Assembly: GCF_020905335.1 (NCBI RefSeq)
Contig: NZ_JAJJMN010000001.1
Location: 3,224,001-3,288,000, forward strand
Origin: Flavobacterium lipolyticum
GTDB taxonomy: Bacteria; Bacteroidota; Bacteroidia; Flavobacteriales; Flavobacteriaceae
Length of the DNA: 64,000 nt
Reading direction: 5' to 3'
Shown one piece after another: positions 1-64,000 of the stretch. Within the stretch, counting starts at the first letter, position 1. The number at the start of each line of letters is the position of its first letter. The position numbers and the translations under genes were made by a program. The notes below the pieces were generated by a model. The model did no database searches and was not told where the DNA came from. It was given only the letters and a program-made list of their open reading frames with translations.

Positions 1-1
1 G

Positions 2-3000
2 GGCTATCAGATCAGTGTGAAAGACGTCTTTTTGAACCCAACCATCTCAGGAATTATTAGTAAACTTGAGGAAGGAACCTTCACCGCCATACCCAAAGCA
101 GAGCAACAGGAAAGCTACGTTTTAAGCTCTTCTCAGCACCGCTTATGGATATTAAGCCAGTTTGAAGGAGGGAATCAGGCCTACAACATTCCCGGTTCAT
201 TTGAACTCGAAGGAAATTTAAACACAGCACAATTAGCAGAAGCTTTCAACCTTCTTATGGCCAGACATGAAACCCTAAGAACCTATTTCAAAAGAGACGA
301 TCAGGGAGAAGTGCGTCAATTTATAGTCGATGCCAAAGACATTAATTTTAAAGTAGATTTTGAAGATTTTACTAAAGTTGAAAAACAAGAAGAAGCCCTG
401 GAACAAAGCGTTGCCCAAAGCTATCAGTATCAATTTGATTTAGAGAAAGCTCCTTTGGTAAACCTGAAACTCATCAGACAATCAGAAAACAAACATCTGT
501 TACTTTTCAACATGCATCATATTATTAGTGATGGCTGGTCGATGGGAATTTTAAGCCAGGAACTTATCACGATTTACGATCATTTAACTCAAAATAAAAG
601 CATCAGTCTTCCGGAGCTCAGCATACAATATAAAGACTATGCCACCTGGATGCGAAGTGAAGAACAAATCACCAAACAAAAGAAATCAGAAGCCTATTGG
701 CTGGAGATCTTTGGCGGTAATCTTCCGGTACTGGAGTTACCGACAGACAAAATGAGGCCAAAAATGAAGACCTATGCCGGAGATTCCATCACCCACAATT
801 TCAGCAAAGAAGCAAGTGTTAAGCTGAAAACATTCTCAGAGCAGCACAACAGCAGCCTCTTTATGACCCTGATGGCAGGAATCAACGGATTACTCTCAAG
901 ATACACCAACACCAGAGACCTTATTCTAGGGACACCAATTGCGGGAAGAGAACACAGTGATCTGGAAAATCAAATAGGACTTTATCTCAACACCCTGGCC
1001 ATTCGAACCCGTTTTGAAGAAACAGCAGATTTTGAAACCCTGTTGCAAATACAAAAAGAAACCCTGCTCGATGCCTATTCCCATCAGGAATATCCGCTGG
1101 ACAATCTGGTAGAACAACTAGGCTTAGGTAGAGATACAAGCCGATCAGCACTCTTTGATGTGCTGGTAGTTTTGCAAAATCAGCAGGATTTATTTGCTTC
1201 AAATGCAGAACAAATAGAAAGTTTAACCTTAAAACCTTATAAAGCCAATCCAAGAAAAGTCAGTCAATTTGATTTAAGCTTCATCTTCTCAGAAAAAGAA
1301 GAACAGTTGAGTTTACACATCGAATACAACACCGACATTTATCAGCCGGAATTTGTAGCCCGTTTAGCCAATCATTTAGATACTTTTTTAACCAAAGCCT
1401 TCCAAAATCCGGAGCAAAAAGTAGCCACACTCAACTATTTGAGCCAAGCTGAGACCACACAATTGCTAGTGGATTTTAACGACACAGCAGTAGAGTATCC
1501 TAAAGATCACACTATGGTTGATTTATTTGTAACTCAGGCAAAGAAAACTCCGGAACAGTTTGCTCTGGTGACCGATAGAAAAAGCTTCACCTACAAAGAA
1601 CTCGACGAGATTTCTAACGAACTCTCACACTACCTGTTAAGCAATTACAACTTAGCCGTAGAAGATTTAGTAGGTGTAAAATTGGATCGCAGCGAGTGGC
1701 TCCCTATTGCCTTATTGGCTGTTTTAAAATCAGGATGTGCTTATGTTCCAATCGATCCGAACTATCCGGCACAAAGAATTGAATACATCGAGCAAGACAG
1801 TAAATGCAAAATAACCATAGACGATAGCTTTATGGCAACTTTTAAACAAGCAGAATCCATATCAAAATCATTGCCGCAGATCACTTTTAGTGCACAGCAG
1901 TTGGCCTATATCATCTACACCTCAGGATCCACAGGAAAACCAAAAGGAGTTATGATTACCCATCAGAATGCGGTAGCCATGTTATGCTGGTCGCAAAGAG
2001 AATTTAGCGATACCGATTTTGATATCTTATACGCCGTAACCTCACATTGTTTTGACCTGTCCGTTTACGAATTTTTCTATCCGTTAAGCATTGGAAAACA
2101 AATCCGTTTACTGGCCAATGGATTATCGATAGGAGATTATATTCACAGCGACAAAAATGTACTGATCAATACGGTTCCATCGGTGATCCATACTCTGATC
2201 GAAAAAGGAACCACCTTTGAGAATGCCGTTGGAATCAACCTTGCCGGAGAAGCCTTTCCGGTAAGCATTGCCAATCATTTTGCAGCCTCAGGCATAGCCG
2301 TGAGAAATTTGTACGGACCTTCGGAAGATACTACTTACAGCAGTTATTACCGAGTAGAAGGGACTTACGAAAGCTCGGTACCTATTGGAAAAGCCTTAGA
2401 CAACACCCAGTTTTACGTACTCTCAGAAGAGCTGGCATTACAGCCTGTGGGGGTAATTGGAGAAATCTGTATCTCAGGCGACGGTTTGTCCAGAGGGTAT
2501 TTGTACCAACCGGAACTTACTGCAGAAAAATTTATCAAAAACCCATTCAAAGAAGACAGCAAACTCTATAAAACAGGCGATTTAGGTAAATGGTTACCTG
2601 ACGGTACCATCGCTTACATTGGCCGAAAAGACAGTCAGGTGAAGATCAGAGGACATCGTATTGAACTCGGAGAAATCGAGCAGGTATTGCAGTCTCAGGA
2701 AGAGATCGATCAGTGTGTGGTCCTCACGGCAACTGTAAATGGCGATCCGGTGATTGTAAGTTACTTGGTAAGCACCGCAACTATTGACAAACAACAGCTT
2801 CGTCAGTCACTTTCGAGAGAATTACCGGAATATATGCTACCGAGTTTTTATGTGTTCTTGGATAAATTCCCGCTGACACCCAACGGCAAGATCGATAAAA
2901 AAGCCTTGCCTCCGGTAAGTACAGAGGATGTTATCCAACAGGAATACATCGCACCGACCAATGAAATAGAGGAGAAACTGGTAGCGATATGGCAGGACAT

Positions 3001-3235
3001 TCTAAAACTGGAGAAAATAGGCATTACCGATAATTTCTTTGAATTAGGAGGAAACAGTTTAAAAGCTACTGTTTTAATCAACAGAATCAACAAGGCTTTT
3101 GATACGAGATTTTCTATTGAGGATTTGTATGAAACCCAGGATGTTATTGGAGTTTCGGAAAAACTAAAATTTATCGTATTCCAGAATGAATTGGCCGGAG
3201 AGTCGGTTGATGATTTGGATGAAATTATGATATAA
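2..3235 (+). CDS. NRPS, 5'-partial: (PCP end)-C-A(Ala?)-PCP
   Basis: Nonribosomal peptide synthetase cut by the left window edge. The frame is open back to base 2, and the first residues (VKDVFLNPTISG) are the last helix of an upstream carrier domain, so the GTG at 17 is not the start. Counting from base 2: LCL-type condensation domain from about residue 39 with HHIISDGWS at 172; adenylation domain with YTSGSTGKPKG and the A10 lysine at about 963; PCP with GGNS, phosphopantetheine Ser about 1019. No epimerase or thioesterase. The pocket residues read by eye are D-L-Y-N-N-A-L-T-Y-K, close to the code I recall for Ala in microcystin synthetase McyA (DLFNNALTYK), so Ala is likely but unproven. 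The C-terminal tail (VDDLDEIMI) looks like a short docking motif for the next protein. The A domain is almost identical to that of the next gene. Confidence 0.93.
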   Translation, partial: GYQISVKDVFLNPTISGIISKLEEGTFTAIPKAEQQESYVLSSSQHRLWILSQFEGGNQAYNIPGSFELEGNLNTAQLAEAFNLLMARHETLRTYFKRDDQGEVRQFIVDAKDINFKVDFEDFTKVEKQEEALEQSVAQSYQYQFDLEKAPLVNLKLIRQSENKHLLLFNMHHIISDGWSMGILSQELITIYDHLTQNKSISLPELSIQYKDYATWMRSEEQITKQKKSEAYWLEIFGGNLPVLELPTDKMRPKMKTYAGDSITHNFSKEASVKLKTFSEQHNSSLFMTLMAGINGLLSRYTNTRDLILGTPIAGREHSDLENQIGLYLNTLAIRTRFEETADFETLLQIQKETLLDAYSHQEYPLDNLVEQLGLGRDTSRSALFDVLVVLQNQQDLFASNAEQIESLTLKPYKANPRKVSQFDLSFIFSEKEEQLSLHIEYNTDIYQPEFVARLANHLDTFLTKAFQNPEQKVATLNYLSQAETTQLLVDFNDTAVEYPKDHTMVDLFVTQAKKTPEQFALVTDRKSFTYKELDEISNELSHYLLSNYNLAVEDLVGVKLDRSEWLPIALLAVLKSGCAYVPIDPNYPAQRIEYIEQDSKCKITIDDSFMATFKQAESISKSLPQITFSAQQLAYIIYTSGSTGKPKGVMITHQNAVAMLCWSQREFSDTDFDILYAVTSHCFDLSVYEFFYPLSIGKQIRLLANGLSIGDYIHSDKNVLINTVPSVIHTLIEKGTTFENAVGINLAGEAFPVSIANHFAASGIAVRNLYGPSEDTTYSSYYRVEGTYESSVPIGKALDNTQFYVLSEELALQPVGVIGEICISGDGLSRGYLYQPELTAEKFIKNPFKEDSKLYKTGDLGKWLPDGTIAYIGRKDSQVKIRGHRIELGEIEQVLQSQEEIDQCVVLTATVNGDPVIVSYLVSTATIDKQQLRQSLSRELPEYMLPSFYVFLDKFPLTPNGKIDKKALPPVSTEDVIQQEYIAPTNEIEEKLVAIWQDILKLEKIGITDNFFELGGNSLKATVLINRINKAFDTRFSIEDLYETQDVIGVSEKLKFIVFQNELAGESVDDLDEIMI
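1373..2968 (+). repeat. Near-identical A-domain copy 1
   Basis: The C/A linker and whole adenylation domain of the first NRPS gene align without indels to 4790-6385 in the next gene, at a constant offset of 3417 bp. Stretches of well over 100 bp (for example around 2635-2815) are identical at DNA level, whereas the flanking C and PCP ends have diverged. This is consistent with recent duplication or gene conversion restricted to the substrate-selecting domain. Confidence 0.85.
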
Positions 3236-3343
3236 ACTGATCTCAGTTCAGCCGATAGTATTTTTTGGTGCTAACTAGTGAGAGGAGAATATAACAATTC
3301 TGAAAAACAGAGATGCTTTTTAATTTACTTAAAAAATGATATC

Positions 3344-6300
3344 GTGATAAAAAAATTACTACATACGTTGCAATCCTTGAATATCAGACTTCGGGTTGAA
3401 AATGGGGATTTGAAAATTAATGCTCCGAAGGGGACTTTAACTCCTGAAATTATTGAAGAAATTAAAGCACATAAAAATGAACTGATCACCTTACTTTCGT
3501 CTTCAGAGTCAATTCCAAAGACAGCAGTCAAAGAATCTTATGCGCTTACTTCGTCTCAGCACCGTTTGTGGACCTTAAGTCAATTTGAAACCGGTAACTC
3601 AGCCTATAACCTGTTTAATGCCTTTGAGTTTAAGGGAGAATTGAAACTTGAAAAATTAGCCGAGGCCTTTCAAATTTTAGTGAGGAGACATGAGAGCTTA
3701 CGTACCATTTTTAAAGAAGACGAACAGGGGAATCTGGGACAGTATATTGTCCCGGTGGCTCAGTACAGTGGAACTTTACAGTTTACAGATTTAAATAATG
3801 CTACAGCTGAAGTCCTGAGCAATCACGCCAATGCACTTCAAAGACATGCTTTTGATTTAGAAAGAGGACCTCTTTTTATAGGAGAGATTGTAAAGACAGC
3901 TGCAGATCATCATGTTCTAATGCTTAATATGCATCACATTATTGGCGATGGCTGGTCGATGGGGATATTGAGTAAAGAATTTATAACGATTTATAACGAA
4001 TTGGTTATAGGAAATGAGATCGTATTATCCGACTTGTCTATTCAGTACAAAGATTATTCAGAATGGCAAAACAGTCCGTCCAGACAAGCAGTGCTGGAAA
4101 AATCTAAAGCGGTATGGTTAGAGACATTCTCAGGAGATTTACCGGTTTTGGAACTGCCTTCCAATAAAGTAAGACCGAAGCTTAAAACGTATAACGGCTC
4201 GGGGTTAAAGCACACTTTTTCAAAAGAAATTACCGGTCAGTTTAATGCTCATGCACAGCAAAATGGGGTAACACTTTTTATGTTTTTAATGGCAGGTATA
4301 AACGGATTATTGTCCAGATATACCAACACCAGGGACCTCATTTTAGGAACCCCCATAGCCGGAAGAAAACACAGTGATCTGGAAAATCAGGTTGGATTGT
4401 ATTTAAATACACTGGCCATTCGAACCACATTTGAAGCAACAGCAAGTTTTGAAGAATTACTCAGTATACAAAAAGAAACCTTACTAAAAGCCTATTCTCA
4501 TCAGGATTATCCTTTTGATAGTTTGGTAGAAGCGCTTAATCTTAAAAGAGATTTAAGCCGTTCGGTTTTGTTTGACGTCCTGGTGGTATTTCAAAATCAA
4601 CGGGAATTATTAGCGTCTGAAAACCTAACCATAAACGGTGTTGAAATAAAGCCTTATAAAAATCTGAAAAAATCATTTAGCAAATTTGATTTAACCTTTG
4701 CTTTCGCAGAATATCAGGGAGAACTGAGTTTGTACATGGAATACAATACCGATATTTACGAATCTGGATTTGTAGCGCGATTGGCGGCTCATTTAGATAC
4801 TTTTTTAACCAAAGCCCTCCAAAATCCGGAGCAAAAAATAGCCACACTCAACTATTTGAGCCAAGCCGAGACCACGCAATTGCTAGTGGACTTTAACGAC
4901 ACAACAGTAGAGTATCCTAAGGATCACACTATGGTTGATTTATTTGTCAGTCAGGCAAAGAAAACCCCGGAACAGATTGCTTTATTAACCGATACCAAAA
5001 GTTTTACCTACAAAGAACTCGATGAGATTTCTAACGAACTCTCACACTACCTGTTAAGCAATTACAACTTAGCCGTAGAAGATTTAGTAGGTGTCAAACT
5101 GGATCGCAGCGAATGGCTGCCTATTGCCTTATTGGCTGTTTTAAAATCAGGATGTGCTTACGTTCCAATCGATCCGAATTATCCGGCACAAAGAATTGAA
5201 TACATCGAACAAGACAGTAAATGTAAAATAACCATAGACGATAACTTTATCGCAAGTTTTAAACAAGCAGAATCCATATCAAAATCATTGCCGCAGATCA
5301 CTTTCAATGCACAGCAGTTGGCCTATATCATTTACACCTCAGGATCCACAGGAAAACCAAAAGGAGTTATGATCACCCATCAGAATGCGGTAGCCATGTT
5401 ATGCTGGTCACAAAGAGAATTTAGCGATACCGATTTTGATATTTTATACGCCGTAACTTCACATTGTTTTGACCTGTCTGTTTACGAATTTTTCTATCCG
5501 TTAAGCATCGGAAAACAAATCCGTTTACTGGCCAACGGATTATCAATAGGAGATTATATTCACAGCGACAAAAATGTACTGATCAATACCGTTCCATCGG
5601 TAATCCATACTCTGATCGAAAAAGGAACCACCTTTGAGAATGCCGTTGGAATCAACCTTGCCGGAGAAGCCTTTCCGGTAAGTATTGCCAACCATTTTAC
5701 CAACTCAGGCATTGCCATTAGAAATCTGTACGGACCTTCGGAAGACACCACCTACAGCAGTTATTACCGAGTAGAAGGCACTTACGAAAGCTCCGTACCT
5801 ATTGGGAAAGCCTTAGACAACACCCAGTTTTATGTACTCTCAGAAGAGCTGGCATTGCAACCTGTGGGGGTAATTGGAGAAATCTGTATCTCAGGCGACG
5901 GTTTGTCCAGAGGGTATTTGTACCAACCGGAACTCACCACAGAGAAGTTTATCAAAAACCCATTTAACGATACGACTAAATTGTACAAAACAGGCGATTT
6001 AGGTAAATGGTTACCTGACGGCACCATCGCTTATATTGGTCGAAAAGACAGTCAGGTGAAGATCAGAGGACATCGTATTGAACTCGGAGAAATCGAGCAG
6101 GTATTGCAGTCTCAGGAAGAGATCGATCAGTGTGTGGTCCTCACGGCAACTGTAAATGGCGATCCGGTGATTGTAAGTTACTTGGTAAGCACCGCAACTA
6201 TTGACAAACAACAGCTTCGTCAGTCACTTTCGAGAGAACTGCCGGAATATATGCTGCCGAGTTATTATGTGTTCTTGGATAAATTTCCACTAACACCCAA

Positions 6301-6646
6301 TGGTAAGATCGATAAAAAAGCCTTGCCGCCGGTAAGCACAGACGATGTTATCCAACAGGAATACATTGCTCCAACCAATGAAATAGAGGAGAAGCTCGTT
6401 GCCCTCTGGCAGGAGATACTAAAATTAAATAAAATTGGAACGATAGATAATTTTTTCGAACTGGGCGGGAATAGTCTTAATGCAACCAAGCTATTGTCAT
6501 TAGTACATCAGACATTTGACATTAAGGTAAATATGGAGGTCGTTTTTACAAATCCGACTATTCAGTTTCTGGCAGTAGAAATAGAGAATTTAATATGGTT
6601 AAGAGAAATTAAAACCACTTCTGACGTAAAAAAAATGGTCATTTAA
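3344..6646 (+). CDS. NRPS: TubC dock-C-A(Ala?)-PCP
   Basis: Single-module NRPS. I chose the GTG at 3344 because the protein then begins (MIKKLLHTLQSLNIRL...) exactly as TubC-type N-terminal docking domains do. The longer reading from the GTG at 3278 adds 22 residues of no recognisable character. Domains: docking about 1-55; LCL condensation from about 66 with HHIIGDGWS at 197; adenylation with YTSGSTGKPKG and NGKIDKKALP; PCP Ser about 1044 (GGNS). The specificity pocket (D-L-Y-N-N-A-L-T-Y-K) is the same as in the preceding gene, so both modules should load the same residue, probably Ala. The C domains differ much more than the A domains, which points to gene conversion or recent A-domain duplication. 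The tail ends VKKMVI, a probable docking motif. It lies 108 bp downstream of the preceding gene and is presumably in the same operon. Confidence 0.93.
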   Translation: MIKKLLHTLQSLNIRLRVENGDLKINAPKGTLTPEIIEEIKAHKNELITLLSSSESIPKTAVKESYALTSSQHRLWTLSQFETGNSAYNLFNAFEFKGELKLEKLAEAFQILVRRHESLRTIFKEDEQGNLGQYIVPVAQYSGTLQFTDLNNATAEVLSNHANALQRHAFDLERGPLFIGEIVKTAADHHVLMLNMHHIIGDGWSMGILSKEFITIYNELVIGNEIVLSDLSIQYKDYSEWQNSPSRQAVLEKSKAVWLETFSGDLPVLELPSNKVRPKLKTYNGSGLKHTFSKEITGQFNAHAQQNGVTLFMFLMAGINGLLSRYTNTRDLILGTPIAGRKHSDLENQVGLYLNTLAIRTTFEATASFEELLSIQKETLLKAYSHQDYPFDSLVEALNLKRDLSRSVLFDVLVVFQNQRELLASENLTINGVEIKPYKNLKKSFSKFDLTFAFAEYQGELSLYMEYNTDIYESGFVARLAAHLDTFLTKALQNPEQKIATLNYLSQAETTQLLVDFNDTTVEYPKDHTMVDLFVSQAKKTPEQIALLTDTKSFTYKELDEISNELSHYLLSNYNLAVEDLVGVKLDRSEWLPIALLAVLKSGCAYVPIDPNYPAQRIEYIEQDSKCKITIDDNFIASFKQAESISKSLPQITFNAQQLAYIIYTSGSTGKPKGVMITHQNAVAMLCWSQREFSDTDFDILYAVTSHCFDLSVYEFFYPLSIGKQIRLLANGLSIGDYIHSDKNVLINTVPSVIHTLIEKGTTFENAVGINLAGEAFPVSIANHFTNSGIAIRNLYGPSEDTTYSSYYRVEGTYESSVPIGKALDNTQFYVLSEELALQPVGVIGEICISGDGLSRGYLYQPELTTEKFIKNPFNDTTKLYKTGDLGKWLPDGTIAYIGRKDSQVKIRGHRIELGEIEQVLQSQEEIDQCVVLTATVNGDPVIVSYLVSTATIDKQQLRQSLSRELPEYMLPSYYVFLDKFPLTPNGKIDKKALPPVSTDDVIQQEYIAPTNEIEEKLVALWQEILKLNKIGTIDNFFELGGNSLNATKLLSLVHQTFDIKVNMEVVFTNPTIQFLAVEIENLIWLREIKTTSDVKKMVI
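4790..6385 (+). repeat. Near-identical A-domain copy 2
   Basis: Partner of the copy at 1373-2968, offset 3417 bp with no indels seen. Differences are scattered, mostly synonymous changes. Confidence 0.85.
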
Positions 6647-6711
6647 ATCGTTGATGATTAGAAATCAAGGTTTACAGAATAGAGATTGTAGCAATAAAAA
6701 ATAATATAATT

Positions 6712-9700
6712 ATGGAGAATATCGCTTATTTGATTAAAGATTTGAGGTCACGAGGTATTGGTGTGACATTGTCTGGTGATGATTTGGAAATTTCACAATT
6801 AAAAGAAGAAATAGATACAGATACAATTAACTTTATTAGAAATAATAAAGAGAGACTGGTAAATTATCTGCGTTCTTTCTCGTCTCAGGATTCATTCTCA
6901 GAAATACCCAATGCTCCATCTTTATCAAGCTACCCGATATCTGATGCACAACGCAGATTATGGGTGTTAAGCCAGTTTGAAGAAGGTACGGTAGCCTATA
7001 ATATGCCATCCCGAATAGTATTAAATGGGGATTACAACATTGAAATGTTCAAACAAGCGATTCAGGCTGCTATCGACCGTCATGAAATATTGCGTACGGT
7101 ATTTAAAGAAAATAGTGCCGGAGTTGTGCATCAACATATACTTACACCAGAAGCATTGAATTTTAAAGTCGATTATAAGGATTTTAGAATATTGGGTAAT
7201 GAGTCAGCAGCAGCTATAGATTTATACATAGAAGAAGACAAGCAATTGAAGTTTGACCTTGAAAATGGTCCGCTAATCAGAGCTTCATTGTTACAGATGA
7301 CTGATGATAGCTATACTTTTTACTATAATATGCATCATATCATCAGTGACGGATGGTCTATGAAGGTACTTTCGAATGATGTATTGGCCTTTTATAATCA
7401 TTATGTAAACAAAACTCCGTTAGAATTATCTGAATTAAGAATACAGTATAAAGATTACTCGGCCTGGCAGCTTTCACAATTAGAAACAGCATCTTATAAA
7501 GCAAGCAAAGAATACTGGAACGATCTTCTGTCCGGCAGCATTTCAACAATTGATTTACCAAGCACAAAAAAACGTCCTTTGTTTAAAACAAACAGGGGAC
7601 AAAAAATAAGCACTTTTGTTTCTAAAGATACCACTTCAAAACTTAAGTTGTATTGTAATCAACAGGGGGGAACGCCATTTATGGGCTTACTATCCGCTTT
7701 AAATGTTTTAATCTACAGGTATACCAATACCAATAATATTGTTATCGGATCTCCTATTGCAGGCAGAGAGCATGTAGAACTGAAAAATCAAATTGGATTC
7801 TATACCAATACTTTGGCATTACGCAATGAATTAAACCCTTCAGATAGTTTTAATTCGGTTTTTAATCTGGTAAAACAGAATACCTTAAATGCATATACCC
7901 ATCAATCGTATCCGTTTGACAGACTCGTTGAAGACCTGCAGGTAAAGCACAATACTTCCCGCAACTCGTTTTTTGATATTATGATGGTATTTCAGAATTT
8001 TGATCATGATACCGCTGACTTTGATTGGAAGGAGGAAAAAGAGAAAGAAATTGTAGATTTAGGAGTATCCAGTCCAAAATTTGATATAGACATCACTTTT
8101 GAAATCGTTGGCGGTCACCTTAAAATAGATCTTGAGTACAATACAGATGTTTATGAATATGAAGTCATAGCGAAATTTGTAAATCATTTTAAACAATTGC
8201 TTAAGAATATTTTTGACCAACCGGAAAAGGAAATCTCAAAAATTGAACTTCTTTCTGAAAAGGAAAAGCAGGAACAATTATATGAATCTAATGATACAAA
8301 AGCAGTTTATCCTAAAGGAGAAAATATCATCAGTTTATTTGAAGCTCAGGTTAAAAAAACACCAAACAAAACCGCTGTTATCTATAAAGACATTAAACTG
8401 TCATATTCTGATTTAGAGGAGAAATCAGATGCTTATGCGGTATACCTGACTTCCATGTTTAATGTAAAATACGGTGACAGAATTGTAGTTACATTACCTC
8501 ATGATGAACATCTTTTAGCCGTTTTATTAGCCGTTAAGAAAACAGGAGCCATCTATGTTCCGATTGATCTTGAAACGCCACAAAGCCGAATTGATTTTAT
8601 AAAAGAAGACAGTGAGAGTACTATTGTTATTGATGAGAATCTCTTGCTAGAAATGAATGCTTTCGAGAATAAAGGAAGAAAATTTGTAAAACCTCAGCCT
8701 ACCTATGATAATGAAATTGAATTTCTTATTTACACCTCAGGTTCTACTGGAATACCTAAAGGGATATTGATAAAATCTGAAAGTGTATGCAACAGACTGT
8801 ACTGGATGTGGAATAATTATCCGTTTCAGGAAACAGAAATTTGCTGCGCCAAAACCTCAATAAGTTTTGTAGACCATATTTGGGAACTATACGGACCTCT
8901 GTTAAAAGGAATTCCTTCTGCGTTTTTTAAAAAATCAGAGATTTTGGATATCCGCGGTTTTATTAAAAGTTTACAAGAAAATAAAGTAACCCGTATTGTA
9001 CTGGTGCCATCCTTGTTAAGAGCTTTACTGGCTCATCCTGCCCTGTGCAAAGAAGAGTTAAAGCTGCTTAATGTATGGATAAGCAGTGGAGCTTCGTTAA
9101 AGAAAAGTGACGTGCAGCATTTTTATGCCGTACATCAACGAGGAGACGTTAGGTTATTAAACATATACGGATCTACAGAAGTGACAGCAGATGCGACCTA
9201 CTATGATACTTATGAAGACTATAATCATTATAAAGATTTTAAACTTTTTGAATACACTTCAGATGACAAAATAGAAGCCTTAATTTCACAGCACGACGTA
9301 GCGTCAAAAATAGTATCAGAAGACTTTCAATCTCTTTTGGATCTGAAAAATTTTAAGGATGTTGGTCTTGATTCTCAATACAATCCCGATGCCTATCTGA
9401 AATTTGTAGCAACAGAAGTAATTCCTAATGTGGTTAATGTGAGCAAACCTTCCTTCATAGGTCACATGACAAGTCCTATTCCTAAAATTATTAGAGAAAT
9501 GAATGCTCTAATAGTGGCGCTGAATCAAAATCAGGTTAAAATAGAAACCTCTATGGTAGCTACTTTGATTGAAAAACAGGTAATAGGAATATTTCACAAC
9601 CTGGTATATGCAAATGATCTGAAATTTTATGACGATTTTGTTCAGAATGCAGATCAGGCCCTTGGTGTAATCACCAATGGCGGTACCATGTCTAACCTGA

Positions 9701-11652
9701 TGGCCATAAATTATTCGTTAAATAACTTATTGGGACCTAAAGAAGGATTTAGCGGGATTAAAAAAGAAGGACTTTTAGCAGCACTCAGGGCCTATGATTT
9801 TGATCGTGTCGTTTTACTGGGGTCAGATTGGTGTCACTATTCATTTGGAAAAGCTTTAAAACTTTTAGGTCTGGGTACCGATGCTTTTATCTCCATAGAC
9901 TATGAAGGAAAAGAAGCAGCTGCTTTAGAAACAGAGATCGTTTCACTGATTGCAAAATTACGTGAAGAAAAGTGTCTTATTTTAGGTTTAGTCGGTATTG
10001 CGGGAACAACGGAGTCCGGAAATATCGATCCGCTTGAAATTTTAGGAAAAATAGCAAACCATCATAACATTCATTATCATGTGGATGCCGCTTTTGGAGG
10101 CAGTTTTTTAACGGACGATACGCTTAAACTGAAAATGAAAGGTATAGAATTAGCCGATTCAGTTTCGATTTGTGCTCATAAACAATTGTACATTCCGATC
10201 GGTTTGAGTGTTTGTGTTTTTAAAGATCCGAATTTTGTAAATTCTTCAGAGAACAATACCCATTATCAGGCGAGAAAAGGAAGTTATGATCTGGGTAAAT
10301 ATACTATAGAAGGCTCCAAGAACTTTATGAGTTTTGCTTTACACGCCGTATTTAAGATTTTTGGGAAAGAAGGCTTTGCGCAGGTAATCAGACACAATTA
10401 TGCTACAGCACAGTTTTTTGCACAAGCGATTGATAAACACCCGGATTTTGACCTTGTTTTTAAGCCCGATCTGAATATTGTACTGTACAGATATTTACCT
10501 AAAAAATACAGAGGTAAGGAAAGTCTGAGTAACGAAGATTTAGAACAAATCAATGAGATCAATCTTAAGATTCAGAAGGAACAATTTAAACAAGGAAATT
10601 CTTTTGTTTCCTATACACAGATAAAGAAAAGGGAAAATGAGCAAAGACATCTTCTGTTCCGAACGGTTTTCATGAATCCATATACCACAAAAGAAGATTT
10701 GTTATCCTTATTAGAAGAGCAGGTTACCATTGCTGCCACTATCGAAAACAGACTTTACGAATCGCATTCCAGTGTTCAGAATGAAAGCATTTTTATTGGT
10801 AAACCGATAGAAAATGTCAAGGTGTACATCCTTGATGAATTTTTAAACGTATTACCGGCCGGAGTGGTAGGGGAGATCTGTATCAGTGGAGAATGTGTGT
10901 CTGCAGGATATACAAATACTGTAGAAGATTTTGCGGCGAAGTTTATCGAGAATCCATTTTTAAAAGGAGAACGTTTGTTTAGAACAGGCGATTTAGGAAG
11001 AAAATGGGAAGACGGTAATATTGAGTTTGTAGGAAGAAAAGACCATCAGATTAAAATTAGAGGAAATCGCGTTGAATTAGGCGAGATCGAAAATACCTTG
11101 TGCAAAAGAAAGGAAATAAGTCAGGCTGTAATTACGGTTATCGAGAATGGTGTGTCTCAGGAAAATGAACTTGCCGCTTACATTATTTCCAGCCAGAAAG
11201 AAGAAGTAATGGATCTGCGGGCATCCTTAAAAAAGAGCCTTCCGGAATATATGATTCCTTCTTATTTTGTACAGTTAGAAAAATTTCCGGTACTCACCAA
11301 TGGAAAGATTGATCTCAAAGCATTACCGGATCCTCTGACAGAAGGCATTTCGACCAAAGTAGCTTACGTGGCACCACGCAATGCTATTGAAAAAGAACTA
11401 GTCAGTATTTGGCAGGAAGTTTTGGATAAAGAAAAGATAGGGGTATTAGATGATTTCTTTGAACTAGGAGGTCACAGTATAAAAGGAACTAAACTTCTGT
11501 CCCAAATAAACAGAGCTTTTAATGTCGAGATAAACATTAAAAATTTATTTATGTCTCCTACAATAGAATGTTTGGCGGCACAAATAAAATTTATAGAAAC
11601 CCAGGAGCAAATAAAGTCTGAAAAAGAATCACTTACAGAAATAGAATTATGA
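6712..11652 (+). CDS. NRPS with aspartate decarboxylase inside a beta-Ala A domain: dock-C-A(n)-PLP-DC-A(c)-PCP
   Basis: Domains by residue: TubC-like docking 1-55; LCL condensation from about 74 with HHIISDGWS at 208; adenylation with YTSGSTGIPKG at 674 and A5 (IYGSTE) at 818; a complete PLP-dependent decarboxylase at about 845-1355; the adenylation domain then resumes with IGKP at 1361, GRKDHQIKIRG near 1442 and the A10 lysine about 1532; PCP Ser about 1589 (GGHS). The pocket code, read across the insertion, is V-D-W-V-I-S-I-A-D-K. It differs from the classical beta-alanine code (VDWVISLADK) at one position and lacks Asp235, as expected for a substrate without an alpha-amino group. The insert resembles PanP-type aspartate 1-decarboxylase, so the module may convert Asp to beta-Ala and load it. 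The stop overlaps the next start (ATGA), so translation is probably coupled. The tail ends LTEIEL. The domain calls are secure; substrate supply in cis is inference. Confidence 0.93.
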   Translation: MENIAYLIKDLRSRGIGVTLSGDDLEISQLKEEIDTDTINFIRNNKERLVNYLRSFSSQDSFSEIPNAPSLSSYPISDAQRRLWVLSQFEEGTVAYNMPSRIVLNGDYNIEMFKQAIQAAIDRHEILRTVFKENSAGVVHQHILTPEALNFKVDYKDFRILGNESAAAIDLYIEEDKQLKFDLENGPLIRASLLQMTDDSYTFYYNMHHIISDGWSMKVLSNDVLAFYNHYVNKTPLELSELRIQYKDYSAWQLSQLETASYKASKEYWNDLLSGSISTIDLPSTKKRPLFKTNRGQKISTFVSKDTTSKLKLYCNQQGGTPFMGLLSALNVLIYRYTNTNNIVIGSPIAGREHVELKNQIGFYTNTLALRNELNPSDSFNSVFNLVKQNTLNAYTHQSYPFDRLVEDLQVKHNTSRNSFFDIMMVFQNFDHDTADFDWKEEKEKEIVDLGVSSPKFDIDITFEIVGGHLKIDLEYNTDVYEYEVIAKFVNHFKQLLKNIFDQPEKEISKIELLSEKEKQEQLYESNDTKAVYPKGENIISLFEAQVKKTPNKTAVIYKDIKLSYSDLEEKSDAYAVYLTSMFNVKYGDRIVVTLPHDEHLLAVLLAVKKTGAIYVPIDLETPQSRIDFIKEDSESTIVIDENLLLEMNAFENKGRKFVKPQPTYDNEIEFLIYTSGSTGIPKGILIKSESVCNRLYWMWNNYPFQETEICCAKTSISFVDHIWELYGPLLKGIPSAFFKKSEILDIRGFIKSLQENKVTRIVLVPSLLRALLAHPALCKEELKLLNVWISSGASLKKSDVQHFYAVHQRGDVRLLNIYGSTEVTADATYYDTYEDYNHYKDFKLFEYTSDDKIEALISQHDVASKIVSEDFQSLLDLKNFKDVGLDSQYNPDAYLKFVATEVIPNVVNVSKPSFIGHMTSPIPKIIREMNALIVALNQNQVKIETSMVATLIEKQVIGIFHNLVYANDLKFYDDFVQNADQALGVITNGGTMSNLMAINYSLNNLLGPKEGFSGIKKEGLLAALRAYDFDRVVLLGSDWCHYSFGKALKLLGLGTDAFISIDYEGKEAAALETEIVSLIAKLREEKCLILGLVGIAGTTESGNIDPLEILGKIANHHNIHYHVDAAFGGSFLTDDTLKLKMKGIELADSVSICAHKQLYIPIGLSVCVFKDPNFVNSSENNTHYQARKGSYDLGKYTIEGSKNFMSFALHAVFKIFGKEGFAQVIRHNYATAQFFAQAIDKHPDFDLVFKPDLNIVLYRYLPKKYRGKESLSNEDLEQINEINLKIQKEQFKQGNSFVSYTQIKKRENEQRHLLFRTVFMNPYTTKEDLLSLLEEQVTIAATIENRLYESHSSVQNESIFIGKPIENVKVYILDEFLNVLPAGVVGEICISGECVSAGYTNTVEDFAAKFIENPFLKGERLFRTGDLGRKWEDGNIEFVGRKDHQIKIRGNRVELGEIENTLCKRKEISQAVITVIENGVSQENELAAYIISSQKEEVMDLRASLKKSLPEYMIPSYFVQLEKFPVLTNGKIDLKALPDPLTEGISTKVAYVAPRNAIEKELVSIWQEVLDKEKIGVLDDFFELGGHSIKGTKLLSQINRAFNVEINIKNLFMSPTIECLAAQIKFIETQEQIKSEKESLTEIEL
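9245..10780 (+). other. Embedded group II PLP decarboxylase (PanP-like aspartate 1-decarboxylase) domain
   Basis: About 510 residues, the size of a free-standing group II decarboxylase, inserted in the loop between A5 (GSTE) and the IGKP motif before A6. Visible features: SKPSFIGHMTSP and the nearby ALNQNQVKIETS, as I remember them from Vibrio PanP; ITNGGTMSN (Thr about 992) for cofactor phosphate; HVDAAFGG with the pyridine-N-binding Asp about 1125; and SICAHKQLY with the Schiff-base Lys about 1157. No active-site residue appears lost, so the domain should be active. Family members decarboxylate Asp, Glu or 2,4-diaminobutyrate. The beta-Ala pocket of the host A domain favours Asp. The boundaries are approximate to about 15 residues. 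Confidence 0.88.
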
Positions 11653-14600
11653 TCGATTTATTACATAAAATAACAGAGGGCGGAATCGCTTTAGATATAG
11701 TAGATGGTCAATTAAAACTTTATGCAAAAGCCAAAGAAGTAGACCCGCAATTACTAGCAGAAATAAAAGAAAATAAAGAACAAATTCTGGCGTATTTATT
11801 AGATACCGGAGCATTAGATAAAAACACAGCTGTCCTACAGCCTATCGTTCCTGTTGCTCAGGCAGAAAATTATGCGCTTTCATTTGGACAGCAGAGATTG
11901 TGGACATTAAGCCAATTTGAATCCGGGGCAAGCACTTATAACATGCCCTATCATATTGAGCTTAAAGGACAGTACGATCTTATTTATCTTAAGCAAGCGA
12001 TACGTGCTGTCATAGACCGCCATGAAATATTGCGTACCGTATTTAAAACAAATGAAATAGGAGAAGTACGTCAATACATAATTCCAAGTGAAGATTTTGA
12101 GTTTAATGTCACTTATATTGACTATCGAAATGCCTCCGATAAAGAACAGGAAGTACAAGATTATATAACCAATGACGCTTCTAAATCTTTTGATTTGGAA
12201 ACAGGTCCTTTGTTTCGCGTTGGTTTGCTGCAAACAGACGATAATCGATATACTTTTTACTACAACCTGCACCACATTATTAGTGACGGATGGTCGATGA
12301 ACATCTTATCACAGGATGTACTTCATTATTACAAAGCCTATGCAAATAATGCAGCTGTAGCACTGGAACCGTTAAAAATTCAGTACAAAGACTTTGCAAA
12401 TTGGCAATTGGAACATTTAAATAGTGAGTCGAGTACTCTTTCAAAAGAATATTGGGCCAAAGAGCTGTCAGGTGATTTACCGGTGCTGGACCTACCGTCT
12501 GAAATTGTTCGCCCGTCTGTCCTATCTTATGAAGGTCGTGGATACAGAACTTATTTTTCTAGAGAACTTTCGAAACGTATCAAAGATTTTTCTACAGAAA
12601 ATGGAGGAAGTTTATTTACGGGACTTTTAGCAGCCTGGAATGTGCTGTTTCATAAATATTCAGGAGAACAGGACATACTTATTGGAAGTCCTAATGCAGG
12701 CCGGGACCATGCAGATGTGTTCAATCAGATTGGGTTTTATGTAAACACAATGGTTTTACGAAATACAATAGATCCTGAGATGACTTTCAGATCTCTTTAT
12801 AAGCAGGTAAAAGACCGAACTCTTGAATCTTATAAACATCAAACCTATCCGTTCGACCGTATCATTGAAGATTTGAACATTCAAAGAAACGTTGGCAGAA
12901 ATGCCATTTTTGATGTTTTACTGGTACTGCAAAATGCCGGAATTCAAATTTCAGATGCTGATCTGGAAAATATAGAGGTTAGCGAGATCAGAGAGTTAGG
13001 TGTTAAGGCCGCTAAGTTTGATGTAGAACTAAGTTTTGTCGAGGCAGGAAGTTATCTTGCTTTTGATCTTACGTACAACACGGCGGTGTATGATGAAGGG
13101 AGTATGAAAAGAATGATCAGCCATTACCAGCAATTATGGGAGGAGTTATTAGACAATCTGGATACACCGGTAACGGATATCTCTTATATTTCTGAAAAAG
13201 AAGAACAGCAGCTGCTTATTGATTTTAATAAAACAACAGCACCTTATCCCGATACGTTATCCATCCCGGAAGTATTCGAAAAACGAGTTCAGGAATCTCC
13301 CGATGCAGTAGCAGTTGTGTATGAAGATCAGAGTTTTACGTATTTAGAATTGGATGATTTATCCAATAAATTTGCCCAGTTTATACAAGATCAATATACA
13401 ATCGCTTCTAATGACACTATAGGGATTAAGCTGGAGCGAAATCATTGGTTTGTGGTAGCGTTATTGGGCGTACTAAAAGCAGGTGCTGTGTATGTACCAA
13501 TGGATCCCGAGTTTCCAAAAGATGTATTGGACTTTATTACAAATGATGCTGCCTGTATTTTCTGTATAACAAAAGAAGAATTACAAGCCTTCATAACCTG
13601 TAAAAAGGATATTGATATTTCAGATTTTAAGCTAAATCAAACAGCAGATCCGTTAGCCTATATTATGTATACCTCGGGATCTACCGGAAAACCAAAAGGA
13701 GTAATCATAAATCAAAAGTCAATTTTGCGATTAGTGATGAACACCAACTATTTGGATGTTACTTCACATACTGTTTTAGGACTCTCAAATTTTTCATTTG
13801 ACGGCTCTACTTTTGATATTTTTATGCCTTTATTAAATGGAGCTAAGCTTGTCATTTCTGAGAAAAATATATTTCTTGATCTCCAAAAATTCAATGAGTT
13901 AATAATCACCAAAAACATTAGCTGCTTTTTTATAACAACAGCCCTTTTTAATGTCATTGTTGAAGCCGAATTACCTGCGTTAGGGCAAATAAAATGTATC
14001 TTATTCGGAGGGGAACAAGTCTCTGTAAAACATGTCAAAAGATTCAAAGACCTATATCCTGCAGTAAGTTTACGTCATGTTTATGGCCCAACAGAAAATA
14101 CAACATTTTCTACATTTTATGAAATCAATGCCATCAGTGACAATCCTAAAACGATACCTATTGGCTGTTCAATTACAAACAGTACCAGTTATATATTAGA
14201 TGCTAAAAATAAATTAGTTCCTATCGGAGTTCCGGGTGAGATATGTCTTGGAGGTGAAGGCATCGCCGAAGGTTATCTCAATAGACCGGATTTAACAGAA
14301 ACTAAATTTGTGCCTCATCCTTTTATTGATGGATTAAGTATTTACAAAACCGGAGATACAGGGAAATGGCTGTCGTCTGGAGATATCGAATTTATTGGAC
14401 GTAAAGATGATCAGATAAAAATAAGAGGTCATCGTATCGAGTTAGGAGAAATAGAAAATGCACTATTAACCATAGATGCGATAGACGATGCCATTGTAAT
14501 TGCAAGAAAAAACAAAAACGACGAAAAAGAGATCGTTGCCTATATGGTATCCGGAGTAACGTTGAGCGCTTCTGATTTACGAAACGAACTAAAGAAAAAG

Positions 14601-17600
14601 TTAGCCATTTATATGCTGCCTTCTTATTTTGTACAACTGGATCAGTTTGTATTAAACAGCAATGGAAAGGTAAATAAAAAATTACTTCCGGATCCTGAAA
14701 CAGTCTGCCTTTCTACTACCTCAGATTATGTGGCGCCAAGAAACGGTAAAGAAGAACTTTTAGTTAGTATTTGGACTGCTGTCTTGCAAAAAACTACGGT
14801 AAGCGTTACCGATAACTTTTTTGAATTAGGCGGGCATAGTCTTAAAGCAGCCAGATTAATTGAAGAGTATCGCAGAGCTTTTAATGTTAAGCTTACTTTA
14901 GAGACAATTTTTTTGCATCCCATATTAGAAGATCATGTACAGCTTATTGAAGAGAGTACCTATTCAGAATATCAGTCGATACCGGTTATGGACAGTAACG
15001 ATAGTTATGCACTTTCGGCAGGCCAAAAAAGATTATGGGCTTTAAGCCAACTGGAAACAGGAGCATCGATGTACAATATGTCATTTCATACCATACTGGA
15101 AGGGAGTTATGATATAGCCGTTCTTAAACAGGCCATTTATGCAACAATAAAACGTCATGAGATACTACGTACCGTTTTTAAAATTGATGATAGTTTAGGA
15201 GAGCTTCGTCAGTATATTATTCCTAATGATTCATTTTATCTCGATATTCCTTTCCTGAATCTTCAGGGTGAAGACGGCATAGAAGATAAACTTGCTGCTT
15301 ATCGCAAAGAAGACCTCCATCTTCCATTTGATTTGACAAACGGACCATTAGTAAGAGCCTGTTTGTTTCAGTTAGAAGAAGCAAAATATGCTTTTCATTA
15401 TAGTATGCATCATATTATAGGTGACGGCTGGTCTATGGAAGTTTTATCCAAAGACATATTCACATTTTATGAAAGCTTTAAAAATAATACAACCGTTTCA
15501 CTGCAACCGCTTAAAATACAGTATAAAGAGTATGCAAATTGGCAGCGATTGCAATTAGAAGAGGCTTCCAGTCAGCAGGACAAAGTATTTTGGAAAGAAT
15601 TGCTGAACGGTTCATTACCAGTACTTGATTTGCCAACGCAAAAATTGAGACCAGCTGTTAAAACAGCTCAGGGGAGACGATTCAGAACCTATCTTTCAGC
15701 AGAGCAGACAACAGCAATTAAAGGAGTAACTCAGGAATATGGAGGAAGTTTGTTTATAGCCCTTTTTTCAGGCTGGAACATCTTGTTGCATAAGTATACG
15801 GCTGCACGTGACATAATTATTGGAACTCCGGTAGCAGGAAGAAATCATATTGATCTTCTGGATCAGATAGGGTTTTACGTCAATACAATTGCATTAAGAA
15901 ACGAAGTTAATCCGGAATTGTCTTTTGTCTCTTTTTATAAAAAAATAAAAGAACAAACCCTAAAGTCTTATAACCATCAAATGTATCCGTTTGATCAGTT
16001 AATAGACGATCTGGATATTCGACACCAAACCTCCCGAAATGCTGTTTTTGATATCATGTTTTCTTTACAGAATGTACTATCTCACAGGGTGGATGCAATC
16101 GTATCAAAAGATGCTGTAATGGCAATTGAAGATACAGGAGAAGCGATTGCGAAATTTGATTTAGAAGTAAACTTTCAGGAAGTGGGACAATGTTTGTTAT
16201 TTGATGTAACCTACAACACAAATGTTTATGAAGCAGAAACGATCGAAGGTCTTATGAACCACTATAAGCAATTATGGAATGTAATTCTTGAGCAGCCAAA
16301 TGAATTAATTCAGAATCTTACTTATTTATCACAAGAAGAAGAAGATCAGCTGGTTCACACATTTAATAATAATGACATTATATATCCTGAAGAGGATACG
16401 ATTGTAACACTATTTCAACAACAGGCAGAAAAAACGCCACATAATTTAGCAGTAGTTTTTGGAGAAACACAAATTACGTATGCACAGCTGGATGCACTTT
16501 CTGATAAGATGGCAAACTATATCAGAAATACAAATGATGTTCATCCTGAAGATCTTATAGCCGTGAAGTTAGAAAGAAGTGATTGGTATGTGATCGCGCT
16601 GCTGGCGATACTTAAAACGGGTGCTGCCTATGTACCTATTGATCTGAATTATCCGGAAGATCGTATTGCATTTATTCAAAGCGACAGCAACTGTATTGCT
16701 ACAATAGATGATTCTTTTATCTCCGAATTTCAAAATGCAACTATTGTATCAGATAGCAGGGATGTAATGGTACAGGCTTCTAATATGGCCTATGTAATAT
16801 ATACTTCGGGATCTACCGGAAAACCTAAAGGTGTCATGGTCGAACACAAAGCCTTAAGTAACTTGTGCCACTGGCATCAAAAAGAATACAGTCTAAGCAC
16901 AGACAGCAGATGTACATTGTACGCGAGTATAGGTTTTGACGCCTCTACATGGGAATTATTTCCAACGCTCTTAAGTGGAGGATGTGTGTACCCAATACCG
17001 GAATCCATTCGCTTAAAAACGGCAGACTTAATTGCATTTTTCAATACCCATAAAATAACGCAGGCTTTTGTTCCTACAGTATTATACAACGATATATTAC
17101 GAGACAGTGCAGCACTGCAGCAGCCTTTAAAACTGTTATTAGGAGGCGAGGCACTTATAGTAAAAGATGTAAACGATAAGCTGGAAATCTATAACAATTA
17201 TGGTCCTACCGAGAATGCAGTGGTAAGTACTTGTTATAGAGTAAAAAAGGACACTGTAGGATTGGTGCCGATAGGAAAACCAATAGGTAATGTGAAAACT
17301 TATATTCTCGATGAAAATGGAAGCCTGGTACCTCCGGGAGTAACAGGAGAGTTATGCCTGGCAGGAAAGAGTCTGGCCAGAGGCTATTTGAATAGCCCTT
17401 CACTGACTGGGGAAAAATTCGTGTCACATGTTTTGGCAGGTGATGGGAAGCTCTATAAAACAGGTGATCTTGCCAAATGGCTTCCGGATGGAAACATTCA
17501 GTTTATGGGACGTAAAGACAATCAGGTGAAATTGAGGGGATATCGTATCGAACTTGGAGAAATTGAAGCGGCTTTGCAAGAAATAAGCGGGATTAAAGAA

Positions 17601-18125
17601 ACAATTGTTCTTGTAAAAGAGATTAAAGGTGAAAAATACATTACGGCATATATGGTAGGTAACACCGAAATTGATCGCATGATTCTTAAAAAGAAGCTAA
17701 GCAGAACTTTAGCAGACTACATGATACCAACCTATTTTATTTATGTAGACAGTATGCCATTAACCGCTAATGGAAAAGTAGATGTCAAATTACTGCCGGA
17801 TACAGACGACATACAATTTAAGGAAGTGGCCGTTTATGTATCTCCCGAAAGTGATTTAGAAAAACAGCTGGTTACCATATGGCAGGACATCCTAGAAAAA
17901 GACAGAATAGGAATAGAGGACAGCTTTTTTGCACTTGGCGGACATAGTTTGAAAGCAATACAAGTGATTTCTAAAATTCAGAAAGAATTCAATATCAAAA
18001 TTGAACTTAAAGAATTGTACAACGAACCAAGAATTAAAAACCTGGCAAGTTACATAGAATCGATACAAATTCTGAACAGCCAGCAGCCAGTCTTTATGGC
18101 TGTTGGTGAAGAATTGGTTTTTTAA
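11649..18125 (+). CDS. NRPS, two modules: dock-C-A(Ile)-PCP-C-A(Leu)-PCP
   Basis: Bimodular NRPS starting inside the stop of the previous gene (ATGA). TubC-like docking domain 1-55. Module 1: LCL condensation from about 75 (HHIISDGWS at 208), adenylation with YTSGSTGKPKG about 673, PCP Ser about 1064. Module 2: LCL condensation from about 1120 (HHIIGDGWS at 1254), adenylation with the YTSGSTGKPKG motif at 1718, PCP Ser about 2100. Pocket codes by eye: module 1 D-G-F-F-L-G-V-T-F-K (Ile-type, Val possible); module 2 D-A-W-F-L-G-N-V-V-K (the classical Leu code). Neither module has an epimerase. The tail ends GEELVF, a candidate docking motif for the gene at 22857. An intrinsic terminator 40 bp downstream closes this transcription unit. 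Confidence 0.94.
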   Translation: MIDLLHKITEGGIALDIVDGQLKLYAKAKEVDPQLLAEIKENKEQILAYLLDTGALDKNTAVLQPIVPVAQAENYALSFGQQRLWTLSQFESGASTYNMPYHIELKGQYDLIYLKQAIRAVIDRHEILRTVFKTNEIGEVRQYIIPSEDFEFNVTYIDYRNASDKEQEVQDYITNDASKSFDLETGPLFRVGLLQTDDNRYTFYYNLHHIISDGWSMNILSQDVLHYYKAYANNAAVALEPLKIQYKDFANWQLEHLNSESSTLSKEYWAKELSGDLPVLDLPSEIVRPSVLSYEGRGYRTYFSRELSKRIKDFSTENGGSLFTGLLAAWNVLFHKYSGEQDILIGSPNAGRDHADVFNQIGFYVNTMVLRNTIDPEMTFRSLYKQVKDRTLESYKHQTYPFDRIIEDLNIQRNVGRNAIFDVLLVLQNAGIQISDADLENIEVSEIRELGVKAAKFDVELSFVEAGSYLAFDLTYNTAVYDEGSMKRMISHYQQLWEELLDNLDTPVTDISYISEKEEQQLLIDFNKTTAPYPDTLSIPEVFEKRVQESPDAVAVVYEDQSFTYLELDDLSNKFAQFIQDQYTIASNDTIGIKLERNHWFVVALLGVLKAGAVYVPMDPEFPKDVLDFITNDAACIFCITKEELQAFITCKKDIDISDFKLNQTADPLAYIMYTSGSTGKPKGVIINQKSILRLVMNTNYLDVTSHTVLGLSNFSFDGSTFDIFMPLLNGAKLVISEKNIFLDLQKFNELIITKNISCFFITTALFNVIVEAELPALGQIKCILFGGEQVSVKHVKRFKDLYPAVSLRHVYGPTENTTFSTFYEINAISDNPKTIPIGCSITNSTSYILDAKNKLVPIGVPGEICLGGEGIAEGYLNRPDLTETKFVPHPFIDGLSIYKTGDTGKWLSSGDIEFIGRKDDQIKIRGHRIELGEIENALLTIDAIDDAIVIARKNKNDEKEIVAYMVSGVTLSASDLRNELKKKLAIYMLPSYFVQLDQFVLNSNGKVNKKLLPDPETVCLSTTSDYVAPRNGKEELLVSIWTAVLQKTTVSVTDNFFELGGHSLKAARLIEEYRRAFNVKLTLETIFLHPILEDHVQLIEESTYSEYQSIPVMDSNDSYALSAGQKRLWALSQLETGASMYNMSFHTILEGSYDIAVLKQAIYATIKRHEILRTVFKIDDSLGELRQYIIPNDSFYLDIPFLNLQGEDGIEDKLAAYRKEDLHLPFDLTNGPLVRACLFQLEEAKYAFHYSMHHIIGDGWSMEVLSKDIFTFYESFKNNTTVSLQPLKIQYKEYANWQRLQLEEASSQQDKVFWKELLNGSLPVLDLPTQKLRPAVKTAQGRRFRTYLSAEQTTAIKGVTQEYGGSLFIALFSGWNILLHKYTAARDIIIGTPVAGRNHIDLLDQIGFYVNTIALRNEVNPELSFVSFYKKIKEQTLKSYNHQMYPFDQLIDDLDIRHQTSRNAVFDIMFSLQNVLSHRVDAIVSKDAVMAIEDTGEAIAKFDLEVNFQEVGQCLLFDVTYNTNVYEAETIEGLMNHYKQLWNVILEQPNELIQNLTYLSQEEEDQLVHTFNNNDIIYPEEDTIVTLFQQQAEKTPHNLAVVFGETQITYAQLDALSDKMANYIRNTNDVHPEDLIAVKLERSDWYVIALLAILKTGAAYVPIDLNYPEDRIAFIQSDSNCIATIDDSFISEFQNATIVSDSRDVMVQASNMAYVIYTSGSTGKPKGVMVEHKALSNLCHWHQKEYSLSTDSRCTLYASIGFDASTWELFPTLLSGGCVYPIPESIRLKTADLIAFFNTHKITQAFVPTVLYNDILRDSAALQQPLKLLLGGEALIVKDVNDKLEIYNNYGPTENAVVSTCYRVKKDTVGLVPIGKPIGNVKTYILDENGSLVPPGVTGELCLAGKSLARGYLNSPSLTGEKFVSHVLAGDGKLYKTGDLAKWLPDGNIQFMGRKDNQVKLRGYRIELGEIEAALQEISGIKETIVLVKEIKGEKYITAYMVGNTEIDRMILKKKLSRTLADYMIPTYFIYVDSMPLTANGKVDVKLLPDTDDIQFKEVAVYVSPESDLEKQLVTIWQDILEKDRIGIEDSFFALGGHSLKAIQVISKIQKEFNIKIELKELYNEPRIKNLASYIESIQILNSQQPVFMAVGEELVF

Positions 18126-18165
18126 AACTATAGTTTAGCTTAAGAAAGAATAGCGATTATCAGAT

Positions 18166-18208
18166 AAAAACAGTTACAGGAGTATTCTTGTAGCTGTTTT
18201 TTTATTTT
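18166..18208 (+). terminator. Intrinsic terminator after first NRPS operon
   Basis: A 12-bp stem with two G-U pairs (AACAGTTACAGG / CTTGTAGCTGTT), a 6-nt loop (AGTATT) and a following run of seven T. It sits about 40 bp after the NRPS stop codon. Confidence 0.75.
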
Positions 18209-18277
18209 AAGGGTATCGCAACGTACTTTTTTTAAGTTTTTTGGGTTGTTAGATATGTAGTGATCTGATTTACAGCA

Positions 18278-18337
18278 GGTAGTTTTTTAAGTATCATTTA
18301 ATGAGTGATTTTGGGACCTTAGCAGATAAAAACTACC
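18278..18337. promoter_or_regulatory. Inverted pair of GGTAGTTTTT half-sites
   Basis: GGTAGTTTTT at 18278-18287 is mirrored by AAAAACTACC at 18328-18337, between the first NRPS operon and the ThiF-like gene. The same ACTACC core flanked by T/A runs recurs at 22727-22748 and, as ACTAC, at 21018-21049. It could be a regulator binding site; function unproven. Confidence 0.35.
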
Positions 18338-18370
18338 TTTTAGGTTAAAAGGGTACCCGTTGTTTCTGTT

Positions 18371-18378
18371 TAATTTTG
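18371..18378 (+). promoter_or_regulatory. Bacteroidota -7 element for the ThiF-like gene
   Basis: TAATTTTG matches the Bacteroidota housekeeping -7 consensus TAnnTTTG exactly and ends 17 bp before the ATG at 18396. I see no clear TTTG at the -33 position, so this is a tentative promoter. Confidence 0.4.
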
Positions 18379-18395
18379 AATAAAAAATTAATATT

Positions 18396-19157
18396 ATGGA
18401 TGATCGTTATTCAAAGAATAAACTTTATCTAAGCGATGAAGAACAAGAGATTATAAAAGATTTTCCGATTTTGCTGGCTGGAAGTGGTATTGGAAGCGTA
18501 ATCGCGGAATGTGCGTTGCGTTTTGGTTTTGAAAAAATCACTATTGTAGACGGTGACCAGGTAGAACGGTCTAATTTGAGCAGACAGAACTATACAGAAG
18601 ATGATATCAATTTGAACAAGGTAGACGCTTTGGCAAGACGATTGAAATCGATTAATAAAAATGCAGAAATTAATTGTATCGATTTTTTCCTGACTGTCGA
18701 AAACATAGGAGATCATATTAAAGGTCACAAAGCGGCAATCAATACGCTTGATTTTTCTTCTCCTGTACCGTTAATATTTGATACCGCTTGTCAAAAGTTA
18801 GACATTCCGGTGCTGCATCCTTACAATATAGGATGGGGAAGTCTGGTAACTGTTATTGCCAGAGATGGTCTTCTTTTAAATGCATTGGCAAATGGGGAGG
18901 AAGAATTTAATGAAGCTACCATGATGGAATATGCTTCAAGTTATTTGAGATTTTGGGGAAATCCACAAAAATGGATGGACAGTATAATCGAAAAGTACAA
19001 AATCGAAAAAGGCTGTCAGTCACCGCCGCAAATGGCCATTGCATCGTGGTCGGTAGCAGCTTTATGTACTCATCTGCTTTTTAATATTGCAACGGGTAAA
19101 AAGTTCAAAAAATTCCCTGAGTTTTATTTGTCTGCAATTATTGATGAAGATTTGTAG
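18396..19157 (+). CDS. ThiF/MoeB/E1-like adenylyltransferase
   Basis: A 253-residue ThiF-fold protein. Seen: the nucleotide-binding GSGIGS loop (29-34), the acidic/Arg-binding segment VDGDQVERSNLSRQNY (51-66), the conserved Lys of NKVDA (75) and an NTLD segment (Asp about 119). This family activates carboxylates, typically protein or peptide C-termini, as acyl-adenylates (ThiF, MoeB, ubiquitin E1, MccB of microcin C7). I see no zinc-binding CxxC pairs and no rhodanese domain, and there is no small ubiquitin-like partner nearby. It stands alone between the two halves of the NRPS region with its own likely promoter. It may modify the peptide or a partner, or be unrelated cargo. The fold is secure; the role is unknown. 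Confidence 0.8.
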   Translation: MDDRYSKNKLYLSDEEQEIIKDFPILLAGSGIGSVIAECALRFGFEKITIVDGDQVERSNLSRQNYTEDDINLNKVDALARRLKSINKNAEINCIDFFLTVENIGDHIKGHKAAINTLDFSSPVPLIFDTACQKLDIPVLHPYNIGWGSLVTVIARDGLLLNALANGEEEFNEATMMEYASSYLRFWGNPQKWMDSIIEKYKIEKGCQSPPQMAIASWSVAALCTHLLFNIATGKKFKKFPEFYLSAIIDEDL

Positions 19158-19164
19158 GATTCTA

Positions 19165-19577
19165 AAGAGTGAAGAGTGAAGAGTGATGAGTGAAGAGTGA
19201 TGAGTGAAGAGTGAAGAGTGAAGAGTGAAGAGTGAAGAGTGAAGAGTGAAGAGTGAAGAGTGAAGAGTGAAGAGTGAAGAGTGAAGAGTGAAGAGTGAAG
19301 AGTGAAGAGTGAAGAGTAAAGAGTAAAGAGTAAACAGTAAAGAGTAAAGAGTAAAGAGTAAAGAGTAAAGAGTAAAGAGTAAAGAGTAAAGAGTAAAGAG
19401 TAAAGAGTAAAGAGTAAAGAGTAAAGAGTAAAGAGTAAAGAGTAAAGAGTAAAGAGTAAAGAGTAAAGAGTAAAGAGTGAAGAGTAAAGAGTAAAGAGTA
19501 AAGAGTAAAGAGTAAAGAGTAAAGAGTAAAGAGTAAAGAGTAAAGAGTAAAGAGTAAAGAGTAAAGAGTAAAGAGTG
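19165..19577. repeat. 59-copy 7-bp tandem repeat (AAGAGTG/AAGAGTA)
   Basis: 413 bp is exactly 59 heptamers. The left part (about 22 units) is mainly AAGAGTG with two ATGAGTG variants; the right part is mainly AAGAGTA with one AAACAGT-type variant and isolated AAGAGTG units. It begins 7 bp after the ThiF-like stop codon. The long open frame on the minus strand across it (LFTLYSL repeated) is an artefact of the repeat. The regular 7-bp period suggests slippage-driven expansion, so copy number is probably variable between strains. Confidence 0.95.
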
Positions 19578-19583
19578 TCTTAT

Positions 19584-19686
19584 AGAAACACATTCTTCTA
19601 TTATAATGCTTTGTGCTTTATTAAAAGTGAAACGTCTTAATTTCAGTTAGAAAAGCTATGTTTCTATGTGTTTAATAATCGTCACA
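19584..19686. repeat. 103-bp direct repeat, copy 1
   Basis: Starts AGAAACACATTC and ends AATAATCGTCACA. It aligns gap-free with 19796-19898 with roughly ten mismatches. No open frame runs through it. It contains the CTATGTTTCTATGTG element that recurs across this spacer. Confidence 0.8.
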
Positions 19687-19795
19687 GTAAAAAAGCCTGT
19701 TTATCCGATCGATAACGAACAGGTGAAGCAATTTGCGTGAAAAATATTTAACAGATAGAAACATAGGTTTTTATGTGCAGAAAAGAATATCTAAA

Positions 19796-19898
19796 AGAAA
19801 TACATTCCTCTACTATAACGCTCTGTGTTTTATTAAAAGTGAAACGCCTTAATTTCAGTTAGAAAAGCTATGTATCTATGTGTTTAATAATCGCCACA
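19796..19898. repeat. 103-bp direct repeat, copy 2
   Basis: Second copy of the element at 19584-19686, separated from it by 109 bp. The spacer 19578-20112 holds no gene I can support. Confidence 0.8.
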
Positions 19899-19954
19899 GA
19901 TTAACGGATTAAAAAGATTATAAAACTTGTGCAATCTGCATGAAAAATGATTTT

Positions 19955-20007
19955 ACACATAGAGACATAGTTTCTTTAAAGGTAAGAAAATCTATGTCTC
20001 TATGTGT
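19955..20007. repeat. 16-bp perfect inverted repeat
   Basis: ACACATAGAGACATAG (19955-19970) and its exact complement CTATGTCTCTATGTGT (19992-20007) flank a 21-nt loop; allowing one bulge, the stem extends to 20 bp with TTTT/AAAA at its base. Half-copies (CATAGAAACATAG and similar) occur at about 19754, 20077 and inside the 103-bp repeats. It may be a REP-like family or a weak bidirectional terminator between convergent genes. Confidence 0.65.
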
Positions 20008-20112
20008 TAAAACAATACTTCAACAAAGAGCCAACAGCTAAGAAATCTGCAAGATCTGCGTGAAGATACTCAACGCATAGAAACATAGTTTTTTATAAGG
20101 AATAAAAGAATA

Positions 20113-20871
20113 TTAAATCAGTTTATTACTGGTGGCATAAGCGATGGCCTCAGCAATATTTCCTACCCCCAGTTTGGTGAACAACTTTCTCTTGTGAAAT
20201 TTAATTGTATCAGCCGATACAAACATACTTTCAGCCATGTTGGCAATGGTAAAACCCCTGATAGAATACTGCAAAACCTCCTTCTCACGGCTGGTCAGTT
20301 CTATCTTTTTCAGCACCTTCCAAAAGCCTCCCTCAAGGTCATAGCTGAAGATCTTATTTTCCCCTTTTTTATAAATTTTAATATTCCCCGACTGCAATTC
20401 AGAAGAAAGCGAGATAATACAAATCGATTTCCAGATTTTACCGTCATTGGTCAGGAAAACAGGAGTCAGTTTTTGATTCACCAAAAAAGTTTTTCCATTG
20501 GGATTTTTTAAGCGGAAGTCATAGGAAATGGTATGATTCAGGCGTTCTTCTACAGGAATGTTTTGATAAAAGTCAAAACCTATGGTATTGATCTTTAGTA
20601 ATAAATCGAGATCTTCTTTGACTACATACTTAAAATAAAAGGCATATCCGAGTTCCTGAACCTCAGCCGGGGTGTGATCACACAAGAATAATGGATTTTC
20701 GGACACATATTCAAACCCCTTTTTTTCGTAATCAATAATATAAATACTGCTGTAAGTTGTTCTGGCAAATGCTTTGACCAGTTCTAAATAATCTCCCAGT
20801 CTGCCTTTTTCATCTTCAGAGATCTTTTGAACGGTGTTGTTTGAGGAAAAAAAGTCGTTTTCAATTACCAT
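20113..20871 (-). CDS. PAS-LuxR family transcriptional regulator
   Basis: A 252-residue protein on the minus strand. The C-terminal about 65 residues are a LuxR/FixJ-type helix-turn-helix: LTSREKEVLQYSIRGFTIAN, then SADTIKFHKRKLFTKLGV, ending in TSNKLI. The N-terminal part (about 30-150) looks like a PAS sensor domain of the kind found in many Bacteroidota LuxR proteins. There is no receiver Asp and no obvious autoinducer-binding domain. It is transcribed divergently from the GNAT-like gene, with a 32-bp palindrome between them. It is a reasonable candidate pathway regulator for the NRPS cluster; its ligand is unknown. Confidence 0.85.
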   Translation of the reverse strand: MVIENDFFSSNNTVQKISEDEKGRLGDYLELVKAFARTTYSSIYIIDYEKKGFEYVSENPLFLCDHTPAEVQELGYAFYFKYVVKEDLDLLLKINTIGFDFYQNIPVEERLNHTISYDFRLKNPNGKTFLVNQKLTPVFLTNDGKIWKSICIISLSSELQSGNIKIYKKGENKIFSYDLEGGFWKVLKKIELTSREKEVLQYSIRGFTIANMAESMFVSADTIKFHKRKLFTKLGVGNIAEAIAYATSNKLI

Positions 20872-21017
20872 ATTTTAATAGTTTTTTAACAGGTTGTGAA
20901 TATAGGAAAAATTGGAGATATGATGTTAAAATAATTTTATTTCTATACGAATTTAACTTCATTTCAATAAAAATGATATTTGGTTTTTTGGCCGCTTTTT
21001 TTCTTCTTAAATTCGTT

Positions 21018-21049
21018 ATCAAAAACTACACTTAAGGGTGGTTTTTGAT
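21018..21049. promoter_or_regulatory. 32-bp near-perfect palindrome in divergent promoter region
   Basis: ATCAAAAACTAC at 21018-21029 pairs with GTGGTTTTTGAT at 21038-21049 with one mismatch, around a central CTTAAG. It lies between the divergent LuxR-type and GNAT-like genes, so it is more likely an operator than a terminator. Confidence 0.5.
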
Positions 21050-21124
21050 TAAAATACTGTGAACTAGTATTTTGTGTAATAGGAAGCGTAAATTGTGGTG
21101 ATAGTTTTGGAGAAAACAAATACT

Positions 21125-21811
21125 ATGAAACTCGCCAAAAACCACCACACAGAAATGAATCAAAATGACATCTTCCGTATGTCAAAATTTGTAGTCACAG
21201 AAAACTTCAATCACCACTCTAATGAAGTTTTTCCAAGCCACTATCAAAAAGATATTGATGCCGTTTACAAAGAAGAAATGAACTTCCTTGAAAACTCCAA
21301 AATATTCGCATTCAAAAACGAACTGGGAGACTTTACCGGAACCATCAGAGTTCTAAAATGGGACTTCATTACCCCGCTTCCCATTCAAAAAATGTTTGGT
21401 ATCAACCCTTTCTTATGTGCAGAAGGAGATGCCATCAATGAAATCTGGCACATTGGACGTTTTGCCATCAAAAAAGGTGTTCGTGATGTTAACCTTCTAA
21501 AAAAACTATTGGTTTGTGCCATTGCACCGGTTTGCAAACACGAAGACAATATGGCCTTTGCTGAAATCGATGCCAAACTGCTTCGCGTGCTAACCCTAAT
21601 GGGCATCAAAGCAAAAATTGTGGGCAAATCAATTGAATACCTGGGATCAGAAACCATTCCTGTATCGATGTCCTATAATGGGCTTATTGCTTTCTATAAC
21701 GAGAACAAACATTTGGTTACACCGGAAGATTTTGAGCTTTCGTCTGTAAAAGATAAACTACCCAATAAGGTAGTATTTAAGGCTAACCAATTGAACTACA
21801 CTTTGGTGTAG
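21125..21811 (+). CDS. GNAT-fold acyltransferase, autoinducer-synthase/FeeM-like
   Basis: About 228 residues from the ATG at 21125; an in-frame GTG at 21095 would add ten residues (MVIVLEKTNT) and is less convincing. The central part (EIWHIGRFAIKKGV, then a helix LLKKLLVCAIAPVC, AEIDAKLLRVLTLMGIKA, YLGSETIPVSM) has the layout of N-acyl-homoserine-lactone synthases and FeeM-type N-acyl amino acid synthases: a conserved E..RF segment, an AEID/LL..G segment and a terminal beta strand. I cannot assign a substrate. It lies next to the LuxR-type gene and before the second NRPS operon, so it may make a signal or supply an acyl group; both are inference. Confidence 0.6.
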   Translation: MKLAKNHHTEMNQNDIFRMSKFVVTENFNHHSNEVFPSHYQKDIDAVYKEEMNFLENSKIFAFKNELGDFTGTIRVLKWDFITPLPIQKMFGINPFLCAEGDAINEIWHIGRFAIKKGVRDVNLLKKLLVCAIAPVCKHEDNMAFAEIDAKLLRVLTLMGIKAKIVGKSIEYLGSETIPVSMSYNGLIAFYNENKHLVTPEDFELSSVKDKLPNKVVFKANQLNYTLV

Positions 21812-22062
21812 TAGAATTTGAAAACCTGTATTGTAAATTTACTTCAGTAAAAATAAGTAGTTGTATTAGCAGCTTTCAGATTTTTACAACACACTCGAAA
21901 GGAATCAAAAATTACCTTGAGAGTTCCAACAAAAACACGATTACCAAAATTACTTTCGAGTAAAAAAAGGTAAAGCTATTAAACCAAAAAACGTATCTAA
22001 AAAAAATAACCATGTGACTGGTAGTAGCGCAGCTATGTCCGGTGATGAAAAAACCAAATAAT

Positions 22063-22596
22063 ATGGATCGAAAAAAAGGTTGGCATGTTCTTTACGTAAA
22101 GTACAGACATGAAAGTAAAGTTTACAAAGAGCTAATGGAGAAAAAATTAGAAGCTTTTTTACCTATGGCCACCAGTATTAGAAAATGGAGTGACCGAACC
22201 AAGAAAATTGAAATTCCATTATTTCCGAGTTATGTTTTTGTAAACATCAAATCCAATAAAGACTTTCATGATGCATTAAATGTAGAGAGCGGCTGTTCGT
22301 ACTTGTCTTTCGGCAAAGAATATGGCAAAGTTTCCGAAGAAGAAATCGCTTATATCAGACTCTTCACCCAGGGGAAAGACATCACCGATGTTCAAGTCGA
22401 ATCGGCACTGCCAAAAATAGGCGATAAACTTAAAATCGAGCATGGTGAACTATCAGGTTTGGAATGTGAAGTTTTCAGAGTCGACAATCAGCACAGAATC
22501 AGTGTACGATTAAGTTCATTACGCCAGAATATCTCAGCCATAATACCATTGTCGTATTTATCCAATCCAGCAGAAAACGTCTTTGCTAAGGCGTAG
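22063..22596 (+). CDS. UpxY/RfaH-type NusG paralogue, transcription antiterminator
   Basis: About 178 residues: an N-terminal NGN domain (GWHVLYVKYRHESKV, FLPMATSIRKW, IPLFPSYVFVNI) and a C-terminal KOW domain (IGDKLKIEHGELSGLECEVFRVD). This is the architecture of specialised NusG paralogues (UpxY, RfaH, LoaP), which ride RNA polymerase through long operons. Starts at 22042 (GTG) and 22045 (ATG) are also in frame; I prefer 22063 because it is preceded by A-rich sequence and places the Trp seven residues in, as in the family. It lies directly before 27 kb of NRPS/PKS genes and its stop is followed by a structured leader, which suggests that it promotes full-length transcription of this operon. 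Confidence 0.88.
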   Translation: MDRKKGWHVLYVKYRHESKVYKELMEKKLEAFLPMATSIRKWSDRTKKIEIPLFPSYVFVNIKSNKDFHDALNVESGCSYLSFGKEYGKVSEEEIAYIRLFTQGKDITDVQVESALPKIGDKLKIEHGELSGLECEVFRVDNQHRISVRLSSLRQNISAIIPLSYLSNPAENVFAKA

Positions 22597-22618
22597 TCTT
22601 AGATTTTCTTTTCCATTA

Positions 22619-22779
22619 GATTATCGCCTCCTCTATAATGGAGCGAATCAATAAAGTGATTTTTGTACTTGCTATAAAGTGTAAAAGATCTCTTATTTCA
22701 ATCCTTTTTTACTACATCAAAATCTAGTTTTTACTACCTGGTAAAAACATCACAGCACATTGTCTTTTAGAACAATGTG
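22619..22779 (+). promoter_or_regulatory. Structured leader with three hairpins before the giant NRPS operon
   Basis: Three stem-loops lie between the antiterminator gene and the NRPS at 22857. (1) 22619-22649, a bulged stem ending GGAGCGAATC, followed by a short AATCA/TGATT stem and TTTTT. (2) 22727-22748, GTTTTTAC / GTAAAAAC with the loop TACCTG. (3) 22756-22779, CACATTGT / ACAATGTG with an 8-nt loop. They could be RNA pause or recruitment signals for the antiterminator; the second could equally be a DNA operator. The 260-bp gap holds no gene. Confidence 0.5.
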
Positions 22780-22856
22780 TTTGGTGTTATACATAGGTTA
22801 TTTTAAATATATCAGTTATTAATTCAAAAATAAAGCATTTAGAAAACACTATTACG

Positions 22857-25800
22857 ATGAAAGATATCAAATCAATAATTACCGGCTTATTCAATAAAGA
22901 AGTGCAAATTTTTCTTGATGATTCAAAAGAAAATTTAAGAGTAACAGGAAATACAGCAGCTCTTACTGCAGAGGATAAAAACGATATTTCAACCAATAAA
23001 GATCGTCTTATTGCCTTACTTAAAAGCAGTAAAAACAGTTCGAAGTTTAACTTTGAAGTAATTTCTTCTATCCCTGTATCAGAAAGTTATGAGCTATCCG
23101 CAGGACAGCGCCGTCTTTGGACTTTAAGTCAGTTTGAAGGTGGGTCAGCTGTATACAACATGCCTATGCATACAACTCTGAAAGGGAGTTATGATATCGA
23201 TTGTTTTCAAAAAGCAATAACAGCTACTATAGATCGTCATGAGATCTTACGTACGATTTTCAAGATGGAGGAGAATGGTGAGGTTAGACAATATGTACAG
23301 CCAACAGTGGCGGTAAATTTTGAGTTATCTTATGTTGATTTCAGAAATACTGTTGATACTCCAGCCAGTGTATCCCGCTACATCAGGGAAGATTCATCTG
23401 TAGCCTTTGATTTAGAAAAAGGCCCTTTATTTCGCGTAAGTTTGTTACAGACAGATGAAGAGACTTATGTTTTTTATTACAACATGCATCATATTATTGG
23501 TGATGGCTGGTCTATGAATGTATTAGCAAAAGATGTTTTTGCATTTTATGATTCTTTTGTAAATAATACTGCTCCGGCTCTTGCACCTCTTGCCATTCAA
23601 TATAAAGATTATGCAAACTGGCAAGCGGTACAATTAGAGACTGAAAAGGCAGGCATTGATAAAGCATACTGGTTAGAGCGTCTTTCCGGAGATTTACCAG
23701 TTTTAGATCTTCCTTCAGAGGGAATGAGACCTGCTGTTAAAACCCATAACGGGCACCACCTTAAATCGTTTATTTCTAAAGAAAATACGGAAGACATCAA
23801 ACGTTTTACAGAAGAGAAAAGAGGAAGTATCTTTATTAGCCTGCTGGCAACTTTGAATGTTCTTTTGCATAAATATACATCCAATACAAATATTATTATA
23901 GGAAGTCCGGTTGCAGGACGTGATCACGCTGATTTAACAGATCAGATAGGGTTTTATGTCAATACCTTAGCCTTGCATAATGTTGTAAATCCGCAAGAGA
24001 GTTTTGCAGCATTTTACAATCAGATAAAAGAAGATACTTTAACATCATTTGAGCATCAGATGTATCCTTTTGATCGTTTGATAGAAGATTTGAATAGTAA
24101 GCGTGATATCAGCCGCAATGCGATTTTTGATGCGATGCTAACCGTTCAAAATTCAGAAGCATCTTTAGCTGATGGAGTAATTTCAATTGATGATTTTGAT
24201 ACAATAAGAGACCTCGGAGCTACGATGGCTAAGTTTGATCTACAATTTACTTTTACCGAAGCAGCCGACCATATTTCTTTTGACATTATCTATAATTCTG
24301 ATGTATATGAAACAGAGATGATAAAAAGATTGATGACGCATTATAAGCAATTGCTAAATGTGGTATTTACAAATCCTAATGAAGAGATAAAGAAAATACA
24401 ATATTTAACACAGGAAGAGCAGCATCAACTGTTGTATGATTTTAATGCAACCAACGTTTTGTATCCCGGTGATAAAACGGTTGTGCAGCTGTTCCAGGAG
24501 CAAGTAGCGCAACGAGCGAATGCAACAGCAGTGGTATTTGAAGACCAAAAGCTTACTTATCAGGAGTTAGATGTGTTGTCCAATCAGTTTGCTCATTTTC
24601 TACAATCAGAGTACCATATTCAAGCTGCCGATATGGTAGGTTTAGAACTGGATCGCAATGAGTGGTTTTTGGTGTCCATGTTTGGAATTCTTAAACTTGG
24701 AGCCGTATATGTTCCAATAAATCCGGAATTTGCTTCGGAGAAAATTTCGTTTATTAAAGAAGATGCAAACTGTAAAGTAAGTATAAATGATAGCATTTTA
24801 CAGACTTTCAGACAAACAGCCAATCGATATGAAACCAGTTATGAAGTAGAGAATTTACAACCGGATTCGGCTGTATATGTGATGTATACGTCAGGTTCTA
24901 CGGGAGTTCCAAAAGGAGTTGTAATTGAACAGAAATCAATTGTCAGATTAGTAAAAAATACAAATTATATTGACATAAGTGAAAATGACAGAATCTTAGG
25001 ACTGTCGAACTTTTCATTTGACGGAGCGACTTTTGATATCTATATGCCTCTTTTAAACGGAGGGACTCTTGTAATCGCGGCAAAGGATATCTTTTTAGAT
25101 TTGGATAAGTTTGATGCTCTGATAGAATCGGAAAAAATTGATAGTTTCTTTTTAACGACAGCGTTTTTTAATACCCTGGTCGATTCTAAATTGAATTCAT
25201 TAAAAAAGTTAAAATGCATATTATTTGGGGGTGAGCAGGTTTCTGTAAAACACGTAGCGAAGTTTAAAGAACTGTATCCGAAAGTGAATCTTCATCATGT
25301 ATACGGGCCAACAGAAAATACTACTTTTTCGACCTATCACGAAATTAAAGAGGTGAGAAAAAATCAGCGAACTATTCCTATAGGAGCTCCAATAGCAAAT
25401 AGTACGGCTTATATCTTAGACAGTCATAATGCATTAGTACCTATTGGCGTTTCGGGAGAGATTTGTGTGGGAGGCGATGGATTGGCGAAAGAGTATTTAA
25501 ATCAGGGTGTACTAACAGAAGAGAAATTTATCGCACATCCGTTTATTCCTGGAAAACTGATTTACAAAACAGGAGATATTGGAAAATGGCTGCCAGACGG
25601 AAATATTGAATTTATCGGCCGAAAAGACAATCAGGTAAAAATACGAGGCCATAGAATCGAATTGGGTGAGGTAGAAAATGCGCTGTTAAAACAATCAGAA
25701 ATAGAGGATGCCTTAGTTTTAGCACTTGAAAACAAAAACGGAGAAAAAGAAATAGTAGCTTACGTGGTTACCTCAGAAAACTATAATGTTGTGACATTAA

Positions 25801-28800
25801 GGAAGGCATTAAAAGAAATTATTTCTGATTATATGATTCCGTCTTATTTTATTCAACTGGAAAGTTTTCCTTTAAATTCGAATGGTAAAGTCGATAAAAA
25901 AGCATTACCTGCAGTAAACAGCAGTGATTTTGTTCAGCAGGAATATGTAGCACCTGTTACCAAAGTAGAAGAACTTTTAGTTGAAATCTGGCAGGATTTA
26001 TTAAAAATCGAGCGAGTAGGAGTGACAGATGTTTTCTTTGAATTAGGAGGACATTCTTTGTTAGCTGTCCGTTTGTTGTCGGCTATTAAAAATGCGCTGA
26101 ATGTTTCGGTGACTGTAAGTGACATATTCAATAATTCAACTATTTCGGCTTTAGCCTCTTTTATAGAAAGTAAGGACAATACAGCCGCACTTCCCTTGGT
26201 AACCAAACAAGAGTTACCTGCAGATATTCCGTTGTCATATGCTCAGGAGCGTTTATGGTTTATTGATAAATTAAAAGGGAGCGAGCATTATCATATGCCG
26301 GTCTTGCTAAACTTAAAAGGAGATCTTAAAATAGACTTTCTTTCTCAGGCACTAAAAACAATTGTAGAACGTCACGAGACGTTGCGTACCTTTTTTGTAG
26401 AAAAAGAAGGTGTGGCATATCAGGCTGTACAATCCTCAGATCGTTGGGAATTGAATATTGTTTCAGGAATTTTAGATTCTAAGAAATTTATTGCCGAAGA
26501 AATCAACCAACCATTTGATTTATCAAAAGATTATATGCTGCGTGCTACAATTATTAAAGTATCAGATGAAGAACATATTTTAGTATTGGTACGTCATCAT
26601 ATTGCAACCGATGGCTGGTCTGAATCCCTTATTGTTAAGGAATTTAAAGAGCTTTATGCTTCGTATGCGTCAGGAAGAGAAGCCGATTTACCGGCGCTTA
26701 GTTTTCAATATACAGATTATTCGGTTTGGCAGCGTTCTGAGTTGTCTGGCGATGTTTTAGCAAAGAAATTAGATTATTGGGAGGCAAAACTAGGAGACGT
26801 AGCTCCTTCAGCACTGCCTACTGATTATCTTAGACCTGCTGTTCAAAGCAACCGTGGAGATTTCATCGGTTTAAAATTAGACAGCGACCGCAGCGAGGCA
26901 CTACGCACTTATGCAAAAGAGCAGGGAGTAACTTTATTCATGTTGCTATCGAGTATTTACAAAGTATTGTTATATCGTTACAGCGGACAGTCAGATATCT
27001 GTATCGGAACTACCGTTGCCAATCGTCCGCAGCAGGAATTAGAATCTATGATTGGATTCTTCGTGAATACTTTGGCTCTTCGAAGCGATTTATCCGGAAA
27101 CCCATCGTTCAATGAGTTGCTGAAATCGGTAAAACAAACCACTTTAGAAGCTTACGATCATATCGCTGTTCCGTTCGAAAAAGTAGTAGATCGTGTAGAA
27201 AAAACAAGAGATAAAAGCAGAAGTTCTTTATTTCAGGTATTGTTCGTTTTAAACAACAATCCGGGAGCAAAAGTAGCAGAATTCAGTGATATTACCATTG
27301 AACCGATGGCAATGAACTATGATATAGCGAAGTATGATCTAACGATTTTTGCTGAAGACGGACCTGAAGGAATCTCTTTTTCATTCAACTATTGCACTGA
27401 TCTTTTCAGCTCTTCTACGGTATCAGGATTAAGATCACATTACGAGAACTTATTAACAGCTGTCTTAGAAAACGGAACCTCATCAATAGGTGATTTGACG
27501 ATGTTAAACACAGAAGAAGAGCGGGCATTGGTAGTAGACTGTAATACCCCTGATTATTTATTATCAGGAGAAGGAACTGTATTGTCTCTTTTTGAAGCAC
27601 AGGCAGCTAAAACTCCGGATGCTATTGCATTTGTTTATAATGATAGCCGTATGACGTATAAAGAGCTGGATGAAGCCGCTACGAAATTAGCGTATTACTA
27701 TCAGCAGACTTACGATCTGAAAGAAAATGATTTGATGGGGATCATGATGGATACTTCGAACTGGTCTTTACTGGGAATCTTATCCATTTTAAAATCGGGA
27801 GCAGGTTATGTTCCAATTGATCTTTCTTTACCAAAAGAGCGTCAATTGTACATGGTACAGGAAGCCAATATAAAAGGTTTATTGATAGAATCCAGCAGTT
27901 TATTTGACGTAATTGACTTCTCAGTTCCGGTATTTTCTATTGATATTCAGTATGCCGATATCCAGGCACTTCCGCAGGATGTTACTTTTACATCATTGGC
28001 AACAGAGGATACTACAGCTTATGTCGTGTACACGTCAGGAACCACTGGTCAGCCAAAAGGAGTTCAGGTGAGTCATAAGAATTTGGTAGATTATTACGAA
28101 GGATTGGAAGCTAAGATTTCGATCAGTGCCAACAAAAGTTTCGGATTAATGTCTTCACTTTCTGCCGATTTAGGAAATACTGTATTGTACGGTTCTTTGT
28201 TAAGCGGAGGATGTCTGCACTTATTCAATAAAGAAACTTTAATGGATGGAGTGAAGCTACAAGCATATTTTAAGGCCAACTCAATAGACTGTATCAAAAT
28301 AGTGCCAAGTCACTGGCAGGCTTTACGCATCGATACCGATTTGTTGCTGCCGGCACGTACGATTATATTTGGAGGAGATGTACTTCCGGTATCCCATGTA
28401 AAAGAGATCGCAGCACAAGATCCAAATGTAACCATCGTGAACCACTACGGTCCTACCGAGAGTACGATTGGAAAATTAGTGCACAAAGTAGATCCTGCTT
28501 TTGATTATGTAACCATTCCGGTTGGTAAATTATTCTCAGACAGTGAAGCTTATATTGTCAGCAGCGATATGTCGTTATGTCCAATTGGAGTTTCGGGAGA
28601 GTTATTATTAGGAGGAGCAGGAATTTCAAAAGGATATTTGAATCGCGAAGATTTAACTCAGGAAAAATTTATCGCCAATCCATTTACAGCAGGTAAGAGC
28701 GCAGTTTTATACCGAACAGGAGACTTAGTTCGCAGAAATTCTTTAGGCGAGATTGAATTTTTAGGACGAGTAGACGATCAGGTTAAAATTCGAGGATACC

Positions 28801-31800
28801 GTGTCGAATTAAAAGAAATCAGTCGTGTGATTCAGGGGTATTCCGGAATTGTTCAGAGTGAGGTTCTGTTTAAAGAAGACGGTACAGGAACTAAACGTTT
28901 GGTGAGTTATCTGGTTGCCGAAGAAGGATTTTCAGAGTCTGATTTGAAATCGTATCTTTTAGGATTGGTTCCGGATTATATGGTTCCTCAGGTGTTTGTG
29001 GTTTTAGATCAGATGCCATTAACTTCAAACGGAAAGATCGACAGAAAAGCATTACCGGATCCTACTGTTACAGAAGGACGTGTGTATGTGGCACCAGAGA
29101 CAAAAACAGAGGAAGAATTGGTTGTTATTTGGCAAGATCTGCTAAATGTAGAACAGGTTGGGGTTACGGATGATTTCTTTGAATTGGGAGGTCATTCTTT
29201 ACTGGCTGTTCGTTTATTATCAGCTATTAAAACGACACTTAATGTGGCAATTAATATCACTGATATATTCGACCATACTAATATTGCAGCTTTAGCAGCT
29301 TTTATAGAAAGTCAGGACAATACCGTTGTACTCCCTTTGGTAACCAAACAAGACTTACCTGCCGATATTCCATTGTCATATGCTCAGGAGCGTTTATGGT
29401 TTATTGATAAATTAAAAGGAAGTGAGCATTACCATGTACCAGTATTATTAAACCTTAAAGGAGATCTTAATATAGACTTTCTTTCACAGGCACTAAAAAC
29501 AATTGTAGAACGCCATGAGGCATTGCGAACAGTGTTTGTAGAGAAAGAAGGTGTTGCTTATCAGGAACTGCAGTCTTCTGATCGTTGGGAGATGAGTGTT
29601 TTAACTTCTGTAACGGATTACAAATCATTCCTGGCAAATGAAGTAAACAAATCATTTGATTTATCAAAAGATTATATGCTTCGTGCTACAGTAATAAAAG
29701 TATCAGATGCAGAACATATTTTAGTACTGGTGCGTCATCATATTGCTACCGATGGATGGTCTTCTTCTGTTATTGTTAATGAGTTTAAAGAACTTTATGC
29801 TTCGTATGCGTCAGGAAGAGAAGCCGATTTACCGGTGCTTAGTTTTCAATATACAGATTATTCGGTTTGGCAGCGTTCTCAGGTATCCGGCGCTTATTTA
29901 GCAGAGAAACTAGAGTATTGGGAGTCAAAATTAGGTGGCGTAGCTCCTTCAGCACTACCTACTGATTATCTAAGACCTGCCGTTCCAAGCGGCCACGGTG
30001 ACTTTGTTAGTTTTAGGCTAGACAGCCAGCGTAGTGAAGCTTTAAAGGCTTATGCAAAAGAAGAAGGAGTAACCCTATTTATGTTATTGCTAAGCATTTA
30101 TAAAGTATTGTTATATCGTTACAGCGGACAGTCAGATATCTGTATCGGAACTACCGTTGCCAATCGTCCGCAGCAGGAATTAGAATCTATGATCGGGTTC
30201 TTCGTGAATACTTTGGCCCTTCGAAGCGATTTATCCGGAAACCCATCGTTTAATGAGGTGCTGAAATCGGTAAAACAAACCACTTTAGAAGCTTATGATC
30301 ATATCGCCGTTCCGTTCGAAAAAGTAGTAGATCGTGTGGAGAAGGCAAGAGATAAGAGCCGAAATTCTATCTTCCAGGTATTGTTTGTTTTAAACAACAA
30401 TCCGGATGCTAAGGTGGCCGATTTTAGTGACATTACTATTGAACCGATGGCAGTGGACTATAATATTTCGAAATTTGATTTAACCATTTTTGCTGAAGAC
30501 GGCCCTGAGGGAATCTTATTTTCATTCAACTATTCTACAGATCTTTTTAGCTCTTCTACGATATCAGGATTAAGATCACATTACGAGAACTTATTAACAG
30601 CTGTCTTAGAAAACGGAACCTCATCAATAGGTGATTTGACGATGTTAAGCACAGAAGAAGAGCAGGCATTGGTAGTAGACTGTAATACCCCTGATTATTT
30701 ATTATCAGGAGAAGGAACTGTATTGTCTCTTTTTGAGGCACAGGCAGCTAAAACCCCTGATGCTATTGCATTTGTTTATAATGATAGCCGTATGACGTAT
30801 AAAGAGCTGGATGAAGCCGCTACGAAATTAGCGTATTACTATCAGCAGACTTATGATCTGAAAGAAAATGATTTGATGGGGATCATGATGGATACTTCAA
30901 ACTGGTCTTTACTTGGAATCTTATCCATTTTAAAATCAGGAGCGGGTTATGTTCCAATTGATCTTTCTTTACCAAAAGAGCGTCAATTGTACATGGTACA
31001 GGAAGCCAATATAAAAGGTTTATTGATAGAATCCAGCAGTTTATTTGATGTAATTGACTTCTCAGTTCCGGTATTTTCTATTGATATTCAGTATGCCGAT
31101 ATCCAGGCACTTCCGCAGGATGTTACTTTTACATCATTGGCAACAGAGGATACTACAGCTTATGTCGTGTACACGTCAGGAACTACAGGTCAGCCAAAAG
31201 GAGTTCAGGTGAGTCATAAGAATTTGGTAGATTATTACGAAGGATTGGAAGCTAAGATTTCGATCAGTGCCAACAAAAGTTTCGGATTAATGTCTTCACT
31301 TTCTGCCGATTTAGGAAATACTGTATTGTACGGTTCTTTGTTAAGCGGAGGATGTCTGCACTTATTCAATAAAGAAACTTTAATGGATGGAGTGAAGCTA
31401 CAAGCATATTTTAAGGCTAACTCAATTGATTGTATCAAAATAGTACCAAGTCACTGGCAGGCTTTACGCATCGATACCGATTTGTTGCTGCCGGCACGTA
31501 CGATCATATTTGGAGGAGATGTACTTCCGGTATCCCATGTAAAAGAGATCGCAGCACAAGATCCAAATGTAACCATCGTGAACCACTACGGACCTACGGA
31601 GAGTACGATTGGAAAATTAGTGCACAAAGTAGATCCTGCTTTTGATTATGTAACTATTCCGATTGGGAAATTGTTCTCAGACAGTGAAGCTTATATTGTC
31701 AGCAGCGATATGTCGTTATGTCCAATTGGAGTTTCGGGAGAATTATTATTAGGAGGAGCAGGAATTTCAAAAGGATATTTGAATCGCGAAGATTTAACTC

Positions 31801-33926
31801 AGGAAAAATTTATCGCCAATCCATTTACAGCAGGTAAGAGCGCAGTTTTATACCGAACAGGAGACTTAGTTCGCAGAAATTCTTTAGGCGAGATTGAATT
31901 TTTAGGACGAGTAGACGATCAGGTTAAAATTCGTGGATATCGTGTCGAATTAAAAGAAATCAGTCGTGTGATTCAGGGGTATTCCGGAATTGTTCAGAGT
32001 GAGGTTCTGTTTAAAGAAGACGGTACAGGAACTAAACGTCTGGTGAGTTATCTGGTTGCCGAAGAAGGATTTTCAGAGTCTGATTTGAAATCGTATCTTT
32101 TAGGATTGGTTCCGGATTATATGGTTCCTCAGGTGTTTGTGGTTTTAGATCAGATGCCATTAACTTCAAACGGAAAGATCGACAGAAAAGCATTACCGGA
32201 TCCTACTGTTACAGAAGGGCGTGTATATGTAGCACCTGAAACCGAAACCGAAAAAGATTTGACTGCGATCTGGCAGGATTTACTCAAAGTAGAGCAAGTT
32301 GGTGTTACCGATAATTTCTTCGAACTGGGCGGTGATTCTATTATTGTCATTCAGGTAGTCAGCAGAGCAAAGAAAAAAGGATATGAAATTCAGGTGCAAG
32401 ACTTGTTTGATTACCAAACCATAGCAGATTTGGCTGTGGCTGTAGAGCAAAACAGTCAAAGTCAGAGCACAGCTGAACAAGGACTTTTAGAGGGTGAAGT
32501 GCCTTTGTCGCCAAGTCAACAGTGGTTTTTTGAGCAACACCAGGAAGCACTTTCACATTTCAATCAGGCCTTCCTTTTAAGTATAAGCAAAGAGGTGACC
32601 AAAGAAAAATTAGAACAAATCGTAAATCTAATTGCCAAACGTCATGATTCGCTTCGCTTTAGATATACCAAACAAAAAGAGGAATGGAAGCAGTTTTATG
32701 GGGAATTTACAAATGTCTTCCAAACTGAAACTTTTGAGGAAAGTAAAAACACTAGCGAAGCCATTACCGCAATTTGTGTAAAACATCAGGAATCTCTGGA
32801 TATTGAAAAAGGAGATATCGTACGATTTGTTTTGATTGAAACACCGGAGGCTGAGGTTAGCAACAGATTCTTTATGGTAGCTCATCACCTTGCTGTAGAT
32901 AGGGGTTCATGGAGGTTTATCATTGATAATTTCGAAACCTTATTAAAAGAAGAAACGATAAATGAAACGCTTTATTTGGCCAATAAAAACAATTCGTTCA
33001 GAGATTGGGTACATAAATTGAAAGATTTCGCAGAGACAGAAGAAATAGAATCGCAGTTATCATATTGGCAGCAAGTTAATAATAATTACACGCCGATTCC
33101 AACCGACTTTTCGACGAATAAACCAACACGAGCGACCAAGAAAACGCATGATGTAATACTGAATCAGGAATATACAGGCAGTTTATTGAAAGAAGTTAAT
33201 GAGGCGTACAATACTGAGATTAACGATTTAATGTTAAGTGCTTTACAAATGACTTTTGAAGAGGTATTCCAGATACAGCGACTGGCGTTGGGATTTGAAG
33301 AGTACGGAAGAGAAAATCTATTTTCGAACATTGATCTTTCGGGAACTACAGGTTGGTTTACCAATAAATACCCTGTGATTTTGTCCCGAGATGGAGTGAC
33401 AACAGAAGGCGATACGATCAAATCGGTAAAAGAAATATTGCGTAAAATTCCAACAAAAGGAATGGGGTATGGGTGTTTGCGTTATTTGCACTCTTCTGAG
33501 GAAACACGCAATTCGTTAAAAGACTGCCGATGGGATGTTGTATTTAATTATCTGGGGCAGATCGATAATGCAATCAACCCAAAAGGAATCTTCACAGCGG
33601 CCTCAGAATATTCCGGAGCCGACATCAGTCCTGCTGCAATACTAGAAGAAAAGTTTATCATAAAAGCAATTATTGTTAACAATGAGCTTAAAATTGCCTG
33701 GGACTATTCTACAGAGCATTATCGTCCTGAAACAGTCAAAAAACTGGCAGATCAATTTATAGTCAATTTAATTCAGTTAATCAAACACTGTATCCATAAA
33801 GAAGGCAGGGAAGTAACACCATCCGATTTTGGGTTAAGTGACGTATTGGATTTTAAAGAATTGGACGAGTTGTTTGAAACAGAATTGCATGAAAATGCTG
33901 AAAATGAAGTAGTCTTGAGATTTTAA
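22857..33926 (+). CDS. NRPS, three modules: dock-C-A(Ile)-PCP-C-A(Asp)-PCP-C-A(Asp)-PCP-E
   Basis: At 3689 residues, the largest protein here. TubC-like docking 1-57. Module 1: condensation from about 78 (HHIIGDGWS at 211), code D-G-F-F-L-G-V-T-F-K (Ile/Val), PCP Ser about 1067. Module 2: condensation from about 1123 (HHIATDGWS at 1247), code D-L-T-K-I-G-H-I-G-K (Asp), PCP Ser about 2114. Module 3: condensation from about 2170 (HHIATDGWS at 2294), the same Asp code, PCP Ser about 3161 in the GGDS context typical before epimerases. Epimerization domain about 3200-3660 with HHLAVDRGSW at 3343, then YGRE, TGWFT and NYLGQ motifs. The expected unit is Ile-Asp-D-Asp. Modules 2 and 3 are recent duplicates. 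The tail ends NEVVLRF, a probable docking motif. The next protein starts with a D-accepting C domain, as the epimerase predicts. Confidence 0.95.
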   Translation: MKDIKSIITGLFNKEVQIFLDDSKENLRVTGNTAALTAEDKNDISTNKDRLIALLKSSKNSSKFNFEVISSIPVSESYELSAGQRRLWTLSQFEGGSAVYNMPMHTTLKGSYDIDCFQKAITATIDRHEILRTIFKMEENGEVRQYVQPTVAVNFELSYVDFRNTVDTPASVSRYIREDSSVAFDLEKGPLFRVSLLQTDEETYVFYYNMHHIIGDGWSMNVLAKDVFAFYDSFVNNTAPALAPLAIQYKDYANWQAVQLETEKAGIDKAYWLERLSGDLPVLDLPSEGMRPAVKTHNGHHLKSFISKENTEDIKRFTEEKRGSIFISLLATLNVLLHKYTSNTNIIIGSPVAGRDHADLTDQIGFYVNTLALHNVVNPQESFAAFYNQIKEDTLTSFEHQMYPFDRLIEDLNSKRDISRNAIFDAMLTVQNSEASLADGVISIDDFDTIRDLGATMAKFDLQFTFTEAADHISFDIIYNSDVYETEMIKRLMTHYKQLLNVVFTNPNEEIKKIQYLTQEEQHQLLYDFNATNVLYPGDKTVVQLFQEQVAQRANATAVVFEDQKLTYQELDVLSNQFAHFLQSEYHIQAADMVGLELDRNEWFLVSMFGILKLGAVYVPINPEFASEKISFIKEDANCKVSINDSILQTFRQTANRYETSYEVENLQPDSAVYVMYTSGSTGVPKGVVIEQKSIVRLVKNTNYIDISENDRILGLSNFSFDGATFDIYMPLLNGGTLVIAAKDIFLDLDKFDALIESEKIDSFFLTTAFFNTLVDSKLNSLKKLKCILFGGEQVSVKHVAKFKELYPKVNLHHVYGPTENTTFSTYHEIKEVRKNQRTIPIGAPIANSTAYILDSHNALVPIGVSGEICVGGDGLAKEYLNQGVLTEEKFIAHPFIPGKLIYKTGDIGKWLPDGNIEFIGRKDNQVKIRGHRIELGEVENALLKQSEIEDALVLALENKNGEKEIVAYVVTSENYNVVTLRKALKEIISDYMIPSYFIQLESFPLNSNGKVDKKALPAVNSSDFVQQEYVAPVTKVEELLVEIWQDLLKIERVGVTDVFFELGGHSLLAVRLLSAIKNALNVSVTVSDIFNNSTISALASFIESKDNTAALPLVTKQELPADIPLSYAQERLWFIDKLKGSEHYHMPVLLNLKGDLKIDFLSQALKTIVERHETLRTFFVEKEGVAYQAVQSSDRWELNIVSGILDSKKFIAEEINQPFDLSKDYMLRATIIKVSDEEHILVLVRHHIATDGWSESLIVKEFKELYASYASGREADLPALSFQYTDYSVWQRSELSGDVLAKKLDYWEAKLGDVAPSALPTDYLRPAVQSNRGDFIGLKLDSDRSEALRTYAKEQGVTLFMLLSSIYKVLLYRYSGQSDICIGTTVANRPQQELESMIGFFVNTLALRSDLSGNPSFNELLKSVKQTTLEAYDHIAVPFEKVVDRVEKTRDKSRSSLFQVLFVLNNNPGAKVAEFSDITIEPMAMNYDIAKYDLTIFAEDGPEGISFSFNYCTDLFSSSTVSGLRSHYENLLTAVLENGTSSIGDLTMLNTEEERALVVDCNTPDYLLSGEGTVLSLFEAQAAKTPDAIAFVYNDSRMTYKELDEAATKLAYYYQQTYDLKENDLMGIMMDTSNWSLLGILSILKSGAGYVPIDLSLPKERQLYMVQEANIKGLLIESSSLFDVIDFSVPVFSIDIQYADIQALPQDVTFTSLATEDTTAYVVYTSGTTGQPKGVQVSHKNLVDYYEGLEAKISISANKSFGLMSSLSADLGNTVLYGSLLSGGCLHLFNKETLMDGVKLQAYFKANSIDCIKIVPSHWQALRIDTDLLLPARTIIFGGDVLPVSHVKEIAAQDPNVTIVNHYGPTESTIGKLVHKVDPAFDYVTIPVGKLFSDSEAYIVSSDMSLCPIGVSGELLLGGAGISKGYLNREDLTQEKFIANPFTAGKSAVLYRTGDLVRRNSLGEIEFLGRVDDQVKIRGYRVELKEISRVIQGYSGIVQSEVLFKEDGTGTKRLVSYLVAEEGFSESDLKSYLLGLVPDYMVPQVFVVLDQMPLTSNGKIDRKALPDPTVTEGRVYVAPETKTEEELVVIWQDLLNVEQVGVTDDFFELGGHSLLAVRLLSAIKTTLNVAINITDIFDHTNIAALAAFIESQDNTVVLPLVTKQDLPADIPLSYAQERLWFIDKLKGSEHYHVPVLLNLKGDLNIDFLSQALKTIVERHEALRTVFVEKEGVAYQELQSSDRWEMSVLTSVTDYKSFLANEVNKSFDLSKDYMLRATVIKVSDAEHILVLVRHHIATDGWSSSVIVNEFKELYASYASGREADLPVLSFQYTDYSVWQRSQVSGAYLAEKLEYWESKLGGVAPSALPTDYLRPAVPSGHGDFVSFRLDSQRSEALKAYAKEEGVTLFMLLLSIYKVLLYRYSGQSDICIGTTVANRPQQELESMIGFFVNTLALRSDLSGNPSFNEVLKSVKQTTLEAYDHIAVPFEKVVDRVEKARDKSRNSIFQVLFVLNNNPDAKVADFSDITIEPMAVDYNISKFDLTIFAEDGPEGILFSFNYSTDLFSSSTISGLRSHYENLLTAVLENGTSSIGDLTMLSTEEEQALVVDCNTPDYLLSGEGTVLSLFEAQAAKTPDAIAFVYNDSRMTYKELDEAATKLAYYYQQTYDLKENDLMGIMMDTSNWSLLGILSILKSGAGYVPIDLSLPKERQLYMVQEANIKGLLIESSSLFDVIDFSVPVFSIDIQYADIQALPQDVTFTSLATEDTTAYVVYTSGTTGQPKGVQVSHKNLVDYYEGLEAKISISANKSFGLMSSLSADLGNTVLYGSLLSGGCLHLFNKETLMDGVKLQAYFKANSIDCIKIVPSHWQALRIDTDLLLPARTIIFGGDVLPVSHVKEIAAQDPNVTIVNHYGPTESTIGKLVHKVDPAFDYVTIPIGKLFSDSEAYIVSSDMSLCPIGVSGELLLGGAGISKGYLNREDLTQEKFIANPFTAGKSAVLYRTGDLVRRNSLGEIEFLGRVDDQVKIRGYRVELKEISRVIQGYSGIVQSEVLFKEDGTGTKRLVSYLVAEEGFSESDLKSYLLGLVPDYMVPQVFVVLDQMPLTSNGKIDRKALPDPTVTEGRVYVAPETETEKDLTAIWQDLLKVEQVGVTDNFFELGGDSIIVIQVVSRAKKKGYEIQVQDLFDYQTIADLAVAVEQNSQSQSTAEQGLLEGEVPLSPSQQWFFEQHQEALSHFNQAFLLSISKEVTKEKLEQIVNLIAKRHDSLRFRYTKQKEEWKQFYGEFTNVFQTETFEESKNTSEAITAICVKHQESLDIEKGDIVRFVLIETPEAEVSNRFFMVAHHLAVDRGSWRFIIDNFETLLKEETINETLYLANKNNSFRDWVHKLKDFAETEEIESQLSYWQQVNNNYTPIPTDFSTNKPTRATKKTHDVILNQEYTGSLLKEVNEAYNTEINDLMLSALQMTFEEVFQIQRLALGFEEYGRENLFSNIDLSGTTGWFTNKYPVILSRDGVTTEGDTIKSVKEILRKIPTKGMGYGCLRYLHSSEETRNSLKDCRWDVVFNYLGQIDNAINPKGIFTAASEYSGADISPAAILEEKFIIKAIIVNNELKIAWDYSTEHYRPETVKKLADQFIVNLIQLIKHCIHKEGREVTPSDFGLSDVLDFKELDELFETELHENAENEVVLRF
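27408..29078 (+). repeat. Asp-module A domain, copy 1
   Basis: Almost identical at DNA level to 30549-32219, at a constant 3141-bp offset with no indels seen. The upstream C domains are also alike but clearly more diverged, so the A domain has been homogenised or the duplication is very young. Such long identity is prone to recombination and misassembly. Confidence 0.9.
30549..32219 (+). repeat. Asp-module A domain, copy 2
   Basis: Partner of 27408-29078. The 3141-bp period corresponds to one complete 1047-residue C-A-PCP module. Confidence 0.9.
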
Positions 33927-33961
33927 AACCGATCTGGCCTTAGAATCCCTGTTGTTAATTT

Positions 33962-34015
33962 TATAGCACTGTATCAGTTTGATAAATTGTAAAAAACTCC
34001 TGATACAGTTCTATA
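33962..34015 (+). promoter_or_regulatory. Long inverted repeat between two NRPS genes
   Basis: TATAGCACTGTATCAG (33962-33977) pairs with CTGATACAGTTCTATA (34000-34015) with one mismatch, around a 22-nt loop. There is no T-run after it, so it is not a classical terminator. It may be an RNA-processing or stability element within the operon. The rest of the 209-bp gap shows nothing I recognise. Confidence 0.5.
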
Positions 34016-34135
34016 ACTTTCAAATACTTACACACAAACAAGTATTACGGTATCTAATTTATAACCAAAGCAAAAAAGTACATCATCAATTGGAGGGAGT
34101 GAATTCACCACCGCCGGAAAAGATATTTTAAAATT

Positions 34136-37100
34136 ATGGAAAAGTTTATTCAAGAATTAAAAGAACTCGATTTATACCTTAAAATCAATGGTAAAGATCT
34201 GCTGCTTGTAGGCAAAGAGGGCAACTTAACGGCTTCTGACCTGGAAAAAGTGAATCGTCATGGTAACATCATTTCTTTTATAAAAGACAATAAAAAAGAG
34301 CTGTTCGACTTTTTAAATAAAAACAGTTTTAAACTTCAAAGAGAGAACGTAGCTTCAATTTATGAACTCTGTCCTGCACAGGAAGGAATTCTTTTTCATA
34401 GTTTATACTTATCTAGTATGGGTGAGGAAGATTATGCGACCAATCTGACCCAAAATTCAATGGAATTCACCTCAGAAATTAATGTAGAAATCTTTAAAAA
34501 AGCCTGGCAAAACGTCATTGAAAATCACACTACACTTAGAACAGGTTTTATTACCGATGCAGTAAAAATACCTGTCCAGTTTGTAAACAAAAAAGTAGAA
34601 GTCCCTTTTCTGTTTTTTGATTACAGCCAATTTTCTCAGGAAGAGGCAAATGAAAAATTTGAGGCATATCGTATCAATGACGCTAAAGATGGATTTTCTT
34701 TTACAAACCCTCCTTTGATGCGCATTACTTTGATAAAATTTAATGAAGCCCGATATACAATGATCTGGACAAGGCATCATATTTTATTAGACGGCTGGTC
34801 CACTCAAATTTTACTTAAAGAACTTTTAACGTTTTATACTCAAATTGTAAAAGGTATAGAGCCTGTAGTCCAAAAGGAAGATCTTTTTGAAGATCACATA
34901 AAATACCTTAAATCGATTGATTCTTATAAAGAAAGAGCTTTTTGGAAAGAGTATTTTAACGGGTTTGAACAGTCCTCCCTAATGCCTTTTACTTCGGAAT
35001 TGTTGGAAAGAAATAAAGGAAAAGGAGCGTACAGTAGAGAAAAACTTGTTTTAGATAAAGAGTACACTCAAAAAGTAGTTGCGCTTTCAAAATCATTTCA
35101 GGTAACCACCAATACACTAATGCAGGGGGTTTGGGCAATCGTTTTGTCAAAATACACCAATCTGCAAGACATTATTTTTGGCGTAACAGTTTCAGGGCGT
35201 CCGGCTGATTTGGACTATGATAATAAGTTGGGGCTTTTTATCAACACGCTTCCGTTGCGTTGTAAACTGGAAAACGATGAAAATATTGGCGATTTTTTTC
35301 GAAGAATACAGCAGGAAAACGCAGCGATAAGAAATTTTCAGCATACAGCCATCAACACCATTAAAGAACTCAATTCGATCAAAGAAGAACTATTCGATTC
35401 ATTATGGGTCTTTAACAATTTCCCGGTTACCGAACAATCAGACGCTGAAAGTAAAGAGTTAAGCGTTGAGGATCAGAGTTCTAATGGTAATACAAATTAT
35501 TTAATAACTATTCACCTTGTTTTAAAAGAGACACTTGGCATGTTCTTTTCCTACAATAGTGATTTGATAGAGGAACAGTACATAAAAATGATGTGCACCC
35601 ACATCAAAACTTTATTAGATCAGCTGTTGGAAGGAAAAAGCACCATTTCATCTCTAAATATTCTTTCGGCAAAGGAGCAGACGATATTATTAAACGACTT
35701 TAACGATACGGCTGTAGAATATCCTAGAGACGTGACATTGGTAGATGTTTTTGAAAAACAAGTTGCAAAAACTCCAAATGCAACCGCTTTAGTTTTTGAG
35801 GGACAAAAAATGACGTATTCAGAGCTCAATTTCAAGGCTAATCAATTAGCCAATTATTTAATCGAAAAAGGGGTGCAGCCTGACACCTTGGTGGGCATTT
35901 GTATCGATCGATCTTTTGAAATGTTAATCGGAATACTAGGAATTTTAAAATCAGGAGGAGCTTATGTGCCAATAGATCCCGAATATCCGGAAAGTCGTGT
36001 TGATTATATTCTGGAAGATACTCATACACCTTTAGTGCTGGTTGGAAATTCTACTGAAGCATTAATCGAGCAGTTCAAAGGTAAATCAGTTGTAAATCTG
36101 GAGCAATGGGACTCCTTATTTGCAGGCTATTCCGGAGAAAATACAGCGACCAAACTGACGCCGTCAAATTTAGCTTATGTTATCTACACTTCAGGCTCCA
36201 CCGGACAGCCTAAAGGGGTTATGAACGAACATTTGGGAGTGGTAAACAGATTGTTCTGGGCAAGAGATTATTATAAGCTGAACGAGAATGATGTTTTAAT
36301 ACAAAAAACTACTTTCAGTTTTGATGTTTCCGTTTGGGAATTGTTGCTGCCTTTGCAAGTAGGATGTCAGTTAATAATTGCAAAACCGGGAGGACACAAA
36401 GACAGCGATTATTTAATTCAGTTAATCAAAGAATATCATGTAAGCATGATACATTTCGTTCCGTCTATGTTAAGCATGTTTTTGCTTGATATAGACGCGG
36501 AAGCCGCTATCGATTTAAAAAATGTAGTTTGCAGTGGAGAGGCATTAAAAACCAGCCAGGTAATAGAATTTCAAAAGAAACTGCCTACTACGTGTTTAAG
36601 TAATTTATACGGTCCAACTGAGGCCGCAATTGATGTGACGAGCTGGATAGCCCCGTCAGGATTTAAAAACAATGATAATGTAGTAATCGGAAAACCTGTA
36701 GCAAACACGCAAATCATTATTGTAGATCAGGAGATGAAATTAGTTCCTGTAGGCGTAATAGGGGAATTGTGCATTGGCGGAGTTCAGGTAGCAAGAGGTT
36801 ATTTGAATCGTCCTGACCTTAACGAAGATAAATTTATCGCCAACCCATTCCATTCTGGAAGGTTGTATAAAACAGGAGATAAAGCAAGATGGCTGGCAGA
36901 CGGAAGTATAGAATACATTGGACGATCGGACGCACAGGTTAAAATTAGAGGTTATCGAATAGAATTGGGAGAAATAGAACATCAGTTACAAGAAATAGAA
37001 GGTATAGTAAAAGCCGTCGTACTGGTTAATGAAACGGAAGCCGGTGACAAGCAGCTAATAGCCTATGTAGTATCTCAAAAAAAGCAGGAAGCAACAAGCA

Positions 37101-40100
37101 TAAAAGAGTATTTGTACGATAAGCTTCCCGAATATATGGTACCAGCGCAAATACTTCAGATCGAAAAAATTCCAATAACAAATAATGGAAAACTAGACAA
37201 AAAAGCCTTAAAATTTTTAAATACCGAAGATGTTGTACCACAAGATATTTTTGTTGCACCAAAAAGTGAAACAGAAGAAAAAGTACAGAAAATTTGGAAA
37301 AAAGTATTGGAAATTGAAACAATCGGAGTACACGACAACTTCTTTAGAATTGGAGGACACAGCCTGCATTTGATGCGACTCGTTAACGAATTTAATAAAG
37401 TATTCAACATTAGGCTGGGCTTAAAACAATTGTATAAAAACCCGACCATAGAAACTCAAGCATTATTAATTGCATCATCACAATTTTCTGCTTTTACAAG
37501 TATTCCTAAAATTGCAGAACGCGAAGCATATCCGGTATCCGACGCTCAAAAAAGATTGTGGCTGTTAAGTCAGTTTCCGGAAGGTTCTGTGGCATACAAT
37601 ATGCCTGCACAGGTTACTTTGAAAGGAAAACATAATATAGATGACATCGAAAAAGCCATTAATTTGGTGATCGAGCGACACGAAATATTGCGTACCGTTT
37701 TTAAAGTTCATTCTAATGGAGAAGTTTTACAGCATATCTTAAGCCCGAAAGAGTTGGGATTCAAAGTAGATTTTCAAACCCTTAGTACAGTTGAAGCAAC
37801 AGCTTATATAAAACAAGATTCTTTTAAAGTATATGATCTGGAGAAAGGCCCGTTGTTAAGAGTAAGTGTACTCCAGACGGAAGACGAAATATATGTTTTG
37901 TATTTTAATATGCATCATATTATCAGCGATGGATGGTCGATGAACGTTTTGAAAAAAGACTTTTTGTTCTATTATGAAAGTATCCGAAACAAGCGCAATG
38001 ATACTTTGCCGGCTTTAAGAATTCAGTACAAAGATTATGCAAACTGGCAGTTAGAAGCTTTAGAGCGTACTACAGACCATGCAGACAAAATATTTTGGAT
38101 GAATAAACTCCAGGGGGAGTTGCCTGTTTTGGATTTGCCTTCTTCAAAAGTCAGACCTAACAAAAAGAGCTATAACGGAACAAAGTTACTGGCACATCTG
38201 GGAGAAAAAGAAGTAAAGCAGATTAAAGCTTATACACAAACGAATGGCGGTAGTTTGTTTACCTTTTTACTGACGACCTGGAATATTATGTTGTACAATT
38301 ATACCGCAACCGGGGATATTGTTATGGGAACTCCAATTGCAGGACGAAATCATTCCGATTTATCAGATCAGATAGGCTTTTTTGTAAATACTCTGGCATT
38401 GAGGAATCAGATACAGCCTGATTATAGTTTCGACCGATTTTATAAAGAAGTAACCGAGTCAACTCTTCTGGCATTCGAACATCAAAACTACCCTTTCGAT
38501 CGTTTGGTTGAAGACCTGAAAGTTAAAAAGAACAGCAGCAGAAGCGTTGTATTTGATATCATGCTGATTTTGCAAAACGCACAGCAGTCGAGAGAAGATA
38601 GTACCAGCATCAATGCTTCTAATATAGATCGTATTTTGAATTTGGGGCAGACTATAACAAAATTTGACCTGGATATCAATTGTAAAGAATTTAACAGCTA
38701 CCTGTCTTATGAAATCTCATTCAACAATGATGTTTACGACACAGAGATGATCTCTGATTTGATGGGGCATTACAAACAATTGGTAAAAAACATCTTAAAG
38801 TCTTCAAAATTGGCACTTGCTTCTATTTCTTATTTATCAGAAGAAGAAGAAACAGAATTGCTTTATACGTATAATGATACTAAAGCCGAGTATCCGTCTG
38901 GAGAAACCGTATTGGATTTATTCAACAGTCAGGTCCAAAGGAGACCGGAAGCCATTGCTGTAATTGCTAATAATGAGCGTTTGACTTATAAAGAGTTAGC
39001 CGAAAAATCAACGCAGTTTGCTTTACATCTGATGAGTTGCGGCGTAGAAAGAGACACCCTCGTACCGATTTGTATGGACAGGTCTGTAGAAGTAATCATT
39101 GGTTTATTAGGAATACTAAAAGCAGGTGGAGCTTACGTTCCTATCGATCCTAACTACCCTAAAAAACGAATCGATTTTATTATAGAAGACACCAACGCAA
39201 AAATAATAGTTACGAAAAAGAAATTCTCCTCATTATTCCATGCTTTTGAAACCGAAAAGAGTGTAATATACCTGGATGTTTTATTACCTGAAATTCAGGA
39301 GGTATCGACTGCTGATTTTGCGAATAAAATCAGTCCGGAACAATTGATTAATGTCATCTATACTTCCGGAACTACAGGTCAGCCAAAAGGAGTTATGATT
39401 GAGCACAAGTCCATTCTTAACCATGCCAGATGGAGTATCAAAAACTATAAATTTTCTGAGGGGGATAATGTCGCTAAGTACTTAAATTTTGCTTTCGATG
39501 CTTCGGCAGAAGAAATTTACCCGACACTTTTATCCGGAGCCACATTAAACTTTATTCCTGAAGATTGTTTGACCAATATTCCCCGCTTAAATGAATATTT
39601 GATCGACAACAATATGTCGGTACTGGTTCTTCCTTCCGTAATGTTACAGGAATTTACCAAATGCAAAAACACTACTCTAAGAATGCTGATCGTTGGAGGT
39701 GAAAAAATTGAAGATGCGAACAAAAATAATTTTGAGGTTTTCAATCATTATGGACCTACGGAAACTACCGTAACCTGTCTTAGTTATCAGCTCAAAAAGC
39801 AGAACAAAAATATTTTTGCTCCTATTGGAAATCCGATAGACAACGCCTCTGTCATCATTTTAGATACAAATGGCAAATTGGTTCCAAAAGGGATGATAGG
39901 GGAATTGCACATCGGAGGAGTCGGACTATCGAGAGGCTATTTAAACAACCCAATTTTAACCAATGAAAAATTCGTTACCAATCCTTACAACAGTAATGAA
40001 AAATTATACAAATCAGGAGATTTAGCAAGAAGATTGCCAGATGGTAAAATAGAGTTTATTGGCAGAAAGGATGAACAGGTAAAAATCAGAGGATACCGAA

Positions 40101-40705
40101 TAGAACTGGGAGAGATAGAACACGCGATCTTAAATCTTGAAGAAATCGAAAACACAGTAGTTCAGATCAGAAAAAGTACTACTGGTGAGAACGATCTGAT
40201 TGCTTTTATCGTGGCTACAAACAAACAAAAAACTTCTCAACTAAGAGCCTCTCTAAAAGCATATCTACCGGACTACATGATTCCGTCCTATTTTATTCAG
40301 GTCGATCAGTTTAAACTCACCTCTAACGGTAAGGTTGATAAGAAAGATTTAGAAACTTTCGACCTTTCTACAATTGTTGCAGGAGAAGAATATGTGGCGC
40401 CAAGAGATGAAAATGAGGAAAAAATAGCTCAGGTTTTAGCACAGCAATTGGGAAAAAATACAGAAAGTATTGGCGTATTCGATCAGTTCTTTGACATAGG
40501 GGCAACTTCTATACGCTTAATGACAATTGCAGGAGAATTAAGTGAAGTATTCGGAATAGAAATAACAGTCGTAACACTGTTTGAATATGCTAACATAGAT
40601 CAGCTAAATGAATACATCAAAGCCCATCAAAACCCTGAAAAAACTTCAAAAGAAGAGGAAGAAGACCTGTCCGGCGTCTTAGATGAAATAATTGATTTAA
40701 TGTAA
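34136..40705 (+). CDS. NRPS, two modules: dock-DCL-A(Ser)-PCP-C-A(unknown)-PCP
   Basis: A 2189-residue bimodular NRPS. TubC-like docking domain about 1-62. The first condensation domain is of the DCL kind (CPAQEGILFH from about 78, HHILLDGWS at 214), matching the upstream epimerase. First adenylation code D-V-W-H-V-S-L-I-D-K, the standard Ser code; PCP Ser about 1076 (GGHS). Second module: LCL condensation from about 1132 (HHIISDGWS at 1260), code D-A-E-V-I-G-H-V-T-K, which I cannot assign. Second PCP Ser about 2125, in IGATS rather than the usual GGxS. Acidic tail ending SGVLDEIIDLM. The PKS gene follows after 20 bp, so the Ser-X chain is presumably handed to the ketosynthase. No epimerase or thioesterase. 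Confidence 0.94.
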   Translation: MEKFIQELKELDLYLKINGKDLLLVGKEGNLTASDLEKVNRHGNIISFIKDNKKELFDFLNKNSFKLQRENVASIYELCPAQEGILFHSLYLSSMGEEDYATNLTQNSMEFTSEINVEIFKKAWQNVIENHTTLRTGFITDAVKIPVQFVNKKVEVPFLFFDYSQFSQEEANEKFEAYRINDAKDGFSFTNPPLMRITLIKFNEARYTMIWTRHHILLDGWSTQILLKELLTFYTQIVKGIEPVVQKEDLFEDHIKYLKSIDSYKERAFWKEYFNGFEQSSLMPFTSELLERNKGKGAYSREKLVLDKEYTQKVVALSKSFQVTTNTLMQGVWAIVLSKYTNLQDIIFGVTVSGRPADLDYDNKLGLFINTLPLRCKLENDENIGDFFRRIQQENAAIRNFQHTAINTIKELNSIKEELFDSLWVFNNFPVTEQSDAESKELSVEDQSSNGNTNYLITIHLVLKETLGMFFSYNSDLIEEQYIKMMCTHIKTLLDQLLEGKSTISSLNILSAKEQTILLNDFNDTAVEYPRDVTLVDVFEKQVAKTPNATALVFEGQKMTYSELNFKANQLANYLIEKGVQPDTLVGICIDRSFEMLIGILGILKSGGAYVPIDPEYPESRVDYILEDTHTPLVLVGNSTEALIEQFKGKSVVNLEQWDSLFAGYSGENTATKLTPSNLAYVIYTSGSTGQPKGVMNEHLGVVNRLFWARDYYKLNENDVLIQKTTFSFDVSVWELLLPLQVGCQLIIAKPGGHKDSDYLIQLIKEYHVSMIHFVPSMLSMFLLDIDAEAAIDLKNVVCSGEALKTSQVIEFQKKLPTTCLSNLYGPTEAAIDVTSWIAPSGFKNNDNVVIGKPVANTQIIIVDQEMKLVPVGVIGELCIGGVQVARGYLNRPDLNEDKFIANPFHSGRLYKTGDKARWLADGSIEYIGRSDAQVKIRGYRIELGEIEHQLQEIEGIVKAVVLVNETEAGDKQLIAYVVSQKKQEATSIKEYLYDKLPEYMVPAQILQIEKIPITNNGKLDKKALKFLNTEDVVPQDIFVAPKSETEEKVQKIWKKVLEIETIGVHDNFFRIGGHSLHLMRLVNEFNKVFNIRLGLKQLYKNPTIETQALLIASSQFSAFTSIPKIAEREAYPVSDAQKRLWLLSQFPEGSVAYNMPAQVTLKGKHNIDDIEKAINLVIERHEILRTVFKVHSNGEVLQHILSPKELGFKVDFQTLSTVEATAYIKQDSFKVYDLEKGPLLRVSVLQTEDEIYVLYFNMHHIISDGWSMNVLKKDFLFYYESIRNKRNDTLPALRIQYKDYANWQLEALERTTDHADKIFWMNKLQGELPVLDLPSSKVRPNKKSYNGTKLLAHLGEKEVKQIKAYTQTNGGSLFTFLLTTWNIMLYNYTATGDIVMGTPIAGRNHSDLSDQIGFFVNTLALRNQIQPDYSFDRFYKEVTESTLLAFEHQNYPFDRLVEDLKVKKNSSRSVVFDIMLILQNAQQSREDSTSINASNIDRILNLGQTITKFDLDINCKEFNSYLSYEISFNNDVYDTEMISDLMGHYKQLVKNILKSSKLALASISYLSEEEETELLYTYNDTKAEYPSGETVLDLFNSQVQRRPEAIAVIANNERLTYKELAEKSTQFALHLMSCGVERDTLVPICMDRSVEVIIGLLGILKAGGAYVPIDPNYPKKRIDFIIEDTNAKIIVTKKKFSSLFHAFETEKSVIYLDVLLPEIQEVSTADFANKISPEQLINVIYTSGTTGQPKGVMIEHKSILNHARWSIKNYKFSEGDNVAKYLNFAFDASAEEIYPTLLSGATLNFIPEDCLTNIPRLNEYLIDNNMSVLVLPSVMLQEFTKCKNTTLRMLIVGGEKIEDANKNNFEVFNHYGPTETTVTCLSYQLKKQNKNIFAPIGNPIDNASVIILDTNGKLVPKGMIGELHIGGVGLSRGYLNNPILTNEKFVTNPYNSNEKLYKSGDLARRLPDGKIEFIGRKDEQVKIRGYRIELGEIEHAILNLEEIENTVVQIRKSTTGENDLIAFIVATNKQKTSQLRASLKAYLPDYMIPSYFIQVDQFKLTSNGKVDKKDLETFDLSTIVAGEEYVAPRDENEEKIAQVLAQQLGKNTESIGVFDQFFDIGATSIRLMTIAGELSEVFGIEITVVTLFEYANIDQLNEYIKAHQNPEKTSKEEEEDLSGVLDEIIDLM

Positions 40706-40725
40706 ATAGTAATACTCTTTTAATC

Positions 40726-43700
40726 ATGAAAAATACTTCAATAAAAAAGGACATTGCCATCATAGGGATGTCCGGAAAATTTCCACAGTCGAAAAATATT
40801 GAGCAATTCTGGAAAAATTTGCAGGAAGGCCAGGAGATGATTCATTTCTATTCTGAATTGGAACTTAAAGAGTTAGGAATTAACAGCAAAGAAAAAGATC
40901 CAAACTTTGTCGGTGTCACCTCAAGAATCGATGATGCAGAATGTTTTGATTACCAGTTTTTTGGTTACACTAAAGATGAAGCCGAAATCATGGACCCGCA
41001 AACCAGACTGCTGCACGAACACATCTGGCTGGCCCTTGAGGATTCGGGCACCAAAACAACGCATTACGGTGGTAAAATTGGTTTGTACACTGCCGTAAAT
41101 GATAACTTTAATTGGAGGTTACATGCTAAAGTATCCAATAACAATAAAGTAAATCCTTTTTACGCCAATCAGCTCTCCAACAGGAGTTTTGCCAATACTT
41201 TAATTTCTTATAAGCTTAATTTGAAGGGGCCAAGCCTTATTGTAGATACCGCCTGTTCAAGTTCTTTGGCGGCCGTGCATATGGCTTGTAGAAATTTATT
41301 ATTAAAAGAATGTTCGATTGCCGTTACCGGAGGGGTGAAAATACTAACCCGAAAAGAAACAGGCTACAATTACGAAGAAGGAATGATCTATTCTAAGGAT
41401 GGTCATTGCAGGGCATTTGATGAATCGTCATCGGGTATAGTCAACGGAGAAGGTATAGGTATTGTAGTGCTAAAAAGACTAGAAGATGCCTTAAGAGATC
41501 GTGACAATATTTATTCGGTAATTCGTGGAACAGCACTTAATAATGACGGTAACCGAAAAGTAGGCTATACGGCACCAAGTGTTCAGGGACAATACGAATG
41601 TATCAATCTGGCACACAGAATGGCTGATGTAACACCAGAATCGATAGGATATATTGAAACACACGGAACGGCTACGAAATTAGGAGATCCGATAGAGATA
41701 GAAGCCCTAAACAAAGCTTTTAATTATGATACTAATCATTCCTGTGCCATCGGATCTGTTAAAACCAATATTGGTCATTTGGATTCTGCTGCCGGAATTG
41801 CGGGTTTAATTAAAGCGACAATGGTAATCAATCAAAAAAGCATACCTGAATCGTTACATTTTAAAATTCCAAACCCACAGATCAATTTTAAAAAAGGCCC
41901 TTTTTACGTCAACACAAAACAAACAGCTTGGAACAATCATAGTCCATTGCGTGCAGGAGTAAGTGCTTTTGGTATAGGTGGGAACAATGTTCATGTCATA
42001 TTAGAAGAAGCACCTGAAAGAGCGGCATCTGAAACCAATAATCCTTATTATCTACTGCGTTACTCTGCTAAATCACAGTGGTCACTGGATAAGTTTCAGG
42101 AAAATTTGAAAACCTTTTTAGCCACAAAAAAGGACACAAAACTAGCCGATTTAGCCTATACACTGCAAACCGGAAGAGACCAGTTTAAATACAATAGGTT
42201 TTTGGTATGCAAAAGCAAAGAAGAGGCCCTTAAAATACTAGAGAGCGAAGATCAGGACGGTTTATTTTCCGGAAAATTAAAGAATACTGGTAAAGTAGCA
42301 TTTATGTGCTCGGGATCGGGGTCTCAATACTTAAATATGGGGAAAGACTTGTATCATGACAGTCCGTACTTCAAAGAATATATCGACAAAGGTTTTGCGT
42401 ACTTAGAAAGAGAAACCGGAATCGATTATGGAGCCATCCTGTTCCCGAAAGAGCAGTCGGCACAACAAACGAACAATATAAATGATAACATACATACACA
42501 GCCTTTGGTTTTTGTTTTTGAGTATGCTGTAGCCAAAACCTTGATGCATTTAGGGATTAATCCCAATTATTTGATCGGACATAGTACAGGTGAGTACGTA
42601 GCGGCTTGTTTAAGTGGGATCTTTACTTTTGAAGCCGCCTTATCCTTATTGATTAAAAGAGGGGAACTGATGTCAGCAGCTCCTAAGGGAAGCATGCTAA
42701 GTGTAAGTTTGTCTAAAGAAAAAATAACTGCCTATCTAAACAGTGATGTAGGTCTTGCGGTAATCAATTCGCCCGAATCTTGTGTAGTGTCAGGAACCAT
42801 TGAGGGTATTGATGCACTCAAAGCCATTTTGGAAGAAAAAGATATTGCTTGTTCAAGAATCCGAGTTTCACTTGCAGGACATTCTTTTTTGCTGGATTCT
42901 ATTTTAAAAGAATTTGAAGAAGCATTCCGCAATATCACCCTGTCTGAACCAACAATTCCAGTATTGTCCAACTATACCGGAGAAATACTGACTAAAGAAG
43001 AAGCCACTTCGGTAACCTATTGGGTCAATCATTTAAGAAACACCGTTCAGTTTTCAAAAGGACTACAGCAATTGTTAACCATTAAGAATTTGGCATTTTT
43101 AGAAATTGGGCCAGGAAATGCACTAACAAGTGTATTTAAGCAGCACAGTAAAGAAAATATACACGACCATATAGCACTTAACATGCTGAGACATCCAAGT
43201 CAGGAAATAAATGATACTCAGTTTTTTCTACAGCAATTAGGAGAACTGTGGTTTCAGGGTATCGATATTAATTGGGAATCCTATTATGGCGATTATTTGC
43301 CCAATAAAATTTCGGCTCCTGCCTATGTTTTTCACCAAACCAAATTCCTGGCACGTGTTAATCCTCTTGACAATTTGAATGGTAACGCTTTCAATACCTT
43401 TGAATATGAAGTAGAGGATAATTTTAACGAAGACGAAGAAATGTACAAAGAAGATGCGGATAGGGAGTTAATGAATACCCCCTACAAGGAACCCTCAACT
43501 GATACAGAAAAACAATTAGTAGAAATTTGGCAGGACTTCTTCAGTATTAATAAAATTGGAATTCTGGATGACTTTTTTGCGCTGGGAGGTAACTCATTAA
43601 AAGGAGTCACCATGCTAAAACTGATTCAGAAAACATTCGAGATCGATATTAAAATTAAAGATTTTTATAAAAAATCAACCATAAAAGGGCTTGCGGCCGA

Positions 43701-43773
43701 AATCGATCTGGCCTTAAAGTTTGTGATCATTCAGGAAGAAGAGATCAGCAGTAAAATGGTAATTACGATCTAA
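40726..43773 (+). CDS. Type I PKS module: KS-AT-ACP
   Basis: A 1015-residue PKS module. KS with Cys177 (DTACSSSL), His313 (ETHGTATKLGDP) and His351 (NIGHLDSAAG), so decarboxylative condensation should be intact. AT with Ser620 (GHSTGEY) and His719 in LAGHSF, at the place of the malonyl HAFH or methylmalonyl YASH signature; malonyl is likelier. Carrier domain with Ser957 (GGNSLKG). No KR, DH or ER, so the two-carbon extension should remain a beta-ketone unless acted on in trans. Unlike the NRPS genes it lacks an N-terminal docking domain, although KS N-terminal regions can dock otherwise. The tail ends SKMVITI, like the NRPS tails, consistent with transfer to the docking domain of the gene at 43874. 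Confidence 0.94.
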   Translation: MKNTSIKKDIAIIGMSGKFPQSKNIEQFWKNLQEGQEMIHFYSELELKELGINSKEKDPNFVGVTSRIDDAECFDYQFFGYTKDEAEIMDPQTRLLHEHIWLALEDSGTKTTHYGGKIGLYTAVNDNFNWRLHAKVSNNNKVNPFYANQLSNRSFANTLISYKLNLKGPSLIVDTACSSSLAAVHMACRNLLLKECSIAVTGGVKILTRKETGYNYEEGMIYSKDGHCRAFDESSSGIVNGEGIGIVVLKRLEDALRDRDNIYSVIRGTALNNDGNRKVGYTAPSVQGQYECINLAHRMADVTPESIGYIETHGTATKLGDPIEIEALNKAFNYDTNHSCAIGSVKTNIGHLDSAAGIAGLIKATMVINQKSIPESLHFKIPNPQINFKKGPFYVNTKQTAWNNHSPLRAGVSAFGIGGNNVHVILEEAPERAASETNNPYYLLRYSAKSQWSLDKFQENLKTFLATKKDTKLADLAYTLQTGRDQFKYNRFLVCKSKEEALKILESEDQDGLFSGKLKNTGKVAFMCSGSGSQYLNMGKDLYHDSPYFKEYIDKGFAYLERETGIDYGAILFPKEQSAQQTNNINDNIHTQPLVFVFEYAVAKTLMHLGINPNYLIGHSTGEYVAACLSGIFTFEAALSLLIKRGELMSAAPKGSMLSVSLSKEKITAYLNSDVGLAVINSPESCVVSGTIEGIDALKAILEEKDIACSRIRVSLAGHSFLLDSILKEFEEAFRNITLSEPTIPVLSNYTGEILTKEEATSVTYWVNHLRNTVQFSKGLQQLLTIKNLAFLEIGPGNALTSVFKQHSKENIHDHIALNMLRHPSQEINDTQFFLQQLGELWFQGIDINWESYYGDYLPNKISAPAYVFHQTKFLARVNPLDNLNGNAFNTFEYEVEDNFNEDEEMYKEDADRELMNTPYKEPSTDTEKQLVEIWQDFFSINKIGILDDFFALGGNSLKGVTMLKLIQKTFEIDIKIKDFYKKSTIKGLAAEIDLALKFVIIQEEEISSKMVITI

Positions 43774-43873
43774 AAAGAATAGATTTTTTTTCATTCTAAA
43801 CACAAAACCACACCACAATATTTTTATTAACTATTTGAAGGCAAAACACTTTGGCTTCTAAAAACACAATATC

Positions 43874-46800
43874 ATGGTTGATTTATTAAATGAAATACAT
43901 CAGAACAATATAACACTGTCTCTAGACGGCGAAAATCTTAAACTTGGTTTTAAAGATGAGGTGATGGATGAGGTGCTTATCACTAAAATAAGAGATAACA
44001 AACAGGAAATAATATCTTATTTAAGTAAATACACCCTGCTGAATAAAGAAAACAGGATTACGAAAGTAGAAGCGGGCGAAAGTTATGAAGTCTCTTCCAG
44101 TCAGCTTCGTATGTTGTCTTCTATATTAATTGATACGGGTGTCAAAGGATATAACTATTCAATTCCTAACTTGGTTCGTTTTCAGCAAAAAATAAATGTC
44201 AGCCATTTTAAACAGGCAGTCTACAATACGATAGACCGACATGAATCTTTACGTACCGTATTTAAAATTAACGAAGAGGGGCAAATCCGACAATACGTTC
44301 TCCAAAAAGAAGACATAAATTTTAAAATTGACTTTCAGGATTTCAGAACACAGGAAGATAAGGAAAAACAAATAAAAAACATTACGAAGAACGACAAAGA
44401 AAAACCGTTTGATATAGAACACGGGCCTTTGTTACGCATTTGTTTATTTCAATTAGCAGATAGTGAATTCATCCTGTATTGCAATATTCATCACGTTATA
44501 AGTGATTCCTGGTCGCTGGATGTTTTATTTAAAGATATTTTTGAATTTTACTCTGCTCTTGAATCGGGCGTAGAACACAAGTTGCCAGCGCTGAATATTC
44601 AGTACAAAGATTATGCGGCCTGGCAAAACAAACAATTGGAGAAAGGTCTTTTTAAGAAACAGGAAGACTATTTTAAAGCAACATTTTCAGGAGAAATTCC
44701 GGTGCTTAATTTTACCAATAATAAAACCAGACCCGCCGAGAGAACCATCAACGGATTTGCTCTTAAGTCCTATCTTTCGAAAGAAACTACGACAGCGTTC
44801 AGAGCACTTTGTACACATAACGGAGGAAGTGTCTTTATGGGATTATTGGCCGTATGGAACGTGCTATTTTACAAATATACCAACAGCAAGGATATTATTA
44901 TAGGTACAGCAGTAGCAGGAAGAGACCATGCTGATTTGAAGGAACAGGTAGGCTGTTACATCAATTCATTGCCCCTTCGAAATACAATAGATCCCGGGCA
45001 AACTTTTAACGCATTTTTTAATAGCGTAAAAGAGAATACGCTTGATGCTTTAAACGGACAATTTTACCCATTTGAACGCTTGGTAAAACTGATAAACTAT
45101 AACAGAGAGCGATCAAGATCTCCTTTATTTGATGTAATGCTTTTATTGCAAAATGCAGTGGATCATAGTAATATTACGTTAGAGGAAAACCAAATAGGTG
45201 CTATAAGAGAATTAGGAAAAACCTCGGCACTAACAGATCTTGATATCAATTTTCTTGAAGAAGGAGACTACTTATCGTGTCATTTAGCATACAATACAGA
45301 TGTTTTTGAAGCAGAATATGTTACAAATCTCCTAATACATTTTAGACAATTAGTCGAAACCATTGTTTTAAATCCCAATACTGCAATTGAGGAGCTTGAT
45401 TATTTATCTGTAAAAGAAAAAGAACAGTTACTGTTTGATTTTAATGATATAGTATTGGAATATGACCCTAAAGAAACCTTGTTGTCAGGGTTTGATAAAC
45501 AGGTACAGCGATCTCCTGATACTATTGCCCTGGTGGCGGGCGGAAAGAAATTTACCTATGAGGCCTTAGACAAAATCTCAACAGACTTTGCCCATTACAT
45601 TCGAAAACATTATCAGGTCACAAAAGGAAACCTGATTGGCATACAGCTGGACCGTGACGAATGGAGCATTATCTCAATGCTTGGTATTCTAAAATCAGGC
45701 TGTGCTTACGTTCCAATCGCTCCCGATATGCCAGTTCATATCAAAGAGCACATCATTTCGGATACGCAGTTGAACCTACTGATTACTACAACTTCATACT
45801 CGTCTGATCTGGATTTTTATACTGGAGCTATTATGAAAGTAGATACCGGTTTTGATGCCAGCGATTGCGAAACAACGACGATTGAAGTAGGAACTTCAGA
45901 TCTTGCCTATATTATATTTACTTCCGGATCAACGGGGCTGCCAAAAGGCGTGATGATCGAACAGGGGCAGATTGTAAATACCATCCTCTCTCAAATTGAT
46001 TATTTCAAATTAGACCAAAACAGCAGAGGTTTACAATTCGCTCCCTTTTCTTTTGATGCTTCTGTATGGGAAATTTTTATGATTCTTTTATCAGGAGGAA
46101 GTCTCTACATTATTGGAGAGAAGCAGCGTAAAGATGTCAGCGTACTCACTCAATACATAAAAGAAAATAAAATCACTATTGTTACCTTACCACCTTCCTA
46201 TCTGGCTTTGATGAACATTGAGGATTTGCAGCAGGTCGAACATTTAATTACCGCAGGAGAAGCACCGGATTACGAAATTATCAAACCATTTTTAGCCTAT
46301 GGGAACTATTATAATGCCTATGGTCCTACAGAAGCGAGTATTTGTGGCACCATATTTAAAATGCCCAAAAACAGCCAGCCGGATTATGACAGTATCCCTA
46401 TCGGAAAACCAATAGCGAACGCTAAAATCCATATCCTTGACGAGCATCACCAACTGGTTCCTGTTGGTGTAGCTGGAGAAATATGTATCGGCGGAACAGG
46501 TGTTGGAAGAGGGTATCTCAATAGAGAAGAACTCACAAAAAATAAATTTATCAAAAGTCAGTTCCATCACAATGAAAGACTTTACAAAACGGGAGATTTA
46601 GGAAAATGGACTAAAGAGGGAAGCATTATTTACATTGGACGTAATGACGAGCAGGTAAAAATAAGAGGATACCGTGTAGAATTAAGTGCTATTGAACATC
46701 AGTTATTGTCGCATGAAAAAATAGACGAAGCTGTTGTAATCGTACAAAATGACGGTAGAGAAAATAAAGAACTCGTAGCTTACATTGTCATGACTGCTCC

Positions 46801-49800
46801 GGTAAGCATAGAAGAATTAAGAGCTTTTTTATCAAAAATTCTTCCGGACTACATGATCCCGACCAGTTTTATCTTTTTAGACAAAATACCATTAACCCTA
46901 AACGGTAAAGTAGACAGAAAAGCACTCGTAAAAACAGTAGGGGTTGAATTGTACAGTGAAGTAGAATATGTGGCACCAACCACTGCCGAAGAAAAGATTC
47001 TGGTTGAGGTTTGCGAAAAAGTTCTCGATAAAAAGAACATCGGTATAAAAGACGACTTCTTCAGTTTGGGAGGAGAATCCATCAAAGCGGTTATGTTAAT
47101 TGCAAGCTTAAAGCAAAAGGGATTTGTACTAAAAGTAGATCATATTCTGAGAAATCCTATACTCGAAGATTTGACAAAATTAATGACTTTAAATACAAGA
47201 AATATTGACCAGTCAGAAGTTACAGGTGAAATTTTACTAACGCCAATTCAACATTATTTCTTTGCTAATTCGGCTATTAAAGAAAAACAGCATTACAATC
47301 AATCGGTTCTTTTAAAAGCAAAAGAAACCATTAGTTCAGTAAGTCTAATAAAGGCATTAACACAAATTGTCAACCATCATGATGCCCTGCGCATTCATTT
47401 TGAAAAAGAAAATGAAGTCTGGAAACAGCGTAATTTAAATAGTACGGTCTTTAATTTTGATATTGAATTGTATGATTTAAGAGATGAAGACGATGCGCTT
47501 TCTGCCATGAAAATAATAGGTGAGGAAATTCAGTCCGGTTTTAATCTGCAAAATGAAAGACTGATAAGAGCAGTCGTTTTTAAACTAAAAGATGGAGATA
47601 GACTGGCTCTCTTTGTCCATCATTTAATCATCGACGGGGTATCATGGCGCATATTGTTACAGGATTTGTCGGAAGCCTACGCACACCATCAAAGAGGCGA
47701 ACAATACGAATTGCCACTAAAGACAGATTCGTATCAATATTGGGCTAAGGGCTTGCATCAATATGCCTCCGGTCTAACATTAGAAAAAGAAAGGTTATTT
47801 TGGGAAGAGCATTGTTCCTTAGACATTCCGCAGCTGCCTGCTGATTTCGAGCCTGCTGAGGTATATTACCACGACCGAAAAGAGACTTTTTTACTGGATA
47901 AAGAATACACCAATAAATTGCAGACTCAGATTTCGAAACAATATACGATCGAGATTAATGAGACTTTGATTAGCGGTTTAGGTCTTGCATTAGCTGAAGT
48001 TTTTCAGGTAAAAAGAACGGTGCTCAAAATGGAGGGCCACGGCAGAGAAGACATTTTACCTGCAACGGATATCAGTAGGACTATTGGCTGGTTTACTTCT
48101 GTTTTTCCTTTTGTTTTAGAAATAGCCTCCTCAGATACTATCGAGAACATTCTTAAAATTAAAAAAGACCTAAGCAGAATTCCTCAAAAAGGCATTGGGT
48201 ATGGCATTCTTAATTTTTTGAATAAAGAATCAAATCTGGAAAGAGAAACTTGTATCGAGTTTAATTATTTGGGTGATTTTGGCAGCAAAGTAGGGACGAA
48301 CGAAACCTCCTCTTTTGACTTCTCAACCGAATCAATCGGAGCTCCTTTTAGCGAGAAAAACGGTAGTGATGCTAAACTAAGTATAAATGGGATTATTTCT
48401 TCCGGTCAATTAATGATTACTGTCGCATATTCCTCTGAAACGTTTAAGACAGCAACAATTCAACGTCTTGTAAAAACATATCAGGCAAAACTGGAGCAAA
48501 CCATTGATGATTTGGTTAGAACAGAAAAAGAACAGAACAAACCAATAACCATTGACGATCAAAAAGACATCACGGAGCAAATACAAATTCAGGAGGATTG
48601 GGTGGCGATATCTGAGAATCAGAGAAGAATTTTGCAATTCCCGCAATCGCACGGAAGATTTGGGCCAATCGTTATTTCCGATTTTTCCAAAGACTCATTT
48701 GAAAATAAGTTCAGAGAATTTTTAGGACTTTTCCCTTTCTTGAATGTGAAATTCAAAAAAGAGAGTGATGGGGCTATTTCCCAAAAATACATTTCCAATC
48801 AGGAAGTGAATTTAGAAATAAAAATCGTCGATGATTATAAGGAAACGGAAAGAGAAAAAGCAGAGATAGCATTGGAGGCTTTTTTTACATCACCGTACGA
48901 TCTGTACGATAACAGCTCCCTGATTAGATTGTTTTTGATCGCTGATACCACAGACAAGACCTACCTTTTTGTAAGCATTCATCATGCGGTTACCGATATG
49001 TACACCAATTCGATTGTACATCAAAATCTGCAAAACTTTTTTGCCGGTAAGCCAATCGAAAATAAGTATAAATCGAATTATGAATTCATAGCCTGGCAAC
49101 AGCAATTTCTAAAATCAGAAACAGCCTGTGAACAGCGCGATTACTGGAAAGAATATCTGAAAGGTTTTGACATGGTAAATCAGAATCAGGTTCATAATAA
49201 TTTTATCGACTGTGTGACACAAAAGATAATCGTTAAAGGAGAAAACTTCCAAAAACTGATACAAAAAGCAGATAAAATGAATTTGCCAATAACAGCAATT
49301 TGTATTGCAGCACATCAAAAGTTGCTACATCAGGTAAAGAATAATGATAAGCATTTGCAATTAACCATTGTCAACGGAAGAGAAGAATTTACCAAAGAAA
49401 TTGAAATCAATAAAATTCTGGGTGTACTTAATAATTTTTTACCCGTGGGGGTTTTAGATTCTTCAGCTTATTCATCTCATAAAGACTTTATCCTTGCGGT
49501 GTATGCTGATTATCTTCAGTCTCGTCTTTATCAAACCATTCCTTACGAAATCATTCGAAACGATTACAAAGAAATGACAGCAGTTGATATAGAAGGAGCA
49601 ATAGGAGGGACATTTAATTATCGCGTAGTTGATCATAAAACAATAGAAGATTCTGTTTCGGGAGAAGTAATCACTACAAGTTACAACAAGAACAATTTCA
49701 ATACAGGTTTAGATCTTAAATGCTTGCTTTATGAAAATGGAATTCTTTTAGATTTAACATACCCTGTGAGTTATAAAGCAGCTTCTGAAAAATCTTTTGA

Positions 49801-49846
49801 ACTGGATTTTTTCCTTAAAGACTGTTTGTATCCTCTCTTGGAGTAA
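43874..49846 (+). CDS. Terminal NRPS: dock-C-A(Phe)-PCP-E-C
   Basis: A 1990-residue protein. TubC-like docking about 1-53. Condensation domain from about 71 with a degenerate first motif (SSSQLRMLSS) and HHVISDSWS at 206, possibly adapted to the polyketide donor. The adenylation pocket D-A-W-T-I-A-A-I-C-K is identical to the gramicidin synthetase Phe code. PCP Ser about 1069 (GGESI). Epimerization domain about 1115-1560 with HHLIIDGVSW at 1249, EGHGRE, TIGWFTS and NYLGDFG. It ends in an extra condensation-like domain (about 1575-1990) with HHAVTD at 1703, instead of a thioesterase. The final residue should be D-Phe, and the last C domain probably releases the chain by cyclisation or by attack of a free amine or alcohol. 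The C-terminus (CLYPLLE) lacks the docking-type tail, as expected for the last protein. Confidence 0.95.
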   Translation: MVDLLNEIHQNNITLSLDGENLKLGFKDEVMDEVLITKIRDNKQEIISYLSKYTLLNKENRITKVEAGESYEVSSSQLRMLSSILIDTGVKGYNYSIPNLVRFQQKINVSHFKQAVYNTIDRHESLRTVFKINEEGQIRQYVLQKEDINFKIDFQDFRTQEDKEKQIKNITKNDKEKPFDIEHGPLLRICLFQLADSEFILYCNIHHVISDSWSLDVLFKDIFEFYSALESGVEHKLPALNIQYKDYAAWQNKQLEKGLFKKQEDYFKATFSGEIPVLNFTNNKTRPAERTINGFALKSYLSKETTTAFRALCTHNGGSVFMGLLAVWNVLFYKYTNSKDIIIGTAVAGRDHADLKEQVGCYINSLPLRNTIDPGQTFNAFFNSVKENTLDALNGQFYPFERLVKLINYNRERSRSPLFDVMLLLQNAVDHSNITLEENQIGAIRELGKTSALTDLDINFLEEGDYLSCHLAYNTDVFEAEYVTNLLIHFRQLVETIVLNPNTAIEELDYLSVKEKEQLLFDFNDIVLEYDPKETLLSGFDKQVQRSPDTIALVAGGKKFTYEALDKISTDFAHYIRKHYQVTKGNLIGIQLDRDEWSIISMLGILKSGCAYVPIAPDMPVHIKEHIISDTQLNLLITTTSYSSDLDFYTGAIMKVDTGFDASDCETTTIEVGTSDLAYIIFTSGSTGLPKGVMIEQGQIVNTILSQIDYFKLDQNSRGLQFAPFSFDASVWEIFMILLSGGSLYIIGEKQRKDVSVLTQYIKENKITIVTLPPSYLALMNIEDLQQVEHLITAGEAPDYEIIKPFLAYGNYYNAYGPTEASICGTIFKMPKNSQPDYDSIPIGKPIANAKIHILDEHHQLVPVGVAGEICIGGTGVGRGYLNREELTKNKFIKSQFHHNERLYKTGDLGKWTKEGSIIYIGRNDEQVKIRGYRVELSAIEHQLLSHEKIDEAVVIVQNDGRENKELVAYIVMTAPVSIEELRAFLSKILPDYMIPTSFIFLDKIPLTLNGKVDRKALVKTVGVELYSEVEYVAPTTAEEKILVEVCEKVLDKKNIGIKDDFFSLGGESIKAVMLIASLKQKGFVLKVDHILRNPILEDLTKLMTLNTRNIDQSEVTGEILLTPIQHYFFANSAIKEKQHYNQSVLLKAKETISSVSLIKALTQIVNHHDALRIHFEKENEVWKQRNLNSTVFNFDIELYDLRDEDDALSAMKIIGEEIQSGFNLQNERLIRAVVFKLKDGDRLALFVHHLIIDGVSWRILLQDLSEAYAHHQRGEQYELPLKTDSYQYWAKGLHQYASGLTLEKERLFWEEHCSLDIPQLPADFEPAEVYYHDRKETFLLDKEYTNKLQTQISKQYTIEINETLISGLGLALAEVFQVKRTVLKMEGHGREDILPATDISRTIGWFTSVFPFVLEIASSDTIENILKIKKDLSRIPQKGIGYGILNFLNKESNLERETCIEFNYLGDFGSKVGTNETSSFDFSTESIGAPFSEKNGSDAKLSINGIISSGQLMITVAYSSETFKTATIQRLVKTYQAKLEQTIDDLVRTEKEQNKPITIDDQKDITEQIQIQEDWVAISENQRRILQFPQSHGRFGPIVISDFSKDSFENKFREFLGLFPFLNVKFKKESDGAISQKYISNQEVNLEIKIVDDYKETEREKAEIALEAFFTSPYDLYDNSSLIRLFLIADTTDKTYLFVSIHHAVTDMYTNSIVHQNLQNFFAGKPIENKYKSNYEFIAWQQQFLKSETACEQRDYWKEYLKGFDMVNQNQVHNNFIDCVTQKIIVKGENFQKLIQKADKMNLPITAICIAAHQKLLHQVKNNDKHLQLTIVNGREEFTKEIEINKILGVLNNFLPVGVLDSSAYSSHKDFILAVYADYLQSRLYQTIPYEIIRNDYKEMTAVDIEGAIGGTFNYRVVDHKTIEDSVSGEVITTSYNKNNFNTGLDLKCLLYENGILLDLTYPVSYKAASEKSFELDFFLKDCLYPLLE

Positions 49847-49912
49847 CTCTTTTTAAGAGCACATTTTCACTAATAAATTTATTGATTCTAAGTAGTTTGG
49901 AGGTTTAGAGAT

Positions 49913-49938
49913 CAACTGTTTTTATCCAAAAACAGTTG
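49913..49938 (+). terminator. Perfect 11-bp hairpin after last NRPS gene
   Basis: CAACTGTTTTT / AAAAACAGTTG around the loop ATCC, 67 bp after the NRPS stop. The T-run is inside the stem and is not followed by another, so termination may be partial. It could separate assembly-line from tailoring-gene expression. Confidence 0.45.
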
Positions 49939-50033
49939 TATGCTGTAGACTTCTAAAGGATAGATTTTGTCCAGACTTAACATAATAACATTCCAAATTT
50001 TAACAATTAATTAATTTAATAAACAATAATATC

Positions 50034-51659
50034 ATGGAAATAGAAAACGAAGATCTTGTATATATCAAGCGTAATTTAGCAATTGAGCCTTTAGTAGACA
50101 ACTGGTACGCCTGGCCTCACCTGATATCACCTGCAACTGCTGCAATGAATATTAAAGACAGACATTTGAAAATTATGTCATCCTATGTTCAAAATCCTAT
50201 GATCCATGCTGCAGCAGTAAAAACACCTAAAATGTTAGGAGGCCCTTTTATTGACTATGATGGGAAAAGAGTTGATGAAATCAAAGGACTGATTGATAAT
50301 ACCAAAGAGCAGTGCGCTGATCTTTTAGCATTTAGAGAAGATGTATTTGCCCTTAACGACATGCTAAAAAAAGAAGCTAAAGGATATGCTCTGACTGAAT
50401 TATACAACAAAGTACCGGAAAGCCTGCAAGGACTTGTAGAATTAGTGTATGATATTAATAACAATCCATCGTTCCGTTTTTTTGAATCCTTATTGTACGA
50501 AACGGAATTTTACAAAGAATCACTTCAAAGTTTCAATTTGTTTTTAGTACATGATGATGATTCAAGATCCTTTGTGCTTAGTACGCCAAAACTGCCGGGA
50601 GAGGATATTTTACGAGTAAACTTACCTTTTAAAAGTGAAAAAATTGATCTGTTGTTTGAGATGGAAGATCATCCGAAAACATTTAAAGAAATCTCAGAAA
50701 TATTTGAGATCGAACCGGAAGACATTCCTTTATTTAAATCTTTTTTTACAAAAGAAAAGGCTAAAAAATACGAACGATATACAGGAGATGGTGTACTGAC
50801 AAGATATTTTGGACATGCCTGTATTCTTACGGAAACCAAAAGCACAACAATATTGGCAGATCCTTTAGTGAGTTATGGTTATGAGTCAGATATATCAAGA
50901 TACTCTTATGACGATTTACCAGAATCTATAGATTATGTACTGGTAACACACAATCATCAGGATCATATTCTTTTTGAAACATTATTACGACTAAGACGCA
51001 AGATCAAAAACATCATCGTTCCTAAAAGCAACGGAGGTTTTCTTCAGGATCCAAATCTAAAATTAATGTTTGAAAGAATTGGATTCAAAAACATTATCGA
51101 ACTGGGAGAGATGGAAACCATTCATTTTGATGATTGCTCTATAACAGGATTACCGTTTGTAGGGGAACATTGTGATCTGGATGTGAGAAGTAAATTATGC
51201 CACCACGTAGCGTATAAAGACGGGTTAAAAGTTCTGTTTGCCGCAGATTCTTGTAATGTATCTCCAAAATTATACGAACGCATTCATAAAGTAATGGGTG
51301 ATATAGATATTATTTTCTTAGGAATGGAATGCGAAGGAGCACCACTAACCTGGTTATACGGTCCTTTAATGCCCGAAAACTTAGCCAGGGATAAAGACGA
51401 ATCCAGACGATTGGCCGGATGTAATTTTGAACAGGCTAAAGCTCTCGTGGATGTTTTCAAACCTAGTGAAGTCTTTGTATATGCGATGGGAATGGAACCG
51501 TGGTTAAAATACATTAGCTCCATCAAATACACAGATGAATCTATTCCAATTGTAGAGTCAAACAAACTTTTAGAGTATTGTATCGCCAATAATATTGAGC
51601 CGGAAAGACTTTACGGAGAGAAAATCGTAGAATATAAAAGAGATCTTGTTCTGTACTAG
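50034..51659 (+). CDS. CmlA-like di-iron beta-hydroxylase (MBL fold)
   Basis: A 541-residue protein whose C-terminal half has a metallo-beta-lactamase fold: HNHQDH (His306, His308, Asp310, His311), Glu378 in GEHCDL and Asp405 in AADSCN. From memory the iron ligands of CmlA (chloramphenicol pathway) fall at 305, 307, 309, 310, 377 and 403, almost the same spacing, with Glu where hydrolytic MBLs have His. The about 240-residue N-terminal region matches the extra CmlA domain, and the total length fits. I could not place the last His ligand. CmlA enzymes beta-hydroxylate an amino acid while it is on a carrier domain, so Phe on the adjacent synthetase is the obvious candidate, with Asp an alternative. 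It was probably the first gene of the tailoring segment. Confidence 0.82.
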   Translation: MEIENEDLVYIKRNLAIEPLVDNWYAWPHLISPATAAMNIKDRHLKIMSSYVQNPMIHAAAVKTPKMLGGPFIDYDGKRVDEIKGLIDNTKEQCADLLAFREDVFALNDMLKKEAKGYALTELYNKVPESLQGLVELVYDINNNPSFRFFESLLYETEFYKESLQSFNLFLVHDDDSRSFVLSTPKLPGEDILRVNLPFKSEKIDLLFEMEDHPKTFKEISEIFEIEPEDIPLFKSFFTKEKAKKYERYTGDGVLTRYFGHACILTETKSTTILADPLVSYGYESDISRYSYDDLPESIDYVLVTHNHQDHILFETLLRLRRKIKNIIVPKSNGGFLQDPNLKLMFERIGFKNIIELGEMETIHFDDCSITGLPFVGEHCDLDVRSKLCHHVAYKDGLKVLFAADSCNVSPKLYERIHKVMGDIDIIFLGMECEGAPLTWLYGPLMPENLARDKDESRRLAGCNFEQAKALVDVFKPSEVFVYAMGMEPWLKYISSIKYTDESIPIVESNKLLEYCIANNIEPERLYGEKIVEYKRDLVLY

Positions 51660-51740
51660 ACAAAGGGCAAGTACTCAGGGTATTATTGTGAAAAGATAAT
51701 GCCCAAAAAATAATCATTGTAAATAATTAATAAAGATATC

Positions 51741-54116
51741 ATGGTAAAATCAACATTCATATATGCATTAGTATTGTTATGTATGTCTACGCTATACGCC
51801 CAGTCACAGACTCAAATATCAGGAATACTTTCAGCAGAGAATCCAAACGAAAAATTAGCCTATGCCTCTGTCATTCTGAAACAGGACGCACTAATTGTAG
51901 AAACTGTCATAACAAATGATAAAGGAGAATTTAAGATCGAAGGTGTTAAATCAGGGAAATATACTATTGGATTTCAATTTGTAGGCTTTGAGGATGTTGT
52001 CATGCCTCTAACGATAGAGGGGACAAACACCAATATCAATATGGGAAACATTGCTTTAAAAACAAATGTTACCTCACTTAATGAAGTTGTTGTTACAGCA
52101 GAAACCTCTCAAATCTCTTTAAAATTGGATAAAAAGGTTTTTGATGTTGGAAAAGATCTAATCTCTAAAGGAGGGTCTGCAACACAGGTATTGGATAATG
52201 TTCCGGCAGTAAGGGTTGATCCTTCCGGTAGTGTGAGTCTGAGAGGCAATAGCAACGTGCTTATCCTTATTAATGGAAGAAAATCAGGATTGACTTCACT
52301 TCAGGGGTTGGAACAGATTCCGGCAGAATCGATAAAATCCGTCGAAGTGATTACCAATCCGTCATCACGTTATGATGCAGCAGGCTCTGCCGGTATTATC
52401 AACATTGTTCTTAAAAAGAATAGCAAACAGGATTTGAGCGGCAGTATGACAGTGGTGGGAGGAATTCCCAATGAGAACAGACTAATGGGAGGTATTAATT
52501 ATAAAAAAGGAAAATTTAATCTGTTTTCCAATTTTGGAATTCGTTACTCAGATTATGTTGGACTTAATACCAGAGATCAGGTCACTACAGCAAACGGAAA
52601 TGCAGTTTATTTAAATCAGCGTGAAGATCAGAAGAGACATGATTCTGGAGGGCTGCTTTACATGGGATTGGATTATTTTATAAATGACAACAACAGTATC
52701 ACCTCTGCATTTTATCGCAATGATACAAAAGACCGTGATAAGAATACGCTGGATTATAACATCTCGGGAGAAAATTCACAGAATCAGCAGATTCAAACTA
52801 TAGGAGACTCCAGAGAAAACAGAAGTTATAATCAATTGGAGTTCAATTATACCAAAACGTTTAAGAAACCGGACAGAAAATTTACAGTAGACTTCCAGTA
52901 TGATTTTTGGGACAGTACAAAAGATTTTAATATCGAAAGAAGTACCCTTGTTCCTAATACAGGAGACAAATCTGTTATAAACACAAAATCAAAACGCGCA
53001 AGTGATGATGTTGTGATACAGTCAGATTATGTAACTCCCTTAAGTGAGACCGCTAATTTTGAAGTAGGAGCTAAGCTTGAAAACAGAGTAGTATCTACAG
53101 GATTTGCCGCAGATGAAAACAACAACGGAACGGTTACACCAATAGAAGGATTCAATAATGGTCTGGACTATAAAGAACAGATTGTGGGAGCATATGCACA
53201 GTATGGCAATAAGATAAACAAATTCAGCTTTTTATTGGGACTAAGAACAGAGTACACTTATATTCAGATTAAAAACCAGAATACCGGAGGAATTTTAAGA
53301 GACAGTACCTATACAAGATTATTTCCATCTGCAAATCTAAGTTATGCTCTGACCAAAAAAACAACGGCTCAGTTAAATTACAGTCAGAGAATCAACAGAC
53401 CCAACCTGGATCAGTTAAACCCTTTTCCGGAACTTTTAGATTTTAATTCTCGCATTTTCGGAAACATTAACCTTTTGCCTTCTTTGACCAATGGTGTAGA
53501 ATTAGGAATTTTAAGCAAAGTAAAAGGATTAGTGCTGAACCCTTCAATTTATTATTCAAGAACTAAAAATGCGTTTCAATACTTCACCTCACAAAATGAC
53601 GAAGGCGTTTTTGAAACCGTTTTAATTAATCTCGACAGTGAAACCCGATATGGGATCGAAATTTCGGCTCAGTATGCTCCTTTGAAATGGTTGTCTCTTA
53701 ATGCAGAGATTAATGCTTATGGTTTTACTAAAGAAGGAAGTGCAGACAACGTTAATCTGGACATTTCAAACGAGACCTGGAAAGCAACCTTATTAACTCA
53801 GATTAAGTTACCAAAAAACTTTACATTTCAAAGTAAGTTAGATTATCAGGCTGCTGTTAGTGATGCTCAGACCAGAACGAAATCTTATTATTACCTGAAT
53901 GTTGCTTTTGGAAAATCATTGTTTAAAAATAATGGGTCATTATCGTTGGCGGCAAGTAATATTTTCAATACCCGAAAAATAAGAGAGACCACGGTAGGTT
54001 CAGACTTTGTAGTGCATGAAATGACCAACTTTAATGCAGCCCGATGGACTCTAAGTTTTAATTATAAATTCAATAAGGGGAAAAACAGGAAAGAACATCA
54101 AAGTAACAGGAATTAA
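51741..54116 (+). CDS. TonB-dependent receptor-like outer membrane protein
   Basis: 791 residues. Signal peptide (VKSTFIYALVLLCMSTLYAQ), then a carboxypeptidase-regulatory-like beta-sandwich (about 25-110, including GKYTIGFQFVGFEDV), a plug domain (about 125-225 with VLDNVPAVRVD, SLRGNSNVLILINGR, IPAESIKSVEVITNPSSRYDAAGSAGIINIVLKK), and a C-terminal beta-barrel rich in aromatic and charged strands ending in SFNYKFNKGK. This architecture is common in Bacteroidota. Inside a peptide cluster it may take up the product (if a metallophore), move it across the outer membrane, or be a self-recognition or immunity component. The family call is firm; the ligand is unknown. Confidence 0.88.
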   Translation: MVKSTFIYALVLLCMSTLYAQSQTQISGILSAENPNEKLAYASVILKQDALIVETVITNDKGEFKIEGVKSGKYTIGFQFVGFEDVVMPLTIEGTNTNINMGNIALKTNVTSLNEVVVTAETSQISLKLDKKVFDVGKDLISKGGSATQVLDNVPAVRVDPSGSVSLRGNSNVLILINGRKSGLTSLQGLEQIPAESIKSVEVITNPSSRYDAAGSAGIINIVLKKNSKQDLSGSMTVVGGIPNENRLMGGINYKKGKFNLFSNFGIRYSDYVGLNTRDQVTTANGNAVYLNQREDQKRHDSGGLLYMGLDYFINDNNSITSAFYRNDTKDRDKNTLDYNISGENSQNQQIQTIGDSRENRSYNQLEFNYTKTFKKPDRKFTVDFQYDFWDSTKDFNIERSTLVPNTGDKSVINTKSKRASDDVVIQSDYVTPLSETANFEVGAKLENRVVSTGFAADENNNGTVTPIEGFNNGLDYKEQIVGAYAQYGNKINKFSFLLGLRTEYTYIQIKNQNTGGILRDSTYTRLFPSANLSYALTKKTTAQLNYSQRINRPNLDQLNPFPELLDFNSRIFGNINLLPSLTNGVELGILSKVKGLVLNPSIYYSRTKNAFQYFTSQNDEGVFETVLINLDSETRYGIEISAQYAPLKWLSLNAEINAYGFTKEGSADNVNLDISNETWKATLLTQIKLPKNFTFQSKLDYQAAVSDAQTRTKSYYYLNVAFGKSLFKNNGSLSLAASNIFNTRKIRETTVGSDFVVHEMTNFNAARWTLSFNYKFNKGKNRKEHQSNRN

Positions 54117-54145
54117 AAAATATGTTGGATTAAAAGAAAAAAGCT

Positions 54146-54868
54146 ATGTATCTCAACCAAAAAACGCAACTATTTTTGCTGCATTTTGCAGGGGGAAGCT
54201 GTTACTCTTTTGATTTTCTAAAAAATGATATTCAGAATAATTTCGAATGTCATGCTTTAGAACTTCCCGGAAGAGGCAGAAGAAATCAGGAGTCGCATCT
54301 TTTTAAGAAAGAAGACGCGGTTCATGATTATGTTTCCCAAATAAAAAGACTCAGAAAAAGCAATCTGCCCTACCTGATTTATGGTCATAGTATGGGAGCC
54401 ACTTTAGGGCTTTCCGTAACAAAAAAAATGGAAGAAGAGGCAGATTCACCTACCATGTTATTGGTTTCCGGTAATGCCGGCCCCGGTGTTTATGTTAATG
54501 ATATTGAAAGACACACCCTAAACGATACCGAGTTTAAAAAAGAATTGAGGTCTTTAGGAGGTGTTCCGGAACAAATATTGGAAGACGAAGATCTCTACAA
54601 TTATTTCAGTCCAATCATGAGAGCTGATTTTCAAATTCTGGAAAAGGACAAACATTTTGAAGCAGGTCTTATTTTGAATACGCCCATTTTTGCGATCATG
54701 GGCGATGAGGAAAAAACAGTTTCGGAAATTGAAAACTGGAAAACTTATACAAACAGACAATTTGACTATAAAGTAGTTCCAGGCAACCATTTCTTTATTC
54801 ACAGACAAGTAAAAACACTCGCAAAAATTATTAAGGAATGTGCTGCAGATTCGTTAGTAGGGGTATAA
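54146..54868 (+). CDS. Type II thioesterase (alpha/beta hydrolase)
   Basis: A 240-residue external thioesterase of the kind that clears misacylated carrier domains. Seen: LLHFAGGSCYSF oxyanion segment, GHSMGA with nucleophile Ser82, the ALELPGRGRR motif typical of type II enzymes, an Asp in MGDEEKTV (about 189) and GNHFFI with His215. It starts 29 bp after the receptor gene. It is not a chain-releasing cis domain, and none is fused to the synthetases. Confidence 0.92.
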   Translation: MYLNQKTQLFLLHFAGGSCYSFDFLKNDIQNNFECHALELPGRGRRNQESHLFKKEDAVHDYVSQIKRLRKSNLPYLIYGHSMGATLGLSVTKKMEEEADSPTMLLVSGNAGPGVYVNDIERHTLNDTEFKKELRSLGGVPEQILEDEDLYNYFSPIMRADFQILEKDKHFEAGLILNTPIFAIMGDEEKTVSEIENWKTYTNRQFDYKVVPGNHFFIHRQVKTLAKIIKECAADSLVGV

Positions 54869-54978
54869 AATTTAAAGCTGAGGTTGCATCGGCTCTTCTT
54901 ACCGCTATAACACAGTCGTCTGATGATAAGTTCGCTAAAGCGTTATTTTCCCACTAAAATAGCATAAAGTAAATAGAC

Positions 54979-55004
54979 ATCCCCTGCGTCGTGGGGTTGG
55001 GGAT
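54979..55004 (+). other. GC-rich stem-loop before ABC exporter
   Basis: ATCCCC at 54979 and GGGGAT at 54999 can pair; CCCC can alternatively pair with the inner GGGG (54993-54996). It stands out in AT-rich surroundings 26 bp before the exporter start, and the two pairings are mutually exclusive. Function unknown. Confidence 0.3.
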
Positions 55005-55029
55005 CATTTATAATTTTTAAAAAAAAGAC

Positions 55030-56682
55030 ATGAAAAATAATGTATCAGAGAACAGCAATTCTCAATTGATCCCTTTAAAACCCTTAATAGGATATTCTTT
55101 GCTGGCTATAATTTCGGGATTGTCAGGATTTGCATTTATAACGATTATTAATAAAATTATAAGTAACTCTATTACTGCTACAGAAACACAGCCAATGCAA
55201 AACTATCTCTATATGTTTGCAGGTACAATTGTTATCTTTTTTGTTTCCCGAAGATGGCTGGCTGGCGGTGTAATTAAGCTGTCTCAGAAAATATACTGGG
55301 ACATTAGAAAAGACGTAATAAAGCTTATTCTTAAAGCCCCCTACAGAAAACTTCAGGAATATAAAGAAGAAGTTTATGCCACACTAACTACAGATGTAAA
55401 CCATGTTTCAAATGCATCGCTGATGGTTATTACTTTTTTTTCTTCGATCATTCTTATAGCGGCTTGCTTGGTGTATATGGCCTTTTTATCGTTAAAACTG
55501 TTAGGAGTCAGCACTGTTGTTATAGCACTTGGAGTACTCATATATGCACTCCGATCAAAGTCCAGTAATACGCAAATAAAAGAAGTACGAGAACTAGAAA
55601 AAACATTCATTACAATTTTTAATAGTATTCTTAACGGGGCAAAAGAAATCAATATTAATGCCGACAAAGGAACTCAGATTTATGATCAGAGATTAATGAA
55701 AGTTGCTACAACCGGAGAAACTAAATATGTAACCGCTCTCCTGAAATATCTTAATAGTGAGATTATAAGTCAGATATTGTTCTATGGGCTTATTACATTT
55801 ATCCTGGTATTTTCGGGGACTGTATTTCAAACTCCAATAGCGACTAAAGTGAGTTTTACTTTTGTTTTATTATATCTGATGGGGCCCATCGTAAGTGTTA
55901 TGACAATCATTCCGGTGATGAATAGGGCGACAGTGTCACTTAAAAAAATGAATAAACTAAAAGAAGATCTTGCCAAAATTGAAAAACCGCAGAACGTTAG
56001 TCACAAAGGACAATACAAAGATTTTTCAGATTTAAAAATACGCAACTATGCATTTTCCTTTGGCGAAAATCAATTTTCTGTGGGGCCAATAAATTTTGAC
56101 ATTAAAAGAAATGAAGTTGTTTTTATATATGGAGGTAACGGAGAAGGAAAAACGACCTTCATCAATACGATTCTAAACCTTTACAATTTGGATAATGGAG
56201 AAGCATATATCGATGGAAAATTAGTACCGTTAAAAGAATTGGAAAAGATAAAAAATCTATTCGCTCCCGTTTTTAGTGACTTTTATCTCTTCGATGCCTT
56301 TTACGGAATAGCAGATGTTGATTATGATAAAGTAAATAAATACCTGAAATTATTTGAGTTAGAAGGAAAAGTACAAATAAAAGACGGGTATTTTTCAACA
56401 ACAAACCTGTCTACAGGACAGCGAAAAAGAATGGCACTAATCAATGTTTTATTAGAAGACAGGCCTATTATTGTACTCGACGAATGGGCAGCAGATCAGG
56501 ATCCGTATTTCAGACATAAATTTTACACCGAAATTATCGCGACCATAGTTCGGGATGAAGATAAAACAATCATCGCCATCACACACGACGACCGATATTA
56601 CAATACTGCGGATACCTTGCTGAAAATGGAATATGGTAAATTAGAAAAAACAAACATTTCTGAACTTGCCGAAATCTTTTAG
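55030..56682 (+). CDS. PvdE-like cyclic-peptide ABC exporter (TMD-NBD fusion)
   Basis: A 550-residue half-transporter. Six probable membrane segments in the first about 310 residues (for example IGYSLLAIISGLSGFAFI, YLYMFAGTIVIFFV, SLMVITFFSSIILIAACLVYMAFL, VVIALGVLIYAL). Nucleotide-binding domain with Walker A GGNGEGKTT (Lys374), signature LSTGQRKRMAL (460) and Walker B IIVLDEWAADQDP (Glu485). The LSTGQRKR plus DEWAADQDP pair is characteristic of the PvdE/cyclic peptide transporter family, which moves pyoverdine precursors and other NRPs into the periplasm. It lies next to the acylase gene. It probably exports the NRP made here. Confidence 0.92.
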   Translation: MKNNVSENSNSQLIPLKPLIGYSLLAIISGLSGFAFITIINKIISNSITATETQPMQNYLYMFAGTIVIFFVSRRWLAGGVIKLSQKIYWDIRKDVIKLILKAPYRKLQEYKEEVYATLTTDVNHVSNASLMVITFFSSIILIAACLVYMAFLSLKLLGVSTVVIALGVLIYALRSKSSNTQIKEVRELEKTFITIFNSILNGAKEININADKGTQIYDQRLMKVATTGETKYVTALLKYLNSEIISQILFYGLITFILVFSGTVFQTPIATKVSFTFVLLYLMGPIVSVMTIIPVMNRATVSLKKMNKLKEDLAKIEKPQNVSHKGQYKDFSDLKIRNYAFSFGENQFSVGPINFDIKRNEVVFIYGGNGEGKTTFINTILNLYNLDNGEAYIDGKLVPLKELEKIKNLFAPVFSDFYLFDAFYGIADVDYDKVNKYLKLFELEGKVQIKDGYFSTTNLSTGQRKRMALINVLLEDRPIIVLDEWAADQDPYFRHKFYTEIIATIVRDEDKTIIAITHDDRYYNTADTLLKMEYGKLEKTNISELAEIF

Positions 56683-56727
56683 GACGGTTTAGAATTTCCG
56701 GATACTTTTTATTAGCCTCGTACAGAC

Positions 56728-56753
56728 TTCTTTTTACTTCCCGGTAAAAAGAA
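56728..56753. promoter_or_regulatory. Palindrome shared with the leader at 22727
   Basis: TTCTTTTTAC / GTAAAAAGAA with the loop TTCCCG. Its core (TTTTTAC-TTCCCG-GTAAAAA) differs from 22728-22747 (TTTTTAC-TACCTG-GTAAAAA) at two loop positions only. Both lie about 95-130 bp before a start codon, of the acylase here and of the trimodular NRPS there. Candidate shared operator; RNA hairpin is the alternative. Confidence 0.5.
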
Positions 56754-56846
56754 AGGGACTTTATGTGCTTTATAAAATCGAAGAATTAGAATAGAAAACT
56801 ACTTAACCTTTTAAAATTTATTATTTAAAGATATAATCTCAAGAAA

Positions 56847-59222
56847 ATGAAAAGAAGTAAAATAATTAAAACAGCACTTTTTGTGGTATTGTCCCTGGGC
56901 TGGATATTTATCACAACCTTTAATTTAGGGCCATTTGGTTCCCTGGGAAAATTAACAACCTATAAAACAGGCTTGTTGTCTGTGCCTTTACAAAGCGATG
57001 GAACGCAAAAAATTCACAGCGATCAAAAATTAGATATTTTTGTAGATAATGTTGGAATTCCCCACATCTATAGTGGTACCAAAAGTGCAGCAGCTTACGG
57101 ACTGGGATACATGCACGCAAAAGACAGGTACTTCCAGATGGAGATGATCTCAAGGATTGTTCAGGGAAGACTATCAGAATTTGTACCGTTAGGAACCCTA
57201 AAATCAGATAAATTCTGGAAGCCGTATGAGTTTGAAAGAAAATCAGAAGAGATACTGGCAGCCTACAAAAAAGATAACCCGGAATTTTATGCTTATCTGC
57301 AGGCTTATTCTGATGGGGTAAATGCTTACTTAAACAATAACGAAAATACAGATCCCTTATATAAAGCATTAGGAACAACACCCAGAAAATGGAAAACGGA
57401 ATATTCGCTGTTATTCACCTGGTATATGAGCTATACGCTGACTTATTTTGATCATCATATCGACCAACAGGAAATTTTAGAGAAGCTGCCGGGACAGGAG
57501 ATTACTTATTTTTACCCTTTACAGCCGAAAGGAATAAACACCATTTTGCCTTCCGGTTTACTACCTTCCACTGTTAACCTGCCTAACATAGGAGCTCATA
57601 CTTTGGGGACAGCTTCAGTAGATAACACTCCAGAAGAATCATCATTATTTGATTTAGGAGCTAAATTAATGACCAATCATAAGTTCTATCAAGGTGTAGG
57701 AAGTAACAACTGGGTGGTAAACAACACCAAAACAAAAAGTAAAAATAATATTCTGGCAAATGACCCGCACCTGTATTTGACACTTCCGGAAGCTTTTTAT
57801 GAAGCTCACATTGTAACCGGAAGTTTTAAAACATACGGTTTTACGATTCCTGGTGTTCCAGTGATAGTAAGCGGTCATAATGATAAAATTTCATGGGGTA
57901 TTACCAATGGAGAATGGGATTTGGTAGACAGATACAAACTTCAGGTAAAAAATGACAGTCTGTACCTATATGAAGGGAAATGGATTCCTTTCCAGGTTAA
58001 AAATTATACCATTAAAGTAAAAGGAAAACCTGACTACATAGAAAAGTACAGAAGTACGGTACAAGGAAAAGTTATAAAAGAAGAAAATGGACAGTATTAC
58101 GCACAGCATTGGTACGCTGCTGAAAAAAGTAACTCTGTAAAAGCAATGTACGAAGTGATGAAGAGTCAGAATTGGGATGGTTTTTCAACAGCATTAAAAG
58201 ATTATAGCTATCCTCCTCAAAATTTTGCTTACAGCGATGTAAACAATAATATTGGGATTGTGTGTGCGGGTGAATTGCCGGCAAGAAGCAGCGATTATAT
58301 TGGTCAGGTATTAGACGGTAGCAAAAAGTATGTTCCTGTAAAAGCTTTAGATGCTTTTTGGTCGGCTTATAATCCGGATAAAGGATTTTTGTTTTCTGCC
58401 AATCAACAGCCTATTCAGAACAATGTTTACTTTGGAGCACATGGTTCAAAAGACGATTACAGAGCCAAACGTATTTATTCTGTATTAGAAGAAAAGCAAG
58501 ACTGGTCAGTTCCGGAAATTCAGAAAATGCAAAGTGATGTTGTTGATATTTCCCTTAAAGATTTTAAAACATTAATAAACAACTATCCGCAAAAAGAAAA
58601 ATACAATAGCATTGTAAAAGAACTAAAAAGCTGGGACGGAAACATGAACGGTGACGGAAATCAGGGATTGGTTTTTGAAATGTTGCGAAAAGTCTCTATA
58701 AAAGAAGCGAAGCAATTTGCAAAGACCAAACTGCAGGTAAAACAAGAACCATCGTTACAAAACTTCTTAAAATACCTGAATGATAAAAAGTATACCCTTC
58801 CGGGTGGTGATAACAAACAAAAAGTGGTAGATGCTATTTTTGAAAAAACACTGGATACTTTGACACAAACTTACGGCGATCAATGGAAAAAAGTGAGCTA
58901 CAAAAAGATGTCTAAGTTTGATATCAACAATATGCTTTTCATTCCGGGACTGGGAGAAAAAATTGACAATGCGGGAGGTAATATCAATACCATCAACATC
59001 AATACAGAAAAGTTTCATCCAGTCTTCCGTGCGGTATATGAAGTAAAAGACGGAAGCATACAGGCACATACCATTTTGGCTGGAGGTCAGAGTGGTTTGA
59101 TAAATTCAGCACATTATAAAGATCAAATTGAATCCTGGAGTAAAGGCCAGTACAAGAAAAGCCAATTTGTTAATAATCCTGCTAAACTTAAAAAAATTGT
59201 AACCACGATAAAATTTAACTAA
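56847..59222 (+). CDS. Penicillin acylase family (Ntn) periplasmic hydrolase, PvdQ-like role
   Basis: A 791-residue Ntn-hydrolase precursor. N-terminal membrane anchor or signal (IIKTALFVVLSLGWIFITTF), alpha-chain region (VDNVGIPHIYSG, AAAYGLGYMHAKDRYFQME), a linker, then the autocleavage site GVGSNNWVV with Ser286 as the predicted N-terminal nucleophile of the beta chain; downstream NDPHL, PGVPVIVSGHNDKISWGITN and WDLVDRY are family hallmarks. Size and order fit an acylase that self-processes in the periplasm. In pyoverdine maturation PvdQ removes the N-terminal fatty acid after PvdE export; the same pairing here suggests that the NRP is made as an N-acyl prodrug and deacylated outside the cytoplasm. 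Degrading penicillin-like compounds or signals is an alternative. Confidence 0.9.
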   Translation: MKRSKIIKTALFVVLSLGWIFITTFNLGPFGSLGKLTTYKTGLLSVPLQSDGTQKIHSDQKLDIFVDNVGIPHIYSGTKSAAAYGLGYMHAKDRYFQMEMISRIVQGRLSEFVPLGTLKSDKFWKPYEFERKSEEILAAYKKDNPEFYAYLQAYSDGVNAYLNNNENTDPLYKALGTTPRKWKTEYSLLFTWYMSYTLTYFDHHIDQQEILEKLPGQEITYFYPLQPKGINTILPSGLLPSTVNLPNIGAHTLGTASVDNTPEESSLFDLGAKLMTNHKFYQGVGSNNWVVNNTKTKSKNNILANDPHLYLTLPEAFYEAHIVTGSFKTYGFTIPGVPVIVSGHNDKISWGITNGEWDLVDRYKLQVKNDSLYLYEGKWIPFQVKNYTIKVKGKPDYIEKYRSTVQGKVIKEENGQYYAQHWYAAEKSNSVKAMYEVMKSQNWDGFSTALKDYSYPPQNFAYSDVNNNIGIVCAGELPARSSDYIGQVLDGSKKYVPVKALDAFWSAYNPDKGFLFSANQQPIQNNVYFGAHGSKDDYRAKRIYSVLEEKQDWSVPEIQKMQSDVVDISLKDFKTLINNYPQKEKYNSIVKELKSWDGNMNGDGNQGLVFEMLRKVSIKEAKQFAKTKLQVKQEPSLQNFLKYLNDKKYTLPGGDNKQKVVDAIFEKTLDTLTQTYGDQWKKVSYKKMSKFDINNMLFIPGLGEKIDNAGGNINTININTEKFHPVFRAVYEVKDGSIQAHTILAGGQSGLINSAHYKDQIESWSKGQYKKSQFVNNPAKLKKIVTTIKFN

Positions 59223-59593
59223 TGAAAAATATACTAAATTACCTGCCCTTTATAGTTGTATTACTAGCACAATTTTTAATAAACAACTATACCGTAATAT
59301 TGCTCTTTACCATTTTAACAGGCTTTATTGCCGCTTTTAAAATAGAGCGAAAAAGAGTTTTCTTAAAGTGTTTTATAATTGGGTTGGTGGTAGCAACTAC
59401 CGTATTCCTTATCTATGAATCGAGAGTGGCATATGTAAAAGATCTTCTGGTAAATCTTGGACTATCAAGTCTTTTTATTTATGTTTTTTTCCCGTTGTTT
59501 AATGCTTTAAACACCGCAATTCTTTTCTTTTTTGGTTATAAAACGGGTACGTTGGTTTTAGAAAGAAGACTTGCGAGAACCAGCCAGATATAG
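59222..59593 (+). CDS. Small four-helix membrane protein, unknown
   Basis: A 123-residue very hydrophobic protein whose ATG overlaps the acylase stop by one base (TAATG), so its translation is probably coupled to the acylase. About four membrane segments (LPFIVVLLAQFLI, TVILLFTILTGFIAAF, CFIIGLVVATTVFLIY, LFIYVFFPLFNALNTAILFFF). I do not recognise a family. The coupling suggests a partner of the acylase or exporter, for instance immunity or membrane assembly. Confidence 0.75.
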   Translation: MKNILNYLPFIVVLLAQFLINNYTVILLFTILTGFIAAFKIERKRVFLKCFIIGLVVATTVFLIYESRVAYVKDLLVNLGLSSLFIYVFFPLFNALNTAILFFFGYKTGTLVLERRLARTSQI

Positions 59594-59693
59594 ACCTTCA
59601 AAGAAACCTGTCTGAAGAGGATCAAAAAAACGTATAGTCAAAGCAATCCTCTTAATCTTAAAAAAACACTATCAATTTCTAAACACAAAAAAG

Positions 59694-59852
59694 ATGAAAG
59701 ATCGTAAGTCAAAATGCAGCTGTGCTAAAAGCGGAGTAATGTGTGCACTTAAATTAAGTTTAATCAAACAAGGAGTATCGGCATCAGACAGTGCGATAAA
59801 AAATAAGGCCATTTGTCCTCTAAAGGCGGCAGTGTTGAGTAATGCTTCGTAA
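59694..59852 (+). CDS. Candidate 52-residue Cys-containing small protein
   Basis: ATG at 59694 preceded by an A-rich stretch (AAACACAAAAAAG), stop TAA at 59850. The product begins MKDRKSKCSCAKSGVMCALK and ends AVLSNAS, with cysteines at 8, 10, 17 and 41 and a basic N-terminus. No signal peptide. It matches nothing I know. The spacing and amino-acid composition look coding and it sits inside the cluster, but a 52-codon ORF can occur by chance. Confidence 0.45.
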   Translation: MKDRKSKCSCAKSGVMCALKLSLIKQGVSASDSAIKNKAICPLKAAVLSNAS

Positions 59853-60154
59853 GCGGTAATAGAAGTCCCGAAGAATGTAATTCAAAGTGAATAAATCAGC
59901 TATATGAGGTCTTCTATAGATTTATGAATAGCCTGATTGAAATAAGATCCGTAAATATTCCCCGAGGATATGAAACAGTCGAAAAAATAGTGTCATTGTT
60001 ATACATAATGACATCAATAATAAATACTGAGAAAATTATTCAATCATACCTATTGTATTATTGAAATCAAAAAAATATAAAATATTGGTAAAGTCTAATG
60101 CAAAATATATAATGAAAAACTCATTGTACATTTTTTATATACGTTAATAGTATT
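59853..60154. other. Intergenic, no gene seen
   Basis: About 300 bp, very AT-rich, with stops in all frames I checked. It presumably holds the promoter of the phosphopantetheinyl transferase gene, but I find no convincing TTTG/TAnnTTTG pair. Confidence 0.5.
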
Positions 60155-60853
60155 ATGCAAAATTCGACACATTACTTAGCCTTTCGTGATTTTGAATCTA
60201 TCCCTAAAATTGATTTGAAAGAAGATGAATACTACCTATTTCAGCATTCAGGTGATTGCAATCCTGATCAAAGTATTCTGGATTATTATTTGGAATTTTT
60301 ACCTCAGAAATTTAGAAAGGAAGTACTTAAATATAGAAAATGGGATGACAGATACAACTGTTTGTTTGGAAAACTAATGGTGCGTATGGGATCTCATATA
60401 TTAGGAAATCATTCGTTTGAATTCGAGAAAATGGTTAAAGACAATTATGGAAAACCCTACATGTTAGGCAGTAACTTTAATTTTAATATCTCGCATAGTG
60501 GAAATATGGTAGTATGTGTCTTTAGCAAACAGGAAATAGGTGTTGACATTGAAGAGATCAACGACATCGATTATTCGTTGTTTGAAAATGTTTTTTCTGC
60601 TCAGGAATTTGCAGAAATCAATCGTGACGGATTGGATAAATTTTACGAATTCTGGACTAGAAAAGAATCTGTCATTAAAGCGATAGGAAAGGGGATGTCC
60701 ATTCCGCTTACAGAAATCGAAATCAATACAGGCTACACAACCTATGAAAATGATACCTGGTACACAAAAAGTTTTAAAATTGATAACAAATACTGCTCGA
60801 TTACCACAAAGTACGATCAGATAAAAGCTCAGGAAATGCAGGTTATATTTTAA
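60155..60853 (+). CDS. 4'-Phosphopantetheinyl transferase, Sfp type
   Basis: A 232-residue enzyme that converts apo carrier domains to the holo form with CoA; it would serve all the PCP/ACP domains here. Seen: YGKPYM, FNISHSG, IGVDIEEI (Mg-binding Asp131 and Glu133) and FWTRKESVIKAIGKG (Glu171, Lys175), in the usual order and at the usual length. A terminator follows about 110 bp downstream, so this is probably the last gene of the biosynthetic region. Confidence 0.95.
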   Translation: MQNSTHYLAFRDFESIPKIDLKEDEYYLFQHSGDCNPDQSILDYYLEFLPQKFRKEVLKYRKWDDRYNCLFGKLMVRMGSHILGNHSFEFEKMVKDNYGKPYMLGSNFNFNISHSGNMVVCVFSKQEIGVDIEEINDIDYSLFENVFSAQEFAEINRDGLDKFYEFWTRKESVIKAIGKGMSIPLTEIEINTGYTTYENDTWYTKSFKIDNKYCSITTKYDQIKAQEMQVIF

Positions 60854-60965
60854 TAGTCTGTAAATAACATCTGTTTGCTGTTGTGATCAGCCTTGCTTCA
60901 TAATTGTACCTATGGAGCATTATAAGAAATCAGATTTAACTTTTAAACGAATACTTAATTCAACG

Positions 60966-61001
60966 AAACCTCCGGGATCTTATGGTTCGGGAGGTTTTTT
61001 T
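60966..61001 (+). terminator. Intrinsic terminator at the end of the cluster
   Basis: AAACCTCC / GGAGGTTT stem with a GC-rich inner part (GGG...CGG) and a run of seven T (60995-61001). It falls inside a 70-codon open frame (60912-61124), which argues against that frame being a gene. The rest of 60854-61303 shows nothing further that I can support. Confidence 0.85.
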
Positions 61002-61303
61002 ATGTGCAGTAACGACTTTTGGATGCAATTTGTTTTATTCGAAAGCGATTACAGCAACAATAATTGTTTAGAACAGAAAAAGAGTTTTCAAAAACATTCA
61101 AAAGACATAATATTCAAAAAATAGTGTCTCTTTTAAATTGTCGGTTTTTACTGTGATTGTAATTTTTCTTCACAAAAAAACTTTATCTTGGCAGAGAAAA
61201 TAGAGGCTGTTTCTTCTGTAAATCCGGCTGATAACCGAGCCTAAAGGGATGCATTAGAAGCAGAGATTACAAAACAATAAACCGTACCAAAAAACAGATA
61301 AGA

Positions 61304-62335
61304 ATGTTATCATCACATGAATTGTTATTCTTTTTTAGTGCCTTAGGGGCTTTTAATGGTTTCCTGCTTTCTTTATATTTTGCGGTAAATGCCAAAAAGA
61401 AAATTTTTGCAAACTATTTTTTATCCTTGCTGTTACTGGTATTAAGCATCAGAATTATAAAATCGGTTTTCTTTTATTTTAATCCTCACTTATCGAATAC
61501 TTTTATTCAAATCGGACTTTCGGCCTGCATTCTTATTGGCCCTTTTCTTTTTTTATATCTCAGATCTTACAGTCCCTATTCCAAATCAGTTTGGATTACA
61601 CATACAATACCTTATTTGGTGATCATGGCAATTCTGGGAAGTCTTTATTCTTATGTCGAGCATCCTCAAATCTGGCGTATGTGGATTGTAAAAGCCATAT
61701 ATCTTCAATGGTTGGTTTATATCGGTTTCTCTTTTAAATATATTCAGCCAATTCTTCAGAAAATCAAAGAGAAGGAGAGCTTAAAAAAGTTAGAAGTATG
61801 GTTCCTTAGCATCTATTTTGGAGTTGCATTGGTATGGACTGCCTATACTTTTGCCGCCTATACTTCTTATATCGTCGGAGCATTATCGTTTACCTTTATT
61901 TTATACCTGATCATTTTACTTTTAATTTACGGAAATAGCCAGGAAACTACATTCTTTCAGGAAAAAGAGAGATACAAAAACAAAAGCATTGATAAAGAGA
62001 CATTAGATCTAATGAGTCAAAAATTTTCTGTTATAGTAGAAAAAGAACTTTTTCTGAATTCCAATTTCACTTTGGAAGAAGCGGCAAAAGAATTAAAAGT
62101 AAGCAAACATATTTTATCCCAATATGTAAATGAAGTAGTAGGCAAATCCTTCTCCAATCTTATTAAAGAATACAGAATAGAGAAAGCGAAAGAGCTATTA
62201 GAAACCGAAAAAAACTATACCATTGAAAGTTTGGGTTATGATAGTGGCTTCAATTCTAAATCAACTTTTTTCACCGCCTTTAAGAAACAAACCGGATTAA
62301 CCCCTACCGAATATCAAAAACGGTACTCCAAATGA
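61304..62335 (+). CDS. Membrane-anchored AraC family transcriptional regulator
   Basis: 343 residues. The first about 215 contain six or seven hydrophobic helices (LLFFFSALGAFNGFLLSLYF, YFLSLLLLVLSIRIIKSVFF, IQIGLSACILIGPFLFLYL, and so on). The C-terminal about 105 form an AraC double helix-turn-helix (FTLEEAAKELKVSKHILSQYVNEVVGKSF; IESLGYDSGFNSKSTFFTAFKKQTGLTPTEYQKR). This 7TM-like plus AraC arrangement is common in Flavobacteriia. It lies beyond the cluster terminator and may control the two genes after it. Confidence 0.88.
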   Translation: MLSSHELLFFFSALGAFNGFLLSLYFAVNAKKKIFANYFLSLLLLVLSIRIIKSVFFYFNPHLSNTFIQIGLSACILIGPFLFLYLRSYSPYSKSVWITHTIPYLVIMAILGSLYSYVEHPQIWRMWIVKAIYLQWLVYIGFSFKYIQPILQKIKEKESLKKLEVWFLSIYFGVALVWTAYTFAAYTSYIVGALSFTFILYLIILLLIYGNSQETTFFQEKERYKNKSIDKETLDLMSQKFSVIVEKELFLNSNFTLEEAAKELKVSKHILSQYVNEVVGKSFSNLIKEYRIEKAKELLETEKNYTIESLGYDSGFNSKSTFFTAFKKQTGLTPTEYQKRYSK

Positions 62336-62439
62336 GTTCTAATTTATAGAATGAGACTTCAGTTTTATAATCTAAACCCTGTAAACTAAGACGATACCGG
62401 ACATTTGCATTCATTATTAATAACTTAAAAAAATTAAAA

Positions 62440-62901
62440 ATGAAAAAAGTGTTTTTATTTATCGGATTAAGTCTGTTGTTTTTTAAATCAAATGCCCAAA
62501 GTCAAAATACTACTGATGACTGGAGTTTGATTCAAAAAACACTAAATCTCTACATAGATGGTCAGGCTACTGGCGACTCTGTTAAAGTAGGTCAGGCATT
62601 TCACAGTTCCTGGCAGCTGAAAGGTTTCAGAGAAAAAGAATTCGTAGTCGTTCCCAAATCGAAGTATCTGGTAGGATACAAAAAACGAGATGTTAAACCT
62701 GATAATTGGTCAGGCCGCATCGTTTCTATTGATTTCACCAATAATGCAGCAAGTGCCAAAGTAGAGATCAGCACTGCAAAACTATTATTTGTAGACTATT
62801 TCAATCTTCTGAAAACAGATCAGGGCTGGTTTATTGTAGATAAAATTTCAACCCGTACTCCTCACAAAATCGTTGATGCGGAAGTAAAACCAAAAGGATA
62901 G
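62440..62901 (+). CDS. Secreted NTF2-like (lumazine-binding-like) protein
   Basis: 153 residues with a signal peptide (KKVFLFIGLSLLFFKSNAQ). The mature part is an NTF2-like fold of the small Bacteroidota family often annotated as putative lumazine-binding: TLNLYIDGQATGD, FHSSWQLKG, IVSIDFTNNAASAKVEI, YFNLLKTDQGWFIVDK. No catalytic residues can be assigned. The same domain recurs at the C-terminus of the next gene. Confidence 0.8.
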   Translation: MKKVFLFIGLSLLFFKSNAQSQNTTDDWSLIQKTLNLYIDGQATGDSVKVGQAFHSSWQLKGFREKEFVVVPKSKYLVGYKKRDVKPDNWSGRIVSIDFTNNAASAKVEISTAKLLFVDYFNLLKTDQGWFIVDKISTRTPHKIVDAEVKPKG

Positions 62902-62945
62902 TCCAGTACTTTTTGTTCAAACTAAAACCGATAATCTCCAAAGAA

Positions 62946-64000
62946 ATGTTAAAAATAATCGTTTTATCACTAGTTTTTACGGGGCTGTATCCTCAAAGTA
63001 TTCACGCACAAAAAAACATACTATTTGTCACCTCAAATCAGGATTTTTATGGCAATACCAAAATAAGTACATCCAATCACTTTGAAGAAATAGTAATTCC
63101 GTACGACATATTTACAAAGGCAGGCTACAAGGTAGATTTTATAAGTCCGAAGGGGGGGGCAATTCCTATTGGATACATTAATACTTCCGACAGTATCCAA
63201 AAAACATACTTATACAACAGTTGGTTTATGAGCAAATTGAAACAGACCAGAAAGCCTGAAGAAGTTGCGGCTAATGATTATTCTGCAATATTCTATACAG
63301 GCGGAGGTGCCGCTATGTTTGGGGTAGCCGAGAACCAGGCCATTCAGAAATTAGCAGGAGCAATCTATAAAAAAAATGGAATTATCTCCACGATTTGCCA
63401 CGGAACAGCAGGAATTGCTTACTTGAAAAACGAGAATGGAGTTTCACTCTATGCGGGACGAAAAATCACCGGTTTTCCGGATGAATTTGAAAGTAAAGAG
63501 ATGGCCTATTACCAAACATTTCCCTTTTCGATGAATAAAGCAATCATCGACAATAAAGGTAATTTTGTTTATTCAGAAAAAGGAAGAGACGCTTTTTATA
63601 TAACTGATGGCAGGTTTGTGACGGGGCAGGATCCTACTTCAGGCACAAAAGTAGCAAATGAGGTTCTAAGATTAATTAGGGAAAACGATAAAGAGACCGG
63701 AAATAATACGGTAAAAAGCGACTTTGATCAAATCACCGAAGTTCTGTTAGATTATATGGAAGGTACGGCAGAAGGACAGCCAGAAAGACTGAGAAAAGCC
63801 TTCCATCCCAATTTTAACTTATATACAGTAGCCAATGATACATTGTGGACACGTTCCGGTAAACAATATATCGCTAACATAAAAACAGGGGAAAAATTAA
63901 ACCGAATCGGACGTATTCTTGCCATTGATATGGAGAAAGATGCCGCAATTGCGAAAGTAGAAATTAAAGTACCCAATTGGCGCACTTTTACAGATTACTT
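62946..64000 (+). CDS. DJ-1/PfpI family protein fused to NTF2-like domain, 3'-partial
   Basis: Open frame from the ATG at 62946 to the window edge with no stop. Signal peptide (LKIIVLSLVFTGLYPQSIHA). DJ-1/PfpI domain at about 24-230 with ILFVTSNQDFYG, YTGGGAAMFG and a nucleophile-elbow cysteine about 151 (STICHGTAG). After a linker, an NTF2-like domain (ITEVLLDYMEGTAEG, FHPNFNLY, IGRILAIDMEKDAAIAKVEI) similar to the preceding protein. A run of eight G at 63152-63159 lies in the coding part. It probably forms an operon with the gene before it (44-bp gap). The enzymatic role is unknown; related proteins are amidases, chaperones or glyoxalases. Confidence 0.8.
   Translation, partial: MLKIIVLSLVFTGLYPQSIHAQKNILFVTSNQDFYGNTKISTSNHFEEIVIPYDIFTKAGYKVDFISPKGGAIPIGYINTSDSIQKTYLYNSWFMSKLKQTRKPEEVAANDYSAIFYTGGGAAMFGVAENQAIQKLAGAIYKKNGIISTICHGTAGIAYLKNENGVSLYAGRKITGFPDEFESKEMAYYQTFPFSMNKAIIDNKGNFVYSEKGRDAFYITDGRFVTGQDPTSGTKVANEVLRLIRENDKETGNNTVKSDFDQITEVLLDYMEGTAEGQPERLRKAFHPNFNLYTVANDTLWTRSGKQYIANIKTGEKLNRIGRILAIDMEKDAAIAKVEIKVPNWRTFTDY

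Follow-up and report, generated by a model that had tools for sequence, protein, structure and literature searches.

Adenylation (A) domains of nonribosomal peptide synthetases (NRPSs) can be interrupted by an auxiliary enzyme, and in the accessible text of a 2024 review these inserts are methyltransferases, oxidases or ketoreductases lying at a8-a9 or a2-a3 (PMC11355689); the first-pass annotation of the locus described here had given a matching account, with methyltransferase, oxidase or reductase inserts usually at A2-A3 or A8-A9. A decarboxylase insert is named neither in that text nor in the accessible part of a 2022 review (PMC8949500). The architecture with an embedded decarboxylase was documented by 2013 at the latest, its function being left open. 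In the available sections of their paper, Milano et al. (2013) give JamL of jamaicamide biosynthesis in Lyngbya majuscula (UniProt Q6E7J8) as KS-AT-ADH-KR-CP-C-HxxPF-A-PLP4-A-CP, describe its Pyridoxal_deC domain as embedded within the adenylation domain with a function "not clarified", and place it in diaminobutyrate decarboxylase (B6db) (PMC3870968). With JamL already listed as A-decarboxylase-A, the annotation's description of such an insert as undescribed has to be withdrawn. Jamaicamide contains a beta-alanine unit, and the original JamL paper is reportedly that of Edwards et al. from 2004. NRPS A domains that select beta-alanine exist as well, since MakasB-A1 of kasumigamide biosynthesis does so in vitro (PMC5061366, as far as accessible), and in adenylation enzymes for beta-amino acids the beta-amino group is bound by a conserved Asp, according to the available part of a review (PMC11284099).

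In this work we have analysed a stretch of 64,000 nucleotides from Flavobacterium lipolyticum (the window; contig NZ_JAJJMN010000001.1, positions 3,224,001 to 3,288,000 of the forward strand), in which one NRPS gene carries a decarboxylase inside its A domain. From the sequence we consider it probable that this gene encodes a beta-alanine elongation module whose interrupted A domain carries its own precursor-making enzyme and is supplied in cis from aspartate.

Results

The gene occupies 6712..11652 on the forward strand as a single uninterrupted ORF with an ATG start (1646 aa; ORF and translation check), and its domains, assigned with Pfam, run docking-C-A(N)-decarboxylase-A(C)-PCP, all of them, like the neighbouring NRPS genes of its cluster in the window, being on the same strand. 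A TubC_N-like docking domain (residues 4-54, 6721..6873), whose 25.6 bits fall just short of the Pfam cut-off of 26, precedes a condensation domain (residues 73-522, 6928..8277) with the motif HHIISDG at 208. The first part of the A domain (residues 543-833, 8338..9210; Pfam AMP-binding match at 543-834) holds motifs A1 at 563, A2 at 609, A3 at 674, A4 at 719 and A5 at 817, and the second part (residues 1361-1540, 10792..11331) holds A6 at 1387, A7 at 1423, A8 at 1441, A9 at 1510 and A10 at 1530; a peptidyl carrier protein follows (residues 1562-1623, 11395..11580; Pfam PP-binding). With all ten motifs located, complete and in order around the insert, the earlier placement of the insert between A5 and A6 of an otherwise complete A domain stands. 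Alignment with uninterrupted relatives delimits the insert to 527 aa (residues 834-1360, 9211..10791), which stand where those relatives have a short loop (about 20 residues) that links the strand after A5 with the IGKPI strand ahead of A6. We rejected an assembly artefact because four proteins on other, independent contigs (P0003-P0006) have the same layout, with an insert identity of 79-82%, because the GC content across the insert is even and because the site is common to other phyla. No PDB entry matched both the insert (41 sequences) and the first A part (60 of 61 matches).

The core of the insert is a PanP-like group II PLP decarboxylase (residues 900-1335, 9409..10716). Pfam Pyridoxal_deC covers residues 900-1261 (3.7e-41), and when the insert was searched against NCBIfam, PanP (TIGR03799) was by far the best match (457.6 bits, 4.4e-137), well ahead of L-2,4-diaminobutyrate decarboxylase (128.8 bits) and MfnA (109.5 bits). 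The name PanP itself was rejected for the insert, because its 457.6 bits do not reach the curated cut-off of 606.1 bits. The match begins at profile position 55 and most of the N-terminal part is therefore retained. The cofactor and catalytic residues were located as Thr992, Asp1125 (10084..10086), Lys1157 (10180..10182), His1042, Tyr1185 (10264..10269 together with Gln1186) and Arg1317 (10660..10662), which bears out the claim of a group II PLP decarboxylase with intact Thr992, Asp1125 and Lys1157. By its sequence the insert is a complete auxiliary enzyme with the PLP and catalytic residues of PanP. By homology we take their roles to be those of the PLP Schiff-base lysine (Lys1157), the Asp at the PLP pyridine nitrogen (Asp1125), a stacking His, the Tyr of the catalytic loop (Tyr1185) and the Arg that holds the substrate carboxylate (Arg1317).

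The family considered here consists of 189 listed proteins from two protein searches with different queries, which contributed 120 of 152 and 120 of 168 matches; another listing, with 120 of 1190 matches, also lies behind the counts given here. Among the 189, the window protein is counted twice (P0001, P0002) and some entries, P0060-P0065 for instance, are near-copies; the named sources of the set are Bacteroidota, Cyanobacteria, Gamma- and Betaproteobacteria and other groups. A search for the A-decarboxylase-A architecture in other genomes had been proposed with the annotation, and the order A(N)-decarboxylase-A(C) was indeed found in 183 of the 189 listed relatives, a count on which we rejected a chance layout. 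As for the remaining six, P0010 and P0051 end after the decarboxylase, P0250 is cut before it, and P0263, P0282 and P0304 have other layouts. Some embedded members (P0057-P0082, about 1522 aa; P0075, P0087, P0088 and P0091, about 1295 aa) are without a Pfam-listed carrier domain and may load a carrier in trans. In terms of genomes, a scan from which 80 named loci were kept gave nine embedded and 71 not embedded. Only the window's own genome matched at E 1e-60 among 392 sampled genomes of the phylum, and in 79 other genomes related to it no reading frame of more than 539 aa matched. Matches were found in 17 of 195 genomes of a cyanobacterial order (three with frames spanning 857-2742 aa and 14 with frames of 542-566 aa), in one of 147 in the family of the Chitinophaga oryziterrae genome, and in six of 79 in the genus of Chitinophaga YR573, where three are free and three lie in large frames. 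The embedded decarboxylase family is rare but widespread. The insert diverges in parallel with the first A part (r 0.83, the value also obtained for one A part against the other) and less closely with the second (r 0.64; 58/60 rows in each case); we rejected a recent insertion because the layout is common to several phyla and the insert and the A domain co-diverge.

Is the insert an active enzyme? Lys1157, His1156, Asp1125, His1042, Tyr1185, Arg1317 and Asn1322 are kept in all 189 listed relatives and thus across several phyla, free-standing forms beside a similar A domain keep the catalytic residues too, and 64 of the 67 positions conserved in both the embedded and the free class are identical to PanP. 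These observations argue against an insert that is catalytically dead or only dimerises the module, which we regard as extremely unlikely even though the fold-type-I enzymes form dimers in which active sites are shared (PMC3870968, accessible part). The literature searched, mostly without subscription papers, contained neither a biochemical test of an embedded decarboxylase nor a report of activity for any embedded member, which would accord with a dead insert.

The specificity pocket was read by alignment. Residues V720, D721, W724, V763, I790, S792, I818, A826 and D827 (8869..9192) give the code VDWVISIAD for positions 235, 236, 239, 278, 299, 301, 322, 330 and 331, and the tenth residue is the Lys of the A10 motif NGKID at 1530, so that the pocket VDWVISIADK is as the annotation had it. 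We mapped these positions to GrsA-Phe numbering through assumed motif positions, and the same read-out yields recognisable codes elsewhere in the window, for example DAWTIAAIC at 43874-49846. VDWVISLADK is a pocket code for beta-alanine, a string that we did not find in the literature searched. In the window protein the amine-binding Asp is at 236 and Val at 235, whereas Asp235 is present in 18 of 18 other A-domain stretches read from the same genome (some domains twice) and in four further upstream A domains. Across the family 185 pockets were readable, P0250, P0263, P0282 and P0304 being left out and P0263 and P0304 read separately. Among these 185 listed pockets the counts were 184 for Asp236, 178 for Val or Ile at 235, 184 for Ser301, 182 for Ala330 and 185 for Asp331, with Ala or Thr at 235 in seven and Gly at 236 in one; the consensus is [VI]D...S.[AG]D. 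The beta-amino-acid code proposed for the window protein, with Asp236 in place of Asp235, thus extends to 184 of the 185. The main variation is W239 with I/T299 versus A239 with F299, perhaps a volume swap, and since these two positions vary the products of the family need not be identical.

The pocket also bears on when decarboxylation takes place. Aspartate could be loaded through its beta-carboxylate and stripped of its alpha-carboxylate by the insert on the PCP, giving beta-alanyl-S-PCP. We find this very unlikely: neither the window pocket nor the family consensus has a basic residue for a second carboxylate, separate-gene forms exist (see below), and PanP relatives, going by the NCBIfam family name, act on free aspartate. 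What speaks for it is that methyltransferase-type interrupted A domains modify the PCP-bound, not the free, amino acid (PMC11355689, accessible text), and that Milano et al., in the available sections, offer the speculation that another Pyridoxal_deC domain, placed C-terminally, decarboxylates in the context of a carrier (PMC3870968).

We compared 121 embedded decarboxylases with 104 free ones from the PanP side, all taken from the listed matches. At least 95% conservation in both classes was found at 67 positions, of which three differ between the classes (1154, 1166 and 1292). At position 1186, adjoining the catalytic Tyr, Gln is present in 121 of 121 embedded and Ile or Val in 101 of 104 free enzymes. 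The fingerprint C1154-S1166-Q1186-F1292 occurs in 188 of the 189 listed relatives, the exception being P0304; free PanP has D-G-I/V-R instead, with 100-101 of 104 at each position, and C-S-Q-F is found in three of the 104. Along the sequence all four positions lie near Lys1157, the catalytic loop and Arg1317. As the insert differs from PanP at these positions and misses the PanP cut-off, a changed substrate is possible, and the same layout might serve a decarboxylase that acts on a substituted aspartate (3-methyl- or 3-hydroxyaspartate, for example) and yields a substituted beta-alanine. The split between C-S-Q-F and D-G-I/V-R so near the active site, and a pocket with W or A at 239 and F, I or T at 299, would fit such a substrate. 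We nevertheless consider it unlikely for the window protein, whose large W239 leaves little room and whose pocket resembles the beta-alanine code VDWVISLADK. No gene for a modified aspartate was identified in the window part of the first cluster, and the position of the CmlA-type hydroxylase (50034) assigns it to the second.

A tree of 77 rows that includes an outgroup unites the NRPS-associated enzymes in a single clade beside PanP (59 rows, SH-aLRT 83, moderate), with free forms nested inside and the Photobacterium forms basal. Because the free forms nest within the NRPS-associated clade, the tree suggests one insertion into an A domain followed by several releases as a free gene, while the basal Photobacterium forms would leave the direction of the first step open. 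Of 16 free-standing proteins that a separate tree places within the embedded clade, 15 carry C-S-Q-F and P0122 carries C-S-Q-L. P0122 (601 aa) has a docking-like N-terminus followed by a decarboxylase 57% identical to the window insert and no A domain; it is perhaps a decarboxylase recruited in trans.

Free forms were also examined in their gene context. In Chitinophaga sp. YR573 (L025) a separate decarboxylase gene adjoins an NRPS with an uninterrupted A domain of code VDWVTSIAD, and two further loci of the genus (L147, L148) have the same arrangement, so that this A domain neighbours a free decarboxylase of the clade in three of the five loci examined. In the other two, from the genus Photobacterium (L145, L146), no such code was found among the NRPS A domains read within 20 kb, a reading that left out the AMP-binding domain of a neighbouring A-ACP-KS-AT-ACP protein. 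The free decarboxylases there (L145 9151-10815, L146 9229-10848) are of the embedded class and are flanked by this protein and by NRPS genes that show no VD-type pocket. Uninterrupted A domains with the code VDWIISLAN were read in L035 and L038, both cyanobacterial; L038 also has a free decarboxylase of PanP type, at a distance of about 4.6 kb. In L045 the embedded A domain has an uninterrupted one, of code VDATFSIAD, upstream of it. P0304, a fusion in the order decarboxylase-C-A-PCP, has a VDWW pocket and a decarboxylase of PanP type from the PanP side of the tree, and is an independent coupling of decarboxylase and A domain. P0263 (1635 aa) is C-decarboxylase-A-PCP with the Asp-like code DAAKIGHIG; its first A part seems to have given way to a complete A domain of a different type.

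The window gene lies in an NRPS cluster, of which it is the seventh of nine modules by A-domain count: three are in L107 2970-12311, two in the gene that enters from upstream (2..3235, A code DLYNNALTY), one in the single-module gene at 3278..6646 (again DLYNNALTY), one in the window gene and two in the gene directly downstream (11649..18125, codes DGFFLGVTF and DAWFLGNVV), which overlaps it by 4 bases. No thioesterase domain was found in the four scanned NRPS genes of this first cluster within the window. Directly after the last of them lies a ThiF-family protein (18396-19157), which may either belong to housekeeping tRNA modification or contribute to release. A regulatory cassette, consisting of a LuxR-type protein of 252 aa, a 238-aa protein and a NusG-like protein of 184 aa, occurs twice about 36 kb apart, at 20113-22596 of the window and at L107 308-2791 (G000:C1 about 3208307-3210791), and heads two neighbouring NRPS clusters; the copies are identical at 252/252 positions of LuxR and 183/184 of NusG. 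The second, siderophore-like cluster (22857-59222) has NRPS genes, a KS-AT-ACP PKS (40726-43773), the CmlA-type diiron hydroxylase already mentioned, a TonB-dependent receptor (51741), a thioesterase (54146), an ABC transporter (55030) and a penicillin-amidase-like acylase (56847). The genome as a whole (G000) is very NRPS-rich: across its 5.77 Mb the window protein has 144 matches.

Discussion

Under the preferred reading, the PanP-like decarboxylase would take free L-aspartate, which would form an external aldimine on Lys1157 and lose its alpha-carboxylate as CO2 to give free beta-alanine. The surrounding A domain, with its amine-binding Asp moved from 235 to 236, would adenylate beta-alanine on its only carboxylate and load it on the PCP for condensation. 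By analogy with other fold-type-I enzymes the insert presumably homodimerises, and beta-alanine might be channelled from the insert to the A domain, if there is any channelling. The two activities, aspartate as the substrate and beta-alanine as the product are what we infer from residues, codes and gene order. The proposal that a single protein both produces and loads its monomer is supported by the link between insert and pocket code, seen in 184 of the 185 readable listed pockets, and by the separate-gene VDWVTSIAD forms; the joint divergence of the insert and the first A part and the independent fusion in P0304 also speak for the preferred reading. On the other side stand the score below the PanP cut-off, the four class positions, the two Photobacterium loci, P0263, the seven of 185 pockets with Ala or Thr at 235 and the one with Gly at 236.

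Why should a decarboxylase be embedded in an A domain at all? It could have substituted for a missing PanD, an explanation that we rejected: PanD scores over its cut-off in the window's own genome and is present in 10 of the 11 genomes of related loci that we tested, all except a Parabeggiatoa metagenome assembly. Because PanD is present, the insert is neither needed for pantothenate nor the sole origin of beta-alanine in the cell, and it looks dedicated to the peptide. We infer that a local supply of beta-alanine which spares the pantothenate pool would be the simplest reason for the embedding. A wider proposal, tentative and in our view rather doubtful, is that C1154-S1166-Q1186-F1292 marks an NRPS-dedicated class of aspartate decarboxylase, which entered the A5-A6 loop of a beta-alanine A domain once in ancient times, spread over several phyla and was released several times as a separate gene; since the decarboxylase must dimerise, the insert would make the module a homodimer, and it would hand beta-alanine to the pocket apart from the PanD pool.

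If the preferred reading is true, the domain of an assembly line that selects a non-proteinogenic monomer also houses the production of this monomer, which precedes activation; the interrupted A domains in the accessible parts of the two reviews instead tailor the amino acid after loading (PMC11355689, PMC8949500). A5-A6 would also be a natural insertion site that those parts do not list. For genome mining, an A5-A6 insert of about 530 residues would predict beta-alanine or a close analogue. Through the insert-code coupling, the forms with separate genes and the four class residues, the function can be put to a direct test.

How, then, does the window protein compare with known systems? In PanP (TIGR03799) the insert has its best family match, the same catalytic residues and the shared conserved positions counted above; it departs from PanP in having C1154, S1166, Q1186 and F1292 for D, G, I/V and R, in scoring under the curated cut-off, in being embedded in an NRPS and in belonging to host genomes that also have PanD. 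The Chitinophaga systems (L025, L147, L148) share the C-S-Q-F class of decarboxylase, as seen in the near-identical or related P0126, P0128 and P0135, and a pocket of the same kind, VDWVTSIAD; they differ in using two genes and in an A5-A6 loop of about 20 residues. JamL, which we know by its published layout alone, likewise has a Pyridoxal_deC domain nested in the A domain and a carrier after it, but is a PKS-NRPS hybrid, in contrast to the window protein, which consists of one NRPS module and has a docking domain. JamL does not appear by name among the matches listed by the two family searches (120 of 152; 120 of 168). Two PKS-NRPS members of the window family, P0266 and P0277, combine KS-AT-KR with an embedded decarboxylase and the matching code and may be compared with it. 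TioS, TioN, KtzH and ColG, as presented in the accessible text of PMC11355689, resemble the window protein in having an auxiliary enzyme nested in an A domain with complete motifs; their inserts lie at a8-a9 or a2-a3 and tailor the loaded amino acid, whereas that of the window protein lies at A5-A6 and would make the precursor before adenylation. As far as these searches go, the layout was known, and its breadth, the coupling to the code, the separate-gene forms and the class residues are new.
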